This document shows positions 1 to 64,000 of a stretch of 64,000 nucleotides of DNA, piece by piece. The translations under genes were made by a program, and so were the position numbers. Every line of letters begins with the position of its first letter. The stretch's first letter is position 1. The notes below the pieces were generated by a model. It was not told the origin of the DNA. It made no database searches and saw only the letters and a list, made by a program, of their open reading frames with translations. The DNA comes from Deltaproteobacteria bacterium (lineage in GTDB: Bacteria; Desulfobacterota; Desulfobulbia; Desulfobulbales; SURF-16), in contig JACRCD010000025.1 of the NCBI GenBank assembly GCA_016219175.1, forward strand, positions 1 to 64,000, given 5' to 3'.

Positions 1-141
1 GACAAAGCCCGGATGGCTAAGTAACAAAATTCGATATACAAGGCGTAGTGTATTTTTGAGAGTGAGGCTATACATGTGGTATGCCGAACGAACAAAAATG
101 CGCTACAACGCAGTAGATCGGATTTTTTACGACGCCATCAA
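1..141. repeat. MITE-like element, copy 1 (left end cut by window)
   Basis: Nearly identical (one visible mismatch, near position 84) to 12580-12720. It ends in the same right terminal repeat, ATTTTTTACGACGCCATCAA. The left end lies outside the window. It carries no coding capacity of its own. The sequence between it and the small ORF at 266 shows no gene. Confidence 0.85.
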
Positions 142-265
142 TGTTTAGTATGATTTGAAAAGAATCCGGCAAAAGAAATCCAGAATCTTGTTCTTCTAAA
201 ACATCGCTTCCAGGAACTGGCCGGAACCAGCCTGAGCTAAGGCCCGAATGGAGGAGAATTTCTTT

Positions 266-388
266 ATGCGGACGGTAAAAGAAAAAATCACAGAAGTTGT
301 CATGGCTCAGCCGGATGGTGATATCCGAATCCTACTCTCAGGAAATTTGAAGAACTTGTCCATGGCTGATGGCCAGAAAAAGAGGTGA
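266..388 (+). CDS. small 40-aa hypothetical protein upstream of hicBA
   Basis: An ATG preceded by a strong GGAGGAG ribosome-binding site about 9 bases upstream opens a 40-codon frame ending in TGA four bases before the hicB start. The N-terminus (MRTVKEKITEVV, then QPDGDI) loosely resembles the opening of small antitoxin-type proteins of addiction modules, but it is too short for a family assignment. It may be a remnant of a longer gene or a leader peptide coupled to hicB. Translation is supported by the ribosome-binding site and tight spacing only. Confidence 0.45.
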   Translation: MRTVKEKITEVVMAQPDGDIRILLSGNLKNLSMADGQKKR

Positions 389-392
389 TCCA

Positions 393-599
393 ATGAGCAC
401 ATTCACTGCGGTTGTGCATAAAGAAGATGATCTTTACGTGGCGGAATGCCCCGAAGTGGGAACAGCCAGCCAGGGGGAGACCATTGAGGAAGCAGTGAGA
501 AATCTTCAGGAAGCGACGGAGTTGTATCTTGAGGAATTTCCCATGAAACAGGCCTATCGCCCCATCCTCACCACCTTCGAAATTCCTGCGCATGCCTGA
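393..599 (+). CDS. hicB: HicB-family antitoxin
   Basis: A 68-aa protein with the HicB partial RNase H-like fold signature: an N-terminal strand with TAVVHKEDD, then YVAECPEVG, then SQGET and the helix EEAVRNLQEATELYLEE. The ATG at 393 is preferred over the in-frame ATG at 369 because AGAGGTG lies just upstream and the HicB fold starts there. It overlaps hicA by 8 bases, so the two are translationally coupled. The antitoxin-first order occurs in many hicBA loci. By family knowledge it would bind and neutralise HicA and repress its own promoter. No C-terminal DNA-binding domain is visible, so repression may need a partner. Confidence 0.85.
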   Translation: MSTFTAVVHKEDDLYVAECPEVGTASQGETIEEAVRNLQEATELYLEEFPMKQAYRPILTTFEIPAHA

Positions 600-816
600 G
601 TTGCCAAAAATCTCAGGCGATGAAGCCATAAAGGCATTTAAAAAGCTCGGATTCGATCAGGTACGCCAGAAAGGCAGCCATGTTGTGATGCGCCGGGAAG
701 ACAAGGGGTGTGTCATTCCCCGGCACAAAGAACTTGCCGTCGGCACTCTCAAAAGCGCTATCAAGCAGGCCGGCATCGCGGTTGACGAATTTATTGCCGC
801 CTGCGAAGGAAAATAG
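592..816 (+). CDS. hicA: HicA-family mRNA interferase toxin
   Basis: A 74-aa protein of typical HicA length with the double-stranded RNA-binding-like fold. It has the usual N-terminal region (ISGDEAIKAFKKLGF), the catalytic region QKGSHVVMRR carrying the family His, and the C-terminal helix GTLKSAIKQAGI. HicA toxins cleave mRNA and tmRNA and are held inactive by HicB. The gene overlaps hicB and is followed by a rho-independent terminator at 912, so the unit is self-contained. All expected residues are present and nothing suggests inactivation. Confidence 0.9.
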   Translation: MPELPKISGDEAIKAFKKLGFDQVRQKGSHVVMRREDKGCVIPRHKELAVGTLKSAIKQAGIAVDEFIAACEGK

Positions 817-911
817 CTGCGGAGGGTCTGACGTGCCCGGGCTCCAGCCGCTGCCGCGTCCAGAGTTTATCCCGCGCTGTTTGCGGGGCTCGCAGCCCGT
901 CTTTATTGATC

Positions 912-946
912 AGCCCCAAACCTTCCATGGTCACGGGGCTTTTTTG
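912..946 (+). terminator. rho-independent terminator after hicA
   Basis: Stem AGCCCC/GGGGCT (912-917 with 935-940) followed by a run of T. It lies about 95 bases after the hicA stop. Confidence 0.6.
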
Positions 947-959
947 AGGGAAAATCAAT

Positions 960-993
960 AAAAAAAAGCGAATTATAAAATTCATAATTCGCT
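960..993 (-). terminator. terminator of tRNA-Pro (minus strand)
   Basis: A perfect 10-bp stem, AGCGAATTAT/ATAATTCGCT (967-976 with 984-993), with a 7-base loop. Read on the minus strand it is followed by a T tract (A run on plus at 960-967). It sits directly downstream of the tRNA gene. Confidence 0.8.
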
Positions 994-1010
994 GTAATTT
1001 ACGACTGTTA

Positions 1011-1088
<78 letters not shown>

Positions 1089-1115
1089 ACTGTGCAAAAC
1101 AAATGAGAGGAATCA

Positions 1116-1142
1116 ATTATCATTATGCTTGCCTTCCGTCAA
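1116..1142 (-). promoter_or_regulatory. putative sigma-70 promoter of tRNA-Pro
   Basis: On the minus strand TTGACG (1142-1137) is followed by GATAAT (1121-1116) with a short 15-base spacer, about 28 bases upstream of the mature tRNA. The spacer is sub-optimal. Confidence 0.45.
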
Positions 1143-1204
1143 GAAAAATTCAGAAGTTATCCGGGAAAAATGATAAAAACAAAAAGTTTTCTTATTTAAA
1201 ATGG

Positions 1205-1233
1205 TTGACGGCTGAAAAGCAAGTTGCTATATT
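1205..1233 (+). promoter_or_regulatory. sigma-70 promoter of tRNA-Asn
   Basis: TTGACG (1205-1210), a 17-base spacer and TATATT (1228-1233) lie 22 bases upstream of the tRNA 5' end, a near-consensus arrangement for a stable RNA gene. Confidence 0.75.
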
Positions 1234-1255
1234 TGCCGCTTCCAAGAGCACCCAT

Positions 1256-1331
<76 letters not shown>

Positions 1332-1340
1332 AGAAATATC

Positions 1341-1376
1341 AAGGAGTTACGATAAATATCGTAACTCCTTTTTTTA
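1341..1376 (+). terminator. strong terminator after tRNA-Asn
   Basis: A near-perfect 14-bp stem (AAGGAGTTACGATA with TATCGTAACTCCTT) followed by a T run at 1369-1375. The T run touches the stop codon of the convergent minus-strand acyltransferase gene. Confidence 0.9.
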
Positions 1377-2255
1377 TTGCTTTTTTGATAAGATGAAGCG
1401 ATCAAAGTGATACCACTCGAAGGGATGCTCACGCAGCATCTTCTCCAGCAGATCAGCATACTGCTGGGCAGCTCCGGCAATGGCTTCCGCTCGCTGCCCG
1501 CGGGAGTGGGGCCTGATTTCAATGGGGTCCGACAGGGTGAAGCGATAGTTGTTTTCCCCGGCCCGGAAGGCAAAAAAGACAAAAAGCGGCGCCCCGGAGA
1601 CCAGGGAAAAGACATAAGGCGCTTCCGGCAAATAGGCATCATGCCCCAGAAATGAAACGCGGACCTGGCGCTGATCGCTGCGCCAGACGATATCGCCCGT
1701 CATGGACACCACCCCGCCGGCCTGCAGAAAACGGATGCCCTCCACGGCGGAAAAGGGCGAACCGGTCCCCTGATCGACACCGATGATGGTGATCCCGGCC
1801 CGGCGCAGGTCCTCTTTCTGTATGTGTTCCACCCCCTCTTTTTCTTTTCTGCCCATATACAGAAGGAGCTTCATATCCTTCTTCTGCTGCCGGAGCAATC
1901 TGGCCGCCATTTCCCAGTTCCCCAGGTGGGACATGAGAAGAATACCGCCCTCTCTGCCGATAACGGCTTCAAGCTTTTCCCAGCCCTGGGAGGTGAAGGT
2001 TGTTGTATCGGTGCGGCTCGCCAGAAAACGGTCAAGATGGATGGTGGTGAAATTCTGATACTGTCTGAAGGCGCACCACAGGTGATAGAGGTTTCCTTTA
2101 TCGGGAAAGAGAACTCCATAAAAACGCCGGCTTATCCCAACCTTACCGGAAAAGAAAAAATAACCCGCCGCGATGGCCCGCGAGGTGACCACCAGCAACC
2201 AGGGACCGCACAGTTTTGTCAGCCGGATAAGCAGCCTGTACCAGAAAGACCTCAT
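1374..2255 (-). CDS. LpxL/HtrB-family lysophospholipid acyltransferase
   Basis: A 293-aa protein with an N-terminal hydrophobic anchor and the acyltransferase motif SHLGNWE (H-x4-E type) near residue 110, followed by DQGTGSP and FLGHDAYLPEAP segments typical of the LpxL/MsbB superfamily. It would move an acyl chain from ACP or CoA to a membrane acceptor. Its start overlaps the GT2 gene by 4 bases (ATGA). In aryl polyene clusters a single protein (ApeJ type) joins GT2 and acyltransferase domains; here the two functions look split into adjacent coupled genes. It is the last gene of the minus-strand operon from 9750. A true lipid A acyltransferase role is possible but less likely in this context. 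Confidence 0.8.
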   Translation of the reverse strand: MRSFWYRLLIRLTKLCGPWLLVVTSRAIAAGYFFFSGKVGISRRFYGVLFPDKGNLYHLWCAFRQYQNFTTIHLDRFLASRTDTTTFTSQGWEKLEAVIGREGGILLMSHLGNWEMAARLLRQQKKDMKLLLYMGRKEKEGVEHIQKEDLRRAGITIIGVDQGTGSPFSAVEGIRFLQAGGVVSMTGDIVWRSDQRQVRVSFLGHDAYLPEAPYVFSLVSGAPLFVFFAFRAGENNYRFTLSDPIEIRPHSRGQRAEAIAGAAQQYADLLEKMLREHPFEWYHFDRFILSKKQ

Positions 2256-2953
2256 CGCCGGAACACCCCGAGAAGCCGCGTAAGAATAAGCCGGCTGAAG
2301 GTGGCGGAATTACGCCAGAAATCGACCCACGGCCGAAAGTGGCTGACCCGTTCTCCTCCGGCCTGATAAACAACCCGCACCGGCGCCTCAATGATAGCGA
2401 TCCCCCTCTGCCTGGCCCTGACCAGAACCTCCACTTCGAACTGGTAGCGCCTGGCCTTGACCCCGAGTTGCAGGGATTCAGGCAGCGGATAGAGCCGGAA
2501 ACCCGACTGGGAATCCGAGATGAACGGGCCGCCTGAAACCCATACCCAGAAGTTGGAAAAACCGCGGCCGAACCGGCTGGTCCAGGGCACGTTTTCTCCC
2601 GCCATTCCCTGCCGGCTGCCAACGACAATGACCCGCCTGTTCCCGGGCGCCGCCAGAAGCAGGGAGCGGGCATCCTCAGGGAGGTGTTGACCGTCTCCGT
2701 CAATGGTGATGGCCCAGGTGCAGTTCTGTTCCGCCGCCGCGGTAAAACCGGTGAGCAGGGCCGCCCCCTTGCCCCGGTTGATGGCATGGCGGATAACGGA
2801 GATTCCTTCTATTTTGTTAATAATATCGGGAGATGAATCGGTTGAGCCGTCGTCAACGACAATGACGGGCAGATCAAGATGCAGGGCCTGGCGGATCACC
2901 TCGCCAATCTGCCCGCCGTGATTATAAACCGGAATGATGACCGCGCCTTTCAT
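2252..2953 (-). CDS. GT2-family glycosyltransferase (dolichol-phosphate mannosyltransferase-like)
   Basis: A 233-aa protein with the GT-A signature: N-terminal IIPVYNHGG, VVDDGSTDSS (nucleotide-binding Asp), NRGKGAALLTG and DGDGQH (the metal-binding DxD region). There is no long hydrophobic tail, only a hydrophobic C-terminal patch, so it is probably membrane-associated through partners. It is coupled to the following acyltransferase by a 4-base overlap and starts just after the FakAB-like gene. By analogy with APE clusters it would glycosylate the polyene or lipid head before export. The sugar donor cannot be read from sequence. Confidence 0.85.
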   Translation of the reverse strand: MKGAVIIPVYNHGGQIGEVIRQALHLDLPVIVVDDGSTDSSPDIINKIEGISVIRHAINRGKGAALLTGFTAAAEQNCTWAITIDGDGQHLPEDARSLLLAAPGNRRVIVVGSRQGMAGENVPWTSRFGRGFSNFWVWVSGGPFISDSQSGFRLYPLPESLQLGVKARRYQFEVEVLVRARQRGIAIIEAPVRVVYQAGGERVSHFRPWVDFWRNSATFSRLILTRLLGVFRR

Positions 2954-2954
2954 C

Positions 2955-4664
2955 TCACCTGCCTCCCGCCCAAGCCAGGGACCAGGTTCCCGGGCCCATG
3001 TGCACCCCGGAGGTCAGAGACAGGGCAGTGAGCAGAATTTCCGCGCGCGGCAGCAGCTCCCGCACCTTGGGCTGCATCGTTTCGGCCACCCATTGTTCAT
3101 TGTCGGAGTATTGCAGCATGATGACGGGAGCGGCGGAAAGGGCAAATTCTTTGCGCAGCCTCTCCAGCGCAAAAGCCAGCTGTCCCTTGCGGCTGCGGAC
3201 CACGCCCGCCTTGCGCACCCCCTCTCTGGCCGGGCTGATCACGGGTTTCAGGTGGAGCAGACCGGCCAGGAAACCTCCTGCCGTTGAAACCCTTCCTCCG
3301 GCCACAAGGTATTGCAATTGATCGATAAAAACATATTCCTGGCATCCCGCCAGGATCTTCCCGGCAAATTCCACCACATCATCGGGACTGGCGGCATGTT
3401 CGGCATAGCGGGCGGTGAGTAGAGCGACGAGGCCCAGCCGGCCGGAGGCAGCCCCTGTATCCACCACCTCCAGCAGATTGTCCGCATCGTTTTCTTCTTG
3501 CCAGCGCCTGGCAATGTCATAATTGCCCGTGTAAATGGAACCGGCGCAGAGGTAAAGGGTGCGGCCGAAGCGCTGACACACGCTCTGATAGCAGTGATGC
3601 CGCTCAAAAACGGAGGCCTGGGCCGTGGTTACCTTGCTGCCCCGGCGCATGAGGGCATAGATGTCCGCCGGAGAACAGAGGCTTTCCGGCCTGCTGCTGT
3701 CGTCAGCCAGGATGTAGCTGTCAAGCAGGGTGATGCCGTGGCGCCTGGCCATCTCCCTGGTAATCGAGCCCGCGGCATCAGTCATGATGTGCAGCGCCTG
3801 TTTTCGCGCAGGTTGGGCAAACCTGGCAAGACCCCCGGCATCGATCGCTTCATCGGACCAGTGGACGATTTCCCCCAGCGCGGAAAGCCGGGCTCGCAGC
3901 TGCCGCCGGTCGGCAGTATGAATATGCACCTTCAGCCCCGTCTCGGCCGCAAGCGCCACCACGCTGTCACCCAAGGCTGCCAGGCTTTTGTCTGCCCCGG
4001 CCTGATTGCCCCCGGTATCAATGACCGCATTCACACAGTAGCTGTCCGTGGGCTTGGCCTGAAAAGCGGCATTTACGGCAAGCTTGCCGGCAAACAACTC
4101 AAGGATGGAGGCGGAGGCCATTGTCTGCCCGGCAAGCTGCCTGAAAAACCCCTCAAAGAAGGCAAACATGCCCAGGGCGCCGGCATCCACGACCCCTGCC
4201 CGTCTGAGATCGGGCAGCATCCGGGAAGTAGCCAGGACCGTTTTATGCAACTCCTTGCAGAGCAAAGGATAGAGCTGTATCGGCTCGGTTTTCCCGCCCA
4301 GGGTTGCGGCGAGAGAGTCAAAGACATCGAGCATGGTGCCGGCCCGAGGTCTGACCAGGGCCTGCCATGCCTTTTCCCTTCCCCGCGCCGCATAGCCGGC
4401 CAGGTCAGCAAAGTCCCGCGCCCGGCAGAACTCCCGGAAAAAGGCTGCTGCTATATTGCCGGAGTTGCCGATGGCGCACCGGGCAAGCAGATCTCCGGTG
4501 CGGGCCGCCTCCGCCGCCAGGTCCCGCAAGGGAACCAGGCTGAGCCGCAGATTAACCCCGGTGTCACCGTCCGCCACGGGAAACACATTAATCCGGTCCA
4601 GGAGATCCGCCCAGACGGACAGATTATGGTAACCGGTCGCCAAGGCCCTGTGCATGTCGCTCAT
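2955..4664 (-). CDS. FakA-FakB-like fusion: Dak2/DhaL kinase domain plus DegV fatty-acid-binding domain
   Basis: A 569-aa protein. Residues 1-190 are a DhaL/Dak2 domain with the nucleotide-binding motif NVFPVADGDTG (residues 26-36). Residues about 200-285 resemble the FakA middle domain (GLKVHIHTAD). Residues about 290-569 are a DegV/FakB-type fatty-acid-binding domain (IMTDAAGSI, TTAQAS, VVDTGAASG, GGRVSTAGG). In Gram-positive bacteria FakA and FakB are separate proteins that phosphorylate free fatty acids to acyl-phosphates. Here kinase and binder are in one chain, next to an AMP-ligase and acyltransferases, which suggests activation or recycling of a free acyl chain of this pathway. It overlaps the AMP-ligase gene by 4 bases. 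Activity is inferred from domains only. Confidence 0.8.
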   Translation of the reverse strand: MSDMHRALATGYHNLSVWADLLDRINVFPVADGDTGVNLRLSLVPLRDLAAEAARTGDLLARCAIGNSGNIAAAFFREFCRARDFADLAGYAARGREKAWQALVRPRAGTMLDVFDSLAATLGGKTEPIQLYPLLCKELHKTVLATSRMLPDLRRAGVVDAGALGMFAFFEGFFRQLAGQTMASASILELFAGKLAVNAAFQAKPTDSYCVNAVIDTGGNQAGADKSLAALGDSVVALAAETGLKVHIHTADRRQLRARLSALGEIVHWSDEAIDAGGLARFAQPARKQALHIMTDAAGSITREMARRHGITLLDSYILADDSSRPESLCSPADIYALMRRGSKVTTAQASVFERHHCYQSVCQRFGRTLYLCAGSIYTGNYDIARRWQEENDADNLLEVVDTGAASGRLGLVALLTARYAEHAASPDDVVEFAGKILAGCQEYVFIDQLQYLVAGGRVSTAGGFLAGLLHLKPVISPAREGVRKAGVVRSRKGQLAFALERLRKEFALSAAPVIMLQYSDNEQWVAETMQPKVRELLPRAEILLTALSLTSGVHMGPGTWSLAWAGGR

Positions 4665-6019
4665 GATTCAAAAAGACGGCGGATCGCATCCCGGTCGTAT
4701 TTGCCGTTCTCCTTCACCGGGATACTCCTGACGATTCGAATCAGACGCGGCAGGGCATATGATTCCAGCGAAACAGCCAACCTCTTTTTGATCACGTCCA
4801 TATCCACCGCCACTCCCTGAATCAGCGCGGCGAGCCGGGATTCACGTCCGCCGGCCACGGGCAGGGCTATAACCACGCAGTCCCTGACCGAAGGTTCTTT
4901 TTTGATGATGGCGCGTACTTCCTCCAGATCAACCCGTTTCCCTCCCACCTTGGACACCCCGTCGATCCGCCCCATCAGGATGAAACCATTGGTTCCGCAG
5001 GGCTTTACCCGGTCACCGCCCATAAAAAAACCGTCCTCTTCCCGGGGGAGACCCGGGGAAAGAAAGGGGGACGCCACGCAGATGCGGTCATCTTTGATCT
5101 TCCAGGAAACAAGGGGGAAGGGGGTAAAATGTGTTTCCCCCAGGAACCTGTTTCTGGTGGCAATGCCGCCGGTTTCCGTGGAGCCGTACACCTCCGCGAT
5201 GCCCACCTTATTGTCACGATAAAATGCTTCATTGTCTTCCGCATCGAGCATCCCGGCCGAGGAAAAGGCGAGCCGGAGAGGGCAATCCGCAAGGTTTCTG
5301 CCGCGCAGGGCCCGGTAGTGGGCGGGGATGCTGGCCAGAAGGGTGGCCCCCTGTTCGCGTATGACGTCAGCTATCTCCCCCGGGAAGGAAGGGGTACCCG
5401 CCATGACCGTTGCCGAAGAGACCAGGGGCAGGAGAACGGAAAAAAGCAGGCCATAGATATGATAAGGCGGCATGGTGGCCACAATACGGTCTTTTTCCGT
5501 TACCTTGAAGTAGCGGGAAAGGGCAAAGCCTTCGCCGAAGATATTCTCCGCTGTTTTGGCCCAGACCTGGGGCGCGCCGGTGCTGCCCCCGGTGAAAATT
5601 TTCAGCAATTCCCGGCCCGGCAGGCCTGGGGTAGCCGTGGCGAGCCCGACCGGATTTGCCTGTTGAGGAGAGATGACCGTGACGCCCTCTGGAAACTCCC
5701 TGGCGCCGTCGGCAATGGCCGTGGTGAAGCCGGTGAGTTTCCGCAGCCGGGCCAGGGCCTGGGCGGAAAAGGAATAGGGCAGGAGCAGCGGCGGGCCCCC
5801 GGCAAGGGCGGACAGCAGGGCCGCGGCCATGACAGCCTTGTTATCGGAGGCAAGACAGACGGATTCTCCTTGATACCCCGGCCGGTTAAAAGCGGCGCGC
5901 AACCCGGCTGCCATGGCATAGACTTCGCCGAAGGTGGGGCCGGAGCGGATAAACTCCCGGTCCGGAAACCTCGGACCCTGTAAGAGATTTTTTATGGCGG
6001 CATCAATACCCATCAACAC
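4661..6019 (-). CDS. AMP-dependent acyl/aryl-ACP synthetase (ANL superfamily, APE AMP-ligase-like)
   Basis: A 452-aa ANL adenylation enzyme. It has a P-loop FTGGSTGAP at 142-150 (with Q in place of the usual final Lys), an A5-type motif YGSTETGG at 278-285, a GRIDGVSKVGGKRVD hinge and the catalytic C-terminal Lys in KENGKYDR near residue 440. It is shorter than typical acyl-CoA synthetases (about 550 aa) and matches the AMP-ligases of aryl polyene clusters. It would activate a starter acid or free acyl chain for loading on an ACP. It is coupled to the downstream FakAB-like gene by an ATGA overlap, so two acyl-activation routes are co-expressed. Confidence 0.85.
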   Translation of the reverse strand: MLMGIDAAIKNLLQGPRFPDREFIRSGPTFGEVYAMAAGLRAAFNRPGYQGESVCLASDNKAVMAAALLSALAGGPPLLLPYSFSAQALARLRKLTGFTTAIADGAREFPEGVTVISPQQANPVGLATATPGLPGRELLKIFTGGSTGAPQVWAKTAENIFGEGFALSRYFKVTEKDRIVATMPPYHIYGLLFSVLLPLVSSATVMAGTPSFPGEIADVIREQGATLLASIPAHYRALRGRNLADCPLRLAFSSAGMLDAEDNEAFYRDNKVGIAEVYGSTETGGIATRNRFLGETHFTPFPLVSWKIKDDRICVASPFLSPGLPREEDGFFMGGDRVKPCGTNGFILMGRIDGVSKVGGKRVDLEEVRAIIKKEPSVRDCVVIALPVAGGRESRLAALIQGVAVDMDVIKKRLAVSLESYALPRLIRIVRSIPVKENGKYDRDAIRRLFES

Positions 6020-6031
6020 GTTTCGGCCATC

Positions 6032-7297
6032 CTACCTGTTAACCGCCCTGCCGAACGACTGACCGGCCAGGCTTCTGTCCCGCGGCTTGAAGGTGTTGTC
6101 CGCCATCTCCTTCTGCACCACCTGTTGAAACAGCTTCACCATTTTGATCTTCTGCGATTCATCCTGATAAAAGGTGTCCCAGGCATAGGCGAGCAGTTCC
6201 TGCAGCCTTTCCGGGCTCATGTGTTTGGGTTGAAACACCACCTTGTCCGCGGAAAAGTCATTCCAGTCATGGGAGAGGAGGCGATTCTGCCCGCTCAGTT
6301 CCGTATAGGCCCTGGTGTGGGGAAAGGGGGTCAGCACCGTGAATTCCGCCAGGTCAAGTTCTATCTCCAGCAGAAAATCGATTAACCGTTTGATAAAATC
6401 CTCGGTATGGGTGTCAAGTCCCAGCAGAATGGTGCCCTCTACCCCGATGCCATGATCATGGTAGCGCCTGATCCGCTCCCTGATGTAATCCGAGGTATCA
6501 AAGACAGCCTGATAGACATACCAGGCCCCGGCCCGGGCAGCCAGGTCAAGAACCTCCGGTTTGTCTTCAATGGGATGGGAGCACCATTTTTTCTTGAGCG
6601 GGATCATTTCCCGGAACAGATCCATCTCCCAATTGGTATCCTGGGCCAGGGAGTTGTCAACGAGGAAGAGTCTATTGTTATCGATGCCGGCCAGCTCTGC
6701 AATCACCTTGTCGATGGGCCGCGGCCGGAATACCCGCCCTCCCAGGTAGGAAACCGCGCACGGATAGCAGTTGAAGCGGCAGCCCCGCGAGGCGTGCACG
6801 AGATCAACCATCTGCACGCCTTTATAGTTGTACAACGTCCGGTTGAGAATATCCCGCCGCGCCGGCCCCACCAGGGCGATATCGGGCCGCTGGTCGAGGA
6901 AATCATAGCATGGCTGCAGCCTGTTCCGCGCAAAATCGGCAAAGACCTGTTCCATGCGGCCTTCGGCCTCGCCGAGAAAGACGGCATCCGCATGCTCCAT
7001 GGTTTCCCGGGCATGCAGCATGGTGGCGATACCGCCAAAGATGACCTTGATCCCTTTTTTCCGGTAGATATCGGCAATCTCCCAGCCCCGTTTGACCTGC
7101 ACGGTCAGCATCATGGAGATGCCGACAAAATCAACATCCTCATCAAAATCTAGGGGTTCCAGGTTCTCATCAACAAAGTCGACGGCAACATGGGCGGGAA
7201 GTGCGGCGGCAAAGACCACCGGACCGTGGGGCGGCAGATGAAACTCGGTCTGCCTGTCCAGCTTGGCCCATTTGGGATAGATCAGTTTAAATTTCAT
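6032..7297 (-). CDS. B12-binding-type radical SAM protein
   Basis: A 421-aa protein with an N-terminal Rossmann-like segment of the B12-binding class (residues 1-130, with VDFVGISMML and VIFGGIATML) followed by a radical SAM core with CRFNCYPC at 173-180 (CX3CX2C). The usual cobalamin-ligand DxHxxG motif is not obvious, so cobalamin binding is uncertain. Related enzymes methylate, cyclise or desaturate unactivated carbons. It sits between the AMP-ligase and the lipoprotein gene in the minus operon. A second B12-type radical SAM protein is at 27836. The substrate is probably ACP-bound or a finished chain, but this is inference. Confidence 0.8.
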   Translation of the reverse strand: MKFKLIYPKWAKLDRQTEFHLPPHGPVVFAAALPAHVAVDFVDENLEPLDFDEDVDFVGISMMLTVQVKRGWEIADIYRKKGIKVIFGGIATMLHARETMEHADAVFLGEAEGRMEQVFADFARNRLQPCYDFLDQRPDIALVGPARRDILNRTLYNYKGVQMVDLVHASRGCRFNCYPCAVSYLGGRVFRPRPIDKVIAELAGIDNNRLFLVDNSLAQDTNWEMDLFREMIPLKKKWCSHPIEDKPEVLDLAARAGAWYVYQAVFDTSDYIRERIRRYHDHGIGVEGTILLGLDTHTEDFIKRLIDFLLEIELDLAEFTVLTPFPHTRAYTELSGQNRLLSHDWNDFSADKVVFQPKHMSPERLQELLAYAWDTFYQDESQKIKMVKLFQQVVQKEMADNTFKPRDRSLAGQSFGRAVNR

Positions 7298-7305
7298 GGA
7301 AGGGG

Positions 7306-7980
7306 TTATCTGTTTAAATTTTCGGCGGTTAACAAGGTCAGCTTCAGCGTGTAGTCCGCCTGGCCGGAATCCTTCAGTTCAAGATAGGCCGGGATCGGGA
7401 TATCGTCTATTTTCCGGCATGACCGGCCGATGAGGGAGCGGTTCCCGGCCAGGGCCGGGGTGAAGGTGTTGATCCGCCAGCAGCCGGCCACTGCCGGCAT
7501 GATATCCGTTATCAGGCCATCAGCCCCGGTAAAGCGGCAAACCGGGACATGGCCGGCCAACCAGCCATAGCGCACATTATCCGTGGCGGGCGCCAGAAAG
7601 ATCATCCGCACATCGCGCATCAATCCCTCGGCAAAACCGGGCTTGTCAAACGGGGACACGGCCCGCCGGACTTCAACCGCCCCATCCCCCCGGCAAACAG
7701 CCTCAAAAAGGGTGAAGCCCTCAATGGTCAGGAGGGCGCAGCCAAACCCATCCCCGTCCAGGCTGGTAAGCCCGATAACCGTGGAGCCGGAGCCGTCCCC
7801 CAGGGAAAAATCAATGGCATGGATGAACTGCCAGCGCCCCCTGGGAAAAATCGCAACACACTCCTCGCCCACCGCTTCATCCTGGGTTGCCGTCATCTCC
7901 GGCATGGCTCGTTGTCTTTCCGCGGCACAGGCGGTAAGACAAAGGAGCAGGATGAAAAAAACGCAAACAGGGGATTTCAT
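7306..7980 (-). CDS. DUF3261-like outer-membrane lipoprotein
   Basis: A 224-aa protein with a lipoprotein signal peptide: hydrophobic FFILLLCL then lipobox LTAC near residue 18. The remainder is beta-rich and secreted. Its position directly after a LolA-like protein in an APE-like gene set, its size and its lipobox match the DUF3261 lipoproteins of aryl polyene clusters. The family name is from context more than from a clear motif. The expected role is receiving or anchoring the exported product at the outer membrane. Its start overlaps the LolA-like gene's stop by 4 bases. Confidence 0.65.
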   Translation of the reverse strand: MKSPVCVFFILLLCLTACAAERQRAMPEMTATQDEAVGEECVAIFPRGRWQFIHAIDFSLGDGSGSTVIGLTSLDGDGFGCALLTIEGFTLFEAVCRGDGAVEVRRAVSPFDKPGFAEGLMRDVRMIFLAPATDNVRYGWLAGHVPVCRFTGADGLITDIMPAVAGCWRINTFTPALAGNRSLIGRSCRKIDDIPIPAYLELKDSGQADYTLKLTLLTAENLNR

Positions 7981-8570
7981 CGGTCAATGAACAGGGCAAC
8001 AGGCATCTCCTGATTGAGGATCCTGTTGCTGAAGGTAAGCCTGGTGTAGGATTCAGGTCCCTCAAAAATAGTCACCTCGTCCAGCAGGCCCTGTTGATCC
8101 GCCAGTTTGAGCTGAATGCTGCTGATGAAGGCGGCAACCCCCTGCTCCCTGGGCGTAAGCAGGACCGTCTGTTTCTCCGGGAACGACACGTTGAACATTT
8201 CGTTGCCGGTAAAGCGTCCGCCAAGCCAATTGGCAATCTCGGCCAGCACCACCTGCATGGAGCCTGGCTGCATACCCTTGTCTTCCCGGAACTCGCCGTC
8301 CTGCTCAATATACTTTTTCACCTTGCCGTTATGCATGAGCAAAACGGAGGCCAGGGGTGATTGGTATTCCCAGCGCAGGGACTGCGGGGCCTGAAAGACA
8401 AAGGCGCCGGTGGAGATCAGGGGGCGGGCGAGGATCTTCAGGTGCTTTTCCTGAACAAAATCAGCCTGGACGGATTGCAGCCGGACAGCGGTTTGCAAAG
8501 CCGCCTCTCCGGCCCGGGACGGAGCGGGCGCCAGCAAGGAGAGAACGATAAGGAGAAAAAACAGTTTCAC
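7977..8570 (-). CDS. LolA-like periplasmic lipoprotein/lipid carrier
   Basis: A 197-aa protein with a cleavable signal peptide (LLIVLSLLAPAPSRAG) and a LolA-type half-barrel: VQADFVQEKHLKIL, then LISTGAFVFQAPQSLRWEY. APE clusters carry a dedicated LolA paralog thought to shuttle the product or lipid across the periplasm to the outer membrane. Here it is flanked by the ketoreductase and the DUF3261-like lipoprotein with a one-base or four-base overlap on each side. It is probably not the housekeeping LolA given this context. Confidence 0.85.
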   Translation of the reverse strand: MKLFFLLIVLSLLAPAPSRAGEAALQTAVRLQSVQADFVQEKHLKILARPLISTGAFVFQAPQSLRWEYQSPLASVLLMHNGKVKKYIEQDGEFREDKGMQPGSMQVVLAEIANWLGGRFTGNEMFNVSFPEKQTVLLTPREQGVAAFISSIQLKLADQQGLLDEVTIFEGPESYTRLTFSNRILNQEMPVALFIDR

Positions 8571-9307
8571 TAGAACATCCCGCCGTTGACCGATATCACC
8601 TGACCCGTGACATAGGAGGCGTCATCCGAGCAGAGAAAAGCCACCACCTTGGCCACCTCGTCAGGCCGGCCGATACGGGCCATGGGAATCATCGTCTTGA
8701 TGTGGTCCTTGGGGGCGTTTTGGATCATATCCGTCTCGATCAGGCCGGGCGCCACCACATTGACCCTGATCCCCAGGCGGGCGACCTCGGCGGCCACTGC
8801 CCTGCTGGCTGCATTCAAGCCTGCCTTGGCTGCCGAATAATTGGCCTGGCCCCGGTTGGCCATGAGTGAACTGGCCGACGAAATAGAGACAATGGCCCCC
8901 TTGCGCCTGCGCACCATCAATTCCAGCACCGGCCGGGTCATATTATAAAATCCGTGCAAACTGGTATCAATGACAGAGTGCCAGTTTTCCGGCGGCATCA
9001 TCAGGAAAAGACCGTCGGCAATAATGCCGGCGTTATTAACCAGAATGTCGATGCTCCCCAGTCTCTTGTCAATATCCGCCACCGCATCCGCCGCAGCCTG
9101 GCCATCCCTGACATCAAACCGGCAAATTTCGCCCCGGCCGCCTTCACCTTCAACCATGGCCAGGGTCTGTTCCGCGCCCTGCCTGTCCCGCAGGTAATTG
9201 ATGACGGTATAACTGCCGGACCGGGCCAATTCCACGCAGATCGCCCGGCCGATGCCCTTGCTGGCGCCCGTGATAATGGCTGTTTTGTGTTCGTTCTCCG
9301 CTGTCAT
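8570..9307 (-). CDS. FabG-like 3-oxoacyl-ACP reductase (ketoreductase)
   Basis: A 245-aa classical short-chain dehydrogenase. It has the TGASKGIG cofactor motif at residues 13-20, NNAG at 91-94, catalytic Ser144 in SISSASS, Tyr157 and Lys161 in YSAAK, and a C-terminal [11 protein letters not shown] typical of FabG. It would reduce the beta-keto group in each elongation cycle using NADPH. It overlaps the upstream dehydratase gene (9304) by 4 bases. It corresponds to the ketoreductase of APE-type clusters and is the only ketoreductase in the locus. Confidence 0.93.
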
Positions 9308-9750
9308 TGTTCGTTTGCCTGGAAAAGCTGCAAGATGGCCTGGCCGATCAGCTGATCGTTCAGATGGAGTTCACAGGACACTTCCCGCAGGTTTTCAAAA
9401 CTATAGGTATTTTCCGCCGTGCCGGTGACGATGCTGCCGAAGGGCAGGAAATCGATAAAAAAATCCGCTTTTTTTATTGCCACCAGCCAGCCCATCTGAT
9501 TCGAATCAAGGCCGTTGGTCTGTATCCTGTCCCAGCCGTTGCAGACGCCGGCGGTCTGCGCAGCCAGTTCCACCAGGATCAGGGGGTGTACGCCGTGCTC
9601 ATCCGCCATGGGCCATGATTTATCCACCACAAAGAGGGTGCGGGCCTTCCGGCTGTCGACCTCAAGAACCTCCCTGACAAACAACATGCCGTCGCGATGG
9701 GGAAGCAGGTCTTCCAGGGTGAGATCGGCGAGAGTGAGTGTGCTCATCAT
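9304..9750 (-). CDS. FabZ/ApeP-like 3-hydroxyacyl-ACP dehydratase (hotdog fold)
   Basis: A 148-aa hotdog protein with the FabA/Z-type opening [14 protein letters not shown] and the central helix [15 protein letters not shown] carrying the expected acidic residue. Such proteins in APE clusters dehydrate 3-hydroxyacyl-ACP. It is the first gene of the nine-gene minus operon, with an ATG doublet at the start (9750 or 9747). It overlaps the ketoreductase gene by 4 bases, so the reduction-dehydration pair is made together. It is distinct from the second hotdog dehydratase at 14850 and the PKS-type one at 20597. Confidence 0.85.
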
Positions 9751-10047
9751 ATCTTCTGGACTTTCCTCTCTCAGGCTGGTGTCGCAAATCCGTTGAAAAT
9801 TTTGGTGCGCATTATATTCGAATTACGTTATATTCGCATCACATATATCAAGATTCGACATCTGGCACATGTTGCGCAAACTGCTGCAACCAAAGTATCA
9901 CCTTGCCGGCTGCCGGTATCTTCTACCCCTAAATTGAGCGATTTTCAACAAAAGCGCATTTCCGGATGTCCCCCGCAATGCGAAATCTTCATGCCAGGAT
10001 GTATTAAATAAACGACAGCACTTCAGGTTCAACAGTGAAATGAAACT
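9751..10047. promoter_or_regulatory. divergent regulatory region of the biosynthetic locus
   Basis: A 297-bp gene-free region between the divergent dehydratase (minus) and ACP (plus) genes, strikingly AT-rich at 9800-9870 against a GC-rich background. It holds a 9-base direct repeat, TTATATTCG, at 9812-9820 and 9828-9836 (16-base period) and an ATTCGAAT palindrome between them. Candidate -10 hexamers lie here on both strands, but no clean 17-base-spaced pair was found. This is the likely control point for both operons. Confidence 0.55.
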
Positions 10048-10314
10048 ATGAGCAAACTTATACAAGAACTTAAGGTCAAAATAATTGACATCCTGAATCT
10101 TCAAGATCTAACCCCTGAAAATTTTAACGAAAACGCCCAACTGGTCGGGGGCGATCTCGGCATTGACTCGATAGATGTATTAGAAATGGTTGTCATGGTT
10201 GAAAAAGACTACGGAGTCGTCATCAACAGCCAGGAAGTCGGGGAAAAGGTCTTTTCCTCCCTTTCGTCCCTCGCGGCATACATTGAGGGCAACTCGTCCG
10301 GTTCCCCATCTTGA
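10048..10314 (+). CDS. acyl carrier protein 1
   Basis: An 88-aa four-helix carrier with the phosphopantetheine attachment motif GIDSIDVLE near residues 38-46 and an acidic helix II (EMVVMVEKDYG). It carries the growing chain for the KS/CLF encoded immediately downstream, whose TTG start overlaps its stop codon by 4 bases (TTGA). It is one of four ACPs in the locus, and the only one adjacent to the KS-CLF fusion. Confidence 0.93.
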   Translation: MSKLIQELKVKIIDILNLQDLTPENFNENAQLVGGDLGIDSIDVLEMVVMVEKDYGVVINSQEVGEKVFSSLSSLAAYIEGNSSGSPS

Positions 10315-12482
10315 TCAGCAAACGGGTTTACATTGCCGGGGCCGGTATCATCAGTCCGCTGGGCAAGGGACTCGCCGCAACAGAAGAGGCCTTGCGCCGT
10401 AACCGTTCGTCAATACGACCGCTGGATCTTTTCCCTCTGCTGCAGGGAGAACCTTTGCCGGTGGGCCAGGTCGACGGAATGGAAGCGCCGCCGTCTCCGC
10501 CGAGAACGCACTTGCTGGCGCATGCCGCCGCGCTTCAGGCCATGGCGGAATGTGAGCAGCCGCCGGACGCGGTCATCATCGGCACCACCACCGGCGGCAT
10601 TCTGACTACTGAGCAGCTGCTCCGGGACAGTGCGGACAACAAGGAATTGTACCGCTATCACGGCTTAAACAGTGTTACCGAGTATATTGCCCGGGAGACC
10701 GGTTGCCGCGGGACGGCTCTCACTGTCTCCACCGCCTGTTCATCTGGTGCGGTGGCCATTGCCCTGGCCCTGGAAATGCTGCGCCAAGGCAAGGCGAAAA
10801 GAGTTCTTGCCGGTGGCGTGGATTCCCTCTGCCGGCTGACCTATTTCGGTTTTCATTCCCTACAGCTGGTGGACCGGAAGGGCTGCAGACCCCTTGACGC
10901 GGACCGGCAGGGCATGGCAGTTGCCGAAGGCGCGGCTCTGCTGCTGCTCACCACGGAAAAGCCGGACAAACCCCTGGCGGAGCTCCTTGGCGCCGGTCTT
11001 TCCTGCGACGCCTATCACCCGGCGGCCCCCCATCCGGAGGGCCGCGGCGCTTTCCTGGCAATGCAGGCGGCGCTTGCTGATGCCGGTCTTGTCCCCGCGG
11101 ATATCGACTACATCAATCTCCACGGCACCGGCACCCCGGAAAACGATCTGGCCGAGTCCAAAGCCGTCACGGCCCTTTTTACCGCGCCGCCCATGCTCTC
11201 CTCCATCAAAGGCGCAACGGGCCACAGCCTGGCGGCTTCAGGAGCAATTGAGGCGGTGGTGTCGGCAATCGCTGTTGCCAAAAATTTCCTGCCGGCCAAC
11301 ACCGGTTGGATCAAGGCGGATCCCGCCCTTGGCCTGACCCCCTTGACCCAGCCGGCCACGCAGCGCACCAATGCCGTGCTCAGCAACTCCTTTGGGTTTG
11401 GCGGCAACAACGGCTGCCTGGTGATCACCAAACCGGAAAATTTTTCCTCGCCCCCGGCCCCGGCGCCAGTAAGCACGGGGCTGGCAATTCACGGCTGTTC
11501 CTGTCTCACCGGCGCCGGAAATACCGCGGCCACTCTAGCCCTGCTGGCCCAGGGCGTACCTGTCGCCGGGAAGGCGGATCTTGGCGGTATCTCGGAAAAC
11601 CTGCCGCCACACCTGGTGCGCCGCCTGAAACGGCTGCCGCGCATGACCTTGTCACTGGCCCTTGCCGCCCACCAAGATTCCGCCCTTGAGGGAAAACCAT
11701 CATCCGTATATATGGGAACCGGCTGGGGCGCTCTTTCGGAAACCTATGATTTCCTGAGCCGCCTCACCGATTCCAGAGAACAGTTTCCGAGTCCCACCGA
11801 TTTTGTCGGCTCCGTTCATAACGGGCCCGCCGGCCAAGCAGCGATCATGCTGGGGGCAAGCCGGGCCAATATTACAACCAGTGGCGGAGATTACTCCTTT
11901 GAACAGGCACTGCTTGCGGCAGACCTTCTGATGCCAGAGGGGGACGAAAGCTGCCTGGTCCTCGGGGTGGATGAGGGCCACCAGGTGCTGTCCCCCCTGC
12001 TCGATTCTTCCATTGCCTCCGGATCTTTTTTAGCCGATGGCGGCGGGGCCTTTTGTCTGAGCAGAAAAAGAGAGGGCGCGCAATGTCTTGCCCGCCTTCC
12101 TTTTTATCAGAGCAGCGCCACGGAGGGGTGTATCAATTCGCTGATAGACGCCCTCGGTGGGGCCCGGACCGGCAAAGACAAGTATGCGCTCCTGCTGGCG
12201 GGGATCCCCGCGGCAGTTAAGGAAGAGGGCGAAAGGCAGCTGGCGCGCTTCATGGAACAATTTGGCTTAAGGGTCCCTGTCATCCGCTACCGCGAATTTA
12301 CCGGTGAGTTTGCCTCGGCCTCGGCCGTGGCCGCGGTCATGGCTGTTTCCTTTCTTGCCTCCGGGGAGGCGCCCGGGCCGCTTGTGACAGGAGAGGCCCT
12401 GGCGCTGGCGAATAATAAAAAGGGCGTTTTGGTGCTTGGCCTGGGACGATATCTTTCCGCCATGGAATTCTTCCGCCCATGA
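10311..12482 (+). CDS. fused ketosynthase - chain-length-factor-like protein (KS-CLF)
   Basis: A 723-aa protein, about twice a normal KS. Residues 1-385 are a full KAS with Cys143 (TACSSG), His271 (NLHGTGT) and His305 (GATGHS) and a C-terminal NSFGFGGNNG. Residues about 395-723 are a second thiolase-fold half in which the nucleophile region reads TTSGGDYSFEQ and no catalytic Cys or His pair is visible, as in chain-length factors or the short KS-like protein of APE clusters, which pairs with the active KS. It would elongate an ACP-bound chain and set its length. Start is TTG at 10311 overlapping the ACP stop. A MITE insertion lies 73 bases after its stop. Confidence 0.85.
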   Translation: MISKRVYIAGAGIISPLGKGLAATEEALRRNRSSIRPLDLFPLLQGEPLPVGQVDGMEAPPSPPRTHLLAHAAALQAMAECEQPPDAVIIGTTTGGILTTEQLLRDSADNKELYRYHGLNSVTEYIARETGCRGTALTVSTACSSGAVAIALALEMLRQGKAKRVLAGGVDSLCRLTYFGFHSLQLVDRKGCRPLDADRQGMAVAEGAALLLLTTEKPDKPLAELLGAGLSCDAYHPAAPHPEGRGAFLAMQAALADAGLVPADIDYINLHGTGTPENDLAESKAVTALFTAPPMLSSIKGATGHSLAASGAIEAVVSAIAVAKNFLPANTGWIKADPALGLTPLTQPATQRTNAVLSNSFGFGGNNGCLVITKPENFSSPPAPAPVSTGLAIHGCSCLTGAGNTAATLALLAQGVPVAGKADLGGISENLPPHLVRRLKRLPRMTLSLALAAHQDSALEGKPSSVYMGTGWGALSETYDFLSRLTDSREQFPSPTDFVGSVHNGPAGQAAIMLGASRANITTSGGDYSFEQALLAADLLMPEGDESCLVLGVDEGHQVLSPLLDSSIASGSFLADGGGAFCLSRKREGAQCLARLPFYQSSATEGCINSLIDALGGARTGKDKYALLLAGIPAAVKEEGERQLARFMEQFGLRVPVIRYREFTGEFASASAVAAVMAVSFLASGEAPGPLVTGEALALANNKKGVLVLGLGRYLSAMEFFRP

Positions 12483-12555
12483 GGGTCCCGTTCATCTCAG
12501 CCGAGACGCTCTCATCCCCCTATCCGGGACAGGCGTTTGTAAAATAAGTCAATGC

Positions 12556-12720
12556 TTGATGAACTCGTAAAAAGTCGGCGACAAAGCCCGGATGGCTAAG
12601 TAACAAAATTCGATATACAAGGCGTAGTGTATTTTTGAGAGTGAGGCTATACATGTGGTATGTCGAACGAACAAAAATGCGCTACAACGCAGTAGATCGG
12701 ATTTTTTACGACGCCATCAA
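12556..12720. repeat. MITE-like element, copy 2 (complete, 165 bp)
   Basis: Bounded by imperfect terminal inverted repeats: left TTGATGAACTCGTAAAAAGT and right (reverse complement) TTGATGGCGTCGTAAAAAAT, with about 17 of 21 positions matching. It is near-identical to 1-141. It has no ORF of its own, although a GTG-initiated frame from 12655 reads through into the methyltransferase. No clear target-site duplication was seen. Confidence 0.85.
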
Positions 12721-12732
12721 TACTTGAGAGAT

Positions 12733-13479
12733 ATGAGATGCAAATCCGGCATGATCAAACCCCTGGAATCGGCCATGGAAAATAGCGGCATGAAACGGGT
12801 TCCGGAACCGGAATTAATGAACGACCCGGAGCAGGTCTCCGCCTATGCCGGGCGCGACCTGGACAACGCCTGCTGGCTCTTCGTCCAGTGTTTTCACAAG
12901 TATTTCCCCGGGCTGATCCCGGATGGAGCCATTCTCGACCTGGGATGCGGGCCGGCGGCCATCCCTCTGCGTTTAGCGCGGATTTTCCCCAATTGCGAGA
13001 TACACGGCGTGGATGGTGCTCCTCACATGCTGGCCTATGGCAGACAGGCTGTTCAGCGGGAAGGACGGGAGGGGCAGGTGCAACTTTTCCATGGCGTCCT
13101 TCCCGACAGACTGCGAATGCCGCGCAGCCGTTACGGGGTTATTGTTTCCAACAGTTTTTTGCACCATCTCGCCGACCCCATGATTTTGTGGGATGCGCTC
13201 CGTGATTACAGTTTACCGAACGCGGCAATCCTGGTCATTGATCTCCTGCGGCCAGCAAGCAAGAAAGAGTCCCGGGTCGTGGTGGACAAATATCTGCCGG
13301 ATGCACCCCCATTACTGCGTCAGGACATGATGCATTCCCTGTGCGCTGCGTATACTCTGGACGAGGTGGCTTCGCAATTGCGGAAAACAAACTTGGCCGT
13401 AAACCTCTGCCTGGCGAAGGTAACCCCTTTCCAGTTTGCCGTCTACGGGACCCTTGAGGGCGCACTTTCCGCTCCATAG
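12733..13479 (+). CDS. class I SAM-dependent methyltransferase
   Basis: About 248 aa with motif I LDLGCGPAAIP, the acidic HGVDGAP motif II and a post-core SNSFLHHLADP segment, typical of UbiE/Coq5-like small-molecule methyltransferases. The start is uncertain. The ATG at 12733 lies 13 bases after the right end of the MITE and has a weak GAGAG site. In-frame ATGs follow, and a GTG-initiated frame from 12655 runs through the MITE. The gene lies between a complete MITE copy and a left-end fragment (13520). It may methylate the head group or a hydroxyl of the product. Substrate unknown. Confidence 0.8.
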   Translation: MRCKSGMIKPLESAMENSGMKRVPEPELMNDPEQVSAYAGRDLDNACWLFVQCFHKYFPGLIPDGAILDLGCGPAAIPLRLARIFPNCEIHGVDGAPHMLAYGRQAVQREGREGQVQLFHGVLPDRLRMPRSRYGVIVSNSFLHHLADPMILWDALRDYSLPNAAILVIDLLRPASKKESRVVVDKYLPDAPPLLRQDMMHSLCAAYTLDEVASQLRKTNLAVNLCLAKVTPFQFAVYGTLEGALSAP

Positions 13480-13519
13480 GAATCTGGCGTACCTCCGGAA
13501 ATCCATGTTTGTAACCTGG

Positions 13520-13583
13520 TTGATGAATCCGTAAAAACCCGGAGACAATGCCAGGTGGCCAAGTAGCAAAATTCTCTATACAA
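13520..13583. repeat. MITE-like element, copy 3 (diverged left-end fragment)
   Basis: Begins TTGATGAATCCGTAAAAACC and aligns with the left 64 bases of copy 2 with scattered mismatches. It is lost after CTATACAA. It sits 40 bases after the methyltransferase stop, so this gene is bracketed by copies. Confidence 0.7.
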
Positions 13584-13619
13584 CCGAGCTGTGCTGAACC
13601 GTTCTTGCGGGGAAATTGA

Positions 13620-14798
13620 ATGAAATTGAGCGTCGCTGCAAATTGGGACATGGAGTTGCTGGAGGGGCTTGCGAAAATCCCCGAAGTGACTTCGATTTAT
13701 GCCAAGTTACCATTCGACATAGTGGGCGGCGGCAGGGCTGGCATCGTCGTACCCTCCGTGGACCTGGATTTCGCCAAAGCCTACATTCGCGAGGCCCATG
13801 AGCGGGGTCTGTTATTTTGCTACCTTATTAACGCGCCCTGTCTTGGTAACCTGGAAAAGACCCGGGAAGGCAAAAAACAAATATTGGCGTTCATTGAACA
13901 GTTGCTTGATATGGGCGTTGACAGCGTATCGATCGCAAATCTGGCCATAGTAGGGCTTGTGCGCCGCAACTTTCCGAATCTGGCTATCCGTGGCAGTGTG
14001 TTGAGCTGGCCTACCAATCTTCCCCGGCTCAAATACCAGGAAGCACTTGGCGTCGATCCGTTGATTATCCCCTATAGTGAGTTTAACCGGGATTTTACCA
14101 TGTTGTCAAAGATCCGCTCGGGACTCTCCTGTGACATGCAACTGTTCGTCAACGTCTCGTGCATCTACAATTGTCACTACCTGGCGGAACATGCAAGCAG
14201 CGTGGGACACGCCTCCCAATTGCAGCAAAGTAACCAGCAGCCGAACTTGTTTCTCGATTTTTACCTCTGGCAGTGCACCCGGAGGCGCTTGCTGCACCCG
14301 GAGCTCTTCCTGATGAGCCGCTGGATTCGTCCCGAGGATCTTCATGCATACGAGGCCATGGGCTACGATGAATTTAAAATTATTGACCGGTCACGCTCCA
14401 CCGCCTGGCTGTTACGAGCCACGAAGGCATATGCCGACCGGCATTACCAAGGGAATCTGTTGGATATCCTTTCCCTGGAGATGCTCGGTGACCCTGCCGG
14501 TTTTCACCTTGATATAGAAGCTCAGGTTCGTGAACGTATGCGGCACTACGGAACAGAGGAACGGCGGCTGATGCTGCGCATGCTCAAATTGCGCCGCCGT
14601 CTCCTGGAATTTGATATCTATATAGATAATGCCGAGTTGGCGGATTTTCTGGATGGTTTCCAGAAAATCCGCTGCGCGGAGACCTACTGCGCGGATTGCC
14701 GCTACTGCCACGGTTACGCCAAACGGGCCGTCCGCTTTGATCGTACCGGGGCCGGGATCTTGGCGAGGGATATTGGCGAGCTGCTCGATGATTTTTAG
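13620..14798 (+). CDS. peptidase U32-family protein (UbiU/UbiV/YhbU-like)
   Basis: A 392-aa protein resembling the U32 family: an N-terminal barrel segment (KLSVAANWD, a GGGRAG stretch, DSVSIANLAIVGLVRR), a Cys set C181 and C185 (VSCIYNCHYLAEH) plus C219 (LWQC), and a C-terminal CAETYCADCRYC cluster. Several U32 members (UbiU-UbiV, TrhP, RlhA) are Fe-S proteins acting in oxygen-independent hydroxylation rather than proteases. The Cys pattern here supports an Fe-S cluster. In an anaerobe with a polyketide-like cluster, an O2-independent hydroxylase is an attractive role, but this is inference. The ATG at 13620 follows a GGGGAAA site. It lies between the methyltransferase and a dehydratase. Confidence 0.75.
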   Translation: MKLSVAANWDMELLEGLAKIPEVTSIYAKLPFDIVGGGRAGIVVPSVDLDFAKAYIREAHERGLLFCYLINAPCLGNLEKTREGKKQILAFIEQLLDMGVDSVSIANLAIVGLVRRNFPNLAIRGSVLSWPTNLPRLKYQEALGVDPLIIPYSEFNRDFTMLSKIRSGLSCDMQLFVNVSCIYNCHYLAEHASSVGHASQLQQSNQQPNLFLDFYLWQCTRRRLLHPELFLMSRWIRPEDLHAYEAMGYDEFKIIDRSRSTAWLLRATKAYADRHYQGNLLDILSLEMLGDPAGFHLDIEAQVRERMRHYGTEERRLMLRMLKLRRRLLEFDIYIDNAELADFLDGFQKIRCAETYCADCRYCHGYAKRAVRFDRTGAGILARDIGELLDDF

Positions 14799-14849
14799 CG
14801 AGCTCCGGGTAACACTTATGCGACATTTAAACTGGACGGGAATAATAAC

Positions 14850-15212
14850 TTGTGGTATTCAATCGAACTGATAAATACGGATGAAAATGGGATGGCCGCG
14901 CGGGTAACAGCGGACAGCAGCTCTCCCTGGTTTTCCGGTCACTTTCCGGATGACCCGATTCTGCCGGGGATTGCCCAGCTCAAAATGGTTGCGGATCTCA
15001 TAGCGGCCTCCAGGAAAGATGACTCCCGCATGACGGGATTAAGCCGCATCAAATTCAGAAAAATCGTCAGACCAGGCCAGCAGCTTGATATTTACGCCGC
15101 ACCCGGTAAGCTGAAGGGTCAGTATGCCTTCCGGATTTCAAGCAGCAACGAGGATATCTGCTCAGGCATGATGTTTTTTGCCCAAAAAGATAACAAAACA
15201 GCGAATTTATGA
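14850..15212 (+). CDS. FabZ/ApeI-like hotdog dehydratase
   Basis: A 120-aa hotdog protein with the FabA/Z active-site strand SGHFPDDPILPG and helix IAQLKMVADLI. Compared with FabZ the catalytic acidic residue in the helix is not evident (Q or K at that place), so it may be a thioester dehydratase variant or non-catalytic partner. Start is taken as TTG at 14850 with GGACGGGA upstream; an internal ATG at 14892 is less likely because it would cut the fold. It overlaps the following ACP by 4 bases. Confidence 0.75.
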   Translation: MWYSIELINTDENGMAARVTADSSSPWFSGHFPDDPILPGIAQLKMVADLIAASRKDDSRMTGLSRIKFRKIVRPGQQLDIYAAPGKLKGQYAFRISSSNEDICSGMMFFAQKDNKTANL

Positions 15213-15475
15213 CCACCGACATTAACCAGACCATCACCCAAATCACTGAAATCATCATCAACGAGCTCAAGCTTGAGGATGTTACCCCCCAGACCTTTGA
15301 CCCCGACCTGGATCTGGTGGACGAGGTGGGCATTGACTCCATGGACCTGGCCACCATTGCCCTCGTGCTGCGCGATGTGTACGGCATCCGGATTGAAGAG
15401 GATGATTATCCCAAGCTTACCACCGTGCGCATCATTGCAGAGTATATCGACAACAAGCTTACCAGTGGCGAATAA
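15209..15475 (+). CDS. acyl carrier protein 2
   Basis: An 88-aa carrier with the phosphopantetheine site GIDSMDLAT and acidic helices (LDLVDEV, IEEDDY). It overlaps the upstream dehydratase by 4 bases and abuts the GTG start of a radical SAM gene with no gap. This tight arrangement suggests that its acyl chain is the substrate of the dehydratase and perhaps of the two radical SAM proteins that follow. Confidence 0.92.
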   Translation: MTTDINQTITQITEIIINELKLEDVTPQTFDPDLDLVDEVGIDSMDLATIALVLRDVYGIRIEEDDYPKLTTVRIIAEYIDNKLTSGE

Positions 15476-16531
15476 GTGACCGCGCAAGCACAGGAATATA
15501 AATTTTCCGAAATCATGGCGGAACCGCGTATCAGAAAACGGTTTGAAAAGGTGCGGAGATATTTCTTTCTCCGTGAATCCACCTATGACATGACCAACCG
15601 GTGCAATATCCGCTGCGAAGGCTGCTATTATTTTACCGGCGAAAAACAGTTTGCCGCTGAAAATAATGACCTGGAAGACTGGCGGCAGCTCCTGGAGTCT
15701 GAAAAAAAAAGGGGCATCACCTTTGTCGTGCTGGCCGGGGCCGAGCCATCACTGGTGCCGCGGTTGTGTGAAGCCTGCTATCGGGTGATTCCCCTGGGCG
15801 CCATTGCCACCAATGGCCTGAAGACAATCCCCCGGGAGATTGACTACCGGATTCATGTCTCGGTCTGGGGTAATGACCGGACCAGCCTTGCCATCAGAAA
15901 GGCCCCGGACATGCTGGCCCGGCAAATGGCGAACTACAGGGATGACCCCAGGGCCGTTTTTGTTTACACATTCACCCCGGTAAACATCGAGGAGGCCCGG
16001 GAAGTGACGGAACTGCTGGCCGCCAACGGCATGAAAATCACCTTCAACATGTTCTCAGCCCCGGTCGGCTATAGCGGTTATCTCCGCCACACCCCGCAAA
16101 CCCTTGCCAGAACAGAGCAGGTCATGGCCGAACTGCTGGCGGAATTCCCGGCAACCGTTCTCTTTTCCCCTTACAATATCGTTGCCCATACCCGGCAACA
16201 GGGGTTGCATGAACTTTTTTCCTGTTCCTATCCGCGCATGAACCCCTCAACGTCTATCGGCCTTGGCAGATCTTTTCGCCAATACCGCACCGATCTGCGC
16301 TGGGACCGCGATGCCGCCTGCTGTGTTCCGGATACCGATTGTACCGATTGCCGCCATTATGCCGCCGGCAGCGCCGTGGTTACGGCCAGGATGTACCGTC
16401 ACGCCACTGACCCGGCAACATTCTCCGCCTGGCTGGATTATGTTGACACCTATCTGGCTGTCTGGGTCAGAGGATATGAAAAGGAGCCCAATCTCCATGA
16501 TGCGCCGGTTGCTCCGCCCCCCAATAATTAG
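15476..16531 (+). CDS. radical SAM protein A of a paralogous pair
   Basis: A 351-aa radical SAM enzyme with CNIRCEGC (C43, C47, C50), the second motif LAGAEPSLVP and the segment AIATNGLKTIP. A C-terminal Cys-rich stretch (CCVPDTDCTDC) suggests an auxiliary Fe-S cluster. Start is GTG directly after the ACP stop. It shares overall architecture with the next gene (16549): the same YDxTxRCN opening, ATNGL and xVSxWG segments, and C-terminal cluster. The chemistry (C-C bond formation, dehydrogenation, isomerisation) cannot be read from sequence. Its placement beside an ACP points to an acyl-ACP or carrier-bound substrate. Confidence 0.85.
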   Translation: MTAQAQEYKFSEIMAEPRIRKRFEKVRRYFFLRESTYDMTNRCNIRCEGCYYFTGEKQFAAENNDLEDWRQLLESEKKRGITFVVLAGAEPSLVPRLCEACYRVIPLGAIATNGLKTIPREIDYRIHVSVWGNDRTSLAIRKAPDMLARQMANYRDDPRAVFVYTFTPVNIEEAREVTELLAANGMKITFNMFSAPVGYSGYLRHTPQTLARTEQVMAELLAEFPATVLFSPYNIVAHTRQQGLHELFSCSYPRMNPSTSIGLGRSFRQYRTDLRWDRDAACCVPDTDCTDCRHYAAGSAVVTARMYRHATDPATFSAWLDYVDTYLAVWVRGYEKEPNLHDAPVAPPPNN

Positions 16532-16548
16532 TTACTTCCCGTGAGACC

Positions 16549-17547
16549 ATGATAACCGTCAGTTCTCTGCTCGATGATCACTGGTATGAGCGTTACAGGA
16601 AAATTTCCAAGCTCAATATCCGCAGCTCCATCTATGATGTTACCGACCGCTGCAACCTCCGCTGCAAGGGCTGCTTCTTCTTTTCCTCGGGCGAGCACGA
16701 GGCCGCCTCGGAGGAAAAGGACCTGGGCAAGTGGCATGTCTTTGTCGAAAACGAGATGGCCCGCGGGGTGAATCTGGCCATCCTGATCGGCGGCGAGCCC
16801 ACTCTCTGCCTGGACCGGATCGAGGCCTTTTACAAACGGCTGCCCACCTTCTGCGCCACCAATGGCCTGATTAAAGTACCCCGGGACCGGTTCCCCGATA
16901 TGATGGTCGGCCTCTCCCTGTGGGGAGATGAGAAGGATGAAAAAATTCTGCGCGGCCAGGACACCTTCAAGATCTCCAGCGCCAACTACGAGGGTGATCC
17001 CCACGCCTACTATCTTTACACCATTACCCCGAAACAGCTGGGCAAGACAGAAAAAATCATCAAAAAGATTACGGATGTCGGCCTGAAGGTTCACATGCAG
17101 CTCCTGTCAAATGACGAGGGGGTGGACGGTTTTTCCTGGAAGCCGGATGAGCTTGTGGCCGTCAGGGCGGAAATGGATGACATGCTGGATAAGTACCCCC
17201 GGACGGTGATTTCCTCCAAATATTACCACGAGATCATCACCACGGGGGTAATGCTGGGCCGGAGTTTCGGCTGGATGGAATGCCCATCGGTTACGGAACC
17301 CATCGATAAAAGATCCCCCCGCCCCAAACGGCTGACCAACTTTATCCGCTGGGCATCCGACCTGCGGACCATGCACCGGTGCTGCACTTCGGAAACCCGC
17401 GATTGCTCCACCTGCAAAGACGGCGCCGCCCACATGAGCTGGGTCATGGTCAACAAACGGGCCCATATCAAGACCACTGAGGATTTGCGGAACTGGATAG
17501 AAGTTTACGAGATGTTTGCCAAACTTTACCAGTTCATCCCCTGGTAA
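16549..17547 (+). CDS. radical SAM protein B of a paralogous pair
   Basis: A 332-aa radical SAM enzyme with CNLRCKGC (C35, C39, C42), LIGGEPTLCLD, CATNGLIKVP and GLSLWGDEKDE segments. A C-terminal CCTSETRDCSTC stretch mirrors the auxiliary cluster of the neighbour at 15476. Protein A and B are clearly paralogs, so the pair could be a heterodimer or catalyse successive steps. It is followed by two ketosynthases in the same direction with short gaps. Confidence 0.85.
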   Translation: MITVSSLLDDHWYERYRKISKLNIRSSIYDVTDRCNLRCKGCFFFSSGEHEAASEEKDLGKWHVFVENEMARGVNLAILIGGEPTLCLDRIEAFYKRLPTFCATNGLIKVPRDRFPDMMVGLSLWGDEKDEKILRGQDTFKISSANYEGDPHAYYLYTITPKQLGKTEKIIKKITDVGLKVHMQLLSNDEGVDGFSWKPDELVAVRAEMDDMLDKYPRTVISSKYYHEIITTGVMLGRSFGWMECPSVTEPIDKRSPRPKRLTNFIRWASDLRTMHRCCTSETRDCSTCKDGAAHMSWVMVNKRAHIKTTEDLRNWIEVYEMFAKLYQFIPW

Positions 17548-17570
17548 GTCCAATAGCCAAGGAACAGCGG

Positions 17571-18821
17571 ATGAGCCTGAAAGACGCGGTCATTGTCGGC
17601 TATGATGCCATTTCCCCGCTGGGTCATGATTTGCAAAAACAGTGGGAGCGAGCCCTGGCCGGGCAAAGCGGCATCGGCCCCCTGACCCGTTTTCCCCTGG
17701 GCGCTGACTTTCCAGTGCGGATTGCCGGTCAGGTTCCCGCCATTGATGATGCCGGCTACCCCTTCCTTTCCGCCAGACACCAGGCGGCGTGGAGTTCTCC
17801 CGTCTTTAAGTACTCCATGCTCTCGGTTGCCAGGGCTCTTGAACGAAGCCGGATCGAGATAACCCCGGACATAGCGGGCCGGGTGGCGGTGACATACAGC
17901 TCCGCCATCGGCGGTCTGGATGCGGTTTTAACCGCGGATCGAAACTTACGGGCCGGCAACAGACTGCCCCATCCCTATGCAAATCCCAACTCCTGCATCA
18001 ACATGATCGGCGGCAAAATCGCCATCCAGACCGGGGCCCGGGGGCCGATTACCTCCACCATCTCCGCCTGCGCTACCGGCCTGACCTCGATAATAATCGG
18101 CGCCATGTTTCTGGCCTTAAACAGGGCTGATATGGTCATCTGCGGCGCGGTGGATTTTCCCCTGGTTGAACCGATTGTGGCCGGTTTCCACACCATGAAC
18201 GGGGTGTATATCCCCAAAAAGGGAAGAGAAAAAGAGCCCCCGTCCGAAGCCAGCCGACCATTTTCCGCGGACCGGCGCGGCTTTGTTCTCTCCGAAGGGG
18301 CCGGCGCAGTGATCCTGACCACCAGGGAATTTGCCGATGCGCATGGCCTGCGCTATAATTGTCAACTTGCCGGGTGGGGCATGACTTCCGATGCCCACCA
18401 CTTTGTGGCCCCATATTTTGAAACAGTCAGACAGTGCATGCTGGACGCCTTGGCGGATGCCGCTATTGCCCCGGAGGATATTGCCGCAGTCAACGCCCAT
18501 GCCGCCTCAACCAGGGTCGGCGACAAGGTGGAATATGATGCCTTGCAATCGGTCTTTCGTGATGCGCTGCCGCCGGTCTGCGCCAACAAATCACTGATCG
18601 GCCACGCCATGGGCGCCTCCAGCATTCTTGAAACGATTTTTGCCCTGCAGGGAATGCAGGATGACATGGTGCCGCCCACCATCAATTACACCCCTGATCC
18701 TGAAATCGACCTTGATTGCGTGGCCGAAGGAAAACGTGCGTTGAACCAGGAATATGTCCTGAAAAACGCCTTTGGTTTCGGGGGCTGCAATAGTTGCGCG
18801 GTATTCAAGAGAACCAGCTGA
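17571..18821 (+). CDS. beta-ketoacyl-ACP synthase (FabF/KASII type) with altered His loop
   Basis: A 416-aa ketosynthase with Cys167 (ISACATGL), His310 and His345 (LIGHAMGA) and the C-terminal NAFGFGGCNS. The first His loop reads NAHAAST rather than the usual NAHGTST, a Gly-to-Ala change next to the catalytic His that may shape chain or substrate specificity. It lies directly after the radical SAM pair and 34 bases before a second full ketosynthase, implying two condensing enzymes with different jobs (for example priming and extension). Confidence 0.9.
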   Translation: MSLKDAVIVGYDAISPLGHDLQKQWERALAGQSGIGPLTRFPLGADFPVRIAGQVPAIDDAGYPFLSARHQAAWSSPVFKYSMLSVARALERSRIEITPDIAGRVAVTYSSAIGGLDAVLTADRNLRAGNRLPHPYANPNSCINMIGGKIAIQTGARGPITSTISACATGLTSIIIGAMFLALNRADMVICGAVDFPLVEPIVAGFHTMNGVYIPKKGREKEPPSEASRPFSADRRGFVLSEGAGAVILTTREFADAHGLRYNCQLAGWGMTSDAHHFVAPYFETVRQCMLDALADAAIAPEDIAAVNAHAASTRVGDKVEYDALQSVFRDALPPVCANKSLIGHAMGASSILETIFALQGMQDDMVPPTINYTPDPEIDLDCVAEGKRALNQEYVLKNAFGFGGCNSCAVFKRTS

Positions 18822-18855
18822 ACAATAAATGGGAATTCCATCTAAATAGAGACAT

Positions 18856-20121
18856 ATGAAAGCTCCCCTGAACAGAAAGGTATTTGTCGTTGGTTATGGC
18901 GCGGCCACGGCCCTTGGCAAAACATTCGCGGCAACCTGGGACGCCGCCGTGTCCGGCCGGGCCGGTTTTCGCAAGATAACCAGGTGCGAAGTCACCACCC
19001 GCAGCAACGTGGTGGGCGAGATCCCGGACTGGAATCCGGGCAGCCTCGACTTCGTGACGCGAAAAGAGGCCTCTCTCTGGGACGCGGCCTATGTCTTTCT
19101 CACCATGGAGGTATGCCGGGCGGCTCTTGCCCATGCGGGACTGCCGATCAACAACGAGACCGGCCCCAGAACAGGGTGCCTGATCGGGTCGGCCCTCAAC
19201 GGGACCGACGCCTATCGGATTGCCATGGATAACTATGTCAACAGGGGGCCCTTAAGGATCAGTCCCTATCTCCTGCCCAATCTCTGCGCCAATCTTCCCG
19301 CGGGCAAGGCCGGCATGCTCCTGGGATTCTCCGGGCCCATCTTTTCGCCGCAGGGCGCCTGCGCTTCGGGGAATCACGCCATTGCCCTCGGGGCCAGGAT
19401 GATCCGGGACGGCGATTGCGATTTTGTCCTGGCCGGAGGTGTTGAAACCTGCCTTGTGCCTGAAATCATTCATGGCTTTGCCAACATGCTCGCCACCATC
19501 AAAGTCGGTCCCAAGGATCGCGCCGCGGCCGATCCCACCCAGGCCTCAAGACCGTTCAGCGTTGACCGGAAGGGATTTGTCCTCTCCGAAGGCGCCGGGG
19601 TCCTGGTTCTGGGGGCCGAGGAAGCCGTCCGCTCCTGGGGGCTGGCGCCAAAGGCGGAGGTCGCGGGCATTGGCTGGAATTCCGACGCCCACCATTTTAC
19701 CCGCCCGAATCAGGAGACCATTGCCCGGGCCATCCATAAGGCCATTGATGACGCCGCGATCTCTCCCCGTGATATCGGCGCGATCAACGCTCACGGCACC
19801 TCAACAGCCACTGGGGACAGCACCGAGGTTGATTGTCTGCGGACCATCTTTGGCCGCCACCTGCCCCGGGTTCCCTTGTCGGCAAACAAGTCCCAGATCG
19901 GCCACAGCCTTGGCGCATCCGCCGCCATTGAGGCGGCGCTGGCCATTGAGGCCATGAACAAAGGGATCGTCCTGCCCACGGTCAACCATGTCCCGGACCC
20001 CAAGTTCTTCGACCTTGATGTGGTTCCCAATCAAGCCCGCAAACACGCGCATGAGTTTGTGCTCTCCAACTCCTTCGGTTTTGGCGGCACCAACTGCTGT
20101 ATTGTTTTTCGAGGAATGTGA
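18856..20121 (+). CDS. beta-ketoacyl-ACP synthase (FabF/KASII type)
   Basis: A 421-aa complete ketosynthase: Cys169 in GACASG, His313 in NAHGTST, His350 in QIGHSLGAS and the C-terminal NSFGFGGTN. All three catalytic residues are present. The stop overlaps the thioesterase start (TGATG). It is clearly homologous to the upstream ketosynthase (SRPFS-D-R-GFVLSEGAG, SDAHHF segments shared), so the tandem pair probably arose by duplication. Confidence 0.92.
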   Translation: MKAPLNRKVFVVGYGAATALGKTFAATWDAAVSGRAGFRKITRCEVTTRSNVVGEIPDWNPGSLDFVTRKEASLWDAAYVFLTMEVCRAALAHAGLPINNETGPRTGCLIGSALNGTDAYRIAMDNYVNRGPLRISPYLLPNLCANLPAGKAGMLLGFSGPIFSPQGACASGNHAIALGARMIRDGDCDFVLAGGVETCLVPEIIHGFANMLATIKVGPKDRAAADPTQASRPFSVDRKGFVLSEGAGVLVLGAEEAVRSWGLAPKAEVAGIGWNSDAHHFTRPNQETIARAIHKAIDDAAISPRDIGAINAHGTSTATGDSTEVDCLRTIFGRHLPRVPLSANKSQIGHSLGASAAIEAALAIEAMNKGIVLPTVNHVPDPKFFDLDVVPNQARKHAHEFVLSNSFGFGGTNCCIVFRGM

Positions 20122-20600
20122 TGCGACCAAAACCATTTATTCCGGAATTTCTGAACAAGCCCTCTTTTGTCAAGGATAAGAACAGCGGCTGTATCTGGCA
20201 CCGCTGCGAGCTGCGCACCCTCTATGTGGACACGGACCGTTCCCAGGTTGTCTATCATGCCAACTATCTGCGATATTTTGAATTCGGCAGGGCGTCACTC
20301 ATGCGGGAACTTTCCTATCCCTATAAAAAAATAGAGGAAAGCGGTTATATCTATCCCATTATTCAGACAGAACTCAACTATTACTCGCCGCTTTTCTATG
20401 ACGATCTGATGTACATTCATACCCGGCCGGCCAGCCTGCAGTTGGTTAAACTGCAGTTTGATTACCTGATCACCAAGGCCGAAAACGGCGAGATCGCCTG
20501 CACCGGTTTTACCAAACATTGCGCGGTGAACACCAAAGGCATCCCGGTTGAGATCGATGCCAAGACCATCCGGCTCTGGCAGGAATTTCCCGGGTCATGA
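20121..20600 (+). CDS. 4-hydroxybenzoyl-CoA thioesterase-like hotdog thioesterase
   Basis: A 159-aa hotdog thioesterase with the YbgC/4HBT motif TLYVDTDRSQVVYHANYLRYFE, which carries the catalytic Asp, and a downstream ASLMRELSYPY helix. It would release the chain as a free acid or edit mis-primed ACPs, matching the thioesterase of APE clusters. The ATG at 20121 overlaps the ketosynthase TGA; a GTG three bases upstream is an alternative. Its stop overlaps the next gene by 4 bases. A free-acid product would also make sense of the FakAB-like and AMP-ligase activation enzymes. Confidence 0.85.
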   Translation: MRPKPFIPEFLNKPSFVKDKNSGCIWHRCELRTLYVDTDRSQVVYHANYLRYFEFGRASLMRELSYPYKKIEESGYIYPIIQTELNYYSPLFYDDLMYIHTRPASLQLVKLQFDYLITKAENGEIACTGFTKHCAVNTKGIPVEIDAKTIRLWQEFPGS

Positions 20601-21448
20601 CCACCTGGCAGACTTCTGTTGCCGTTACGGTCAAGCCCTGGTTCGCCGACCACTGCTTTAACGGCAAAGTCGTACTGCCGGCCGTTGAAAGCATGAGCCT
20701 GCTCGCCTCGGAGATGGCCGGGCATCACCCTGAAATCGACATCCGGGTCATGGAGAATGTCCGCTTTAACAAATTCCTTGAGATTCCGGGGGGAAGCACC
20801 AGGGTGGCTGCCCTGATTGAATACCGAAGGAATGAGAACGGCTCCATCCACGGCAAACTGCTCAGCCGTGCACGGCTCAGCGTGGGGACCAGGCTGAAGG
20901 AACATGGCGAGATCCTCTTTTCACCGGCCTCGCCAGCAGGCAAATTCAGTGCCGGGAAACTTCCGGGTTCTCCGTCCGGTCCCTTGACAAGGATCAGGGC
21001 GGAAGAGATATACCGGGACCTGGTGCCTTTTGGTCCCGCCTATCATACCCTGCGGGACACGCTGTTTCTTGGCGAAGAGGAGGCCTGGGGAAAGCTGCAA
21101 GCCCCGGCCCTGCCCGCGACGGATGGTGTCCGGGCCCTCATCGGTTCACCCTTTCCCCTGGACGGCGCCTTCCACGCCGCCTGTGTGCTCGGCCAGCGGC
21201 ATGCGGACTTCGTCCCCTTTCCGGTGGGGTTTGCCCGGCGCCTGATAACAAAAGCCACGCAACCAGGCGGCAGCTATCTTACCAGGGTGGAATTAGTATC
21301 CCGGCTAGAGGACGAACTGGTCTTTAATCTGAATATCCTTGACGACCAGGGAGAAGTGTACGAGGCTGTAAGCGGCTTACGGATGCGGGATGTCAGCGGG
21401 GGAAGAATCAAACCGCCGGCCTGGATCAAGACCAGAACCGCGCACTGA
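20597..21448 (+). CDS. stand-alone PKS-type double-hotdog dehydratase
   Basis: A 283-aa protein resembling the DH domain of modular polyketide synthases: an N-terminal FADHCFNGKVVLPAVE motif (HxxxGxxxxP type) and a C-terminal half with PFGPAYHTL and LDGAFHAACV (catalytic Asp region). As a discrete protein it is unusual beside two FabZ-like dehydratases. It may act on branched or aromatic-primed chains, or isomerise double bonds. Coupled to the thioesterase by overlap. It is the last gene before the short minus-strand membrane gene. Confidence 0.8.
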   Translation: MTTWQTSVAVTVKPWFADHCFNGKVVLPAVESMSLLASEMAGHHPEIDIRVMENVRFNKFLEIPGGSTRVAALIEYRRNENGSIHGKLLSRARLSVGTRLKEHGEILFSPASPAGKFSAGKLPGSPSGPLTRIRAEEIYRDLVPFGPAYHTLRDTLFLGEEEAWGKLQAPALPATDGVRALIGSPFPLDGAFHAACVLGQRHADFVPFPVGFARRLITKATQPGGSYLTRVELVSRLEDELVFNLNILDDQGEVYEAVSGLRMRDVSGGRIKPPAWIKTRTAH

Positions 21449-21536
21449 AACCACCAGAGCCGCGGCTGGAAATAAACGATGTAATCGTGCTCTGCCCGGG
21501 GGCAGCGGGGCGAAATAAAGATGACGGCTTTGACTA

Positions 21537-21890
21537 TTGCTTGACCCGGGCCAGCAGTTTCGCCATGGAGACCCGGGTGAGCCAGCGCAGAAAGATCAGG
21601 GAATAGACCGCCCCGGAAAGATACATGCCGAGCAGAAAGACCAGATGCGACAAGCCGTAGGTCAGAGGGCAGCCCAGCACGGCGATCCACGGCTCCCGCA
21701 GCTTGACGGACAGGACGCTCAGCGCGGCAACCGCGGGCCAGCCGATGAGAAAGCTTATGCCGATGGCGGAGACGCCGGCAAGCACCCTGGCGGTGGGCTT
21801 TTCCTTAAAGGCGGACAAATCGGCCCGCTCCTCGATGGCGGCGCGAACAAAAGGGGTTTGCGCAATTTTTAAGATACTCTTCCTGATCAC
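21537..21890 (-). CDS. small membrane protein, unknown function
   Basis: A GTG-started 118-aa frame on the opposite strand to its neighbours with two or three hydrophobic segments (VSAIGISFLIGWPAVAAL, LTYGLSHLVFLLGMYLSGAVYSLIFL) and basic ends. No known family was recognised and no clear ribosome-binding site was seen. The membrane-like composition in a GC-rich antisense frame argues for a real gene but does not prove it. Confidence 0.45.
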
Positions 21891-21972
21891 GGGGATTGTC
21901 TTGCCGGAGAAAAATGGAAAATGGTGTTCAGCCGCGGGCCGGTCCTTTTATGCAAAATACACTACACTCATC

Positions 21973-22728
21973 ATGCTAATCAACACAAAAACTTCTCTGG
22001 ACAGCACCAGCGCCCCAGGCCTTGCCGAGTCCTGGAATTTTTTTGACAGGGTTTATTGTATTTCCATTGATGAGCGCGGCGACAGGCGGGCCCAGGCCAG
22101 AAGGCAGTTTGCCGAGACGGGTTTGCTGGACCGGGTGGAGTTTGTTATTGTCCCACGCCACCCTGCAAACCGGGTAAAAGGGATTTTTGAGTCCCACATG
22201 CTGTGCCTGAAAAAGGGGCTGAAGGCCGGAGCACGCCATATCCTGGTCTTTGAAGACGATGTCTTTTTCCGCAACGTAAATTCCCGCGCCCTGCGCGCGA
22301 GTTGCGCCCACCTTGCGAAAATGGACAACTGGAACGCCTTCTTTCTGGGCTGCCTCACCGCGGAAAGCCGGAAAACCCCGGCAAAATCCCTGGTTGCAAT
22401 CACCTATCGTTGCCTGGCCCATGCATACGCCCTCAACGCTTCCTTTGCCGAGCGCATTATCCGGGAGGAGTGGAATGGTATCCCCTTTGACGAACTGCTG
22501 CGGAGAAACAACGCCGATTTTTTTGCCCTCTATCCCATGATCGCCTTTCAAGGGCTGGCCGGCAGCGATAATCAGACCGTCATGCTTGAGCGGCTGCGCA
22601 ATTTTTTCGGCGGATTGCCCTTCATCCAGCGGGTAAACGAGTGGCACCAGAACCAAAAGGGGCTTTTTATCGCCGTTCATCTGGCCGTTTTTCTCGTGCT
22701 CGGCGCCTTAACATACTCCTTCTGGTGA
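21973..22728 (+). CDS. GT25-like glycosyltransferase with C-terminal membrane anchor
   Basis: A 251-aa protein resembling family 25 LPS glycosyltransferases: an opening RVYCISIDERGDRR, then FVIVPRHP, and an acidic metal site VFEDDVFF. The C-terminus is a single hydrophobic segment (AVHLAVFLVLGALTY), suggesting a cytoplasmic-face enzyme held at the inner membrane. The start is the ATG at 21973; the longer open frame has no supporting start. It precedes the MMPL exporter by 7 bases, so glycosylation and export are likely linked. Confidence 0.7.
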   Translation: MLINTKTSLDSTSAPGLAESWNFFDRVYCISIDERGDRRAQARRQFAETGLLDRVEFVIVPRHPANRVKGIFESHMLCLKKGLKAGARHILVFEDDVFFRNVNSRALRASCAHLAKMDNWNAFFLGCLTAESRKTPAKSLVAITYRCLAHAYALNASFAERIIREEWNGIPFDELLRRNNADFFALYPMIAFQGLAGSDNQTVMLERLRNFFGGLPFIQRVNEWHQNQKGLFIAVHLAVFLVLGALTYSFW

Positions 22729-22735
22729 TGACGAG

Positions 22736-25700
22736 ATGCTCAATTACCGTCTGCTGCTCATCGTCAGCTTCCTGATTGCCTGTTGCACCGCGCTGGGATT
22801 CCTGCGCCTTGACATCGACACGGATGTGGTGCGTTCGTTGCCGGCCGGCGACCGGGTTATCGCCGATGGCCTGGAAATTTTCAACCAGCATCCCATCCAT
22901 GATCAGGTTGCGGTGGACATCATGATCAACCGTGATGATCCGGATACCCTGGTGGAATGCGGCGCCTTTCTTGCCCAGCAGATGAAGGACAGCGGCCTCT
23001 TTGTCCGGGTCGGCAGCGACTCCATGGCTGAGCTCATGCCGCGTCTTGCCTTGCACGTGGCCGGGAACCTGCCTTTTTTGTTTTCCCCCAGGGATCTCGA
23101 GGATGTCGCCCTGCGGCTGGACCGTGACCAGATCAATGAGCGCGTCCATAAACTCCATGGGGATCTCGGCAGCCTGGACGGGATGGGCCAGGCTGAGTTC
23201 ATCGGCCTCGACCCCCTGGGTCTCAAAGACGCGATCCTGGCGAAAATGGCCCTGCTGGCCCCCTCCCCGAATGCCCGATTTTACAAAGGGAGCTTGCTCT
23301 CGGCGGATGGCCGGCATCTGCTGGTCACGGCCAGACCGCTTGCCGCGGGAAGCAATACCGCCTCTGCCGGCAGGATCTCCGAACTGTTTTCAGCAACAGC
23401 CCGGGAACTGGCAAAACATTATGAAGCCAGGGATGTGCAGGTAACCCTGACGCCGGTGGGGGCTTACCGGGCGGCCCTTGATAATGAGCGGATCATCCGC
23501 CATGACGTGCAGCTGGCCAATATGCTGGCCATCATTGGTATTTCCGTGCTGCTGCTCTTCTCTTTTTCCCGGCCGCTGATCGGCCTCATTTCCCTGCTGC
23601 CGGCCATTGCCGGCACAGCCGCCGCCCTGCTTGTTTATTCCCTGTTCCACCCATCCATCTCCATTATCACGCTCGGCTTTGGGGGGGCCGTCATATCCAT
23701 CACCGTTGATCACGGGATCGCCTATCTGCTCTTTCTTGACCGCCCTCGGGAAACAACAGGCAAGGAGGCCGCGCATGAGGTGAAGTCTCTCGGTCTCATG
23801 AGTGTGATCACGACGATTGTCGCCTTTCTCATCCTCAGCGGCAGCGGGTTTCCCATTTTTGCCGAACTGGGGGTGTTTACGGCCCTGGGCATCCTCTTTT
23901 CCTTTCTCTTCGTGCACACTCTTTTCCCGAAAATTATTCCGGTTATGCCGGCTGGCCGTGACTGTTCCCGGCCTTTGCAAAAAATCGTCAATATGTTGTA
24001 CAACACCGGCAAACCGGGCGCGGCCTTCGCCATTCTGCTGGCCATTACCCTGGTATTTTTCGCGAAACCCCAGTTTTACGTCAGCCTGAGCAGCATGAAC
24101 ACGGTCAGCCAGGAAACCGAGGCAGCTGACGCCCTGTTTACCGAGGTCTGGGGGAAAACCGGCGATCGCATCATTCTGCTGGATGCAGCTGAAACGATTG
24201 CCGCGATCCAGCAAAATAATGATCGCGCCCTCGGCCTGCTTGAAGAGGATGTGGAGCAGGAGATCCTGAGCGCGGCCTTTACCCCGTCCATGATCTTTCC
24301 GGGGAGCGCAAGGGCGGCCCGGAATCTGGCGGCCTGGCAGGCTTTCTGGGACAAGGACCGGAGAGAAGAGGTAAAAAAGGCGCTCAACGCCGCAGGAATC
24401 GCCCTTGGTTTCACCCCCGAGGCCTTCGCCCCCTTTTACGCACTGCTCGATCCCGCCATGACGGTAAAGCCAGACGACATTCCTGAAGAATACTACGAAT
24501 TGCTGGGTATTACCGAGAGCAAAAACAAGCCGGGCTTGCTCCAGTTCAGCACCGTTGCTCCGGGTAAAAATTATGATGCCGCTCGTTTTATGGCCCGTTA
24601 CGGCGGGGAGAGCAAAATTTTTGATGCCCGCTTTTTCACCAGGCGGCTGGCCGACCTCCTGTTTTCAACCTTTGCCGCCATGCTGGGGATCATTGCCGTC
24701 AGCGTGGCGCTGCTTCTCTATTTCGTCACCCTGAGCCTGCCGCTGACATTTCTCAGCCTGCTGCCCTCTCTGTTCTCCTATATCTGCACCCTGGGGACCT
24801 TGAACCTCATCAATCATCCCCTGGATATCCCAGCCCTGATGTTATCCATCGTCATTCTCGGCTTGAGCGACGATTATGCCTTTTTTTGCGTGCGTGCCCA
24901 CCAACGCTATCGCCATACCGGCCACCCGTCTTACGACCAGGTCCGCGGTTCCGTCTTTCTGGCCGGCGCCTCGACCCTGATCGGCTTCGGCGTCCTCTGT
25001 TTTGCCGACCACAGCCTGTTGCGCAGCATCGGCATCACCTCTTTTTTAGGCATCGCTTACTCCCTGCTCGGCACTTTCCTGCTGCTGCCGCCGCTGCTGA
25101 ATGTGTACTTTGCCCGGCAAACGCTAAAGGAAAGCCGCGCACCGCACGATCTTCCCCGGCGGGTCAACAGCCGTTACCGCACCTTTGAAGCCTACCCCAG
25201 GATGTTCGCCCGCTATAAACTGCGCTTTGATCCCATGTTTGCGGATCTGCCGCGGATGCTCGCCGCCAGAACAGAGGTGAAAACCATTGTGGACATCGGC
25301 TGCGGTTACGGCGTTCCTGCCAGTTGGTGCCTGGAATACTATCCGGAGGCCCGAGTCGCCGCCCTTGAGCCAGACCGGGAGCGGGTCAGGATTGCCCGCC
25401 TTGCCTTTGGCAAACGAGGAACCGTCACCCAGGGCTGGGCCCCTGATCTGCCTCCTCTGCCGGATGGTCCGGCAGACCTTGTTCTGCTGCTGGACATGCT
25501 CCATTATGTGGATGACGGGATTGCCGCGGCTATTTTTAATAAAAGCTTTCAGATTCTTGGCAGCGGGGGAGTTGTGGCGATGAGATTTACCATCCGCCCC
25601 GCCGGCCGCCGGTCGTTCTCCTGGCTGCTGGAGAATGTTCGGATAAAAGCCTTGGGCCAGCGGGCCTGGTACCGCTCCCGCGACAAGATGTCCGCACTCC

Positions 25701-25792
25701 TGGAACAAGCCGGTTTTGTGCTCCTCGTCAATGAAGTGACCGCCGCCAACCCCGAGCTGGCCTGGATGGTCGGCCGGGCGGAAAAAAGGTAG
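22736..25792 (+). CDS. MMPL/RND-type exporter fused to a C-terminal SAM methyltransferase
   Basis: A 1018-aa fusion. Residues 1 to about 800 form an MMPL/RND-like exporter: an N-terminal transmembrane helix, a periplasmic loop to about 260, a membrane bundle (LANMLAIIGISVLLLFS, SIISVITTIVAFLIL), a second loop and a second bundle (LGLSDDYAFFCVR, LIGFGVLCFADHS). Residues about 805-1018 are a class I methyltransferase with VDIGCGYGVP (852-861) and LLLDMLHYVDD. APE clusters carry MMPL exporters, but a methyltransferase joined to the cytoplasmic tail is unusual. It could modify the cargo as it enters the pump. No frameshift is seen at the junction. Confidence 0.85.
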   Translation: MLNYRLLLIVSFLIACCTALGFLRLDIDTDVVRSLPAGDRVIADGLEIFNQHPIHDQVAVDIMINRDDPDTLVECGAFLAQQMKDSGLFVRVGSDSMAELMPRLALHVAGNLPFLFSPRDLEDVALRLDRDQINERVHKLHGDLGSLDGMGQAEFIGLDPLGLKDAILAKMALLAPSPNARFYKGSLLSADGRHLLVTARPLAAGSNTASAGRISELFSATARELAKHYEARDVQVTLTPVGAYRAALDNERIIRHDVQLANMLAIIGISVLLLFSFSRPLIGLISLLPAIAGTAAALLVYSLFHPSISIITLGFGGAVISITVDHGIAYLLFLDRPRETTGKEAAHEVKSLGLMSVITTIVAFLILSGSGFPIFAELGVFTALGILFSFLFVHTLFPKIIPVMPAGRDCSRPLQKIVNMLYNTGKPGAAFAILLAITLVFFAKPQFYVSLSSMNTVSQETEAADALFTEVWGKTGDRIILLDAAETIAAIQQNNDRALGLLEEDVEQEILSAAFTPSMIFPGSARAARNLAAWQAFWDKDRREEVKKALNAAGIALGFTPEAFAPFYALLDPAMTVKPDDIPEEYYELLGITESKNKPGLLQFSTVAPGKNYDAARFMARYGGESKIFDARFFTRRLADLLFSTFAAMLGIIAVSVALLLYFVTLSLPLTFLSLLPSLFSYICTLGTLNLINHPLDIPALMLSIVILGLSDDYAFFCVRAHQRYRHTGHPSYDQVRGSVFLAGASTLIGFGVLCFADHSLLRSIGITSFLGIAYSLLGTFLLLPPLLNVYFARQTLKESRAPHDLPRRVNSRYRTFEAYPRMFARYKLRFDPMFADLPRMLAARTEVKTIVDIGCGYGVPASWCLEYYPEARVAALEPDRERVRIARLAFGKRGTVTQGWAPDLPPLPDGPADLVLLLDMLHYVDDGIAAAIFNKSFQILGSGGVVAMRFTIRPAGRRSFSWLLENVRIKALGQRAWYRSRDKMSALLEQAGFVLLVNEVTAANPELAWMVGRAEKR

Positions 25793-25795
25793 GCC

Positions 25796-26629
25796 ATGCG
25801 GAACAAGGATTGTAAGGTATTCCTTTCCCCTGCCGAGAAAACCGGCTTTACCGCTCTGCTGCTTGCTTTACTGCTGGGCTGGTTCAACCCTGTCCTGGCG
25901 CCCCTGCCCTTATTATTTTTTCTGCTGCTCTGTCTCGGCATGCCCTTTTTGCCCGACGTCGGCTTTTTTCTGCCCCTCGTCAGCCGCGGCACGAGAAAAA
26001 CAGAAGGGATAGCCCTCACCTTTGATGACGGCCCTTCGCCGGCATCCACCCCCATCCTGCTCGACCTTCTTGCCCGTCATCATCTGCCGGCCACCTTTTT
26101 TGTGGTGGGAGAAAAAGCAAGGCGGCATCCGGAGTTGATCGCCGCCATCCTGGCACAGGGACATACCATCGGCAACCATTCCTGGCGACACGACTATTTC
26201 CTCATGCTGCGGACGCCAAAGGTCCTGCGGGCGGATATCCGCCAAACCCAGGACATCTTGGCAAAATCCGGGGTAACACCACTTGTCTTCCGGCCTCCGG
26301 TAGGGATCACCGGCCCACGCCTTGGCAAAGCGCTGGCCAGGGAAAACCTTATTGCCGTTAACTACAGCTGCCGGGCCTTTGATGGCGGAAACCGCAACAT
26401 TGGCAATCTGGCTGAAAAACTGCTCCGCCGGCTGCAACCAGGGGACATCATCATGCTGCACGACCTGCCCCCCCGGCAGAAGTCATTGTCAGGATACTGG
26501 CAACAGGAACTTGACCGCCTTTTTTCCGCATTGAACGAGAACTATCAGGTCGCGCCCCTGGAAGAGATCATTGAATACCCGGTGATGAGAAAGTCCGGCA
26601 AATCGCCTGCCCTCGGGAACGGGACGTAA
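25796..26629 (+). CDS. membrane-anchored NodB-type polysaccharide deacetylase
   Basis: A 277-aa protein with an N-terminal membrane segment (LLLALLLGWF and LLFFLLLCL), then a NodB homology domain: TFDDGPSPAST (catalytic Asp and metal Asp), HSWRHD (metal-binding His pair) and FRPPVG, with LHD near the C-terminus. It starts 3 bases after the exporter. It would deacetylate an N- or O-acetylated sugar on the periplasmic side, possibly a head-group sugar added by the GT2 or GT25 proteins. Confidence 0.85.
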   Translation: MRNKDCKVFLSPAEKTGFTALLLALLLGWFNPVLAPLPLLFFLLLCLGMPFLPDVGFFLPLVSRGTRKTEGIALTFDDGPSPASTPILLDLLARHHLPATFFVVGEKARRHPELIAAILAQGHTIGNHSWRHDYFLMLRTPKVLRADIRQTQDILAKSGVTPLVFRPPVGITGPRLGKALARENLIAVNYSCRAFDGGNRNIGNLAEKLLRRLQPGDIIMLHDLPPRQKSLSGYWQQELDRLFSALNENYQVAPLEEIIEYPVMRKSGKSPALGNGT

Positions 26630-26674
26630 CGCCCTTTCCTCATCCGTCGCGCCCTGTTTTCCCTCCTGCTCACC

Positions 26675-27832
26675 CTAGACAACCGTCAACAGGATCCAGC
26701 CCACGGAAAACCTGCCGCTTTCAGGAATAACCCCCAGTATGCGCTGCCCCTTTTGCAGCCGGCCGGAAGAAAAAAGCTCTTCCAGCATTATATAGAAGGA
26801 GGCGGATCCGGTATTGCCCTTGGTGGGCAGGTTGGTGAACCAGCGCTCCTCGGGTATGTAAAAGTCTATTTCCCGCAGCTGTTTCAGGAGCGGTTCGCGG
26901 AAATATTGCGAAGAGTAATGCGGCAGGAACCAGTCAACATCACCGGCTGTCAGACCATATTTGGCCGCCACCCCTGGCAGGCTTTGCCCGACCAGGGTGC
27001 GCATCACCTCCCGGTTCAGCAGCCGGGCATCCTGTTTGACGGTAAAGACCCCATTGCCCGGGCCAATGCCTTGCCTGGCGCATTCCCGCCAGCCTCGGAG
27101 GCTCCCGTCTTTTTGTTTCACCGCCCCGGCATACATGCATGATTCAAACTTATGGGCATGGGAAAGGATCTCGATCCAGTCAATTCTCAAGGAGGGGCCA
27201 TTTGCCGCCGGTTCTTTTTCGATCAGCACCGCCCCGGCCCCGTCGGAAAGCATCCAACGCAGAAATTCCGCTTCAAAGGAAAAGGCCGGGTGATGGTTTT
27301 CTTTTTCCGTTTGCGCGGCGGTATCCTGCATGGTCTGAAAAAAATCCCTGTGCATGAAAGTGGAGGCCAGCTCGGAACCGGTGGCAATCGAACGGTGGGT
27401 AAGACCCAGGGCCACCGACATGGCGCCGTATTTCATGGCCGTTAGGCCGGCAAGACAGATGCCGGCAGTGCTGATGACCTCGCACGGTCCGAGTCCCAGT
27501 TCTCCATGGACCATGGAAGCATGACCGGGCATGAGCTGGTCGGGTGATGAGGTCCCGCAACAGAGACAGGCGAGAGAAGAAGCGGCGGGCTGCCGGTCAG
27601 CAGGCAGCAGAAGACGGACCGCCTCGGCCGCCAATTGGGCGTTGGTATGGGTGGTAGCGCCTGTTTGCGGGTCAATGGCATAGTGTCTGGTTTTTATGCC
27701 GTTGCTGGCCAGAATAATCTGTTTGGTCTTGGCCGATATTTTATCCACCTTCCCCAGATATGCATCCAGGGCCTCGTTTTCCACGGGCTGGCCGGGCAGA
27801 AAGGCCGAAACAGCGGTAATAAAGGGCTTCAT
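26675..27832 (-). CDS. FabH/KASIII-like 3-oxoacyl-ACP synthase
   Basis: A 385-aa thiolase-fold enzyme with the KASIII triad: Cys126 (STAGICLAG), His305 (FLPHYSSQ) and Asn340 (TKGNTGSAS). It is longer than housekeeping FabH (about 320 aa), closer to DarB/CerJ-like KASIII-type enzymes that can also form esters or condense two acyl chains. It could prime the chain or join two chains. It is coupled to the B12 radical SAM gene at 27836 by a 3-base gap in the same direction and converges on the deacetylase. Confidence 0.85.
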   Translation of the reverse strand: MKPFITAVSAFLPGQPVENEALDAYLGKVDKISAKTKQIILASNGIKTRHYAIDPQTGATTHTNAQLAAEAVRLLLPADRQPAASSLACLCCGTSSPDQLMPGHASMVHGELGLGPCEVISTAGICLAGLTAMKYGAMSVALGLTHRSIATGSELASTFMHRDFFQTMQDTAAQTEKENHHPAFSFEAEFLRWMLSDGAGAVLIEKEPAANGPSLRIDWIEILSHAHKFESCMYAGAVKQKDGSLRGWRECARQGIGPGNGVFTVKQDARLLNREVMRTLVGQSLPGVAAKYGLTAGDVDWFLPHYSSQYFREPLLKQLREIDFYIPEERWFTNLPTKGNTGSASFYIMLEELFSSGRLQKGQRILGVIPESGRFSVGWILLTVV

Positions 27833-27835
27833 TTC

Positions 27836-29134
27836 TTACAACCGCGCGTTTTGATGACTATCGGCAAGAAGCTGGGCATACAAGGTATAAAATTGTTTTT
27901 CTTCAAGTTTTGTTTGAGTGACGGCATTGGTCAAAGTGTAATAATCAAGGTTATGATTGATGATCCGATGTTGCTGCTTTCTATGCAGCGGGGTACCGGG
28001 CAGAGGGGTCATGACGGTAATCATCGGCAGATCGATTCGTTTACCCTTGAGATAGGTGCTCAAGCGGGCAAAATCGTTTTCATCATAATCCGGGGAGATA
28101 ATAAAATCACCTACTATGCTGATGCCGATGTCGTTCAAGATAGAAATAGCCTCGGTATTGACGGCTGCCTTATTGGCCTTGTTCATGGCGGCCAGGCTCG
28201 CATCATCAATCTCTTCAAAGCCGATAATCACGGCCCGCAGCCCCGCCTCTTTCCATTGCCGCAGCATTTCCGGGTGCCGGACCACGGTATCGGAACGGAT
28301 ATCGGCCAGATACTGCTTCTTCATTCCCGATTCCTGCAGGGCGCGGCCCAGAGCGGTTGCCCGTTTCACATCGCCAAAGGTATTGGCGTCCACCAGTCTG
28401 ATGACCGGGACCTTCCCCAGCAATTGAATGTCTCTGATAACCGCAGCAATGGATTTTGTCAGATAGCTGCCCCCGGTCTGCCCCTTGATCGAGCAAAACG
28501 AGCAACTGTGCGGGCAACCATAGGCCGAAACGACAAACCCCATATTAATGCCGAGTTTTTCAAGGATGTAGTGTGAACGGTAGCGGCTTACCAGGTCATA
28601 ATCGGGAGGACGTTCCATGACCAGATCATCAACACTGTTGCGGACCAGGGGCCGATTCACCTGTCCGCCCGGGTTTGTCCGGATGACGCCGGGCAGATTG
28701 AGATTTTTATCATTGCCGCCGGCAAGCGCGGCGACAAGGGCGGCAAAGTTTTTTTTCCCGATGCCAACCACGATATAATCAACAGCGACGTGATTAAAAA
28801 ACGCCGGATCATTGCTCGCATGAATACCGCCCACCACCACCGTCGCCCGGCAGTTCTCCTTGATCCGCGCGGCCAACTGCAACACGACATTGGCCTCGCA
28901 GGTTACCCCGGTGAGGCCGACCACGTCCGGCTGAAAGTCGAGCAGCGCCTGAGGGAAGCCATCCGGCTCAGCTTTCAGGTCCAGGATACGAACCCGGTGT
29001 TCCAGCAGATTGCCGGCCAGTTCTTCCAGGGCAAGGGGTTCACCACGAAAAATCTGTTTAAGCGAAGTTATGCCGTACCGTTCTTCCGGGATGCTTCGCC
29101 CGCTGTTCGGGGGGTTGATAAGAAGGATATTCAT
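27836..29134 (-). CDS. B12-binding-domain radical SAM protein
   Basis: A 432-aa protein of the classic B12-radical SAM layout: an N-terminal Rossmann segment (LLINPPNS, DVVGLTGVTCEAN, VVVGGIHAS) and a radical SAM core with CPHSCSFC (C207, C211, C214). It resembles the class that includes BchE and HpnP/HpnR-type lipid-tailoring enzymes in layout, but no specific assignment is possible. It is first in a two-gene minus unit with the KASIII-like synthase, suggesting they act on the same chain. Cobalamin use is inferred from domain type. Confidence 0.85.
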   Translation of the reverse strand: MNILLINPPNSGRSIPEERYGITSLKQIFRGEPLALEELAGNLLEHRVRILDLKAEPDGFPQALLDFQPDVVGLTGVTCEANVVLQLAARIKENCRATVVVGGIHASNDPAFFNHVAVDYIVVGIGKKNFAALVAALAGGNDKNLNLPGVIRTNPGGQVNRPLVRNSVDDLVMERPPDYDLVSRYRSHYILEKLGINMGFVVSAYGCPHSCSFCSIKGQTGGSYLTKSIAAVIRDIQLLGKVPVIRLVDANTFGDVKRATALGRALQESGMKKQYLADIRSDTVVRHPEMLRQWKEAGLRAVIIGFEEIDDASLAAMNKANKAAVNTEAISILNDIGISIVGDFIISPDYDENDFARLSTYLKGKRIDLPMITVMTPLPGTPLHRKQQHRIINHNLDYYTLTNAVTQTKLEEKQFYTLYAQLLADSHQNARL

Positions 29135-29642
29135 GAACCTGAATCCGCAATGAAAAATCGTAATCCCTTACCGGGCTTTTGTGCTTTTTCCTCTACCGCC
29201 GCTCCCGTCCCTTGTTTTTTACAGAACTACCACGAAAACCCTGACAAAGAAACAGCGCCACCGAACAAATACGGCCCCTCATGAATATTGTCCGCGCCTG
29301 CGCCGTGACCGGCAACTTTACTCTCCGAGGGCAAAGCAAACATGATAACATAACAATTTGAATGGTGTTTGGCGAATAAAAAACGCAATACGGAGAGGTA
29401 ATACCGCGAGGGTGCGGCATTGCATTATCTTTCCGGGTTTATCTTAAAGTCCCTTGCCAATCCGCGGCCTGGTGCTGTATAAATAATTTTTTCCGGCAAT
29501 TCAGGTTATCGGCAGACTTGGCAGGGGATGGCGGCGCGCGTAAATAATCCCGGAAACGGCTCGGGTATTCCGTTCCCGTCTGCTCCCGCACCTCCCCCAT
29601 GAACACCCTTACCGCCAAGCCGCGGGCAGGAGCGCAAAAAAC
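29135..29642. promoter_or_regulatory. divergent intergenic region
   Basis: About 500 bp between the divergent radical SAM (minus) and PagL-like (plus) genes. It presumably holds both promoters. An AT-rich stretch at 29340-29400 stands out. No repeat, RNA gene or convincing ORF was recognised. Confidence 0.35.
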
Positions 29643-30272
29643 ATGACCATGTATCGCGGGCAAACCGTGAGGAAAGACAATTGCGTCACGCGGCCTCCCG
29701 CCTGCCTTTTCCTGCTGCTTTGGCTTATGGCAGGCACGGTTTTCCGGGCAGACGCGGCCGGAGCGGCATTCATCGATACAGCAAAAGACAGCTGGGGGAT
29801 CCTGGGTGGTTATGGCCAGAGTTTTCCCGGCTGGGGCCAGACCACCGAGCGGGTCGAAACCCTTGACCTGGCACCGCGTTACAGTCATGTCATCCTTGCC
29901 GACCTTGGTTCCGGCTGGTACCGCGGTTTTCATGCCCTTCTGCTCGAACTGCCCGTCCATTTGCTGATCAGTCCGGAAACTTCCGCCATGGTGGGCCTGA
30001 ATTTTTTGGCCTGTTATACCTTTACGGCGGCTGATACGCTGCGTCCCTATCTGTTTGGCGGAGGCGGCCCGGTGTACAGCTTCGCCGACATCCCCGGCAT
30101 GGGGGCGGAGTTGAATGGAAATTATCAATTCGGCCTCGGCCTGGAATATAAGCAGACGAAGGCCCATAATCTTCTATTTGAAGTTCGCTGCCACCATATC
30201 TCCAATGGTGGGAGCGAGGAACCCAACGAACCGCTCAACTCCGTCAAGCTGCTTTTTGGTATCACCTTTTAA
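29643..30272 (+). CDS. PagL-like lipid A 3-O-deacylase (acyloxyacyl hydrolase family)
   Basis: A 209-aa outer-membrane beta-barrel candidate. A signal peptide (CLFLLLWLMAGTVFRADA) is followed by alternating beta strands. The C-terminal strand carries HHISNGG with His185 and Ser187 in the H-x-S arrangement of PagL, then EPNEPLNS, and it ends in an aromatic residue (ITF) as outer-membrane barrels do. PagL removes an acyl chain from lipid A. Within a lipid-like cluster it may free room for, or release, acyl chains at the outer membrane. Confidence 0.8.
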   Translation: MTMYRGQTVRKDNCVTRPPACLFLLLWLMAGTVFRADAAGAAFIDTAKDSWGILGGYGQSFPGWGQTTERVETLDLAPRYSHVILADLGSGWYRGFHALLLELPVHLLISPETSAMVGLNFLACYTFTAADTLRPYLFGGGGPVYSFADIPGMGAELNGNYQFGLGLEYKQTKAHNLLFEVRCHHISNGGSEEPNEPLNSVKLLFGITF

Positions 30273-30321
30273 CAACATAACCAGAGCAGGCAAACTTTTG
30301 GCCAAACCGCCACCATTTCAC

Positions 30322-30741
30322 ATGACAACAGCTGATCACCCCCTGGACGAAGATATAACCGAAGGCCAGAAGATTGTAAGTTATTCGGTAAACAGGCAAG
30401 GGGAGTATGAACTGGTGCCGGAGTTTATCTGGCAACCGGTGAATGTCGTTAATCATCAGGCCTGGCGGGAAATTGAAAAAAAAATCGCCCGGTCCCGGCA
30501 AAAAATTCTGGCCGGACAGGTCAGCTGCCTGCACTATTACATGACAGCCAACCAGATGGACCCTGCTTTACTGGCGCAGTACACCGGTCAATCCCGCTGG
30601 AAAGTGCTGATGCACCTTGTTCCCTTTATCTTTAAGCGACTTTCGCTTGATACCCTGCGGAGCTATGCCCAATTGTTTCGGATTTCCGTGGATGACCTCA
30701 GCAAGGGCAGGCTCGAACCTCCCGTTTACAATCGCAAATAG
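30322..30741 (+). CDS. 139-aa protein of unknown function before the BtrH-like gene
   Basis: The frame ends directly before the strong AGGAGG of the next gene. The C-terminal half (ALLAQYTGQSRWKVLMHL to LRISVDDLSKG region) resembles a short helical, helix-turn-helix-like repeat pattern seen in small regulators, and the N-terminal half is acidic. No family was recognised. The ATG at 30322 lacks a clear ribosome-binding site, and a TTG at 30298 in frame is an alternative. Location suggests a partner or regulator of the BtrH/ABC unit. Confidence 0.6.
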   Translation: MTTADHPLDEDITEGQKIVSYSVNRQGEYELVPEFIWQPVNVVNHQAWREIEKKIARSRQKILAGQVSCLHYYMTANQMDPALLAQYTGQSRWKVLMHLVPFIFKRLSLDTLRSYAQLFRISVDDLSKGRLEPPVYNRK

Positions 30742-30758
30742 CCAGGAGGTACAGCCTT

Positions 30759-31766
30759 TTGCCGGATTTTCCTCATCATCAATCCGCCCACTGTGAAAGC
30801 GGAGTGGCCGCCAATTTGCTGACCCATCGGGGGATCAAAATCTCCGAAGCCATGGCCTTCGGCATCGGCGGAGGGCTTTTTTTCGGTTATCTGCCGTTTA
30901 TCAGGATCAACGGCTTGCCCCTGGTCACCTACCGGGCCGCCGCCGGCCATATCCTTCGCCAAATCGCCTCGATTCCCGGCGTCCGCCTGTATCAGAAGAA
31001 GTTCCGCAACCGGGAGGAGGCCATGGCTGAACTGGATATGGCCCTTGCCTCCTCCATTCCGGTGGGACTGCAGACCGGGGTTTTCTGGCTGCCCTACTTT
31101 CCGAAGGCCATGCGCTTTCACTTTAATGCCCACAATCTTGTGGTGTATGGAAAGGAGGGCAATGAGTACCTGATCAGCGATCCCGTATTCCCCAACCCGG
31201 TCAGGTGCCCGGCGGATGATCTGGCCCGGGCCCGCTTTGCCTCCGGGGCCCTTGCTCCTAAGGGGAAAATGTATTATTTTACGGCCTTGCCCGCCAAGCT
31301 GGAACATGGGCCCCTTATCGTACGGGGCATTCAATCCGTTTGCCGGCTGATGCTGGACACCCCTATTCCGCTTATCGGAGTCAGGGGCATGCGGTTTCTG
31401 GCCAGAAGGCTTAGCAAATGGCCACGGCGTTTGGGCCGGGAAAGGGCGGATCTGCATCTGGGACACGTGGTCCGTATGCAGGAGGAGATCGGCACAGGCG
31501 GGGGGGGGTTTCGTTTCATGTATGCCGCCTTTCTTCAGGAAAGCGCGGAGATCATGCAGGAAGAGCTGTTACATGATTGTTCCGCCTCGCTGACCACGGC
31601 AGGGGATACCTGGCGGGAATTTGCCGCCATGGCCGCCCGCGTCTGTAAGGGACGGGCCCGGCCGGATGATACTTATGCCGCCATGGCCGGCTCTATTGAC
31701 AGGTGTGCCGACTTGGAAAAAAAGATTTTCATAGCCCTGAAACAATGGGCCAAACGGCAGGCATGA
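30759..31766 (+). CDS. BtrH-like acyltransferase (BtrH N-terminal domain plus DUF4872-like)
   Basis: A 335-aa protein with the BtrH N-terminal signature QSAHCESGVAANLL (Cys12 as likely nucleophile), GIGGGLFFGYLPF, and an H-N-L-V motif (FNAHNLVVYG) followed by YLISDPVF. The C-terminal half matches the companion helical domain by layout. In butirosin biosynthesis BtrH moves an acyl group from an ACP to an amine. Here an ACP (33945) is encoded in the same operon, so an analogous ACP-to-amine (or alcohol) transfer is likely. The start is TTG at 30759, chosen because a near-perfect AGGAGG lies 8 bases upstream. Confidence 0.8.
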   Translation: MPDFPHHQSAHCESGVAANLLTHRGIKISEAMAFGIGGGLFFGYLPFIRINGLPLVTYRAAAGHILRQIASIPGVRLYQKKFRNREEAMAELDMALASSIPVGLQTGVFWLPYFPKAMRFHFNAHNLVVYGKEGNEYLISDPVFPNPVRCPADDLARARFASGALAPKGKMYYFTALPAKLEHGPLIVRGIQSVCRLMLDTPIPLIGVRGMRFLARRLSKWPRRLGRERADLHLGHVVRMQEEIGTGGGGFRFMYAAFLQESAEIMQEELLHDCSASLTTAGDTWREFAAMAARVCKGRARPDDTYAAMAGSIDRCADLEKKIFIALKQWAKRQA

Positions 31767-32545
31767 TGTCCGCTCATTCTCTTCCGCCAGGTCAGGGGCA
31801 AACCGCTGCCCTTTGGGCTGGTTCGCTGCTGAAACAGTACAAAAATACAGACCAGCCGGCATTGAATAATTTCAGCCTTGAGGTGCGGCAGGGAGAATTC
31901 TTTGGCCTGCTTGGTCCGAATGGGGCTGGGAAAACCACGGTCATCTCCATTTTTTCCGGTCTCATGCCCCCTGACAGCGGCACGGTTCGGGTCATGGACA
32001 TGAATTTCCGGGAGAAACACAATGAAATCAAGCATATTCTTGGTTTGGCGCCACAGGAAATCGGGCTGTACAATAAACTCACGGCCAGCGAAAATCTTGC
32101 CTTTTTTGGCAGACTCTTCGGGATCAAAGGAAAAAAACTAACGGAAAGGATTCGCCAAAAGCTTGAATTTGTCAGTCTTGCCGAACATGCCGCACGCCCT
32201 GTTTCCACCTTTTCTTACGGCATGAAGCGGCGCCTGAATCTGGCGGCGGGGCTGCTGAATGATCCCCAGGTGCTTGTCCTTGATGAGCCCTGCGTCGGCA
32301 TTGATGCCCAGTCCAGAAATCTGATCCATGAGCAGCTGAAAGAACTCAACCGGCGGGGAACCACAATCCTTTACACCACCCATTACATGGAGGAGGCCCA
32401 GGAGTTGTGCAGTCGCATCTGTATCATGGACAATGGCCGGCTTGTGGAACAGGGGCCTCCCGCAACTTTGCTCCGGGAGAGCGGGATGCCAAACCTGGAA
32501 GACCTGTTTCTCCATCTGACCGGAAAGGAACTTCGTGACCCATGA
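31763..32545 (+). CDS. ABC transporter ATP-binding protein
   Basis: A 260-aa ABC-2-type ATPase with Walker A GPNGAGKTT, Q-loop LAPQEIGLYNKL, signature SYGMKRRLNLA, Walker B VLVLDEPCVG and H-loop TTHYMEEA. The signature differs from LSGGQ as is common in the drug/lipid exporter subgroup. The ATG overlaps the BtrH-like stop (ATGA). It works with the permease encoded 40 bases downstream to export or flip the acylated product. Confidence 0.93.
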   Translation: MMSAHSLPPGQGQTAALWAGSLLKQYKNTDQPALNNFSLEVRQGEFFGLLGPNGAGKTTVISIFSGLMPPDSGTVRVMDMNFREKHNEIKHILGLAPQEIGLYNKLTASENLAFFGRLFGIKGKKLTERIRQKLEFVSLAEHAARPVSTFSYGMKRRLNLAAGLLNDPQVLVLDEPCVGIDAQSRNLIHEQLKELNRRGTTILYTTHYMEEAQELCSRICIMDNGRLVEQGPPATLLRESGMPNLEDLFLHLTGKELRDP

Positions 32546-32585
32546 TGTCCATTTCTGAATCATCTTTTTCGCCGGTCCTCGTCCT

Positions 32586-33890
32586 ATGCTGAAAATAATT
32601 ACAGCAACCGCCAAGGAACTCCTGCTGCTGCGGCGCGACAGGGCTGGGCTGCTCATCCTTTTTCTCATGCCGGCCATCCTGGTGGTGGTGATTACCCTGG
32701 TTCAGGAAAACGTCATGGAACTCACCGGCCAGAAGAAAACCCGGGTGGTGTTTCTTGACCTGGATCAGGGTGATCTGGGCCAGATATTGCGCCGGCAATT
32801 GGCAAAAGGCAATCTGCGGATTGAGGCATGGGATGGGAAGCAGAAGGACATGGCGGACATCAGGGAGGCGGTGCAGGATGGTGATTACCAGGTCGGCATT
32901 GTCATGCCACAGGACTCATCCCTCCGCTTCAAGCAGGAGGCCGCTCAACTTTTGCAACAAAACAACAATGGGGAAACGGGGGACAAGAGCGCAGGCCCCA
33001 CCCTGGTGCAGGTCTTTTTTGACCCGCTGCTCATGGCGGGACTGCGTGCCGGCATAACCGCGCAACTGCAAATGGCATTAGCAACAATGGCCATGCAGGC
33101 AAAGCTTGAGGCCCTGGACAGGGTGCAGCAGGAAGCGCTGGCCGCTTTGCCTGCCGGGCAGGAATTACTGCCGCTGGCGCGCTTAAATCTCCCTGAGCTT
33201 GTCAAACAACCCCTGCTGTCCCTGCAAGAAAATCAAGATTTCCTGCCGTCAGCCGGAACAGTCCCCCATAATCCGGTGCAACAGAATGTACCGGCCTGGG
33301 CCTTGTTTGGCATGTTTTTTACCGCCATCCCCATTGCCGGAGCACTCATTCAGGAGCGCAACTCCGGCATCTGGGTCCGCCTGCGGGTTCTGCCGGTCTC
33401 CCCGCTTGTTCTTTTTGGCGGCAAAGCCCTGGCCTATATTGTTGTCTGTCTCTGCCAGTTTCTGCTTATCGCCCTTATCGGCGCCTATCTGTTTCCCTAT
33501 GTCGGGCTGCCTGCCTTTACCATTTCCATGCACCTGCCGGCGGTGCTGCTTACCGTGTTGTGCTCCGGGCTTGCCGCCACCGGTTATGGCATTTTTCTGG
33601 GTCTGGCCTGCAACTCCTACGAGCAGGCCTCAACCGTGGGCGCCACCACGGTGGTGACCGCTGCCGCCATAGGGGGGGTGATGGTGCCGGTGTATGCCAT
33701 GCCGCCCATGATGCAGCGCCTCAGCATCATATCGCCGCTCAATTGGGGGCTATCAGCCTTCCATGACCTGATATTGCGGGGCGACGCCTTGCCCGCCATC
33801 CTTGATGACCTCGGCCGGTTATTGCTATTTTTTGCCGTAACCACCCTGTTAGCCTGGAAACTGGCGGGAAGACGACACTCCCGTTTCTGA
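32586..33890 (+). CDS. ABC-2-type transporter permease
   Basis: A 434-aa protein with one N-terminal transmembrane helix (LLILFLMPAILVVVITLV), a roughly 200-residue extracytoplasmic region and five C-terminal helices (LFGMFFTAIPIAGALI to LLLFFAVTTLLAW), the layout of the ABC-2/YhgE-like DrrB-family exporters. It pairs with the ATPase at 31763. The large periplasmic part suggests handing cargo to a periplasmic acceptor, such as the LolA-like protein. Confidence 0.9.
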   Translation: MLKIITATAKELLLLRRDRAGLLILFLMPAILVVVITLVQENVMELTGQKKTRVVFLDLDQGDLGQILRRQLAKGNLRIEAWDGKQKDMADIREAVQDGDYQVGIVMPQDSSLRFKQEAAQLLQQNNNGETGDKSAGPTLVQVFFDPLLMAGLRAGITAQLQMALATMAMQAKLEALDRVQQEALAALPAGQELLPLARLNLPELVKQPLLSLQENQDFLPSAGTVPHNPVQQNVPAWALFGMFFTAIPIAGALIQERNSGIWVRLRVLPVSPLVLFGGKALAYIVVCLCQFLLIALIGAYLFPYVGLPAFTISMHLPAVLLTVLCSGLAATGYGIFLGLACNSYEQASTVGATTVVTAAAIGGVMVPVYAMPPMMQRLSIISPLNWGLSAFHDLILRGDALPAILDDLGRLLLFFAVTTLLAWKLAGRRHSRF

Positions 33891-33944
33891 TCGCTCTCTA
33901 ATAACCAAACATAAGCCGGACAAACCTTTTCTTTATATAAAACC

Positions 33945-34202
33945 ATGGATCCTTTACAACAAGAGCTTCTCCAACTGATCTGCGCCACCTGCAACCTTAA
34001 CGATGTGGACTTAAACCAGATAGGCCCCGATGATCCCTTGATCGGTCCGGAATCTCCGCTGGGAACCGACTCCCTGGATGCCCTTGAGATTGCCGTAACC
34101 GTTCAGAAAGAATATGGGGTCAGAATGGATGCGGAAAATACCAGCCGGTCCGTTTTACAATCCGTGGCAACACTTGCCGACTATATCAGAAAAAACCGCT
34201 AA
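33945..34202 (+). CDS. acyl carrier protein 3
   Basis: An 85-aa carrier with the attachment motif GTDSLDALE (Ser in place) and a helix II reading IAVTVQKEYG. It follows the ABC permease by 54 bases at the end of the plus operon. It is the probable acyl donor for the BtrH-like protein. The next genes converge from the minus strand. Confidence 0.9.
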   Translation: MDPLQQELLQLICATCNLNDVDLNQIGPDDPLIGPESPLGTDSLDALEIAVTVQKEYGVRMDAENTSRSVLQSVATLADYIRKNR

Positions 34203-34298
34203 GCCCGGCCGTACTCATTGTCCTGTCGCGTCGCTGCTCGCTTGCCTTTATACCCCCTCGCGGGGTGTTCGCGTTCTACTTTTGATTTAGAAATGGAA

Positions 34299-35369
34299 TT
34301 ATACCGCCCCTGTTGTTTTGGTGTTTGCCGCGCAGGTGCTGGCATCCGCGGCGTTGCGCCAGCAGGTGGGGTCCGAGGCGAGATAATCCCCGGTGAGCTG
34401 ATAGGCGGCCCCGCGGCAGCCGTAGCATTCATCGGCTTTCTCGCAGCTGTGGCATTCCCCTTTTATCGTCTCTCTGTAATTTTTGAGGTTATTGACGACC
34501 TCGCTGTGTTTCAGGATATGGGCAAGTTTTTTATTGCGGATATTATCCAGGGCAATGGTAACCCCGACACAGGGCATGACATTGCCGACGGCGGTGACCA
34601 CGCAGGAGACCTGGTGGCGCATGCACTTATGTCCCACCAGTGGCGGCTGAGGCTCCCAGTGGCGGCCGAACCGCTCCAGGTCGATTTCCGCAAGTTGCAG
34701 AAACAGCTGCCTTAACTCAACGGAATCGACCGTAAGCCAGGTATTTTTCAGGGCATTGGCCTGGGGCGTGATGATTTCAAAATAGGGTTCTATATTTTCC
34801 TCCCGCAGCCAGCGCCACATTGCCGGTAATTCTTTGATATTCTGCCGGCATATCACGGTGCTGATCGCCAGAAAGAGATCCGCTGACGGGTATCCGGCCT
34901 TCTTCAATGCGGCCAATGCCCTGTTGATGGTGGCAAATGCCCCTCTCTTTCCAGCCAGCTGGTCCTGGATCATCTCGTTGCGGGAATTCAATTTCAGGAC
35001 GACGCGCACCTTTTTTTCGGCCAGAAGGGCGGCAAGATTTTCATCCACCCCGGAACCATTGGTGAACATTTCGATCTCAAGCCCCTCTTTGTCAATAAAA
35101 CACAGCATTTCAGTAAGATAGGGATAGATACTTGGTTCTCCGCCCAGAATGATAACCTTCCGCGCGCCCAGATCCCTGGCCTGCAGAATGACATCTTTTA
35201 TTTCCTCTCTGGACAGCTCATTCTTAAACTCCTTCTGATCCGGTACATAGCAGTATGAGCAGCGGAAATTACAAATGCGGCTGAATTCGATCTCCATGGA
35301 GAGGAGCCTGCCCGCGGCAACGGCCTCGCGGATTTCCTGTTCGGTAAACTCAAGATTATATATCTGCAT
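34299..35369 (-). CDS. radical SAM/SPASM-domain protein
   Basis: A 356-aa radical SAM enzyme with CNFRCSYC (C33, C37, C40), ILGGEPSIYP and TNGSGVD motifs. A C-terminal SPASM-like Cys set (CMRHQVSC, PCVG, CHSCEKADECYGCRG) indicates one or two auxiliary Fe-S clusters. Related enzymes modify peptides or small molecules. It is the last gene of the minus operon starting at 37699, after PlsC. It is unlike the paired radical SAMs at 15476 and 16549 and has no peptide precursor nearby, so a lipid substrate is possible. Confidence 0.85.
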   Translation of the reverse strand: MQIYNLEFTEQEIREAVAAGRLLSMEIEFSRICNFRCSYCYVPDQKEFKNELSREEIKDVILQARDLGARKVIILGGEPSIYPYLTEMLCFIDKEGLEIEMFTNGSGVDENLAALLAEKKVRVVLKLNSRNEMIQDQLAGKRGAFATINRALAALKKAGYPSADLFLAISTVICRQNIKELPAMWRWLREENIEPYFEIITPQANALKNTWLTVDSVELRQLFLQLAEIDLERFGRHWEPQPPLVGHKCMRHQVSCVVTAVGNVMPCVGVTIALDNIRNKKLAHILKHSEVVNNLKNYRETIKGECHSCEKADECYGCRGAAYQLTGDYLASDPTCWRNAADASTCAANTKTTGAV

Positions 35370-35406
35370 GGTTTTTAGTATTGTTCCTGGTCTTGAAAGA
35401 GGATTC

Positions 35407-36159
35407 TCATTTCGCGAGCTCGCTGTATGCCTGCAATACCCTCTGTTCGAGCCTGGCGGTCGAAGGCGTGGTATGTTGGCAGGCCGGCTGGATGCGGTCG
35501 ATTATCTTCAGCGAGATAGTATTTTTTATCCTGGTGTTAAAAAGAAATTTACCCGGCATGAAGAGTTTATCCGTATTGGCAAGCCGCAGGACATACACGG
35601 GGGCATGGCACAGCCTGGCAATTTTCAGGGCTCCCCGGCGCAGGTTGCCGATTTTCCCATCCCGGCTTCTGGTTCCTTCCGGAAAGATAAAAAGATTGCC
35701 GCCTCGCTGCAGGAAATCCTTCATTGACTCTAATTGGTCGATCATCATCCCGGAGAATTCCCCGTTGCCGGAGGCCGGCAGGTAGCCCGCTTTTTTTATT
35801 ACCCAGCCAAAGACCGGCATTTTAAAAAAACGTGTTTTGACAATGGTGCGATGCCGTTCCAGAAGGGCAATCAGCAGCAATGGATCCAGATAGGAGAGAT
35901 GGTTGCAAACAATCACCGCCGACCTGATTGCGCCTACCTCTTCGTCAATCTCCCACCGGTGATTAGGGGCGGCAACCCGGATTATCCGAAATAAAACCTG
36001 ATAAAAACGGCTGCTCAGCCGCTGAATGCTGGTCTCCGTCTCGCGGGCGAACAGGGCCGCGCCAACATAACGCCATGAAAAGAACACCAGAAAACCCAGC
36101 GTGAACCAGGCCCAGCAGAGGATGGTTACCAGAAAATCGCTAAGCAGATCCTTTCTCAT
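35407..36159 (-). CDS. PlsC-like 1-acylglycerol-3-phosphate acyltransferase
   Basis: A 250-aa acyltransferase with NHLSYLDPLLL (the HX4D catalytic motif, here H-L-S-Y-L-D) and FPEGTRSRDG (phosphate-binding block), preceded by an N-terminal membrane helix. It would transfer an acyl chain from ACP or CoA to an alcohol. Its position between a ketosynthase and a radical SAM gene, with an ACP in the same operon, suggests a cluster-specific acceptor rather than housekeeping phosphatidic acid synthesis. Confidence 0.88.
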   Translation of the reverse strand: MRKDLLSDFLVTILCWAWFTLGFLVFFSWRYVGAALFARETETSIQRLSSRFYQVLFRIIRVAAPNHRWEIDEEVGAIRSAVIVCNHLSYLDPLLLIALLERHRTIVKTRFFKMPVFGWVIKKAGYLPASGNGEFSGMMIDQLESMKDFLQRGGNLFIFPEGTRSRDGKIGNLRRGALKIARLCHAPVYVLRLANTDKLFMPGKFLFNTRIKNTISLKIIDRIQPACQHTTPSTARLEQRVLQAYSELAK

Positions 36160-36171
36160 GCCGGAAAGGAA

Positions 36172-37422
36172 CTATTTGTCCAACTCGCTGCCAGCCTTGA
36201 CGATCAGGCAGGTGTTGACCCCGCCGAAGGCAAAGTTTTGCACCGCGCCGATCTTTATGGGGGCCGGGGTCACTTCCCGTACATGCCGTAACATGCCGCA
36301 GCGCTCATCAACCTGTTCAAGATTTAAGGTGGGGGCAATAAAACCCTGCTCCATCATGTAGATGGTTAAAATTACCTCAATCACCCCGCAGGTTCCCATG
36401 GTATGGCCCATGTAGCTCTTCAGGCCCGTGACAAATGGGGTGTTCTCACCATACACCGCGGCAATGGCCTGCGCTTCAATCACATCACCCATTTTGGTGC
36501 CCGTGGCATGGGCGCTGATAAAATCGACGGCCCCGGGAGAGATCTCCGCGTCTTGCAGGGCCAGACGCAGGGTGGCGGTGATGCCTGCCAGGTTCGGCAG
36601 AATGAGGTCGCCGCCGTTATTGTTGCAGGCAAATCCGATGATCTCGCCTAAGATTTTGGCGCCGCGCCTTTTTGCCGATTCATATTCCTCAAGCAGTACG
36701 GCCCCGCCACCCTCTCCCACCACCAGGCCGTCGCGTTTGCTGTCAAAGGGGCGGGGCGTGCGCCAAGGCGTCTCATTATAGGCCGAGGAGCAGGCAAGCA
36801 GGTTGTCAAAAACCGCCACGGTGGTGGTGTCGTATTCATCGGCGCCTCCACAGATCATGGCGTCCTGCATGCCGAATTTGATCATTTCATAACCGAAACC
36901 AATGGATTGACTACTGGTCGTACAGGCGGTGGATGAGGCGATTACCCTGCCGGTAATGCCGAACATTCTGGTGATATTCACCGCGGTGGTATGCACCATT
37001 GATCTGAGATAATCCACCGCGCCGATGGAGGAAAATTTTGCATCCAGCTCCTGGAAAAAGGTCCGGTAGATGTCACGCTGGACCGTGGGACTGCCATGCG
37101 TTGAGCCGAAAGCCACACCCAGACGGCCGGAAGTGATGAATTCCCGACTCAAATTCGCCTGTTCCAGGACATCTTGCGCCACCTGACAGGCATAATAGGC
37201 CACCGGTCCCATGGTCTTGCGGTACTGTCTTTTAAATCCGTAATCTATCGGATAATCGACTGTCCCGAACACCCGGGAATGAATGTGCTTATTCAACAGT
37301 CCATCATCCCGCAGGGGTTTGACCCCGGATTTGCCCTGCCTAAGGCTGTCAATGATGTCGTTTTTATCCCATCCGATGGGAGTAATGGCTGAGCAGGCCG
37401 TAATGACAACACGTCGTTTCAT
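36172..37422 (-). CDS. beta-ketoacyl-ACP synthase (FabF/KASII type), third operon
   Basis: A 416-aa ketosynthase with Cys167 (STACTTSSQ), His305 (SAHATGT) and His340 (YMGHTMG), and FAFGGVNTC at the C-terminus. The complete triad indicates activity. It differs in sequence from the tandem pair at 17571/18856 (TACTTSSQ instead of ACATG/ACASG), so it probably has its own substrate. It follows an ACP with a 19-base gap in the minus operon. Confidence 0.9.
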   Translation of the reverse strand: MKRRVVITACSAITPIGWDKNDIIDSLRQGKSGVKPLRDDGLLNKHIHSRVFGTVDYPIDYGFKRQYRKTMGPVAYYACQVAQDVLEQANLSREFITSGRLGVAFGSTHGSPTVQRDIYRTFFQELDAKFSSIGAVDYLRSMVHTTAVNITRMFGITGRVIASSTACTTSSQSIGFGYEMIKFGMQDAMICGGADEYDTTTVAVFDNLLACSSAYNETPWRTPRPFDSKRDGLVVGEGGGAVLLEEYESAKRRGAKILGEIIGFACNNNGGDLILPNLAGITATLRLALQDAEISPGAVDFISAHATGTKMGDVIEAQAIAAVYGENTPFVTGLKSYMGHTMGTCGVIEVILTIYMMEQGFIAPTLNLEQVDERCGMLRHVREVTPAPIKIGAVQNFAFGGVNTCLIVKAGSELDK

Positions 37423-37441
37423 GGGATTTTTGCTGAGGGGA

Positions 37442-37699
37442 TTATCGGTGACGAGATGAGTCTATTGCTTCAATATAGTCAAGAACATCGTTTATGGTCC
37501 GGATCTCCATGGCCTTCTCCTTTTCTTCCCGCGTGAGGGTGATGCCGAGGATCACTTCAATTTTTCCCAGGAGTTCAATAGCATCAATACTGTCAAAGCC
37601 ATGATCGTCACGGAGGTTATCATCAAGCCCCGGCTGCGAAAACTCAAAGTCCACTGTTAATATCGTCAGGATTTTTTCTTGTAACTCATCTCTATTCAT
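37442..37699 (-). CDS. acyl carrier protein 4
   Basis: An 85-aa carrier (starting at the ATG at 37699, the MNRDELQ start; the longer frame from 37732 adds an uncharacteristic Cys-rich tail). The attachment motif is GFDSIDAIE. It is followed by the ketosynthase at 36172, an ACP/KS pair that could form its own priming or elongation module. Confidence 0.9.
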   Translation of the reverse strand: MNRDELQEKILTILTVDFEFSQPGLDDNLRDDHGFDSIDAIELLGKIEVILGITLTREEKEKAMEIRTINDVLDYIEAIDSSRHR

Positions 37700-38142
37700 C
37701 ACATGTGTCCGGCAAGGGCTCTGGCAAAACAAAAACTTTAATCAAAGACATCGAGGTTAGATACTATATTTTTCTATTAAATTCAAATGAGATTGGCGGT
37801 TGTTAGATTGTTTGTGTAAATGGCCTTTGAAAAAAACTGCTCGCTCGTCGGCCTGTCGACGGCAATCACAAAAAGCTGAAGAATCAATGTAACTATCCAG
37901 GTGGATAGACTGAAGGCTATCGACTGAAGGAAAAACGCCTGAAATATGCAATACGACAGTACCGACAGCCTTACAGCCTTCTGTCTACAGTTTAAAGAGG
38001 TAAATAGTTAGGAACTGATTTGAGAAAACGGGCTGCAATCAGCAGAGCGGCATAACTACTAACGGCTCAACGCGCTGGCTGCCAAGACATCCCCAATCCG
38101 GGACAACCAACCTTTCCGCCGTTCTCTCCTGCCTGTCTGCGA
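37700..38142. promoter_or_regulatory. AT-rich intergenic region with inverted repeats
   Basis: About 440 bp without a convincing gene. It holds the promoter of the ACP/KS operon and, at about 37900-37990, repeats built on AGCCTTC and GTCTA: TAGACTGAAGGCTATCG, GACTGAAGG, and on the other strand ACAGCCTTACAGCCTTCTGTCTA. The two arms are partly complementary and could form a hairpin. A 64-codon frame at 37757-37951 looks like chance. Confidence 0.4.
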
Positions 38143-38709
38143 TCACATCCCCGGCGGGGGAGGAGGAGGGGGCCCCGGAGGCGGAGGGGGGATTATCAGA
38201 TCCGGCGGGGGGGAAACCCGGGCCGGACTGGACATTGGTCTTGTTTCTTCGTACACCTCCCGTGTTTTCGTGTAAACCCGGCCCGACACGGGGACAAGAT
38301 GGCCGTTGGCATACATGCACTGCACGTAGGCATTGTCATACTGCCGCTGGCTATAATAGGAGGACCCCTGAGCCGCCTCGATTCCGACCAGGCTCCCGAA
38401 AAGCAACCCCGATCCGGCCCCGACGGCGGCCCCCCTTTCCCCTCCCATGACGGCGCCTGCCGCCGCGCCTATGGCGGTGCCGGTCACGGCGCTGGCCACG
38501 CCGCTCTGGGTGGCGGTCTGACTGGGGGAGACGCCACCCACATATTCCAGGGCATACTGTCTGCACCTCATGTCGTCGTAGCGGAACTGCTCAAAGCTTT
38601 TGTTCGAGCCGGGGTACACCATCACCGATGGACCGGTGGGCAGCGTGGCGCAGGCCCCCAGGAAAAACAGCATGGACAGCGGCAGCCACTTCAAGGTCGC
38701 GGATCTCAT
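38143..38709 (-). CDS. glycine-zipper lipoprotein with proline-rich tail
   Basis: A 188-aa lipoprotein with signal peptide and lipobox (MLFFLGAC, Cys about residue 20). The middle is a glycine-zipper-like stretch (TGTAIGAAAGAVMGGERGAAVGAG region), as in YmgG/Omp-like lipoproteins of the outer membrane. The C-terminus is a proline run (PPPPPGPPPPPPPG). It is probably an outer-membrane or periplasmic structural protein. The next gene upstream (38726) shares its strand and Pro/Tyr richness, so the pair may be co-expressed. Confidence 0.75.
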   Translation of the reverse strand: MRSATLKWLPLSMLFFLGACATLPTGPSVMVYPGSNKSFEQFRYDDMRCRQYALEYVGGVSPSQTATQSGVASAVTGTAIGAAAGAVMGGERGAAVGAGSGLLFGSLVGIEAAQGSSYYSQRQYDNAYVQCMYANGHLVPVSGRVYTKTREVYEETRPMSSPARVSPPPDLIIPPPPPGPPPPPPPGM

Positions 38710-38725
38710 GTTTTTTTCTCCTGGG

Positions 38726-39094
38726 TCAAGGGGTTGGTTGCGTTTGGGGGAGAACCTTCAGCCATCCCCCCGGGCACTCTCTGACAGAGGGATAGTATCC
38801 CTGCGGATCGGGGCAGTAGTACCAGTAGCTTTGCGGCTCCGGGGCAACAGGTTCGGCAGGAGCCCGTTCAATATAGACCGATGGCGGGGGTGGGGATAGG
38901 TAATAGGGTGGGGGATAGTCGTAGTAATAGGGCGGCGGGTAATACCGCCAGCCCAGCAGAGGCGGACCGATGAAGATGTCGACATTGCCGCGCCAGCCGT
39001 GACCATGGCCGTGACCGCGCCAACGAGCCCAGGCAACCTGGGTCGAGCAGATTATCAGGAGAACCACAATGAGTATTGTTCTGGACCAATTCAT
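38726..39094 (-). CDS. small secreted His/Tyr/Pro-rich protein
   Basis: A 122-aa protein with a signal peptide (ILIVVLLIICSTQVAWA) and low-complexity mature part: RGHGHGHG, then PPPYYYDYPPPYY, then a CPDPQGYYP stretch with two Cys near the end. Proteins of this layout occur next to glycine-zipper lipoproteins in Deltaproteobacteria; function is not known. Metal binding by the HGHGH stretch is possible. Confidence 0.7.
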   Translation of the reverse strand: MNWSRTILIVVLLIICSTQVAWARWRGHGHGHGWRGNVDIFIGPPLLGWRYYPPPYYYDYPPPYYLSPPPPSVYIERAPAEPVAPEPQSYWYYCPDPQGYYPSVRECPGGWLKVLPQTQPTP

Positions 39095-39248
39095 CTTCGT
39101 CCTCCTTCAAGGAGCGATTTTCCCCCACGGAGCTGATATGCAAATGGACGAACCCTAACCCTTCCTCAGATATATTATTTTACAACACAATTAAATGATT
39201 GTGCAAGGAATATGAGCCCAGGCCTAGCGGCTCTTTATTTCTGGTAGG

Positions 39249-39298
39249 CTATTTCATAGTGCAACACATTGAATTAACAGCCTATTTCATAGTGCAAC
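39249..39298. repeat. 17-bp direct repeat pair
   Basis: CTATTTCATAGTGCAAC occurs at 39249-39265 and 39282-39298, 33 bases apart, in the gap between the divergent 39094 (minus) and 39553 (plus) genes. It could be an operator pair or remnants of a mobile-element end. Apart from these repeats and a promoter at 39347, the gap 39095-39552 holds no gene. Confidence 0.6.
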
Positions 39299-39346
39299 GA
39301 ACCGAAAAGAGAAAGCCTGGTTTCCGATTTTGAGTAATATTTTTTC

Positions 39347-39375
39347 TTGACACCCCCCCCTGTGAGCATTATGGA
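39347..39375 (+). promoter_or_regulatory. putative sigma-70 promoter of the TauE operon
   Basis: TTGACA (39347-39352), 17-base spacer (with a run of 8 C), then TATGGA (39370-39375). This is about 178 bases upstream of the TauE start, implying a long leader. Confidence 0.55.
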
Positions 39376-39552
39376 TAACCAGCAAATTTTTTCGTGCTCC
39401 GTAAAAACCCTTATACATACAGGGGATTAACAACATTACGGAAGAGGAAGCACGTAAATTTGATCATATGAGCGGATCGCGACAATTTGCCACATCGCCG
39501 GTCTCAAATGTTTTATTACTCTTAGGGAAAAAGAGAAAGAGGAGGATGTATT

Positions 39553-40536
39553 ATGTTGAAAAGCTGGAAAGAGAAAGTCGGGATGCTGTGTGTGCTCCTG
39601 ACCTGTACTTTAATGCTGAGCCCGGCCTGGACCCTGGCCAGCGAGGTGGCGGCAACCGCTCCGGTGGTGCCGAACCTGGAGGACCCGAACTGGTGGAAAT
39701 GGCCCGTGCTGCTGCTGGTTGTCACCTTTTTCATGGGTATCGTCGCCGTGCTCGGCGGTGTTGGCGGCGGCGTGCTTTTTGTGCCCATCATCGGCGGATT
39801 TTTTCCGTTTCACCTTGATTTTGTCCGCGGCACCGGTCTGCTGGTCGCCCTGTCCGGCGCCCTGGCCGCGGGACCCGGTCTGCTGAAGGCCAATCTGGCC
39901 AGTCTGCGCCTGGCCCTGCCTGTGGCGCTGATTGCCGCCACCATGGCCATCGTCGGCGCCATGGTCGGCCTAGCCCTGCCCACCCATATCGTGCAGCTCG
40001 CCCTGGGCGGCACCATTCTCGGTATCGTGGCCATCATGCTCTCCGCCAAGAAATCAACCATTCCGGATGTGCCCAAGGCCGATGCCCTTTCTTCCGCCCT
40101 ACGCATCTGCGGCATTTACCATGAGCCAAGCATGAAGCAGGACATCAACTGGAAGATCCACCGCACCCCGGCCGGTCTTGCCACCTTTATCATCATCGGC
40201 TTCATGGCGGGCATGTTCGGCCTCGGCGCCGGCTGGGCCAACGTTCCGGTTCTCAACCTGATGATGGGCGCGCCGCTGAAGATCTCCGTGGCCACCTCCA
40301 AATTCCTGCTTTCCATTACCGATACCTCCGCCGCCTGGATCTATGTCAACAATGGCTGCGTCATCCCCATGCTGGTTGTCCCTTCCCTTATCGGCATCAT
40401 GCTGGGTTCCTTTGTCGGCGTCCGCCTGCTGAAGGTGGCCAAACCCACCTTCATCCGCTGGATGGTTATCGCCATTCTTCTTTTCGCCGGACTGAAGGCC
40501 ATGCACAAAGGCCTGAGCTCCATGGGCATCCTTTAA
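39553..40536 (+). CDS. TauE/SafE-family sulfite/anion exporter with N-terminal signal segment
   Basis: A 327-aa permease. A signal-like N-terminus (LLTCTLMLSPAWTLAS) is followed by about eight membrane helices in two homologous halves: VAVLGGVGGGVLFVPIIGG and AGMFGLGAGWANVPVLNL are the repeat signatures. TauE/SafE proteins move small anions such as sulfite or sulfoacetate. It is followed 28 bases later by a small membrane protein that is probably its partner. A second TauE/SafE gene is at 52696. Confidence 0.88.
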   Translation: MLKSWKEKVGMLCVLLTCTLMLSPAWTLASEVAATAPVVPNLEDPNWWKWPVLLLVVTFFMGIVAVLGGVGGGVLFVPIIGGFFPFHLDFVRGTGLLVALSGALAAGPGLLKANLASLRLALPVALIAATMAIVGAMVGLALPTHIVQLALGGTILGIVAIMLSAKKSTIPDVPKADALSSALRICGIYHEPSMKQDINWKIHRTPAGLATFIIIGFMAGMFGLGAGWANVPVLNLMMGAPLKISVATSKFLLSITDTSAAWIYVNNGCVIPMLVVPSLIGIMLGSFVGVRLLKVAKPTFIRWMVIAILLFAGLKAMHKGLSSMGIL

Positions 40537-40564
40537 TCCAAGCAGACCATGAGGAGAAATAATC

Positions 40565-41011
40565 ATGAGTGAAATAGTAACAAAAGACGCAAGCAAGGAA
40601 CAAGTTTTCTACGCCACTATCCTGGAAAAAGGCATGTTTTTCGGACTGGGGCTGATGTTCATCACCTTTGCCCTCTATGTGTTCGGCATCATGGAACCGG
40701 TGGTGCCGGTTGACCAGGTTGCCAACTACTGGGCTATGCCGGTGCACGATTACCTGGTCTCCATCAACCAGAACTTTCTGCACTGGGAGCATGTGCCCAC
40801 CGGCTGGTCCTGGATGAAGCTGCTGGCCAAGGGCGATTTTCTCAACTTTCTGCCGGTTGTCATCCTGTCCGGCGTGACGATTGTCTGCTACATTGTCATC
40901 GTGCCCGGACTCTTTATGCGCAATGACAAGGCCATGGGTTTCATCGCCCTGGCCACCGCCGTTATCCTGACTCTTGCCGCAAGCGGGGTGCTGCGCGGCG
41001 GCGCCCATTAA
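40565..41011 (+). CDS. small membrane protein (DUF1634-like) partner of TauE/SafE
   Basis: A 148-aa protein with three predicted membrane helices (MFFGLGLMFITFALYVFG, FLPVVILSGVTIVCYIVIVPGLF, AMGFIALATAVILTLAASG). The loop holds VPVDQVANYWAMPVHDYL. It has a good ribosome-binding site (GAGGAGA). The family name DUF1634 is from memory of similar gene pairs, and the match is not certain. A terminator follows directly at 41038. Confidence 0.75.
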   Translation: MSEIVTKDASKEQVFYATILEKGMFFGLGLMFITFALYVFGIMEPVVPVDQVANYWAMPVHDYLVSINQNFLHWEHVPTGWSWMKLLAKGDFLNFLPVVILSGVTIVCYIVIVPGLFMRNDKAMGFIALATAVILTLAASGVLRGGAH

Positions 41012-41037
41012 TATTTTTCATCCGTACCAGACATAAC

Positions 41038-41074
41038 AAGCCGTCTTGCAACACTGCGAGGCGGCTTTTTTTAT
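41038..41074 (+). terminator. terminator after the TauE operon
   Basis: Stem AAGCCGTCT with AGGCGGCTT (with one wobble pair) and a T run (TTTTTTT) at 41066 onward. Confidence 0.8.
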
Positions 41075-41228
41075 TTCTTGACAGGGTAGAACGAAGAAGG
41101 TTGATTAGTCTGAATGCTGTTAGTAACAAAGGTCAGTCAATGGCCGGGGGAAAGTATTTTCTTATCCGGTCAGCCCTTCCGTCTAAAAGTTTTCAGTCTC
41201 TTCCCCGGGTAATTACGACAGGATACAC

Positions 41229-41891
41229 ATGACAGCCGCAGACAGTAAAATCTTCGCCATCGGCGATATCCACGGCTGCTTCAGCAAACTGCGCGATCTC
41301 TTGGCCCGGCTGCCTTACACAGCAGGCCGCGATCGTCTGGTTTTTCTGGGTGACTATCTCAACCGGGGCCCCGACTCGGCCAAGGTGCTGGAGCTGCTCT
41401 GTGCACGTAAAAAAACCGACCCCGGTCTCACCACCCTCATGGGCAACCATGAATATCTTCTGCTCGAGTACCACCGCACCGGTGATGAGGCCCTGCTGCC
41501 CTACCTGCGCGCCATGGGCATCGAGGCCACCCTGGCCAGTTACGAACCCGGCAACGCCTTCAACCTGCGGGACCTGAACTTCCTACCCGCCGAGCATCTG
41601 CACTTTCTGCAAAACCTCCTGCCTTACTGGGAAACAGACCGGTACATCTTTGTCCACGCCGGGCTGGAGCCGGACCTGCCCCTGGCCGCCAATGACCCGT
41701 CAACCCTGTGCGAGACGCGCAACACCTTCATCGACAGCAATCATGATTTCGGCCGGAAGGTCATCTTCGGCCATACCCCTTTTGAGCTGCCCCTGGTAAC
41801 CCCGACCAAGATCTGCATCGACACCGGGGCGGTGTACGGCAACCTGCTCACCGCCATCGAACTGCCCGGTGAAAATTTCTATCACGCCTGA
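41229..41891 (+). CDS. metallophosphatase (serine/threonine protein phosphatase, PrpA/bis-tetraphosphatase-like)
   Basis: A 220-aa PPP-family phosphatase with GDIHGCF, FLGDYLNRGPDS, LMGNHEYLL and a C-terminal FGHTPF. These are the metal- and phosphate-binding motifs of bacterial PrpA/B-type enzymes. It could dephosphorylate proteins or Ap4A. Adjacent to the PPDK-like and two-component genes it may counter a kinase activity, but no operon link is seen (they are convergent across a repeat). Confidence 0.85.
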   Translation: MTAADSKIFAIGDIHGCFSKLRDLLARLPYTAGRDRLVFLGDYLNRGPDSAKVLELLCARKKTDPGLTTLMGNHEYLLLEYHRTGDEALLPYLRAMGIEATLASYEPGNAFNLRDLNFLPAEHLHFLQNLLPYWETDRYIFVHAGLEPDLPLAANDPSTLCETRNTFIDSNHDFGRKVIFGHTPFELPLVTPTKICIDTGAVYGNLLTAIELPGENFYHA

Positions 41892-41949
41892 GTTCAGACA
41901 ACCTGATCTCGGCAGATTAAACGCTGGTGCCAAAATACAAGATCAAAAA

Positions 41950-42071
41950 AAGTGCCTAAAGTACTTAAAATACTTCAAGTGCCTAAAGTTGTGGTACTTT
42001 CTGATCAGATAAAACCTTTCACTTTAAGTACTTTAGGCATTTTAGGCATTTTAGGCACTTTAAGTACTTAG
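41950..42071. repeat. palindromic GTGCCTAAA/AGTACTTAAA repeat cluster
   Basis: Left arm units AGTGCCTAAAGTACTTAAAA (41951-41970) and AAGTGCCTAAAGT; right arm TTTAAGTACTTTAGGCATTT followed by TAGGCATTTTAGGCACTTTA. The right arm is the reverse complement of the same unit, so the arms can pair into a long stem. It lies between convergent genes (phosphatase and PPDK-like), where it may act as a bidirectional terminator. Confidence 0.75.
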
Positions 42072-42122
42072 ACCGGTAACAAGCCAGAATCTGAGATAGC
42101 GGCTTAACTTATTGAAATTACG

Positions 42123-44774
42123 TTATGGCGTCAGGAGTTTTGGAGTTGCATTGCCGGCAAGCTCGGCCGCCAGGGTCTCCAGCCGGTAATCGCCGTCCAG
42201 AAAGGCGCGGGCCACCTTGGCAACCAGCGCGTCGCTATGCATGGCCGCGTCCAGCAGCCGGGAAAAGCCAAGCAGCCGCCCGACCACCCGGAGCTTTTCC
42301 TCCAGAACCTCGGCTGTCCCCCCCTGGATGGAGGCGGTGAGCAGATCTTCCCGCAGGTCACAAAAAAATCCAGTCGCGGCCATGATCTCGGCCAGACAGC
42401 GGACCCGGCGGCAGCGTTGCGCGAGCCCCGCGCCGCCCCCCTTGAAGCGGAACTTGATGTAGTTCAGCCTGGCATTCAGGCCGCAGATGGCATCCACCAT
42501 GGTGAAGTGAAAATCCATGCGGGCATTGAGGTTGAGAAAATCGCGGGTCACCAGGGCGTAATTGGGCAAACCGATGGGCCGGGCGGAGCGGTGGTCGGTT
42601 AAGAATCGCGACATGATCGAGCCCACCGCCACGCCGGAGGCCATCGGTCCCCAGTTGAGCCCCGGGGTGACGACCCCCTGCCAGAGGGCCTGAAAGGGCC
42701 GGGACAGCACCTGCTCCGGCTTGGCCCATCGGCCGCTACCGGCCAGGAGCCCGCCGCCCAGGTCGATGATGGAGAGGTGAAAAGGCACCTCGCTTTCCAG
42801 GTGAACGGTCACCCCGGAGGCCCGCTCAACCGCCTCGTCTCCGGCCTCGAACATGGCCAGCACCGCCTTTTCGTGGGCGTAGCGGACCAGATCATGCAAG
42901 GTGCGGCATTCCGCGATGGTAAAGGTTGAGCCATAGGCGTCGGTGAGGTTTAGGGGCACGATCCGGTCATAGAGGGCAGCGGCCAGCGGCTCCCGGGGTT
43001 TGGCGCTCCGCTCCTGCCAGGAACCACTTTTCCGCCGGTGACTCTCCCGGCACCACGCCATCTCCTCAGCGCTGGCCTCAAAAACCGCGCCACCCTCGCC
43101 ATCAACCAAAACCGCAGCATTGTCCGTAAGCTCCACCGTGGCTCGACCAAGCCCGGTCAGCATGGGAATTTCATACTCCCGCGCCACGCAGGAGAGGTGA
43201 TCGGCCGGGTTGCCCAAGTCGACCAGCAATCCCCCGACCTGCCGGAGAACGCCCACCGCCTCCACCAGACTCTGATGCATGACCAGCACGTAGGGCGGAT
43301 CGGTCAGCGCCTCAAGGTCCCGTCTGCTCCCGACAAGGCGCACCCGCCCACCTCCCAGACCCGGGGCCGCGACCAGGCCGCCGCTCAGAATCGGCTTGCG
43401 GCCGGGACCACTCCCCGTCCCGGCGGAGCGGCCGGCAACCACCTTCAGCGGCCGGGACTGGAGAAGCACCACCTTGCCCTGGTGGTCCACGGCCCATTCA
43501 ATATCCTGGGGTCCGCCCTGCCATTCTTCCACGGCCAGGCCAAGCCTGGTCAATTCCAAAATTTCAGCCTCGGACAACACCGGCTCCGCGCAACTCTGTT
43601 GGTCAAGCACCTCTTCCAGCACGCCGCCTGTCCCGGAGCTGACCAGGCGGCGGCTCTTTTGGGCCACCTGCCTCTCGCCGGGACCGGAGCCGTCCCGGGG
43701 AGGCTGATAGACATCGGCCGCTTCGCTGCCGGCCACGGCCAGTTCCCCCAGCCCGTGTACCCCGCTGATCAGCATCCTGCCGCTGCCGGCAAAATTCGGG
43801 TTCACCGTGAAAAGAATGCCCGCAGCCCGGGCATCCACCATTTCCAGACAGAGAATGGCCAGGTCGAATTCATAAGGGGCCAGCCCCCCATGCCGCCGGT
43901 AGGCGAGATTGCGCACAGTGAAGGCGCTGGCCACCACCTGCTTGAAGGCCTCCTCCAGCTGCGGCACCGACACCACGTTCAACACCGAAAGATACTGGCC
44001 GGCAAAGGAGTGGCTCAGGGTATCCTCTCCCACCGCGCTGCTCCGCACGGCAAGCCCCTTGCCCGCCCGGAAGAAGGGCGTGGCGGCGCCAGCCAGGGCG
44101 GCGCGCAAATCCTGGGGCAGCGGCGTGGCCAGGATCAGCCGCCTGACCTCATCCACCGCATCCTGACCGGGCAGGCCATCCCCGTTTTTTTCCCCCGCCC
44201 GCAGCCGGGCCACCAGCCGCATATAGAGATTTTCCTGATCCAGAAAGAGACGGCAGACCGTAACAGGCAGCACGAACCCGGCCGGCACCGTAAACATGGC
44301 GGTCCGGCGCAGCCGGGCAAGAGTGGCGGCCTTGCCGCCCACACCCCGCAGCATGGCCGGGGTCACCTCATCCAGGCCAAGACAGAAGGGCAGCCGTTCC
44401 GCCTGGGGCAAGCCGGCCAGCTTCTTTCTGATTGCCGCGGCCAGCAGCGACTGCCGCTGGGTCAGGGGTGCGGAGCGGCCACCGGTGAGGCGTTCCAGCT
44501 TCTCCACCAGATCGGCCGTGACCTCCAGCAGCTCGGTCGTGTCCCCGCTCAGGGCGCCGGGCCAGATAACCGGTGAGCGCAGGGCCCCCCCCAGGTCGGT
44601 GATGAGCTCCACCGCCCGGTGGTTGTCATCAAGCAGGACGCGGAAAACCTGGTACCGGGCCCGCAGCCTGGCCAGCTGCTCGTTCTTGCGCTGTTGGCCG
44701 CGCTGGCGCAGGGCGGTGAGGGGGTGCAAAAGCCAGTCGCGCAGCATCTCAGCGCCCAGACGCGAATGGCTCAT
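42123..44774 (-). CDS. PPDK/PEP-synthase-like protein, paralog 3 (atypical C-terminal domain)
   Basis: An 883-aa protein (ATG at 44774; an alternative ATG at 44747 would follow the upstream stop by one base). It begins with a helical region (residues about 1-110), then a PPDK_N-type ATP-grasp domain (VGGKAATLARLRR, VRSSAVGED, SFAGQYLSVLN, DIEWAVDHQGKVVLLQSRP), then a swivelling phospho-His domain (LGNPADHLSCVAREYEIP). The last about 300 residues (CRTLHDLVRYAHEKAV, IDLGGGLLAG, YIKFRFKGGG) are not the usual PEP-binding barrel. It overlaps paralog 2 by 26 bases. The role is unknown; it may move phosphate to a protein or small molecule. Confidence 0.75.
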   Translation of the reverse strand: MSHSRLGAEMLRDWLLHPLTALRQRGQQRKNEQLARLRARYQVFRVLLDDNHRAVELITDLGGALRSPVIWPGALSGDTTELLEVTADLVEKLERLTGGRSAPLTQRQSLLAAAIRKKLAGLPQAERLPFCLGLDEVTPAMLRGVGGKAATLARLRRTAMFTVPAGFVLPVTVCRLFLDQENLYMRLVARLRAGEKNGDGLPGQDAVDEVRRLILATPLPQDLRAALAGAATPFFRAGKGLAVRSSAVGEDTLSHSFAGQYLSVLNVVSVPQLEEAFKQVVASAFTVRNLAYRRHGGLAPYEFDLAILCLEMVDARAAGILFTVNPNFAGSGRMLISGVHGLGELAVAGSEAADVYQPPRDGSGPGERQVAQKSRRLVSSGTGGVLEEVLDQQSCAEPVLSEAEILELTRLGLAVEEWQGGPQDIEWAVDHQGKVVLLQSRPLKVVAGRSAGTGSGPGRKPILSGGLVAAPGLGGGRVRLVGSRRDLEALTDPPYVLVMHQSLVEAVGVLRQVGGLLVDLGNPADHLSCVAREYEIPMLTGLGRATVELTDNAAVLVDGEGGAVFEASAEEMAWCRESHRRKSGSWQERSAKPREPLAAALYDRIVPLNLTDAYGSTFTIAECRTLHDLVRYAHEKAVLAMFEAGDEAVERASGVTVHLESEVPFHLSIIDLGGGLLAGSGRWAKPEQVLSRPFQALWQGVVTPGLNWGPMASGVAVGSIMSRFLTDHRSARPIGLPNYALVTRDFLNLNARMDFHFTMVDAICGLNARLNYIKFRFKGGGAGLAQRCRRVRCLAEIMAATGFFCDLREDLLTASIQGGTAEVLEEKLRVVGRLLGFSRLLDAAMHSDALVAKVARAFLDGDYRLETLAAELAGNATPKLLTP

Positions 44775-47298
44775 TGCCGATGCGTCCCAGAAATTCCGTA
44801 AAAAAGCGGTCCATGGCCGCGTCATCGGCCATCTTGACATCAAGCTGGCGGGTGAAGGCGACCAGCTCGCCCAACCGGACCAGAATGCTTTCCAAATGGG
44901 AGCGCTCCAGCATCTTGGCCTTGCCAAGCACCAGGTCGCCCTTGCGTTCCACCTTGAAGTGGAGGCCGGCCAGCACCTGACCGATCATGACTGCCCGCCG
45001 CTGCCGCTTGCCCTCCTCGGCAAAGCCGCCGACAAAACGGAAATAGACATAGTTGTCTTCCGGCTCATCGGCCAGGTAGCAATCGATGATGTTGAAATGG
45101 TAACCCAGCCGCAAACTCAGGTTGCAGTAATTTTCAGCGATGATGGCCAGGTTTTCGCCGCTGTAGGCCGGGGCGTTGGTCAGCATGGTCAGGGGACGGG
45201 CGAGACCCGAAAGAAAATCCCGCATCCCGAAGGGGGCGGGCTCACGGTCCCAGGCCTGCTCGTTCAACAGCCCGCGCAGCAGACAGGAAAAAGGACGGCT
45301 CGTCACCTGCCCCGTCTCCACCCGGCTGCCGGCGGACTCTGCCAGACCGCCGCCTATATCGATAAGGCGGATCTTGATGGGGAGGTCAGCCGTAAGCAGC
45401 GGGCCGCCGCCGGACATCTGGCGGCCGGAGGCATGAAAGTCTATCATTTCGGCCACCGCCCGTTCATGGCAGAAACGGAGAAAATCATGGATGGTGCGGC
45501 AGCCCTCCATGCGGAAGGCCGGGTCAGCCGGATCCACCAGATTCAGGGGGGCAATGAGCCGCAACAGACTCCTCAGCTGCCGCGCTTCGAGGTTGTCCGC
45601 CCAGGACGCCATCCCGTTGCCAGCGGGCAGACCGGCCGGGAGCTCAACCCGGCCCTGGTAGACCGTGCGCTCCTCCACGTCGATCATCACCTCGACCCCG
45701 TCGGCCAGCAGGCGGGTGGCCTCCCCGGCGCCGAACAGGGCCGGGGTCCGGTACTCCCTGGCGATGGTGGCCAGATGGCCGGTGGGACTGCCGATATCAG
45801 TGATAATCGCCGCGGCGCGCCGGACGATGCCGGCCAGACGGGGACTGGCATAACGGCTCACCGCCACCGCGCCCACCGGGAAACTCTCGGTTGGGGTCTC
45901 ATCCGTCACCCGCACCACCCGCCCGCCCGCCAGACCAAGCTGACAGACATGGCCGCGGTTGGTCATGAGCACCGGCAATCTGGACAGCTCGACAGCCAGA
46001 TGGGCCGGGGTCCCGGCGACAGCGGACTGCCGCAGCCGCAAGGGGCGCGACTGGAGAATCCAAAGCCGGCCTTCGGAGTCGAGGCACCACTCGATATCCT
46101 GGGGCGACTCGAAATGCTTCTCAAGCTGCAGGCCATATTCGGCCAGCTGCCGCAGAACCGGCAAACCCACCACCCCGGAGCCGCGCCGCAGGCCGGAGAC
46201 CGCGGGCGCCGCCGGATCAGGCCCGTCCATCGCCGTGCCGGAAGCACGGACGGCAATGGTGCTGGACCGCGGATTAAAAGGATGGCTGCGGCTCAGCTGG
46301 AACCGGTCCCCGCTGTCGCGTCCGGAAACCAGCGTCTCCCCGGCTCCGGCCACCGCCGAAATCACCAGAACCTCGGCCTCAGGCCTGTTGGGATCACGGG
46401 TATACAGCACGCCGCTGGCCAGGGCCGCCACCATGGGCTGCACCACCACGGCCATGGGCGCCTCCTCCGCTGAGACGTCCGCCTCGACATAGCCCAAGAG
46501 GCGCTCGGAAAAACGCGAGGCCATGACTCGCAGGCAGGCGGCGCCAATTTCCCCGGCCGGGACAGAAAGGAAGGATTGGAACTGGCCGGCAAAGCTGCGC
46601 TCCCCATCCTCCCCCACGCCGCTGCTGCGCACGGCAAAGCAATCAGGTTGCCATGGCCCCGCGCCCATTTTTTTCACGGCTGCGTTTATGGCCGCGGCAA
46701 GATCATCCGGCAGCCGGGCCTCCGCAAACAGTTTTCCGATGCGGCCGGCCCGCTCGGCTGCATCGGAAAAATCACGGAGGATTTCATTGCAGCGGGCAAA
46801 AAGGTTGTTGGCCTCCATGAACCGGCGATAGCCGGCGGTGCTGACCACAAAACCAGCGGGGGTCGGCAGCTTGAGGGTATTGAACACCTCTCCCAAATTG
46901 GCGCCCTTTCCCCCGGCCAGGTGAACCAGGTCACGGTGCAGCACCTCCCACTCCAGCACCAGCTGCGCGCCATAGGGACCGGGGCCGCCGGCCAGGATAT
47001 CGGCCAGCTGGTCGGCGGTGGCGGTGAAGCGCTCATAGAGCAGCCCGTAGCGGTCGGCCGCCATGGCATTCAGGTTATAGATGACCTGGCGGCCCTTTTC
47101 AACAATACCGGTCACCGAGATGCGCAGAAAAGAACGGTCGTAAATATACTCGCCGCCCAAGGCCCGTTCCAGATCGGCGATCATCTCCAGAATCCGGTTA
47201 TTCAGGGCCAGGATGCGGCGGAAATGGCGGAACAGGGCGGCAAAACCCTCCATCCCTTCCTGTTGTTTTGTCCCGGCCGATCCCTTGCCTCGTATCAT
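44749..47298 (-). CDS. PPDK/PEP-synthase-like protein, paralog 2 (atypical C-terminal domain)
   Basis: An 849-aa protein with the same layout: an N-terminal helical part (residues about 1-125), ATP-grasp (GGKGANLGEVFNTLKLPTPAGFVV, VRSSGVGEDGERSFAGQFQSF, DIEWCLDSEGRLWILQSRP), swivelling His domain (IGSPTGHLATIAREYRTPALFG) and a C-terminal domain (CRTIHDFLRFCHERAV, IDIGGGLAE, YVYFRFVGG). The start overlaps the histidine kinase stop by 4 bases. The His domain keeps the candidate phospho-His. No PEP-barrel residues were recognised. Confidence 0.82.
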   Translation of the reverse strand: MIRGKGSAGTKQQEGMEGFAALFRHFRRILALNNRILEMIADLERALGGEYIYDRSFLRISVTGIVEKGRQVIYNLNAMAADRYGLLYERFTATADQLADILAGGPGPYGAQLVLEWEVLHRDLVHLAGGKGANLGEVFNTLKLPTPAGFVVSTAGYRRFMEANNLFARCNEILRDFSDAAERAGRIGKLFAEARLPDDLAAAINAAVKKMGAGPWQPDCFAVRSSGVGEDGERSFAGQFQSFLSVPAGEIGAACLRVMASRFSERLLGYVEADVSAEEAPMAVVVQPMVAALASGVLYTRDPNRPEAEVLVISAVAGAGETLVSGRDSGDRFQLSRSHPFNPRSSTIAVRASGTAMDGPDPAAPAVSGLRRGSGVVGLPVLRQLAEYGLQLEKHFESPQDIEWCLDSEGRLWILQSRPLRLRQSAVAGTPAHLAVELSRLPVLMTNRGHVCQLGLAGGRVVRVTDETPTESFPVGAVAVSRYASPRLAGIVRRAAAIITDIGSPTGHLATIAREYRTPALFGAGEATRLLADGVEVMIDVEERTVYQGRVELPAGLPAGNGMASWADNLEARQLRSLLRLIAPLNLVDPADPAFRMEGCRTIHDFLRFCHERAVAEMIDFHASGRQMSGGGPLLTADLPIKIRLIDIGGGLAESAGSRVETGQVTSRPFSCLLRGLLNEQAWDREPAPFGMRDFLSGLARPLTMLTNAPAYSGENLAIIAENYCNLSLRLGYHFNIIDCYLADEPEDNYVYFRFVGGFAEEGKRQRRAVMIGQVLAGLHFKVERKGDLVLGKAKMLERSHLESILVRLGELVAFTRQLDVKMADDAAMDRFFTEFLGRIGNEPFASGR

Positions 47299-48791
47299 CG
47301 CTCTTCCTCATTCCGCCGGCTATCCTCGCTATCCACGAGCGGCAGGGCAATGCGAAAGATCGTGCCGCGCCCCGGCTCGCTTTCCAGGCCGATCACCCCG
47401 CCGTGCTTTTCGATAATGGAATAGCTTACCGAAAGGCCAAGGCCAGTGCCGTCGCTCTTGGTGGTGAAAAAGGGATCAAAAATGCGCTTGCGGTCTTCAC
47501 TGCTGATGCCCGGTCCGGTATCGGTGATCTCCACCACCCCGGCCTGCTGCTCCGGCATGGCCAGCACCCGGACGGTCAGGCAACCGCCGGGCCCCATGGC
47601 CTGGATGGCGTTCAGCATGATGTTCACCAGCACCTGCTCGATCTGACTAGGGAAACCGCTGCTTTTGACCGGCCCGGCCGGAAAATCGGTTTTGACCTCG
47701 ATCTGACTGAGGCGCAGCTGATTTTTCAGGAGCCCGACGGAATTTTCAGCCAGCTGCACCACATCCATCACCACGGGATCGGTAATCTTGGCCTTGCGGA
47801 TAAAAACCAGCAGATTCTGCACCACCTCCCGGGCCCGCTCGGTCTGGGCCAGGATCTCCGCCACCATTTCCCGGGTAGCCCCGCCTTCCTCCTCCGGCAG
47901 ATCCTCAAGCAGCACCTCGGCGGTAAGCGAGATGTTGTTTAAGGGATTATTGACCTCGTGGGCCAGGCCGGCGGTGACCTCACCGATGGTGGCCAGCTTG
48001 GCCGACTGGATCAAGGCCTCCTGCTTTTCCACCAGGCTGCCCAGCATGAGATTTAAGGAGTTGACCAGTTCCACCCCCTCCAGCGATCCCCGCACCGCCG
48101 GGTCCATGGGGATGACACTCAGCTCGCCGTTTCTGATGCGGGTGGCTGCCTTGCGCAGATACTCCAGCGGCTCGGTAACCCAGCGGATCAGGAAAAAGGC
48201 GAAGATGCCGCCCAGGAATATGCTGATCTGCATGCTGGCCAGGGAAAAATGCCGGTAGCGCTGGGCGTCGTTTTCCGCCTCCAGCCTGGCCTCGGCATCA
48301 AGCTTCATGATATATTCGGTGAAGCTCTGGCCCAACTCCCGCACCCGCTGTTTCATCTCGGTGGGCGGCGGCCCGTTCAGCTTGCTCAGCTGTTTGAGCA
48401 CGTCAGCGTAATCTTCCAGCTGGGTCCGGTAAACGGCGATCTCCTCGCCGGACAGCACGGCGACATCCTTCAAATGGCTGACCCTGAACCGCACCTGATC
48501 GATGTAATCCAGGGCATTGCTCAAATCGGCATGATTCTGATAGAGAAGAAAGTTCTTCTCATACCGTCTTGTTTCGAGAACCTTCTGGTTCAGCTCGTAC
48601 GAAAGTTCTATGAGGGTGATCTTGTCGGCCACCCGGGAGAGGGAGTAGAGGGCGCTGATGGTGGAGAAGCAGACCAGCCCGAAAACAATGGCCATGCTGA
48701 TGATCATCTTGCTCCTGAGCGAACGGGCCCGGCTCGGCCATTGGCAGGACGGCCCGGTCGTCCGGGGATAGAGCCGGCCGGCGGACATCAT
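47295..48791 (-). CDS. sensor histidine kinase with HAMP domain
   Basis: A 498-aa membrane sensor: two helices (IISMAIVFGLVCFSTISAL and ISIFLGGIFAFFLIRW) bracket a periplasmic four-helix-like domain of about 140 residues rich in coiled coil. HAMP follows, then a dimerisation H-box AGLAHEVNNPLNNIS with the phospho-His, and HATPase motifs NIMLNAIQAM, DTGPGI, GTGLGLS. It resembles NtrB-like atypical kinases. It is coupled by overlaps to the response regulator (48788) before it and PPDK-like paralog 2 after it. Confidence 0.9.
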   Translation of the reverse strand: MMSAGRLYPRTTGPSCQWPSRARSLRSKMIISMAIVFGLVCFSTISALYSLSRVADKITLIELSYELNQKVLETRRYEKNFLLYQNHADLSNALDYIDQVRFRVSHLKDVAVLSGEEIAVYRTQLEDYADVLKQLSKLNGPPPTEMKQRVRELGQSFTEYIMKLDAEARLEAENDAQRYRHFSLASMQISIFLGGIFAFFLIRWVTEPLEYLRKAATRIRNGELSVIPMDPAVRGSLEGVELVNSLNLMLGSLVEKQEALIQSAKLATIGEVTAGLAHEVNNPLNNISLTAEVLLEDLPEEEGGATREMVAEILAQTERAREVVQNLLVFIRKAKITDPVVMDVVQLAENSVGLLKNQLRLSQIEVKTDFPAGPVKSSGFPSQIEQVLVNIMLNAIQAMGPGGCLTVRVLAMPEQQAGVVEITDTGPGISSEDRKRIFDPFFTTKSDGTGLGLSVSYSIIEKHGGVIGLESEPGRGTIFRIALPLVDSEDSRRNEEER

Positions 48792-49189
48792 CTCTTCCCG
48801 TCCAGATCGGCCACGGCCCGCAGGATGGCGTCCTTGATTTCATCCAGCCGGAAGGGCTTGGCAATGAAATCAAAAACCCCCTCGCTGAAGGCGGTGTCGG
48901 CGGTATCCATCTCGGCGTAGCCGGTAATGATAATCACCCGGGTGGCGGCATTGATCTTTTTAATCCCGCGCAGCACCTCCAGGCCGTCCAGCCCCTGCAT
49001 CTTGAGGTCGGTGACCACGATGTCAAAGGGCTCCCGCGCCGCGGCGGCCAAGGCCTGGACCGGGTCAACATAGGCCTCCACCACATATCCCATCCTGGTA
49101 AAAATCTGGCTCAACCGCTTGCCGACAATACTTTCATCGTCGATCACCAGAAGCCGATAAATTTTGCCGCTGTTGCTGCCCATCCCCAT
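48788..49189 (-). CDS. single-domain response regulator
   Basis: A 133-aa CheY-like receiver: LLVIDDES (acidic pocket), VVTDLKM (phospho-Asp), IIITGYAE and AKPFRLDE (Lys). There is no output domain, so it probably relays phosphate or acts by protein contacts. Its stop overlaps the histidine kinase start by 4 bases (ATGA), so the pair is a cognate two-component system inside the PPDK-like operon. Confidence 0.92.
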   Translation of the reverse strand: MGMGSNSGKIYRLLVIDDESIVGKRLSQIFTRMGYVVEAYVDPVQALAAAAREPFDIVVTDLKMQGLDGLEVLRGIKKINAATRVIIITGYAEMDTADTAFSEGVFDFIAKPFRLDEIKDAILRAVADLDGKR

Positions 49190-49225
49190 CCTCCTTACTT
49201 TTTCCGGCCTTCGCCACCGGGAATC

Positions 49226-51820
49226 TTATCCCCGGGAGGCGAGCACCCCGTAATTGCCCATCAGAAAGGCCTCCGCATAATAATCAACCATACCCTCGCT
49301 GTCGAGCCGGACATCAAGCTGCCGGGTAAAGCCGACCAGCCTGCCGAGTATATCGAGAATCCGCTCCATATCGGCGCGAATCAGATTGCCGTGCCGGGCG
49401 ATGACCAGATCACCCCGGGTTTTGATGCGGAAATCAAACTCAACGAGGATTTTTTCAATCAGCATGGCCCGCCGGCTGCGCTTGGCGAGATCGGAGGCGC
49501 CTCCCAGAAAGCGGAAATAGATGTGGTTGTCCCGCTCCTTGTCGCTGCAGTAGGCATCGATAATATTGAAATGATAACCCAGCCGGAAGCAGAGATTGAC
49601 ATAGTTGGCGCCGATGATGGCGATATTATGCCCGGTATAACTGCCGTCCAGGGAGGCTGCGGGCGCGCTCAGCATGCTGCTCATCAGGTCGCGGATTCCC
49701 ACCGGCATGCTCGCCAGATGCCAGACCTCGGGGAAAAGCATGCCGCGCAGTATGGCCCGGAATGGTTCGGAAAGCACGGCCTGAAAATCCACCCGATCCG
49801 GCGGCGTGCCGGGAACCAGTCCGCCGCCGATATCGATGACAATAACCCCCACCGGCACCGGCAGATGCAGGTGACAGGCGATATTATCCCGCAGCAGCCC
49901 CTTCTCGTCGCGCCCCAGCTCAACCAGCTCCCGCACCGCCTTTTCGTGGACGAAACGCAGCACATCGTGATAGGTGCGGCAAGCCGTCACCGTGAAGTTG
50001 TCCAGCAGCGGATCGACCAGATTGAGCAGGGAAATCTTTTTCAACAACCGGCGCAGCAGCCGAAACTCCCGGCTGACGGCAAGCTGCATGCCGCTGCCGG
50101 CCCGGTAGGCCAGAAGCTCAGCCACCCGGCCCCGGTAAATCCTGCCATCAACGGCATCGACCGTGATCTCCTCGCCGGGCCGCAGTTTGTCCAGAATACC
50201 CGCCACTCCCACCAGGCAGGGCACCCGCAGCTCCCGGCAGAGGGTGGCCATATGGCTGACCGGAGTGCCTGTTTCGGTAAGGATGGCCGCGGCCCGGTCC
50301 ATGACCTTGACAAAGCGGGAGGAATCGCGCCGGCTGATCAGGACCCCGTTGACGGGAAAATCATCCAGGTCGCGGCTGGAGCGGACAGGATAGACCACCC
50401 CGCAGCCCACGCCCTGCTGGGCCACTTTCCCGAGACCGGCCGCGATCAGCTCATGGCGGTTAAGCCCCTCGGCCAGCTGCCGCCGCTCCTGGCCCGAGAC
50501 GGGGATGCGCAGGGGCCGCGCCTGGAGAATAAAGAGCTGCCCGGCTGCATCAAATGTCCACTCCACATCCAGGGGCCGGCGGAAACGGTTCTCCAGTCCC
50601 ACCAGCTGCTCAGCCAATTGCCGCAGCTGGCTGCCCTGCAAACAGGGCTGACGGCGGCGCGCCCGGGGCAGATCAACGAACCGGTGGCCCACGCCCGGCT
50701 GAAAATAAAGCCCGGTCGCCTTGTCCGCAATCCGCTCTTCCAGTATGGCCGATGGCAAACTTTTGCTCAAGACAAAGTAATCGGTGGCAATTTTCCCGGC
50801 GACCACGGGAGAGCCCAGGCCCCAGGCCCCGGCCACCACCATGTTTTCCGCAAGCGGCCTGGCCGGATCAAGGGTATAGGCCACCCCGCTCACCGCGGAG
50901 TAAACCATGCGCTGGCAACAGGCGGCCATGACCGGATCCCTGTCACCTGGAAACATCCTGTCATAATAATAAACAGCCGTTCTGTCAAAGAGGCTGGCAG
51001 CAACCCGGCGGTAGGCAGCAAAAACCGCCTCCGCTGCCGGGGCCACATTGAGGATGGACTGAAACTGCCCGGCAAAGGAGTATTCCTGATCCTCTTCCGG
51101 GGCGCTGCTGCGCACAGCCAGGGTCAATTTCTCCCCGGACTCGTCCCGGGGCATGCGCCGCAGGGCCGCGGCAATTCCGGACAGAAGATCGGGTGGCGGG
51201 GCGGCATTGGTTACCCCCCTGGCCAGCGTTGCCCGGCAGCGTTCCACTACCTCCTCATCCGTACTGGTCCGGAATGTTTCATACTCTTTGCGCAGATCCG
51301 CCATGTCTAAAAGATCATGAAAGGCGCGGGTGGTGATGACGAAACCGTCCGGGACCACAATTTCGCCGATACGCCGCAGTTCCGCCAGATGCCCTGCCTT
51401 ACCCCCGACCCTGCCCCAGGCATCGGGGGTGATCGTTTCCAGCCCCTGCACCAGAGGCCCTAGCCGCTCCTCCCTGCCGCTCATGGTCTCCTCCAGGCTT
51501 TGCGCCAGGCGGGAGACAATTGGCGCAAGTTCCGGGAAACGGTTGCCGCAGAGGCCATTCAAGGCGTCAACCGAGCCGGTTATTGTATCATGCAGATCAG
51601 CCAAGGCCTGCTCAATATAGCGTTGGTCGAAGATGAAATCACCGCTGCCTTTTTCGCCCAGATCGGCGATAAGCTCCAAGGCCCGGTTATTGCTGTCGAG
51701 AACAGCCCGGAAACGCTGGAAAACCTCCCGGGGCGCCGTTTTTCCGGGGGAAAACCGCAAAAGCCCGCGCCAGCTCAGGCCTCTCCATATTTCCGCCAGA
51801 CTATGTGCGATACCGCCCAT
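49226..51820 (-). CDS. PPDK/PEP-synthase-like protein, paralog 1 (atypical C-terminal domain)
   Basis: An 864-aa protein with an N-terminal helical segment (to about residue 125), ATP-grasp (VGGKAGHLAELRR, VRSSAPEEDQEYSFAGQFQS, VEWTFDAAGQLFILQARP), phospho-His-like domain (TGTPVSHMATLCRELRVP) and C-terminal domain (CRTYHDVLRFVHEKAV, IDIGGGLVPG, NHIYFRFLGG). It shares layout with the two later paralogs but heads the series, directly upstream of the response regulator. It lacks the usual PEP-barrel. Three diverged copies plus a two-component pair suggest a signal-linked phosphotransfer device. Confidence 0.82.
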   Translation of the reverse strand: MGGIAHSLAEIWRGLSWRGLLRFSPGKTAPREVFQRFRAVLDSNNRALELIADLGEKGSGDFIFDQRYIEQALADLHDTITGSVDALNGLCGNRFPELAPIVSRLAQSLEETMSGREERLGPLVQGLETITPDAWGRVGGKAGHLAELRRIGEIVVPDGFVITTRAFHDLLDMADLRKEYETFRTSTDEEVVERCRATLARGVTNAAPPPDLLSGIAAALRRMPRDESGEKLTLAVRSSAPEEDQEYSFAGQFQSILNVAPAAEAVFAAYRRVAASLFDRTAVYYYDRMFPGDRDPVMAACCQRMVYSAVSGVAYTLDPARPLAENMVVAGAWGLGSPVVAGKIATDYFVLSKSLPSAILEERIADKATGLYFQPGVGHRFVDLPRARRRQPCLQGSQLRQLAEQLVGLENRFRRPLDVEWTFDAAGQLFILQARPLRIPVSGQERRQLAEGLNRHELIAAGLGKVAQQGVGCGVVYPVRSSRDLDDFPVNGVLISRRDSSRFVKVMDRAAAILTETGTPVSHMATLCRELRVPCLVGVAGILDKLRPGEEITVDAVDGRIYRGRVAELLAYRAGSGMQLAVSREFRLLRRLLKKISLLNLVDPLLDNFTVTACRTYHDVLRFVHEKAVRELVELGRDEKGLLRDNIACHLHLPVPVGVIVIDIGGGLVPGTPPDRVDFQAVLSEPFRAILRGMLFPEVWHLASMPVGIRDLMSSMLSAPAASLDGSYTGHNIAIIGANYVNLCFRLGYHFNIIDAYCSDKERDNHIYFRFLGGASDLAKRSRRAMLIEKILVEFDFRIKTRGDLVIARHGNLIRADMERILDILGRLVGFTRQLDVRLDSEGMVDYYAEAFLMGNYGVLASRG

Positions 51821-51891
51821 GCATACCTCCAGACCGGCTCAGCCGGGGCACGGCAACACCTCCATTTCAGCCGGTCCGGAACAGGGAATTT

Positions 51892-52692
51892 TCAGTGGGC
51901 CCCTCCTCCCCCTTTCCTGAAAATCATCCCCACGGCAAAACCTGCGAAAATGGCGATCAATACTGCCATGATACCATAGATTGAGGCGTTGTTGAAGGCC
52001 AGGCCGGACAACTGCTTCACCACTCCGGCCTGTTGCACGGTAAACCTGGTTTGCTCCCGTTCGACCACCTTGCCGTCGCGCACCGCCATGGCTTCGACAG
52101 AGTACGTGCCGGGACCGGCCTGGTAGGGCCACGCCACTTCCAACTGGTAGGTGTCGCTGTCCCGCCCATGCTGGCGCGTAACGGCCCCGGGATGAATGGC
52201 GTAGAGCTTCTGCTTTTCCTTGAAGCGGATAAATTCATCCTTCCAGCGCGGGGATGCCCCCTGCAGCTCCGGGCTGCCGGTTTCCATCTCCGCCGCCTCT
52301 TTCATGGCGTCATAACCGATCTGATTGGCTTGCCGCTCCTCGCTGCCCAGCAGATGTTCCAGGTCCCCTGAACTAAACAGCAGGTAAACGCCTGGCACAT
52401 TGGTGAAACTGACATCGCCCTTCTTCATCCAGACCAGGCCGCCGGCCTTGCCGATATACTTGTAATGGGCCTCCCCTTTATCATTAGTGATGCGGATGAT
52501 CATGTCGTCTCCCGCCTTGTTCTCACCGCTGACCGCCAGGGTGGCGCCATGATAGTTCAAGCCGATCGGCACCTTGTCCGGACTGACCCGGCAGGTCAGA
52601 GCCTGGGCGGGACGAGAAAAGAAAAGAGAGAGCAGCGCCAAGCCGGTCAGCAGCAGCGTGGTTCTGGTTTCATGCATGGTTTTGTTCAACAT
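51892..52692 (-). CDS. TIGR02186-like membrane-anchored periplasmic protein
   Basis: A 266-aa protein with signal peptide (TTLLLTGLALLSLFFSRPAQA), a beta-rich periplasmic middle and a C-terminal membrane helix (IYGIMAVLIAIFAGFAVGMIF). The opening LTCRVSPDKVPIGLNYHGATL matches the TIGR02186 family often next to TauE/SafE permeases. It starts 3 bases after the TauE gene in the same direction. It may support anion export or act as a sensor. Confidence 0.75.
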   Translation of the reverse strand: MLNKTMHETRTTLLLTGLALLSLFFSRPAQALTCRVSPDKVPIGLNYHGATLAVSGENKAGDDMIIRITNDKGEAHYKYIGKAGGLVWMKKGDVSFTNVPGVYLLFSSGDLEHLLGSEERQANQIGYDAMKEAAEMETGSPELQGASPRWKDEFIRFKEKQKLYAIHPGAVTRQHGRDSDTYQLEVAWPYQAGPGTYSVEAMAVRDGKVVEREQTRFTVQQAGVVKQLSGLAFNNASIYGIMAVLIAIFAGFAVGMIFRKGGGGAH

Positions 52693-52695
52693 GGC

Positions 52696-53625
52696 TTAAT
52701 GTCCTCCCTGTACGGCCAGCAGCATGGAAGGCTCCATTACAAGTTCGAGCACGATTTTCACCGTGACGGCTAAAACGATAATGGCCAGCAGAATCTTAAG
52801 CTGTTCGCCGTGTAATTTTTTACTCAGCCTGGTGCCGATCTGGGCGCCGAAAACAGAGCCGATCAGCAGCAGCAACGCCAGCAGAAAATCAACGGTGTGG
52901 TTGCTGTAGGCCTGCAGAAAGGTGACCTCGACACAGGTGAACATGATCTGAAACAAACTGGTGCCGACCACCACATGCATCGGCATGCGCAGCATATAGA
53001 TCATCACCGGCACCATGAGAAAGCCGCCGCCGACCCCCATGATGGCTGCCAGAATGCCGACAAAGGTGCCCAGGAAGAGGGGCACCAGGGCCGAATGGGT
53101 GACCCCTGATTTTTCAAAGTAGGTCTGCAGGGGCAGCATCGCGAAAAAGCCTTTTTTCTTCTCCGCCGGGGCGACGCTCCGCGCCTTGGCGGTCCCGCTG
53201 TTTTTGTTTTTGCGCATGGCGTGCAAACTTTCAAAAAACATGAAGGTCCCCACCACGCCCAGCATCACCACGTAGGTCATCTTGATCAGAAAATCGGCGC
53301 CGCCGCTGGCCCGCAGTATCTTGATGATCTGCACCCCGACCGCGCCGCCCAGAAAGCCGCCGATCAGCAAAAAAAGCCCCATCTTGAAATCCACATTCCC
53401 CAGCTTCCAGTGGGCATAAGTTCCGGAAGCGGAAGCGGCGACAATCTGATTGGCATCGGTCGCCGCGGCAATGGTGGGTGGAATGCCCGCCATCATTAAC
53501 AACGGGGTCATGAGAAAGCCTCCGCCGACCCCGAAGAGTCCGGACAGCAGGCCAACCGCCAACCCCAAGCCGATGATCAGCAGGTAATTAACGCTGCTCA
53601 GGGCGATTGGTAAATACATGTACAT
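52696..53625 (-). CDS. TauE/SafE-family sulfite/anion exporter
   Basis: A 309-aa permease with about eight membrane helices in two halves: the opening LAVGLLSGLFGVGGGFLMTPLL and second half LAAIMGVGGGFLMVPVMIYMLRMP are the internal repeat. A cytoplasmic loop between them is rich in Lys/Arg (RKNKNSGTAKA). It starts the anion-export part of the operon with the TIGR02186-like gene. It likely exports sulfite or a related anion. Confidence 0.9.
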   Translation of the reverse strand: MYMYLPIALSSVNYLLIIGLGLAVGLLSGLFGVGGGFLMTPLLMMAGIPPTIAAATDANQIVAASASGTYAHWKLGNVDFKMGLFLLIGGFLGGAVGVQIIKILRASGGADFLIKMTYVVMLGVVGTFMFFESLHAMRKNKNSGTAKARSVAPAEKKKGFFAMLPLQTYFEKSGVTHSALVPLFLGTFVGILAAIMGVGGGFLMVPVMIYMLRMPMHVVVGTSLFQIMFTCVEVTFLQAYSNHTVDFLLALLLLIGSVFGAQIGTRLSKKLHGEQLKILLAIIVLAVTVKIVLELVMEPSMLLAVQGGH

Positions 53626-53694
53626 GATTTTACTCCTGTTACTGTTTGTTGTTGTCTCTGAATGAAAACATCCTTGTGCGCCAAACTATCTTCG

Positions 53695-54291
53695 TTACCT
53701 ATCATCATTTCCGGCCGGCGGGCCGTCCGGGTATTCCTGGAAACCGCCGCCATCCGCCATTCCCCTCCTTTCCTCATTTTTATTTTCCCCCTCGGCTATC
53801 CTGCTTAAGCGCAGAGACTGGGCCAAGATCCGCATCAGATCCCTTTTTTTAAGAAGCGGGGCCACGATGACCTGCAAATCCGCGCAAAAGCGGCGGGACG
53901 CAACGCGGCATTGCACCCGTAATCCGCCAAGCCAGTCCTCCTGCGCCGCCCGCAAATCCCGCGGCCACCCTCCCACCACCAGGCAGGTGATACCATTGGC
54001 AATCAGAAAGCCGGCCACCTGTTGCTCCGTGGCCTCAGCCAGAATATGGAAGGTGACCGGTACGCCTTCCACTCCCCCGAACTCAGCCACGAAGCGGAAG
54101 CTGTCAAGCTGTTCACTCGCCGTTACCTTGATGGCGGGCTCATCCGGAAAAGAGTCCGCCCATCGCCCCTGCCTGTTACACTGCAAGGCGTAAAGTCTGC
54201 TTTCCGTCCGGCCGGCCAGTTGCACGGCACAGACGCTCGCTGACAGATCGGATGAAAAATTACTCAACAGCAAAGCTATCCTTGATCCCAA
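53695..54291 (-). CDS. UspA-like protein, first gene of the TauE/PPDK operon
   Basis: A 198-aa protein with a possible UspA fold: SRIALLLSNFSSD opening, a helix and a GITCLVVGGWP strand, which is the position of the nucleotide loop in universal stress proteins, although the usual G-x2-G-x9-GS pattern is not clear. It precedes the TauE gene by 69 bases in the same direction. It is more diverged than typical Usp proteins and could be a standalone regulator. Assignment is tentative. Confidence 0.55.
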   Translation of the reverse strand: MGSRIALLLSNFSSDLSASVCAVQLAGRTESRLYALQCNRQGRWADSFPDEPAIKVTASEQLDSFRFVAEFGGVEGVPVTFHILAEATEQQVAGFLIANGITCLVVGGWPRDLRAAQEDWLGGLRVQCRVASRRFCADLQVIVAPLLKKRDLMRILAQSLRLSRIAEGENKNEERRGMADGGGFQEYPDGPPAGNDDR

Positions 54292-54313
54292 ACTATCCCT
54301 CTTCTGAGTAGGA

Positions 54314-54518
54314 GCCGTTGCGAAATAATTTTCGCTGCCCTGGCTATTTCGTTACGGTCCCTTATGCCGTTTTTGCCAGCGGGATAACGACATTATTTTG
54401 CGACAACGGCTTAGGGGCCGTTATAAAATCACCATTACAGATTTGATATCACCTATACGGCCCCTTATGCCGTTGCCACGCATGGTGTGTTACAGTAATT
54501 TATTGACAACGGCTTAAG
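54314..54518. repeat. dyad repeat cluster in intergenic region
   Basis: A unit close to ACGGCCCCTTATGCCGTTG occurs at 54354 (ACGGTCCC variant) and 54457; its inverse CAACGGCTTAGGGGCCGT is at 54404-54421 and a shorter CAACGGCTTAAG at 54507-54518. In addition GCCGTTGCGAAATAAT (54314-54329) is the reverse complement of the stretch 54392-54410 with small changes, giving a dyad of about 97 bp. No gene lies in 54292-54767 otherwise. Confidence 0.7.
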
Positions 54519-54767
54519 TGATGATCACCGCCATGCGGCCATTCGCCATGAAGGGATAGCAAGGCCTGTGCCACATGATCAACATATTGATTTTAAAGGA
54601 AATATTTTAAAAAAAGAAAATAGGCGGGGGTCTGAGGGGGAGATGAAGCAAAGGGAATGTTTCAATAACTGACAACAAAGAGATAACTATTTGGGTTTAC
54701 ATTATTTTTTTGGGTGAAACAATCGTTACAGAATGAAACACCCTTAAGAAATCGGCGGCTGGAAAAA

Positions 54768-56165
54768 TCAGCGGCCCTTGGGAAACCTGGCGCCCAGTTT
54801 GCTCAGGCGGCGCCAGAGGGTGGTGCGGGAGATACCCAGGCGGCGGGCGGTTTCCGTCTGGTTGTAGCCCGTGTCATGGTAGACCCTGGCGATATGGTCC
54901 ATCTCCATATCCTTGATCTCGACCGGGGCGGAGGCCTGGGGCCCCTGTCCGGTGACAGACGTCTGATAGAGAATGTCGGGAGGCAGGTCGGCCAGTTTCA
55001 GGGATGTGCCCTGACTTAAGGCCACGGCCCGCTCGATGATGTTTTCCAGCTCCCGGACATTGCCCGGGAAACTGTAGCGGGACAACTCGGCCAGAACTTC
55101 CTTGCTGAGCTGCGGCACGTGCTTGCCGAAACGATTGGCGGCCTTGCGCACGAAATGACCGGCCAGCAGCGGCACGTCTTCCAAGCGCAGGCGCAGGGGA
55201 GGCATTTCCAGCAATACCACCTTGAGACGGTAATAGAGATCCTGGCGGAACTCCTGGGCCGCCGCCATCTTCTCCAGATTGCGGTTGGTGGCCGCGATAA
55301 AACGGACATCAATGGCCACGGGCGTGGTACCCCCAAGCCGCATGAAGTTGCGCTCCTGGATCACCCGCAGGAGCTTGACCTGCATGGACAGGGGCATCTC
55401 GCCGATCTCATCGAGGAACACCGTGCCGCCGTTGGCCGTTTCCAGCAGACCAGGCTTGGTGCTGCCCGCGCCGGTAAAGGCCCCTTTTTCGTGGCCGAAA
55501 AGTTCATTGGCGATCAGTTCGTCGGCAAAGGCCCCGCAGTTGAAAGGCACAAAGGATTTCTCCCGGCGGGGGCTGCCCGCGTGCAGGGCGCGGGCCACGA
55601 GTTCCTTGCCGGTGCCGGATTCTCCCTGCAGCAGGACGTTGCAGTCCAGGGGAGCCACCTGGATGATGGTTTTAAAAATACCCTTCATGGACGGGGAGAC
55701 GCCGATGATTTCCCCGAAACGATCGGAATCGGGGATTTCCTGTTGGGTCTGATTTTTCCGCCATTTCCGCCGGGCGTGGGCCAGGGCCTCGGCAATGGCC
55801 GTCCGCATGGTCTGCAACCGCACGGGCTTTTCAAGGTAGTTGAAGGCCCCCTTTTTCGTGGCCTGCACCGCCTGGTCGAGGGCGGCATAACCGGTCATGA
55901 GAATGACCTCCATTTCAGGAGCAGCAGCCCGCATCCGCTGCATAAGGTCGATTCCGTCCCCATCCTTGAGACGGATGTCCATGATGATCAGGTCAGGCGG
56001 GTTTTCCTGCACCCTGCCCAAGGCTTCCTGGCCGCTGATAAACCCCTCGACAACATACCCATCCTTGCCCAGGGCCTGAACCAGACGTTGCACCGTGACG
56101 ACCTCATCGTCAAGGACATAGAGCCTGGCTTTCGTGATGGTATCACGATCCTCGGTTCTGTTCAT
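54768..56165 (-). CDS. sigma-54-dependent response regulator (NtrC family)
   Basis: A 465-aa NtrC-type activator with receiver domain (YVLDDEV, phospho-Asp in IIMDIRL, LEKPVRL), AAA+ domain (GESGTGKE Walker A, GAFTGA sigma-54 contact, VFLDEIGEM Walker B, ATNRNLE) and Fis-type HTH at the C-terminus ([20 protein letters not shown]). The ATG at 56165 overlaps the glyQ stop (ATGA) and is preferred over the longer frame. It may control the operon at 54291 onward, though no sigma-54 promoter was found upstream of it. Confidence 0.93.
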
Positions 56166-57007
56166 CCCTCTCGCACATGACACTTCTTCTCGGCAACCTT
56201 TCTGGCGATGTTTCTGATTCTGCCGATATACCTGGTCCGCTCCGCCACGCTGATGGCTTTGCGGGCATCAAGCAGATTAAAGGTGTGGGAACATTTCAGG
56301 CAATAATCATAGGCGGGCAGGAGAAGGTCCTTGTCAAGCAGCTTGTGCGCCTCCTGTTCGCAGGAACTAAAATAGGAGACCAGAAAATCCACATTGGCAT
56401 GTTCAAAATTAAAGGCGGAAAATTCAACCTCGGCCTGGTGAAAGATCTGACCATACTTGACGTCTTTGTTCCAGGCTATGTCATAAACGCTGTTGACCCC
56501 CTGCAGATACATGGCAATGCGCTCAAGGCCGTAGGTAATCTCCACGGTAACGGGATGCAGCTCCTGGCTGCCGGCCTGCTGAAAATAAGTAAACTGGGTT
56601 ATTTCCATGCCGTCGAGCCAGACCTCCCAGCCCAGTCCGCTGGCGCCCAGGGTTGGCGACTCCCAGTCGTCTTCCACAAAACGGATATCATGCTGCAGCG
56701 GGTCGAGATGAAAGCGCTTCAGGCTTTCCAGATACAGCTCCTGGGAATCCGGCGGTGAGGGCTTCCACACCACCTGAAACTGATAATAATGCTGGAGGCG
56801 ATTGGGATTTTCGCCATAGCGGCCGTCGGTCGGGCGTCTGGACGGCTGGACGTACGCCGCCTTCCACGGGTCCGGGCCAAGCGCGCGCAAAAGCGTAGCC
56901 GGATGAAAGGTGCCGGCGCCGACTTCCATATCATAGGGCTGCTGGATGACGCAGCCCTTCTCAGCCCAGTAGCGGCTTAACTCAAAAATAATATCCTGGA
57001 AATACAT
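56162..57007 (-). CDS. glyQ: glycyl-tRNA synthetase alpha subunit
   Basis: A 281-aa class II synthetase alpha chain with the GlyQ signature: [57 protein letters not shown] and [17 protein letters not shown]. It forms an alpha2beta2 enzyme with GlyS, which charges tRNA-Gly. The start at 57007 (MYFQD) follows AAGGA. Unusually, no glyS follows: the next gene in the operon is a sigma-54 regulator. Confidence 0.95.
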
Positions 57008-57654
57008 TCTTGATTCCTTCAAGGTAAGAGAGCGAAAACGTATCGACTCAGGTGTTAAGGCGGTAATTAAAGGCTGTCACCATGTAACTCTTGATCTTTC
57101 GGTAGGGCGGGCAGGATTTATTGCCCATCAATCCGCGTGGGCAAACGATGAAACCATTTGCACACCCTCCAAAAAAATAACGGCGTACGAGAGGGTTGCC
57201 GGTCCCGGTTTAGTGTATCACGGGACCGCCACTCCTCCAGCCTTCAGCCTATTCTTTCAGCAATTAGCTGAGTTGTGCCAAAAAAACAAAATAAAACAAT
57301 GCCAGGACGCAGGCAAGCTAATTATTAATAGATAGATGCCAGGGAATTGCTGTTCCACATGTGCTCCGTTGTCTCCCTAACAACCTTATAGCCAAGTCCC
57401 GTTCCCGAAATTCCCCCCTTTACCCTTACAGCAAACCGGAAAAATATATGCCTCGCGAACGGGGAAAAAGAAATTATTATTGACAACAGCCCTCCATCAA
57501 GCTATGCATTAAAGAATATGCTTAATCTTTATCGTCGGCCGACCGTGGTGCTGCTTTTTATCCAGGCATCCGGCTGCCGGTTGGAAACAAGGGGGGCGGG
57601 CCTCTGTCTGTAATCGGACGTCCGCATATTACTTTTTTTTTGGAGGGAGAAGAT
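57008..57654. promoter_or_regulatory. porin upstream region with promoter
   Basis: About 650 bp between the divergent glyQ (minus) and porin (plus) genes. It has a near-consensus promoter TTGACA (57480-57485), 17-base spacer, TATGCA (57503-57508), giving a leader of about 140 nt before the porin ATG. No RNA gene was recognised in the leader. Confidence 0.6.
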
Positions 57655-59304
57655 ATGTTTAAAAAAATCTCAACAATCGCATTGCTCGGCCTGCTGGCAC
57701 TGCCGGCCATGGCCGCCGCCGGCAGCAGCAACGCCGCCAGCGACCTGGCAGCCCAGGTTGACAGACTGACCAAGGAACTTGCCAATCTCAAGGCGCAGAT
57801 GGCCGCCATGAAGGAAGGCCAGGGACCTGCCGCCGACCCGAAGGCGCAGAAGGAAATCGCTGACCTGAAAAGCCAGATGAAAGCCCTGGAAGACAACCAG
57901 AAGGCAGCATTTGCCGATCTGGATGAAAAAAGCGAGGCCTGGGATCTTGCTTCCCGCGTTCAGCTTTTCGGTGACTTCCGCGCCCGGGCCGACTGGTATC
58001 AGAATGATCTGGTCGCCACCCCATTGATCAATCCGCTGGCAGGTTTTGCCGCCTTCCAGACAGGCGATTTTGCCTTTTTCGGCAACCCGGCAAATTTTCA
58101 GGCCAATGACGAGATGGAAAACACCTCCATGTTCACCAACCGTTTCCGCCTGAACATGAATGTCAAGGCCACCGAGAACGTGGATTTCAAGGGACGTCTG
58201 GCCATGTATAAGGCTTGGGGCACCGACACCATCCCGCCCAATGTCACCCAGTTCGGTTTCCCCTCTTTTGACGGCACCACCACCCGTGAGCCCAACGACT
58301 CCGTGCTGCGGGTAGACCGCGCCTTTGTCAACTGGAACAACATCGCCGGCCAGCCGGTCTGGTTCTCCATCGGCCGCCGTCCCACCACGGATGGGCCTGC
58401 CGCCCAGATGCGCCTTGGCATGGATGAGAGACTGGCCACCCCGACTGCTTACATGGACTGGCCTTTTGACGGTATTTCCGTGGGCTATGCCTATGCCAAC
58501 CTTTTCGGCATGGAGGATGCTCCGGGCCGGGTTCGCGTCTGTTACGGCCGCGGTTTTGAAAACGGGCTTCTTTATGATGACAGCTCCAATGTTGACGACA
58601 CCGACTTTGCCGGGGTGAGCTGGGATATCTATAACAAGGGTTCCCGCTTTGTCTATCTGCAGTCATTCATGGTTTTCAACGCCTTTAATTTCCCTGATTT
58701 CGACGATCCCAACACCGACGCCTTTTATGAACAATTCTTTGCTAATCAGGGCGGACGGACAAACGTGGGTGATGTCCTGCACACCTCCGGCGCTTACATG
58801 GATAAATGGCAGGGCCTGAACTACTTTGTCGCGGCAGGCTGGAGCCGCTCCATGCCGGATGATGACACCGGCATGTTCAATGATCTGTTCGCCGGCACCT
58901 TAAACGACGACGACGAGAATGGCTACAATATCTGGCTTGGCGTCCGCTATGACCTGGCCGATCTCGGCCTCAAATTCGGTCTCGAATACAACCACGGTTC
59001 CGAGTACTGGATCGGCATGACCCCCGGTCATGACGATCTGTACAGCTCCAAACTGGCAACCCGCGGTGATGTCTATGAGGCTTACATGATCTGGGATCTG
59101 CCCACTGGCGAGGCGATTTCCAAATTCGCCAAAACCTTCATGCGTTTCGGCTACCAGCACTATGACTATGACTATACCGGCGGTTCTGACTGGAATATCA
59201 AGCCATATGATATCGACAAGGCCGAGGGCGCAACATTCGGCATGTTTGTGCCCACCATTGAAGATGCGGACCAGGTGTACGTGACATTTGAGGTAAACTT
59301 CTAA
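57655..59304 (+). CDS. DUF3373-like outer-membrane porin with N-terminal coiled coil
   Basis: A 549-aa outer-membrane protein with a signal peptide (IALLGLLALPAMAAAG), then a coiled coil (residues about 25-100, with DLAAQVDRLTKELANLKAQM), as in SLH/coiled-coil-tethered porins, and a long beta-barrel with many aromatic strand ends, ending in VTFEVNF. The content fits DUF3373 porins of Desulfobacterota. The ATG at 57655 follows TGGAGGGAG. A terminator follows at 59381. Single-gene unit. The coiled coil may trimerise the barrel or reach the peptidoglycan. Confidence 0.8.
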   Translation: MFKKISTIALLGLLALPAMAAAGSSNAASDLAAQVDRLTKELANLKAQMAAMKEGQGPAADPKAQKEIADLKSQMKALEDNQKAAFADLDEKSEAWDLASRVQLFGDFRARADWYQNDLVATPLINPLAGFAAFQTGDFAFFGNPANFQANDEMENTSMFTNRFRLNMNVKATENVDFKGRLAMYKAWGTDTIPPNVTQFGFPSFDGTTTREPNDSVLRVDRAFVNWNNIAGQPVWFSIGRRPTTDGPAAQMRLGMDERLATPTAYMDWPFDGISVGYAYANLFGMEDAPGRVRVCYGRGFENGLLYDDSSNVDDTDFAGVSWDIYNKGSRFVYLQSFMVFNAFNFPDFDDPNTDAFYEQFFANQGGRTNVGDVLHTSGAYMDKWQGLNYFVAAGWSRSMPDDDTGMFNDLFAGTLNDDDENGYNIWLGVRYDLADLGLKFGLEYNHGSEYWIGMTPGHDDLYSSKLATRGDVYEAYMIWDLPTGEAISKFAKTFMRFGYQHYDYDYTGGSDWNIKPYDIDKAEGATFGMFVPTIEDADQVYVTFEVNF

Positions 59305-59380
59305 GTCTTGTTCCTGTTGCTGAAGGCCGGGAGGGAAGAAAAACACCATCCCCCAGGCTTTTAGCGCTTTTTCAAGTGAA

Positions 59381-59419
59381 AAAAGGGGATGACTCGCAAG
59401 AGTTATCCCCCTTTTTTTT
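59381..59419 (+). terminator. terminator after the porin
   Basis: Stem AAAAGGGGAT...ACTC with GAGT.ATCCCC (loop GCAA) and an 8-T run at 59412 onward. Confidence 0.9.
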
Positions 59420-59445
59420 CGACTTACAGCCCCCTCGGATACATC

Positions 59446-60183
59446 ATGCTCACCACCCTGACATTCCCGCAATTTTCCCGCTGTTCCACCCTCTTCCACG
59501 CCATTTTCAACCGGCATGGCGGAGCGAGTCTCCCTCCCTTTGATATGCTTAATGTCAGCTACGGTGTTAATGATGCCTGGCAAAGTGTCACGACAAATCG
59601 CCAGTTGATCAAGAAAAACCTCGGGATTGACCTTCTCGTTTCCGGCAAACAGGTACACGGCGCCACCATCCATCTCGTGGCAACCAAACCTGACAGTGAT
59701 CTGGAAATTACCGGCTGCGACGCCTTTATTTCAAGCATCGCCGGGGTGGGCTTGATGATTCAACAGGCAGACTGCCAGGCGGTCATGCTCTTTGATCCCA
59801 GCCGCCAGGTGGTGGCCAACATTCACTGCGGCTGGCGCGGCAGCGTGGAGAACATCATAGGCGGAACCATCAGCGCCATGCAACGTTGTTTCCATACTGA
59901 GCCAGCCGATCTTCTGGCAGCCATCAGCCCTTCCCTTGGCCCCTGCTGCGCCGAATTTGTCAATTACCGGACGGAATTGCCGGACCATTTTCACCCTTTC
60001 CAGGTCAAGCCCCGCTATTTTGACTTCTGGGCCATCAGCAGACAGCAGCTTGCTCAGGCCGGGGTTCTCCAGGATAATATTTCCACCGCCTCCATCTGCA
60101 CGGTCTGTAACCCGGAGTGGTTTTCCTATCGCCGTGACGGGAACACCGGCCGATTCTGCACTATTATCGGCTTAAAACCATGA
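59446..60183 (+). CDS. pgeF: peptidoglycan editing factor/laccase-domain protein (PgeF, YfiH-like)
   Basis: A 245-aa laccase-domain protein with the Cu/Zn-site residues KQVHGATIH, QADCQAVMLF and NIHCGWRGSVENI, then GPCCAEF. Originally called polyphenol oxidase, this family now includes PgeF, which hydrolyses wrong muropeptides. The start at 59446 avoids the terminator of the porin. It is 25 bases upstream of the RsmB start in the same direction. Confidence 0.9.
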   Translation: MLTTLTFPQFSRCSTLFHAIFNRHGGASLPPFDMLNVSYGVNDAWQSVTTNRQLIKKNLGIDLLVSGKQVHGATIHLVATKPDSDLEITGCDAFISSIAGVGLMIQQADCQAVMLFDPSRQVVANIHCGWRGSVENIIGGTISAMQRCFHTEPADLLAAISPSLGPCCAEFVNYRTELPDHFHPFQVKPRYFDFWAISRQQLAQAGVLQDNISTASICTVCNPEWFSYRRDGNTGRFCTIIGLKP

Positions 60184-60208
60184 AACTTTGCGCCCCAGCC
60201 ATTCTGCC

Positions 60209-61555
60209 ATGAAAACAAATCCGCGCCACCTTGCCATAAAAATACTCTGCCAGAGGCACGAGTCCGGCCAGCCGGTTGACCTGATCCGCGAGCGCATCCT
60301 GAGAAAAACCCCGCCTGACAACGCCAAAGATACCCAGCTGATCACGGCCCTGGTTTACGGAGTACTGCGCCGACAGCGGTATCTTGATGCCATACTTGGC
60401 ATGTTCTCCCGCCATCCCCTGGCGAAAATGAAAAACCTCACCCTTCAGGGTCTGCGGGTCGGCCTCTTTCAACTCTGTTTCATGGACAGAATTCCGCCAT
60501 CCGCCGCAGTCGATGAAACCGTCAATGCCCTGAAGGAAGCCAGACAGCCGAAATGGCTGACCGGTTTTGTCAACGGCATGCTGCGCGGCATTGCCAGGCA
60601 GATTGATACCCTGCCCGATCCCTCAAGCCCCAGCCTGCCCCCTGCCGTGCGCCTGAGCCATCCGGACTGGCTCTACCAGAGGTGGCATGAGCGCTACGGA
60701 GAGGAGGAAGCAACGAGAATCTGCCTGGCGAACAACCGCCAGCCTCCTCTTGTCTTGCGGGTCAACACCAGGTTTATCGGCAGGGAAAGCTATCTCAGCC
60801 AGCTGCGCACGGCGGGCCTGACCCCGCAGCCCGGCCTTTATTGCCCGGACGCCATTATTCTTTCGGATTTCCGTGGCGACATAGCCGGACTGCCCGGTTA
60901 CGAAGAAGGCCTATTCATGGTGCAGGATGAAGGGGCGCAGCTCATTTCCCTGCTGCTCGCCCCTCTTGGCGCGGAGTGGCGATATCTGGATGCCTGCGCC
61001 GGTCTTGGCGGCAAAACCACTCATCTTGCCCAGCTGCTGCCGGCCGGGGGCCAAGTGGTGGCCATTGAACCAAACGAATCACGCTTCAGGCTGCTTCAGG
61101 AAAACGTCAAGCGGTTGGGGCAGTCTGGCTCTGTCAGTGTCCACCAAACAACCCTGGCCGGATTTAAGCCGGAAAGCGGCGGACCCTTTCAGGCCATCCT
61201 GGTTGACGCCCCCTGCTCCGGTTTGGGTGTTATCCGCCGACAGCCGGATATCCGCTGGAATCGCCACATTGAGGATCTCAAGCGTTATCAGCTCGAGCAA
61301 TTGGCGCTGCTAGGCGAGGCAGCGCAACTTTTAGCCCCGCGGGGAGTGCTGGTCTATGCCACCTGCAGCATCGAACCGGAAGAAAATGAAGAGGTTATGG
61401 CAAAATTTCTGGGCGAAAATCCGAATTTTACAGTGGCCAGGCCCCAGGCCCTGCCCATTGCCGCCCGGAAATTTATCCATGCCAAGGGCTTTCTGTGGAT
61501 GCTGCCCGATGAAGGGCACGATGGTTTTTTTGCTGCGCGGCTGGAAAAACAGTAG
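60209..61555 (+). CDS. rsmB: 16S rRNA m5C967 methyltransferase RsmB
   Basis: A 448-aa RsmB: the N-terminal NusB-like RNA-binding domain (ALVYGVLRRQRYLDAIL), RsmB-type helices (LRVGLFQLCFMDRIPPSAAVDE), then a Rossmann methyltransferase with CAGLGGKTTHL, VDAPCSGLGVIRRQPDIRW (first catalytic Cys) and YATCSIEPEEN (second catalytic Cys). Starts at ATG 60209, not the upstream TTG. Housekeeping. Confidence 0.94.
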   Translation: MKTNPRHLAIKILCQRHESGQPVDLIRERILRKTPPDNAKDTQLITALVYGVLRRQRYLDAILGMFSRHPLAKMKNLTLQGLRVGLFQLCFMDRIPPSAAVDETVNALKEARQPKWLTGFVNGMLRGIARQIDTLPDPSSPSLPPAVRLSHPDWLYQRWHERYGEEEATRICLANNRQPPLVLRVNTRFIGRESYLSQLRTAGLTPQPGLYCPDAIILSDFRGDIAGLPGYEEGLFMVQDEGAQLISLLLAPLGAEWRYLDACAGLGGKTTHLAQLLPAGGQVVAIEPNESRFRLLQENVKRLGQSGSVSVHQTTLAGFKPESGGPFQAILVDAPCSGLGVIRRQPDIRWNRHIEDLKRYQLEQLALLGEAAQLLAPRGVLVYATCSIEPEENEEVMAKFLGENPNFTVARPQALPIAARKFIHAKGFLWMLPDEGHDGFFAARLEKQ

Positions 61556-61712
61556 TTCGCCCTTATTTCACGAAAATGGAGACAACCGACGAAAAACAGA
61601 GAACCAGGGCGCGGTACGGCAACACCCCTTATTTTTATTCAATTTTCTTTATTTTGGCTGGTATAGTGCTTAATTTAAAATTTTTAGTCCCTTCAGACCT
61701 TAGGCACTCACA

Positions 61713-64000
61713 ATGGAACCAGACACAATCCGCATCCGGGGCGCCCGGATGCACAATTTAAAAAACATTGACGTTGATCTGCCGCGTAACAGGCTGATTG
61801 TCTTCACCGGTTTGAGCGGTTCCGGCAAATCAAGTTTGGCCTTTGACACCCTCTATGCCGAAGGGCAACGGCGCTATGTCGAGTCTCTTTCCACTTATGC
61901 CCGGCAATTCCTGGGCCAGATGGACAAACCCGATGTGGACTCCCTGGAGGGGTTGTCGCCCGCCGTCTCCATTGAACAGCGCACCACCAGCCGCAACCCC
62001 CGCTCCACGGTGGGCACCATCACGGAAATCTACGACTACTTGCGACTCCTTTTTGCCAGGGTTGGCCATCAGCACTGTCCTGACTGTGGTCAGGAAATCC
62101 GCCCGCAGTCCATCGAGGCCATGGTTGACATTCTGCTGTCCATGGCGGAAGGGACCAAATGCGTGCTGCTTGCCCCCCTGGTGGACGCCAGGAAGGGCGA
62201 GCATGTTGAGCTGCTCAATAAACTGCGCAAGGAAGGGTTTGTCCGCGTCCGCATTGATGGCGAGATGCGCGGTCTCGATGAAAAAATCGAGCTGGCCAAG
62301 ACCAAGCGCCATACCATTGAGGCGGTGGTTGACCGCATTATCATAAAGCCCGCGGCCAGACAGAGGCTGGCCCAGTCCACGGCCACGGCGGTGCAGCTGA
62401 CCGAGGGTTTCCTGCTTGCCTCTTTTCCCGACACAAACAGTGAAAAGCTGTTCAGCGAACGCGCCGCTTGCGTGCATTGCGGCACCAGTCTGCTTGACCT
62501 GAGCCCCCAGCTCTTTTCCTTTAATAATCCAAAGGGCGCCTGTGAAGAATGCGGCGGGCTGGGGGTGAAACATTTTTTCGATCCCCATCTGGTGATTCCT
62601 GATCCCACCCTCACCCTGCGCCAGGGCGCCATTGCCCCATGGCGTTACCGTTCATCATCCTCCTATGCCAGCCAACTGCTCAATGCCCTGGCCAAACACC
62701 ATTCCTTCAATCTGGACACCTCGTTTGCCAAACTGCCTGAAAAGGCTAAAAATGTAATTTTATACGGCACGGGCGGCGAACCGGTTTCCTTTCACTATGA
62801 GAGCAGAAATCGAACCCTCACCTCACAAACGCCGTTTGAGGGTATTTTACCGCAGCTTTCCCGGCTTTACCTGGAGACAACCTCGAGCAGTACGCGGGAT
62901 GAGCTTGTGTTGTATATGAACGAACAGCCCTGTCCGTCATGCCATGGCGCCCGTCTCAAACCCGCGGCTCTGTCCGTACGGGTGGGCCGCTGGGCCGTCC
63001 ACGAACTGACGGCCCTGAGCATCATCCAGCTGGCGGCGGCCTTACCGCAAGTCAGCCTGAGCCAGCAGGAACAGTTCATTGCCCAGCCCATCATCCGGGA
63101 AATACAAAACCGCCTCACCTTCCTGCTCGATGTGGGGCTCGGTTACCTGTCCCTCAACCGCACGGCGGGCACCCTCTCCGGCGGGGAAGCCCAGCGTATC
63201 CGGCTCGCTTCGCAGATAGGCTCGCGCCTGGTCGGTGTTCTCTATATCCTGGACGAACCAAGCATCGGCCTGCACCAGCGCGACAATGAACGTCTTATCC
63301 GTACCCTGACCAGCCTGCGCGATATCGGCAATACGGTTATTGTCGTTGAACATGACAGTGAAACAATCGCGGCGGCTGATCACGTGCTGGATATCGGACC
63401 GGGCGCCGGAGTGCATGGCGGCCGGGTTATTTACAACGGCCCGGTCGCCGGCCTGCTTGCCGAAGAAGAGTCGCTGACCGGGGGGTTTCTGTCGGGCCGC
63501 CTGGAAATTCCCGTACCGGAAACAAGGAGATCGCCCCGCTCAAAAAAGGAGTGGCTGCGGCTTAGCGGGGCAACCGCTCATAATCTGAAAACGGTCAAGG
63601 CGGATTTCCCTTTGGGCTTGATGACTTGCGTCACGGGGGTTTCCGGCTCGGGCAAAAGTTCGCTGGTCATGGAATGTCTGTTTAAAGGAGCCAGGGAAGG
63701 GCTGGGCCAATCCCGCCATGCCGGTTCGGGACAGTATGATTTTATCAAAGGTTTGGATAAAATCGACAGCGTCATCGATATCGACCAGAGCCCGATCGGC
63801 CGTACGCCCCGCTCCAATCCCGCCACCTACACCGGGGTGCTTACTCCCATCCGGGAACTGCTGGCCCGGCTGCCTGAATCGCGGGCCCGGGGCTATAAAG
63901 AGGGACGTTTCAGCTTTAATGTCAAGGGCGGGCGTTGCGAGGCCTGCGAGGGTGACGGGGTGATCAAGATCGCCATGCACTTCCTGCCCGACGTCTATGT
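61713..64000 (+). CDS. uvrA: excinuclease ABC subunit A (5' part, runs off window)
   Basis: The frame from the ATG at 61713 stays open to the window end (about 762 codons shown). It has the first ATPase with Walker [15 protein letters not shown], the zinc-binding CPDCG, CVHCG, and CEECGG cysteines, [17 protein letters not shown], then the second ATPase start [14 protein letters not shown] and the [15 protein letters not shown] motif. UvrA binds damaged DNA in nucleotide excision repair. A possible -10 (TATAGT) lies at 61662. Missing is the C-terminal part. Confidence 0.97.

Follow-up and report, generated by a model that had tools for sequence, protein, structure and literature searches.

A near-invariant pair of radical SAM proteins encoded behind an acyl carrier protein in a polyene-type gene cluster

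Two described systems place radical SAM enzymes on a carrier-bound chain. LipS2 and then LipS1 act in turn on one such chain, first octanoyl and then 8-mercaptooctanoyl (PMC9585515), and the Jaw5-type cyclopropanases of jawsamycin and fuelimycin are radical SAM enzymes that act on an ACP-bound polyketide (PMC13389473). Candidate ladderane-type clusters from anammox bacteria and Desulfotalea psychrophila, which combine FASII/PKS genes with several radical SAM genes (Rattray 2009, PMC2649909), give a third point of reference. Here we describe a locus from a Deltaproteobacteria bacterium (Desulfobacterota; Desulfobulbales) in which an acyl carrier protein (ACP) gene is followed by genes for two radical SAM proteins, A and B. 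The window, by which we mean the whole stretch of DNA analysed, comprises 64,000 nucleotides of contig JACRCD010000025.1, and all window coordinates refer to it.

The ACP–A–B genes and their surroundings

The ACP gene in question (ACP2; 15209..15475, + strand) matches PF00550 at 35.9 bits (cut-off, 20.8) and carries a GIDSMDL site with DSM as the phosphopantetheine site. Its TAA directly abuts the GTG start of A (15476..16531, +; 351 aa), and 17 bases separate A from B (16549..17547, +; 332 aa); the open reading frame coordinates thus confirm the ACP and two radical SAM genes, spaced 0 and 17 bases apart, that a first-pass annotation of this DNA had reported. The gene for a FabA/ApeI-like hotdog dehydratase (DH2; 14850..15212, +), which scores above the cut-off of PF07977 (27.8 bits against 23) and below that of the ApeI-like model (25.8 against 28.5), overlaps the ACP2 start by 4 bases, and the ketosynthase gene KS3 begins 23 bases 3' of B. 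This overlap and the short gap before KS3 indicate that the stretch is a single, tightly packed unit.

A matches PF04055 at 30.8 bits, above the cut-off of 29.5; B matches it at 21.0 bits, below the cut-off, with a complete CxxxCxxC motif. The two proteins are 30% identical over 316 columns of a pairwise alignment (E 9e-46) and do share motifs, as had been claimed: both retain CxxxCxxC (C43-C47-C50 in A, C35-C39-C42 in B), GxEP and a C-terminal CC-x6-CxxC, the C-terminal cysteines being C250/C282/C283/C289/C292 in A and C245/C278/C279/C286/C289 in B. CxxxCxxC and the CC-x6-CxxC set are invariant across 28 family members, and CxxxCxxC and the C-terminal cysteines are also invariant in 22 homologues each of A and B, over which mean column identity is 77% and 88%, respectively. 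Structure models reached a pLDDT of 82.6 and pTM of 0.86 for A, and 86.3 and 0.88 for B, whose model has a radical SAM fold. A fold search with the B model returned SkfB, SuiB, BlsE, viperin, anSME and GDGT-MAS (Z 14–18), and the predicted fold is that of the MoaA/Twitch/SPASM side of the superfamily. By motif and fold alike, A and B are members of the radical SAM superfamily. The solved structures nearest in sequence, SkfB and SuiB, are peptide-modifying enzymes; the fold itself is uninformative on substrate. Neither protein matches the SPASM domain PF13186, although the radical SAM protein rSAM_C of the window does. The C-terminal CC-x6-CxxC and a fifth cysteine are likely to form a putative auxiliary cluster site; this region is the lowest-confidence part of both models, and the Fe–S cluster content of A and B, which we infer, is likewise putative.

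Judged by gene content, the cluster that has DH–ACP–A–B–KS–KS–TE–PSDH as its core is a type II PKS cluster, aryl-polyene/dialkylresorcinol-like and related to the ladderane type. Downstream of B on the same strand lie KS3 (17571..18821, +; ISACATG active-site Cys) and KS4 (18856..20121, +; GACASG active-site Cys), both with NCBIfam FabF-type matches, a YbgC/FadM-type thioesterase (TE; 20118..20600, +; TIGR00051, 83.6 bits, cut-off 68.7), a stand-alone polyketide-synthase-type dehydratase (PSDH; 20597..21448, +; PF14765, 40.7, cut-off 23.7) and an MMPL exporter fused to a methyltransferase domain (22736..25792, +; PF03176 and PF13489). Beyond these, a StlD/DarB-family ketosynthase adjoins an HpnR-like B12 radical SAM protein (26675..29134, −); this ketosynthase exceeds the cut-off of the StlD/DarB model NF005293 (534.8 against 450) and falls below that of the specific resorcinol_DarB model NF053539 (428.6 against 550). 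On the other side of the module lie a second ACP (ACP1) with a fused ketosynthase/chain-length-factor-like protein (10048..12482, +), found in 21–22 of the 29 related loci of at least 18.5 kb (hereafter, large loci); a LolA-like carrier, FabG reductase and ApeP-like dehydratase (7977..9750, −; PF03548, and PF22817 at 33.3, cut-off 27); a B12-binding radical SAM protein (6032..7297, −; PF02310, 36.6, cut-off 32.1), present in 16/29 large loci; and an AMP-forming ligase (4661..6019, −) whose best NCBIfam match, below cut-off, is 4-coumarate-CoA ligase. The window cluster also holds acyltransferases and several ACPs.

By gene content alone, then, the aryl polyene set is present: ApeP-like and FabA-like proteins above cut-off, FabG, a KS/CLF-like fusion, ACPs and a ligase. 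An aromatic ammonia lyase gene adjoins a related cluster (L164, genome G530), which fits an aryl starter, and the gene content of the cluster points to a polyene lipid, aryl or alkyl, as the probable product.

The window has further features of its own. A methyltransferase and a U32-peptidase-like protein (12655-14798) occupy the position where most sister loci hold a TIGR04072 B12 radical SAM gene, named 'rSAM_ladder_B12' in NCBIfam and with a homologue in 22/29 large sister loci; the source genome has no TIGR04072 match above cut-off, and of the six sister loci that have U32, five show no TIGR04072 match over 35% identity within their limited flanks. This pattern suggests that the U32-peptidase-like pair replaced the TIGR04072 gene. 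Beside the AMP ligase, a fusion of FakA-like (DAK2) and DegV/FakB-like parts (2955-4664, −) is possibly a one-protein fatty acid kinase. A second ACP–ketosynthase–acyltransferase–radical SAM/SPASM set lies at 34299-37732, and its radical SAM protein has 45–46% identical homologues in two anammox-type ladderane loci (L211 and L212).

Conservation of the triple and ancestry of its radical SAM genes

A scan of genome contigs returned 267 relatives, the best 80 of which were kept; with the loci from the relatives search included, this gave 92 loci with A, some of whose genomes overlap. ACP, A and B stand together in 87 of these 92, and each of the remaining five is without one partner: in two, A lacks B and the contig ends after A (L050, L085), in one the ACP is absent at a contig start (L093) and in two B is found elsewhere in the genome, on a separate contig (L113, L078). 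Among the best 80 relatives kept, the genes are collinear on one strand in 74/74 complete genome-contig loci, with an ACP–A gap of 0 bases in 36 of the 74 and a median A–B gap of 20, an arrangement that is not one of chance. All 29 large loci contain ACP2, A, B, KS3, KS4, TE and PSDH, and 28 contain DH2. At the level of sampled genomes, B accompanies A in each of the 39 that have A: 28 of 395 Desulfobacterota, 9 of 198 Spirochaetota, and one each of 392 Planctomycetota and 398 Pseudomonadota (Thiorhodococcus). Co-occurrence of the triple across genomes, the check put forward in the first-pass annotation, is therefore near-invariant, and its fixity across loci and genome samples argues that selection maintains the triple as a genuine module.

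In the tree, Thiorhodococcus is placed next to Desulfobulbus for A and B alike, as would be expected had the module been transferred as a unit. Two genomes have the operon split between A and B and still hold both genes, and in one case KS3 and a DUF1207 gene separate A from B; judged from gene content and order, the two are needed together and their adjacency is dispensable. Elsewhere, a copy of B occurs without A, with an ACP 3 bases upstream of it (L165:8727-10043) and KS5, ACP4 and phytoene-desaturase-like genes nearby; the same genome (G536) also holds a full ACP–A–B set (L190).

In a maximum-likelihood tree, B joins a lineage from lipoate operons and A the remaining single-copy members (support 100/99). 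An AU test rejects an exclusive A+B clade (p 0.0025), and pairwise bit scores agree (B–lipoate lineage, 202; A–B, 146; A–lipoate lineage, 131). These results make a strong case, though given the long branches not a final one, against a local tandem duplication and for a split of A and B into two old lineages. The word 'paralogous', applied to the pair in the first-pass annotation, holds in that the proteins are homologous, but they appear to be neither local duplicates nor close paralogues.

The sister lineage of B is a single-copy radical SAM gene directly downstream of lipS1-lipS2 in 4/4 Planctomycetota genomes, in the order lipoate ligase, lipS1, lipS2, family member, with a second ligase and a DsrE-like gene nearby; three of these genomes also have GcvH/LbpA-like, hdrC and hdrB genes further on within the stretch read. 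The LipS1 neighbour scores 234 against an NCBIfam cut-off of 230, and the LipS2 neighbour is a clear match at 201, below the cut-off of 270. These third radical SAM genes of lipoate/Hdr-like operons lie at L159:9066-10163(−), L160:9581-10738(+), L161:5081-6196(+) and L162:9132-10220(−). In the passages covered, the published account of lipS1-lipS2 operons names lipT, lipX and lipY, and a further radical SAM gene is absent from it.

The remaining single-copy members have P450/methyltransferase or MBOAT genes for neighbours, or stand alone (gene identities here are by eye). In Pseudomonadota, two stand by cytochrome-P450-like genes and a methyltransferase (L187:7498-8622, L188:4919-6034) and one by an MBOAT-like gene (L186:9182-10336). 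The single homologues L163, L184, L185 and L186–L188 have no recognised carrier protein beside them. Single homologues with peptide substrates, which had been named in advance as a sign against an ACP-bound substrate, were not seen: no RiPP or peptide-maturation setting was recognised around the single-copy homologues, whose neighbours are lipS1/lipS2, P450/methyltransferase genes or nothing recognisable.

Proposed role of A and B

We propose that A and B belong to a single uncharacterised radical SAM family, as non-redundant members that diverged anciently, and that their most likely role is to modify an acyl or polyene intermediate on ACP2 in an anaerobic type II PKS pathway, a reading that we hold with rather more confidence than doubt. 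Four observations point to an ACP2-tethered substrate: the adjacency of ACP and A, the invariant company of ACP, KS, TE and PSDH genes, the ACP retained by the B copy that lacks A, and the place of the sister lineage of B in an operon for carrier-bound octanoate/lipoate. The adjacency, on the other hand, may merely reflect operon packing in a PKS cluster, and the single homologues that lie apart from a recognised carrier protein, like the peptide-modifying enzymes nearest in sequence among solved structures, also count against this reading. From this context we infer both ACP2 as the putative substrate carrier and the order of steps. KS3/KS4, FabG and the dehydratases would assemble the chain on ACP2; A and B would each reductively cleave SAM at the [4Fe-4S] cluster of CxxxCxxC, giving a 5'-deoxyadenosyl radical, with the C-terminal auxiliary cluster either passing electrons or serving as a reagent. 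Candidate reactions are sulfur insertion, oxidation, cyclisation and coupling. The pair, which may or may not form the heterodimer suggested in the first-pass annotation, would probably act in successive steps, as LipS2 and then LipS1 do on carrier-bound octanoate, before the thioesterase frees the product. A bolder and considerably less probable version makes A and B a two-component radical SAM system of a previously undescribed family, carrying out a lipoyl-synthase-like or ring- or C–C-forming reaction in successive steps on an ACP-bound type II polyketide chain, with the B lineage also supplying a third radical SAM enzyme to LipS1/LipS2 lipoate synthesis.

The alternative that survives best, although we think it unlikely, is that A and/or B make or modify a starter or head group, such as an aromatic acid or amino acid, before loading, the ACP being a mere operon neighbour. 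The 4-coumarate-CoA-ligase-like AMP ligase and the aromatic ammonia lyase of G530 make aryl starter chemistry likely, and several related radical SAM enzymes use small molecules, BlsE and viperin being among the closest folds. Against this, A and B directly follow the ACP and are in every large locus, whereas the AMP ligase is in 8/29 (a flank-limited count); the B-only locus keeps its ACP, and the sister clade of B sits in a lipoate operon. Less probable still is action after release, on the finished polyene or resorcinol lipid at the membrane, for example a C–C coupling or ring closure like that of GDGT-MAS/Tes. GDGT-MAS is indeed among both the fold and the profile matches, and lipid export and acylation genes are present in the cluster; however, the sequence match to GDGT-MAS is restricted to the radical SAM core, and the link to ACP, KS, TE and PSDH genes (29/29) is tighter than that to MMPL (20/29), LolA (18/29) or acyltransferases (2–3/29), the latter counts being limited by locus length. 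Modification of a protein, be it the ACP polypeptide or an unlinked peptide, is very improbable and a RiPP maturase identity is rejected: the best solved relatives are peptide maturases such as SkfB, SuiB and anSME, but gaps of 0, 17 and 23 bases leave no space for a precursor open reading frame, neither protein reaches a RiPP NCBIfam model, and no RiPP genes were recognised at single-homologue loci.

If A and B do work on acyl-ACP2, as we favour, they would represent conserved, cross-phylum, paired radical SAM chemistry within type II polyketide/fatty-acid synthesis, encoded in a cluster akin to the unsolved ladderane clusters. The question then comes down to a single ACP and two enzymes, for which there are cultivated hosts such as Desulfofustis glycolicus, Allochromatium palmeri and Thiorhodococcus mannitoliphagus.

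Comparison with known systems

SkfB, SuiB, BlsE and anSME, on the Twitch/SPASM side, share the core fold and CxxxCxxC with A and B, which differ in having no SPASM Pfam match, a distinct C-terminal CC-x6-CxxC and no peptide substrate in sight. With aryl polyene and flexirubin-type (APE plus dialkylresorcinol) clusters, the window cluster has in common ApeP-like and FabA/ApeI-like dehydratases, KS/CLF, FabG, ACPs, LolA, an AMP ligase, MMPL and a DarB-family KS; it is set apart by its five radical SAM enzymes. To our knowledge, the A/B module is absent from described clusters of this type. Within the literature covered on radical SAM enzymes with aryl polyenes, dialkylresorcinols or ladderanes, and on aryl polyenes in Desulfobulb- taxa, where subscription papers and preprints are mostly outside coverage, the pair is undescribed.

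Ladderane-type clusters resemble it in joining FASII/PKS genes with several radical SAM enzymes. Two loci (L211, L212), assigned to the anammox type on their ligase, phytoene-desaturase-like, MMPL and divergent KS genes following PMC2649909, have homologues of rSAM_C (45–46%) and TIGR04072 (34–35%), MMPL and the deacetylase (PDA) in common with A/B-type clusters. A ladderane-cluster identity for A and B is rejected because these loci share all four and lack A and B. Among 21 sampled Planctomycetota above the TIGR04072 cut-off, only one (G058) has A/B orthologues. The combination of TIGR04072 with a phytoene-desaturase-like oxidase, which marks ladderane-type clusters, was not found: the source genome has no TIGR04072 match above cut-off, and no phytoene desaturase was recognised in the window cluster.

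The first-pass annotation had judged radical chemistry on a carrier-bound acyl chain to be novel or rare. Rare it is, but LipA, LipS1/LipS2 (PMC9585515) and the Jaw5-type enzymes (PMC13389473) are precedents, and these temper the claim of novelty. Novelty appears to lie in the family itself, in its constant association as a pair with a single ACP across a widespread polyene/lipid cluster of anaerobes, and in the LipS1/LipS2 operon link. Jaw5-type enzymes differ in being HemN-like, with Cx7CxxC (as printed in PMC13389473), and in serving an iterative multidomain PKS of Streptomyces, whereas A and B are on the MoaA/SPASM side. The LipS1/LipS2 proteins of the sLpl(AB)-LipS1/S2 pathway differ in their carrier, a lipoyl domain rather than an ACP, and in sulfur insertion, which is a LipS feature and for A and B one candidate reaction among several; A and B match neither LipS model (NF053742, NF053743) at E 0.01, and membership of that system is rejected on this ground. 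They nevertheless resemble A and B in being paired radical SAM enzymes with a carrier-bound chain, putative in the case of A and B, and the sister lineage of B is encoded right behind lipS1-lipS2, so that the A/B family also points to an unassigned third radical SAM gene in operons for lipoate synthesis by LipS1/LipS2.
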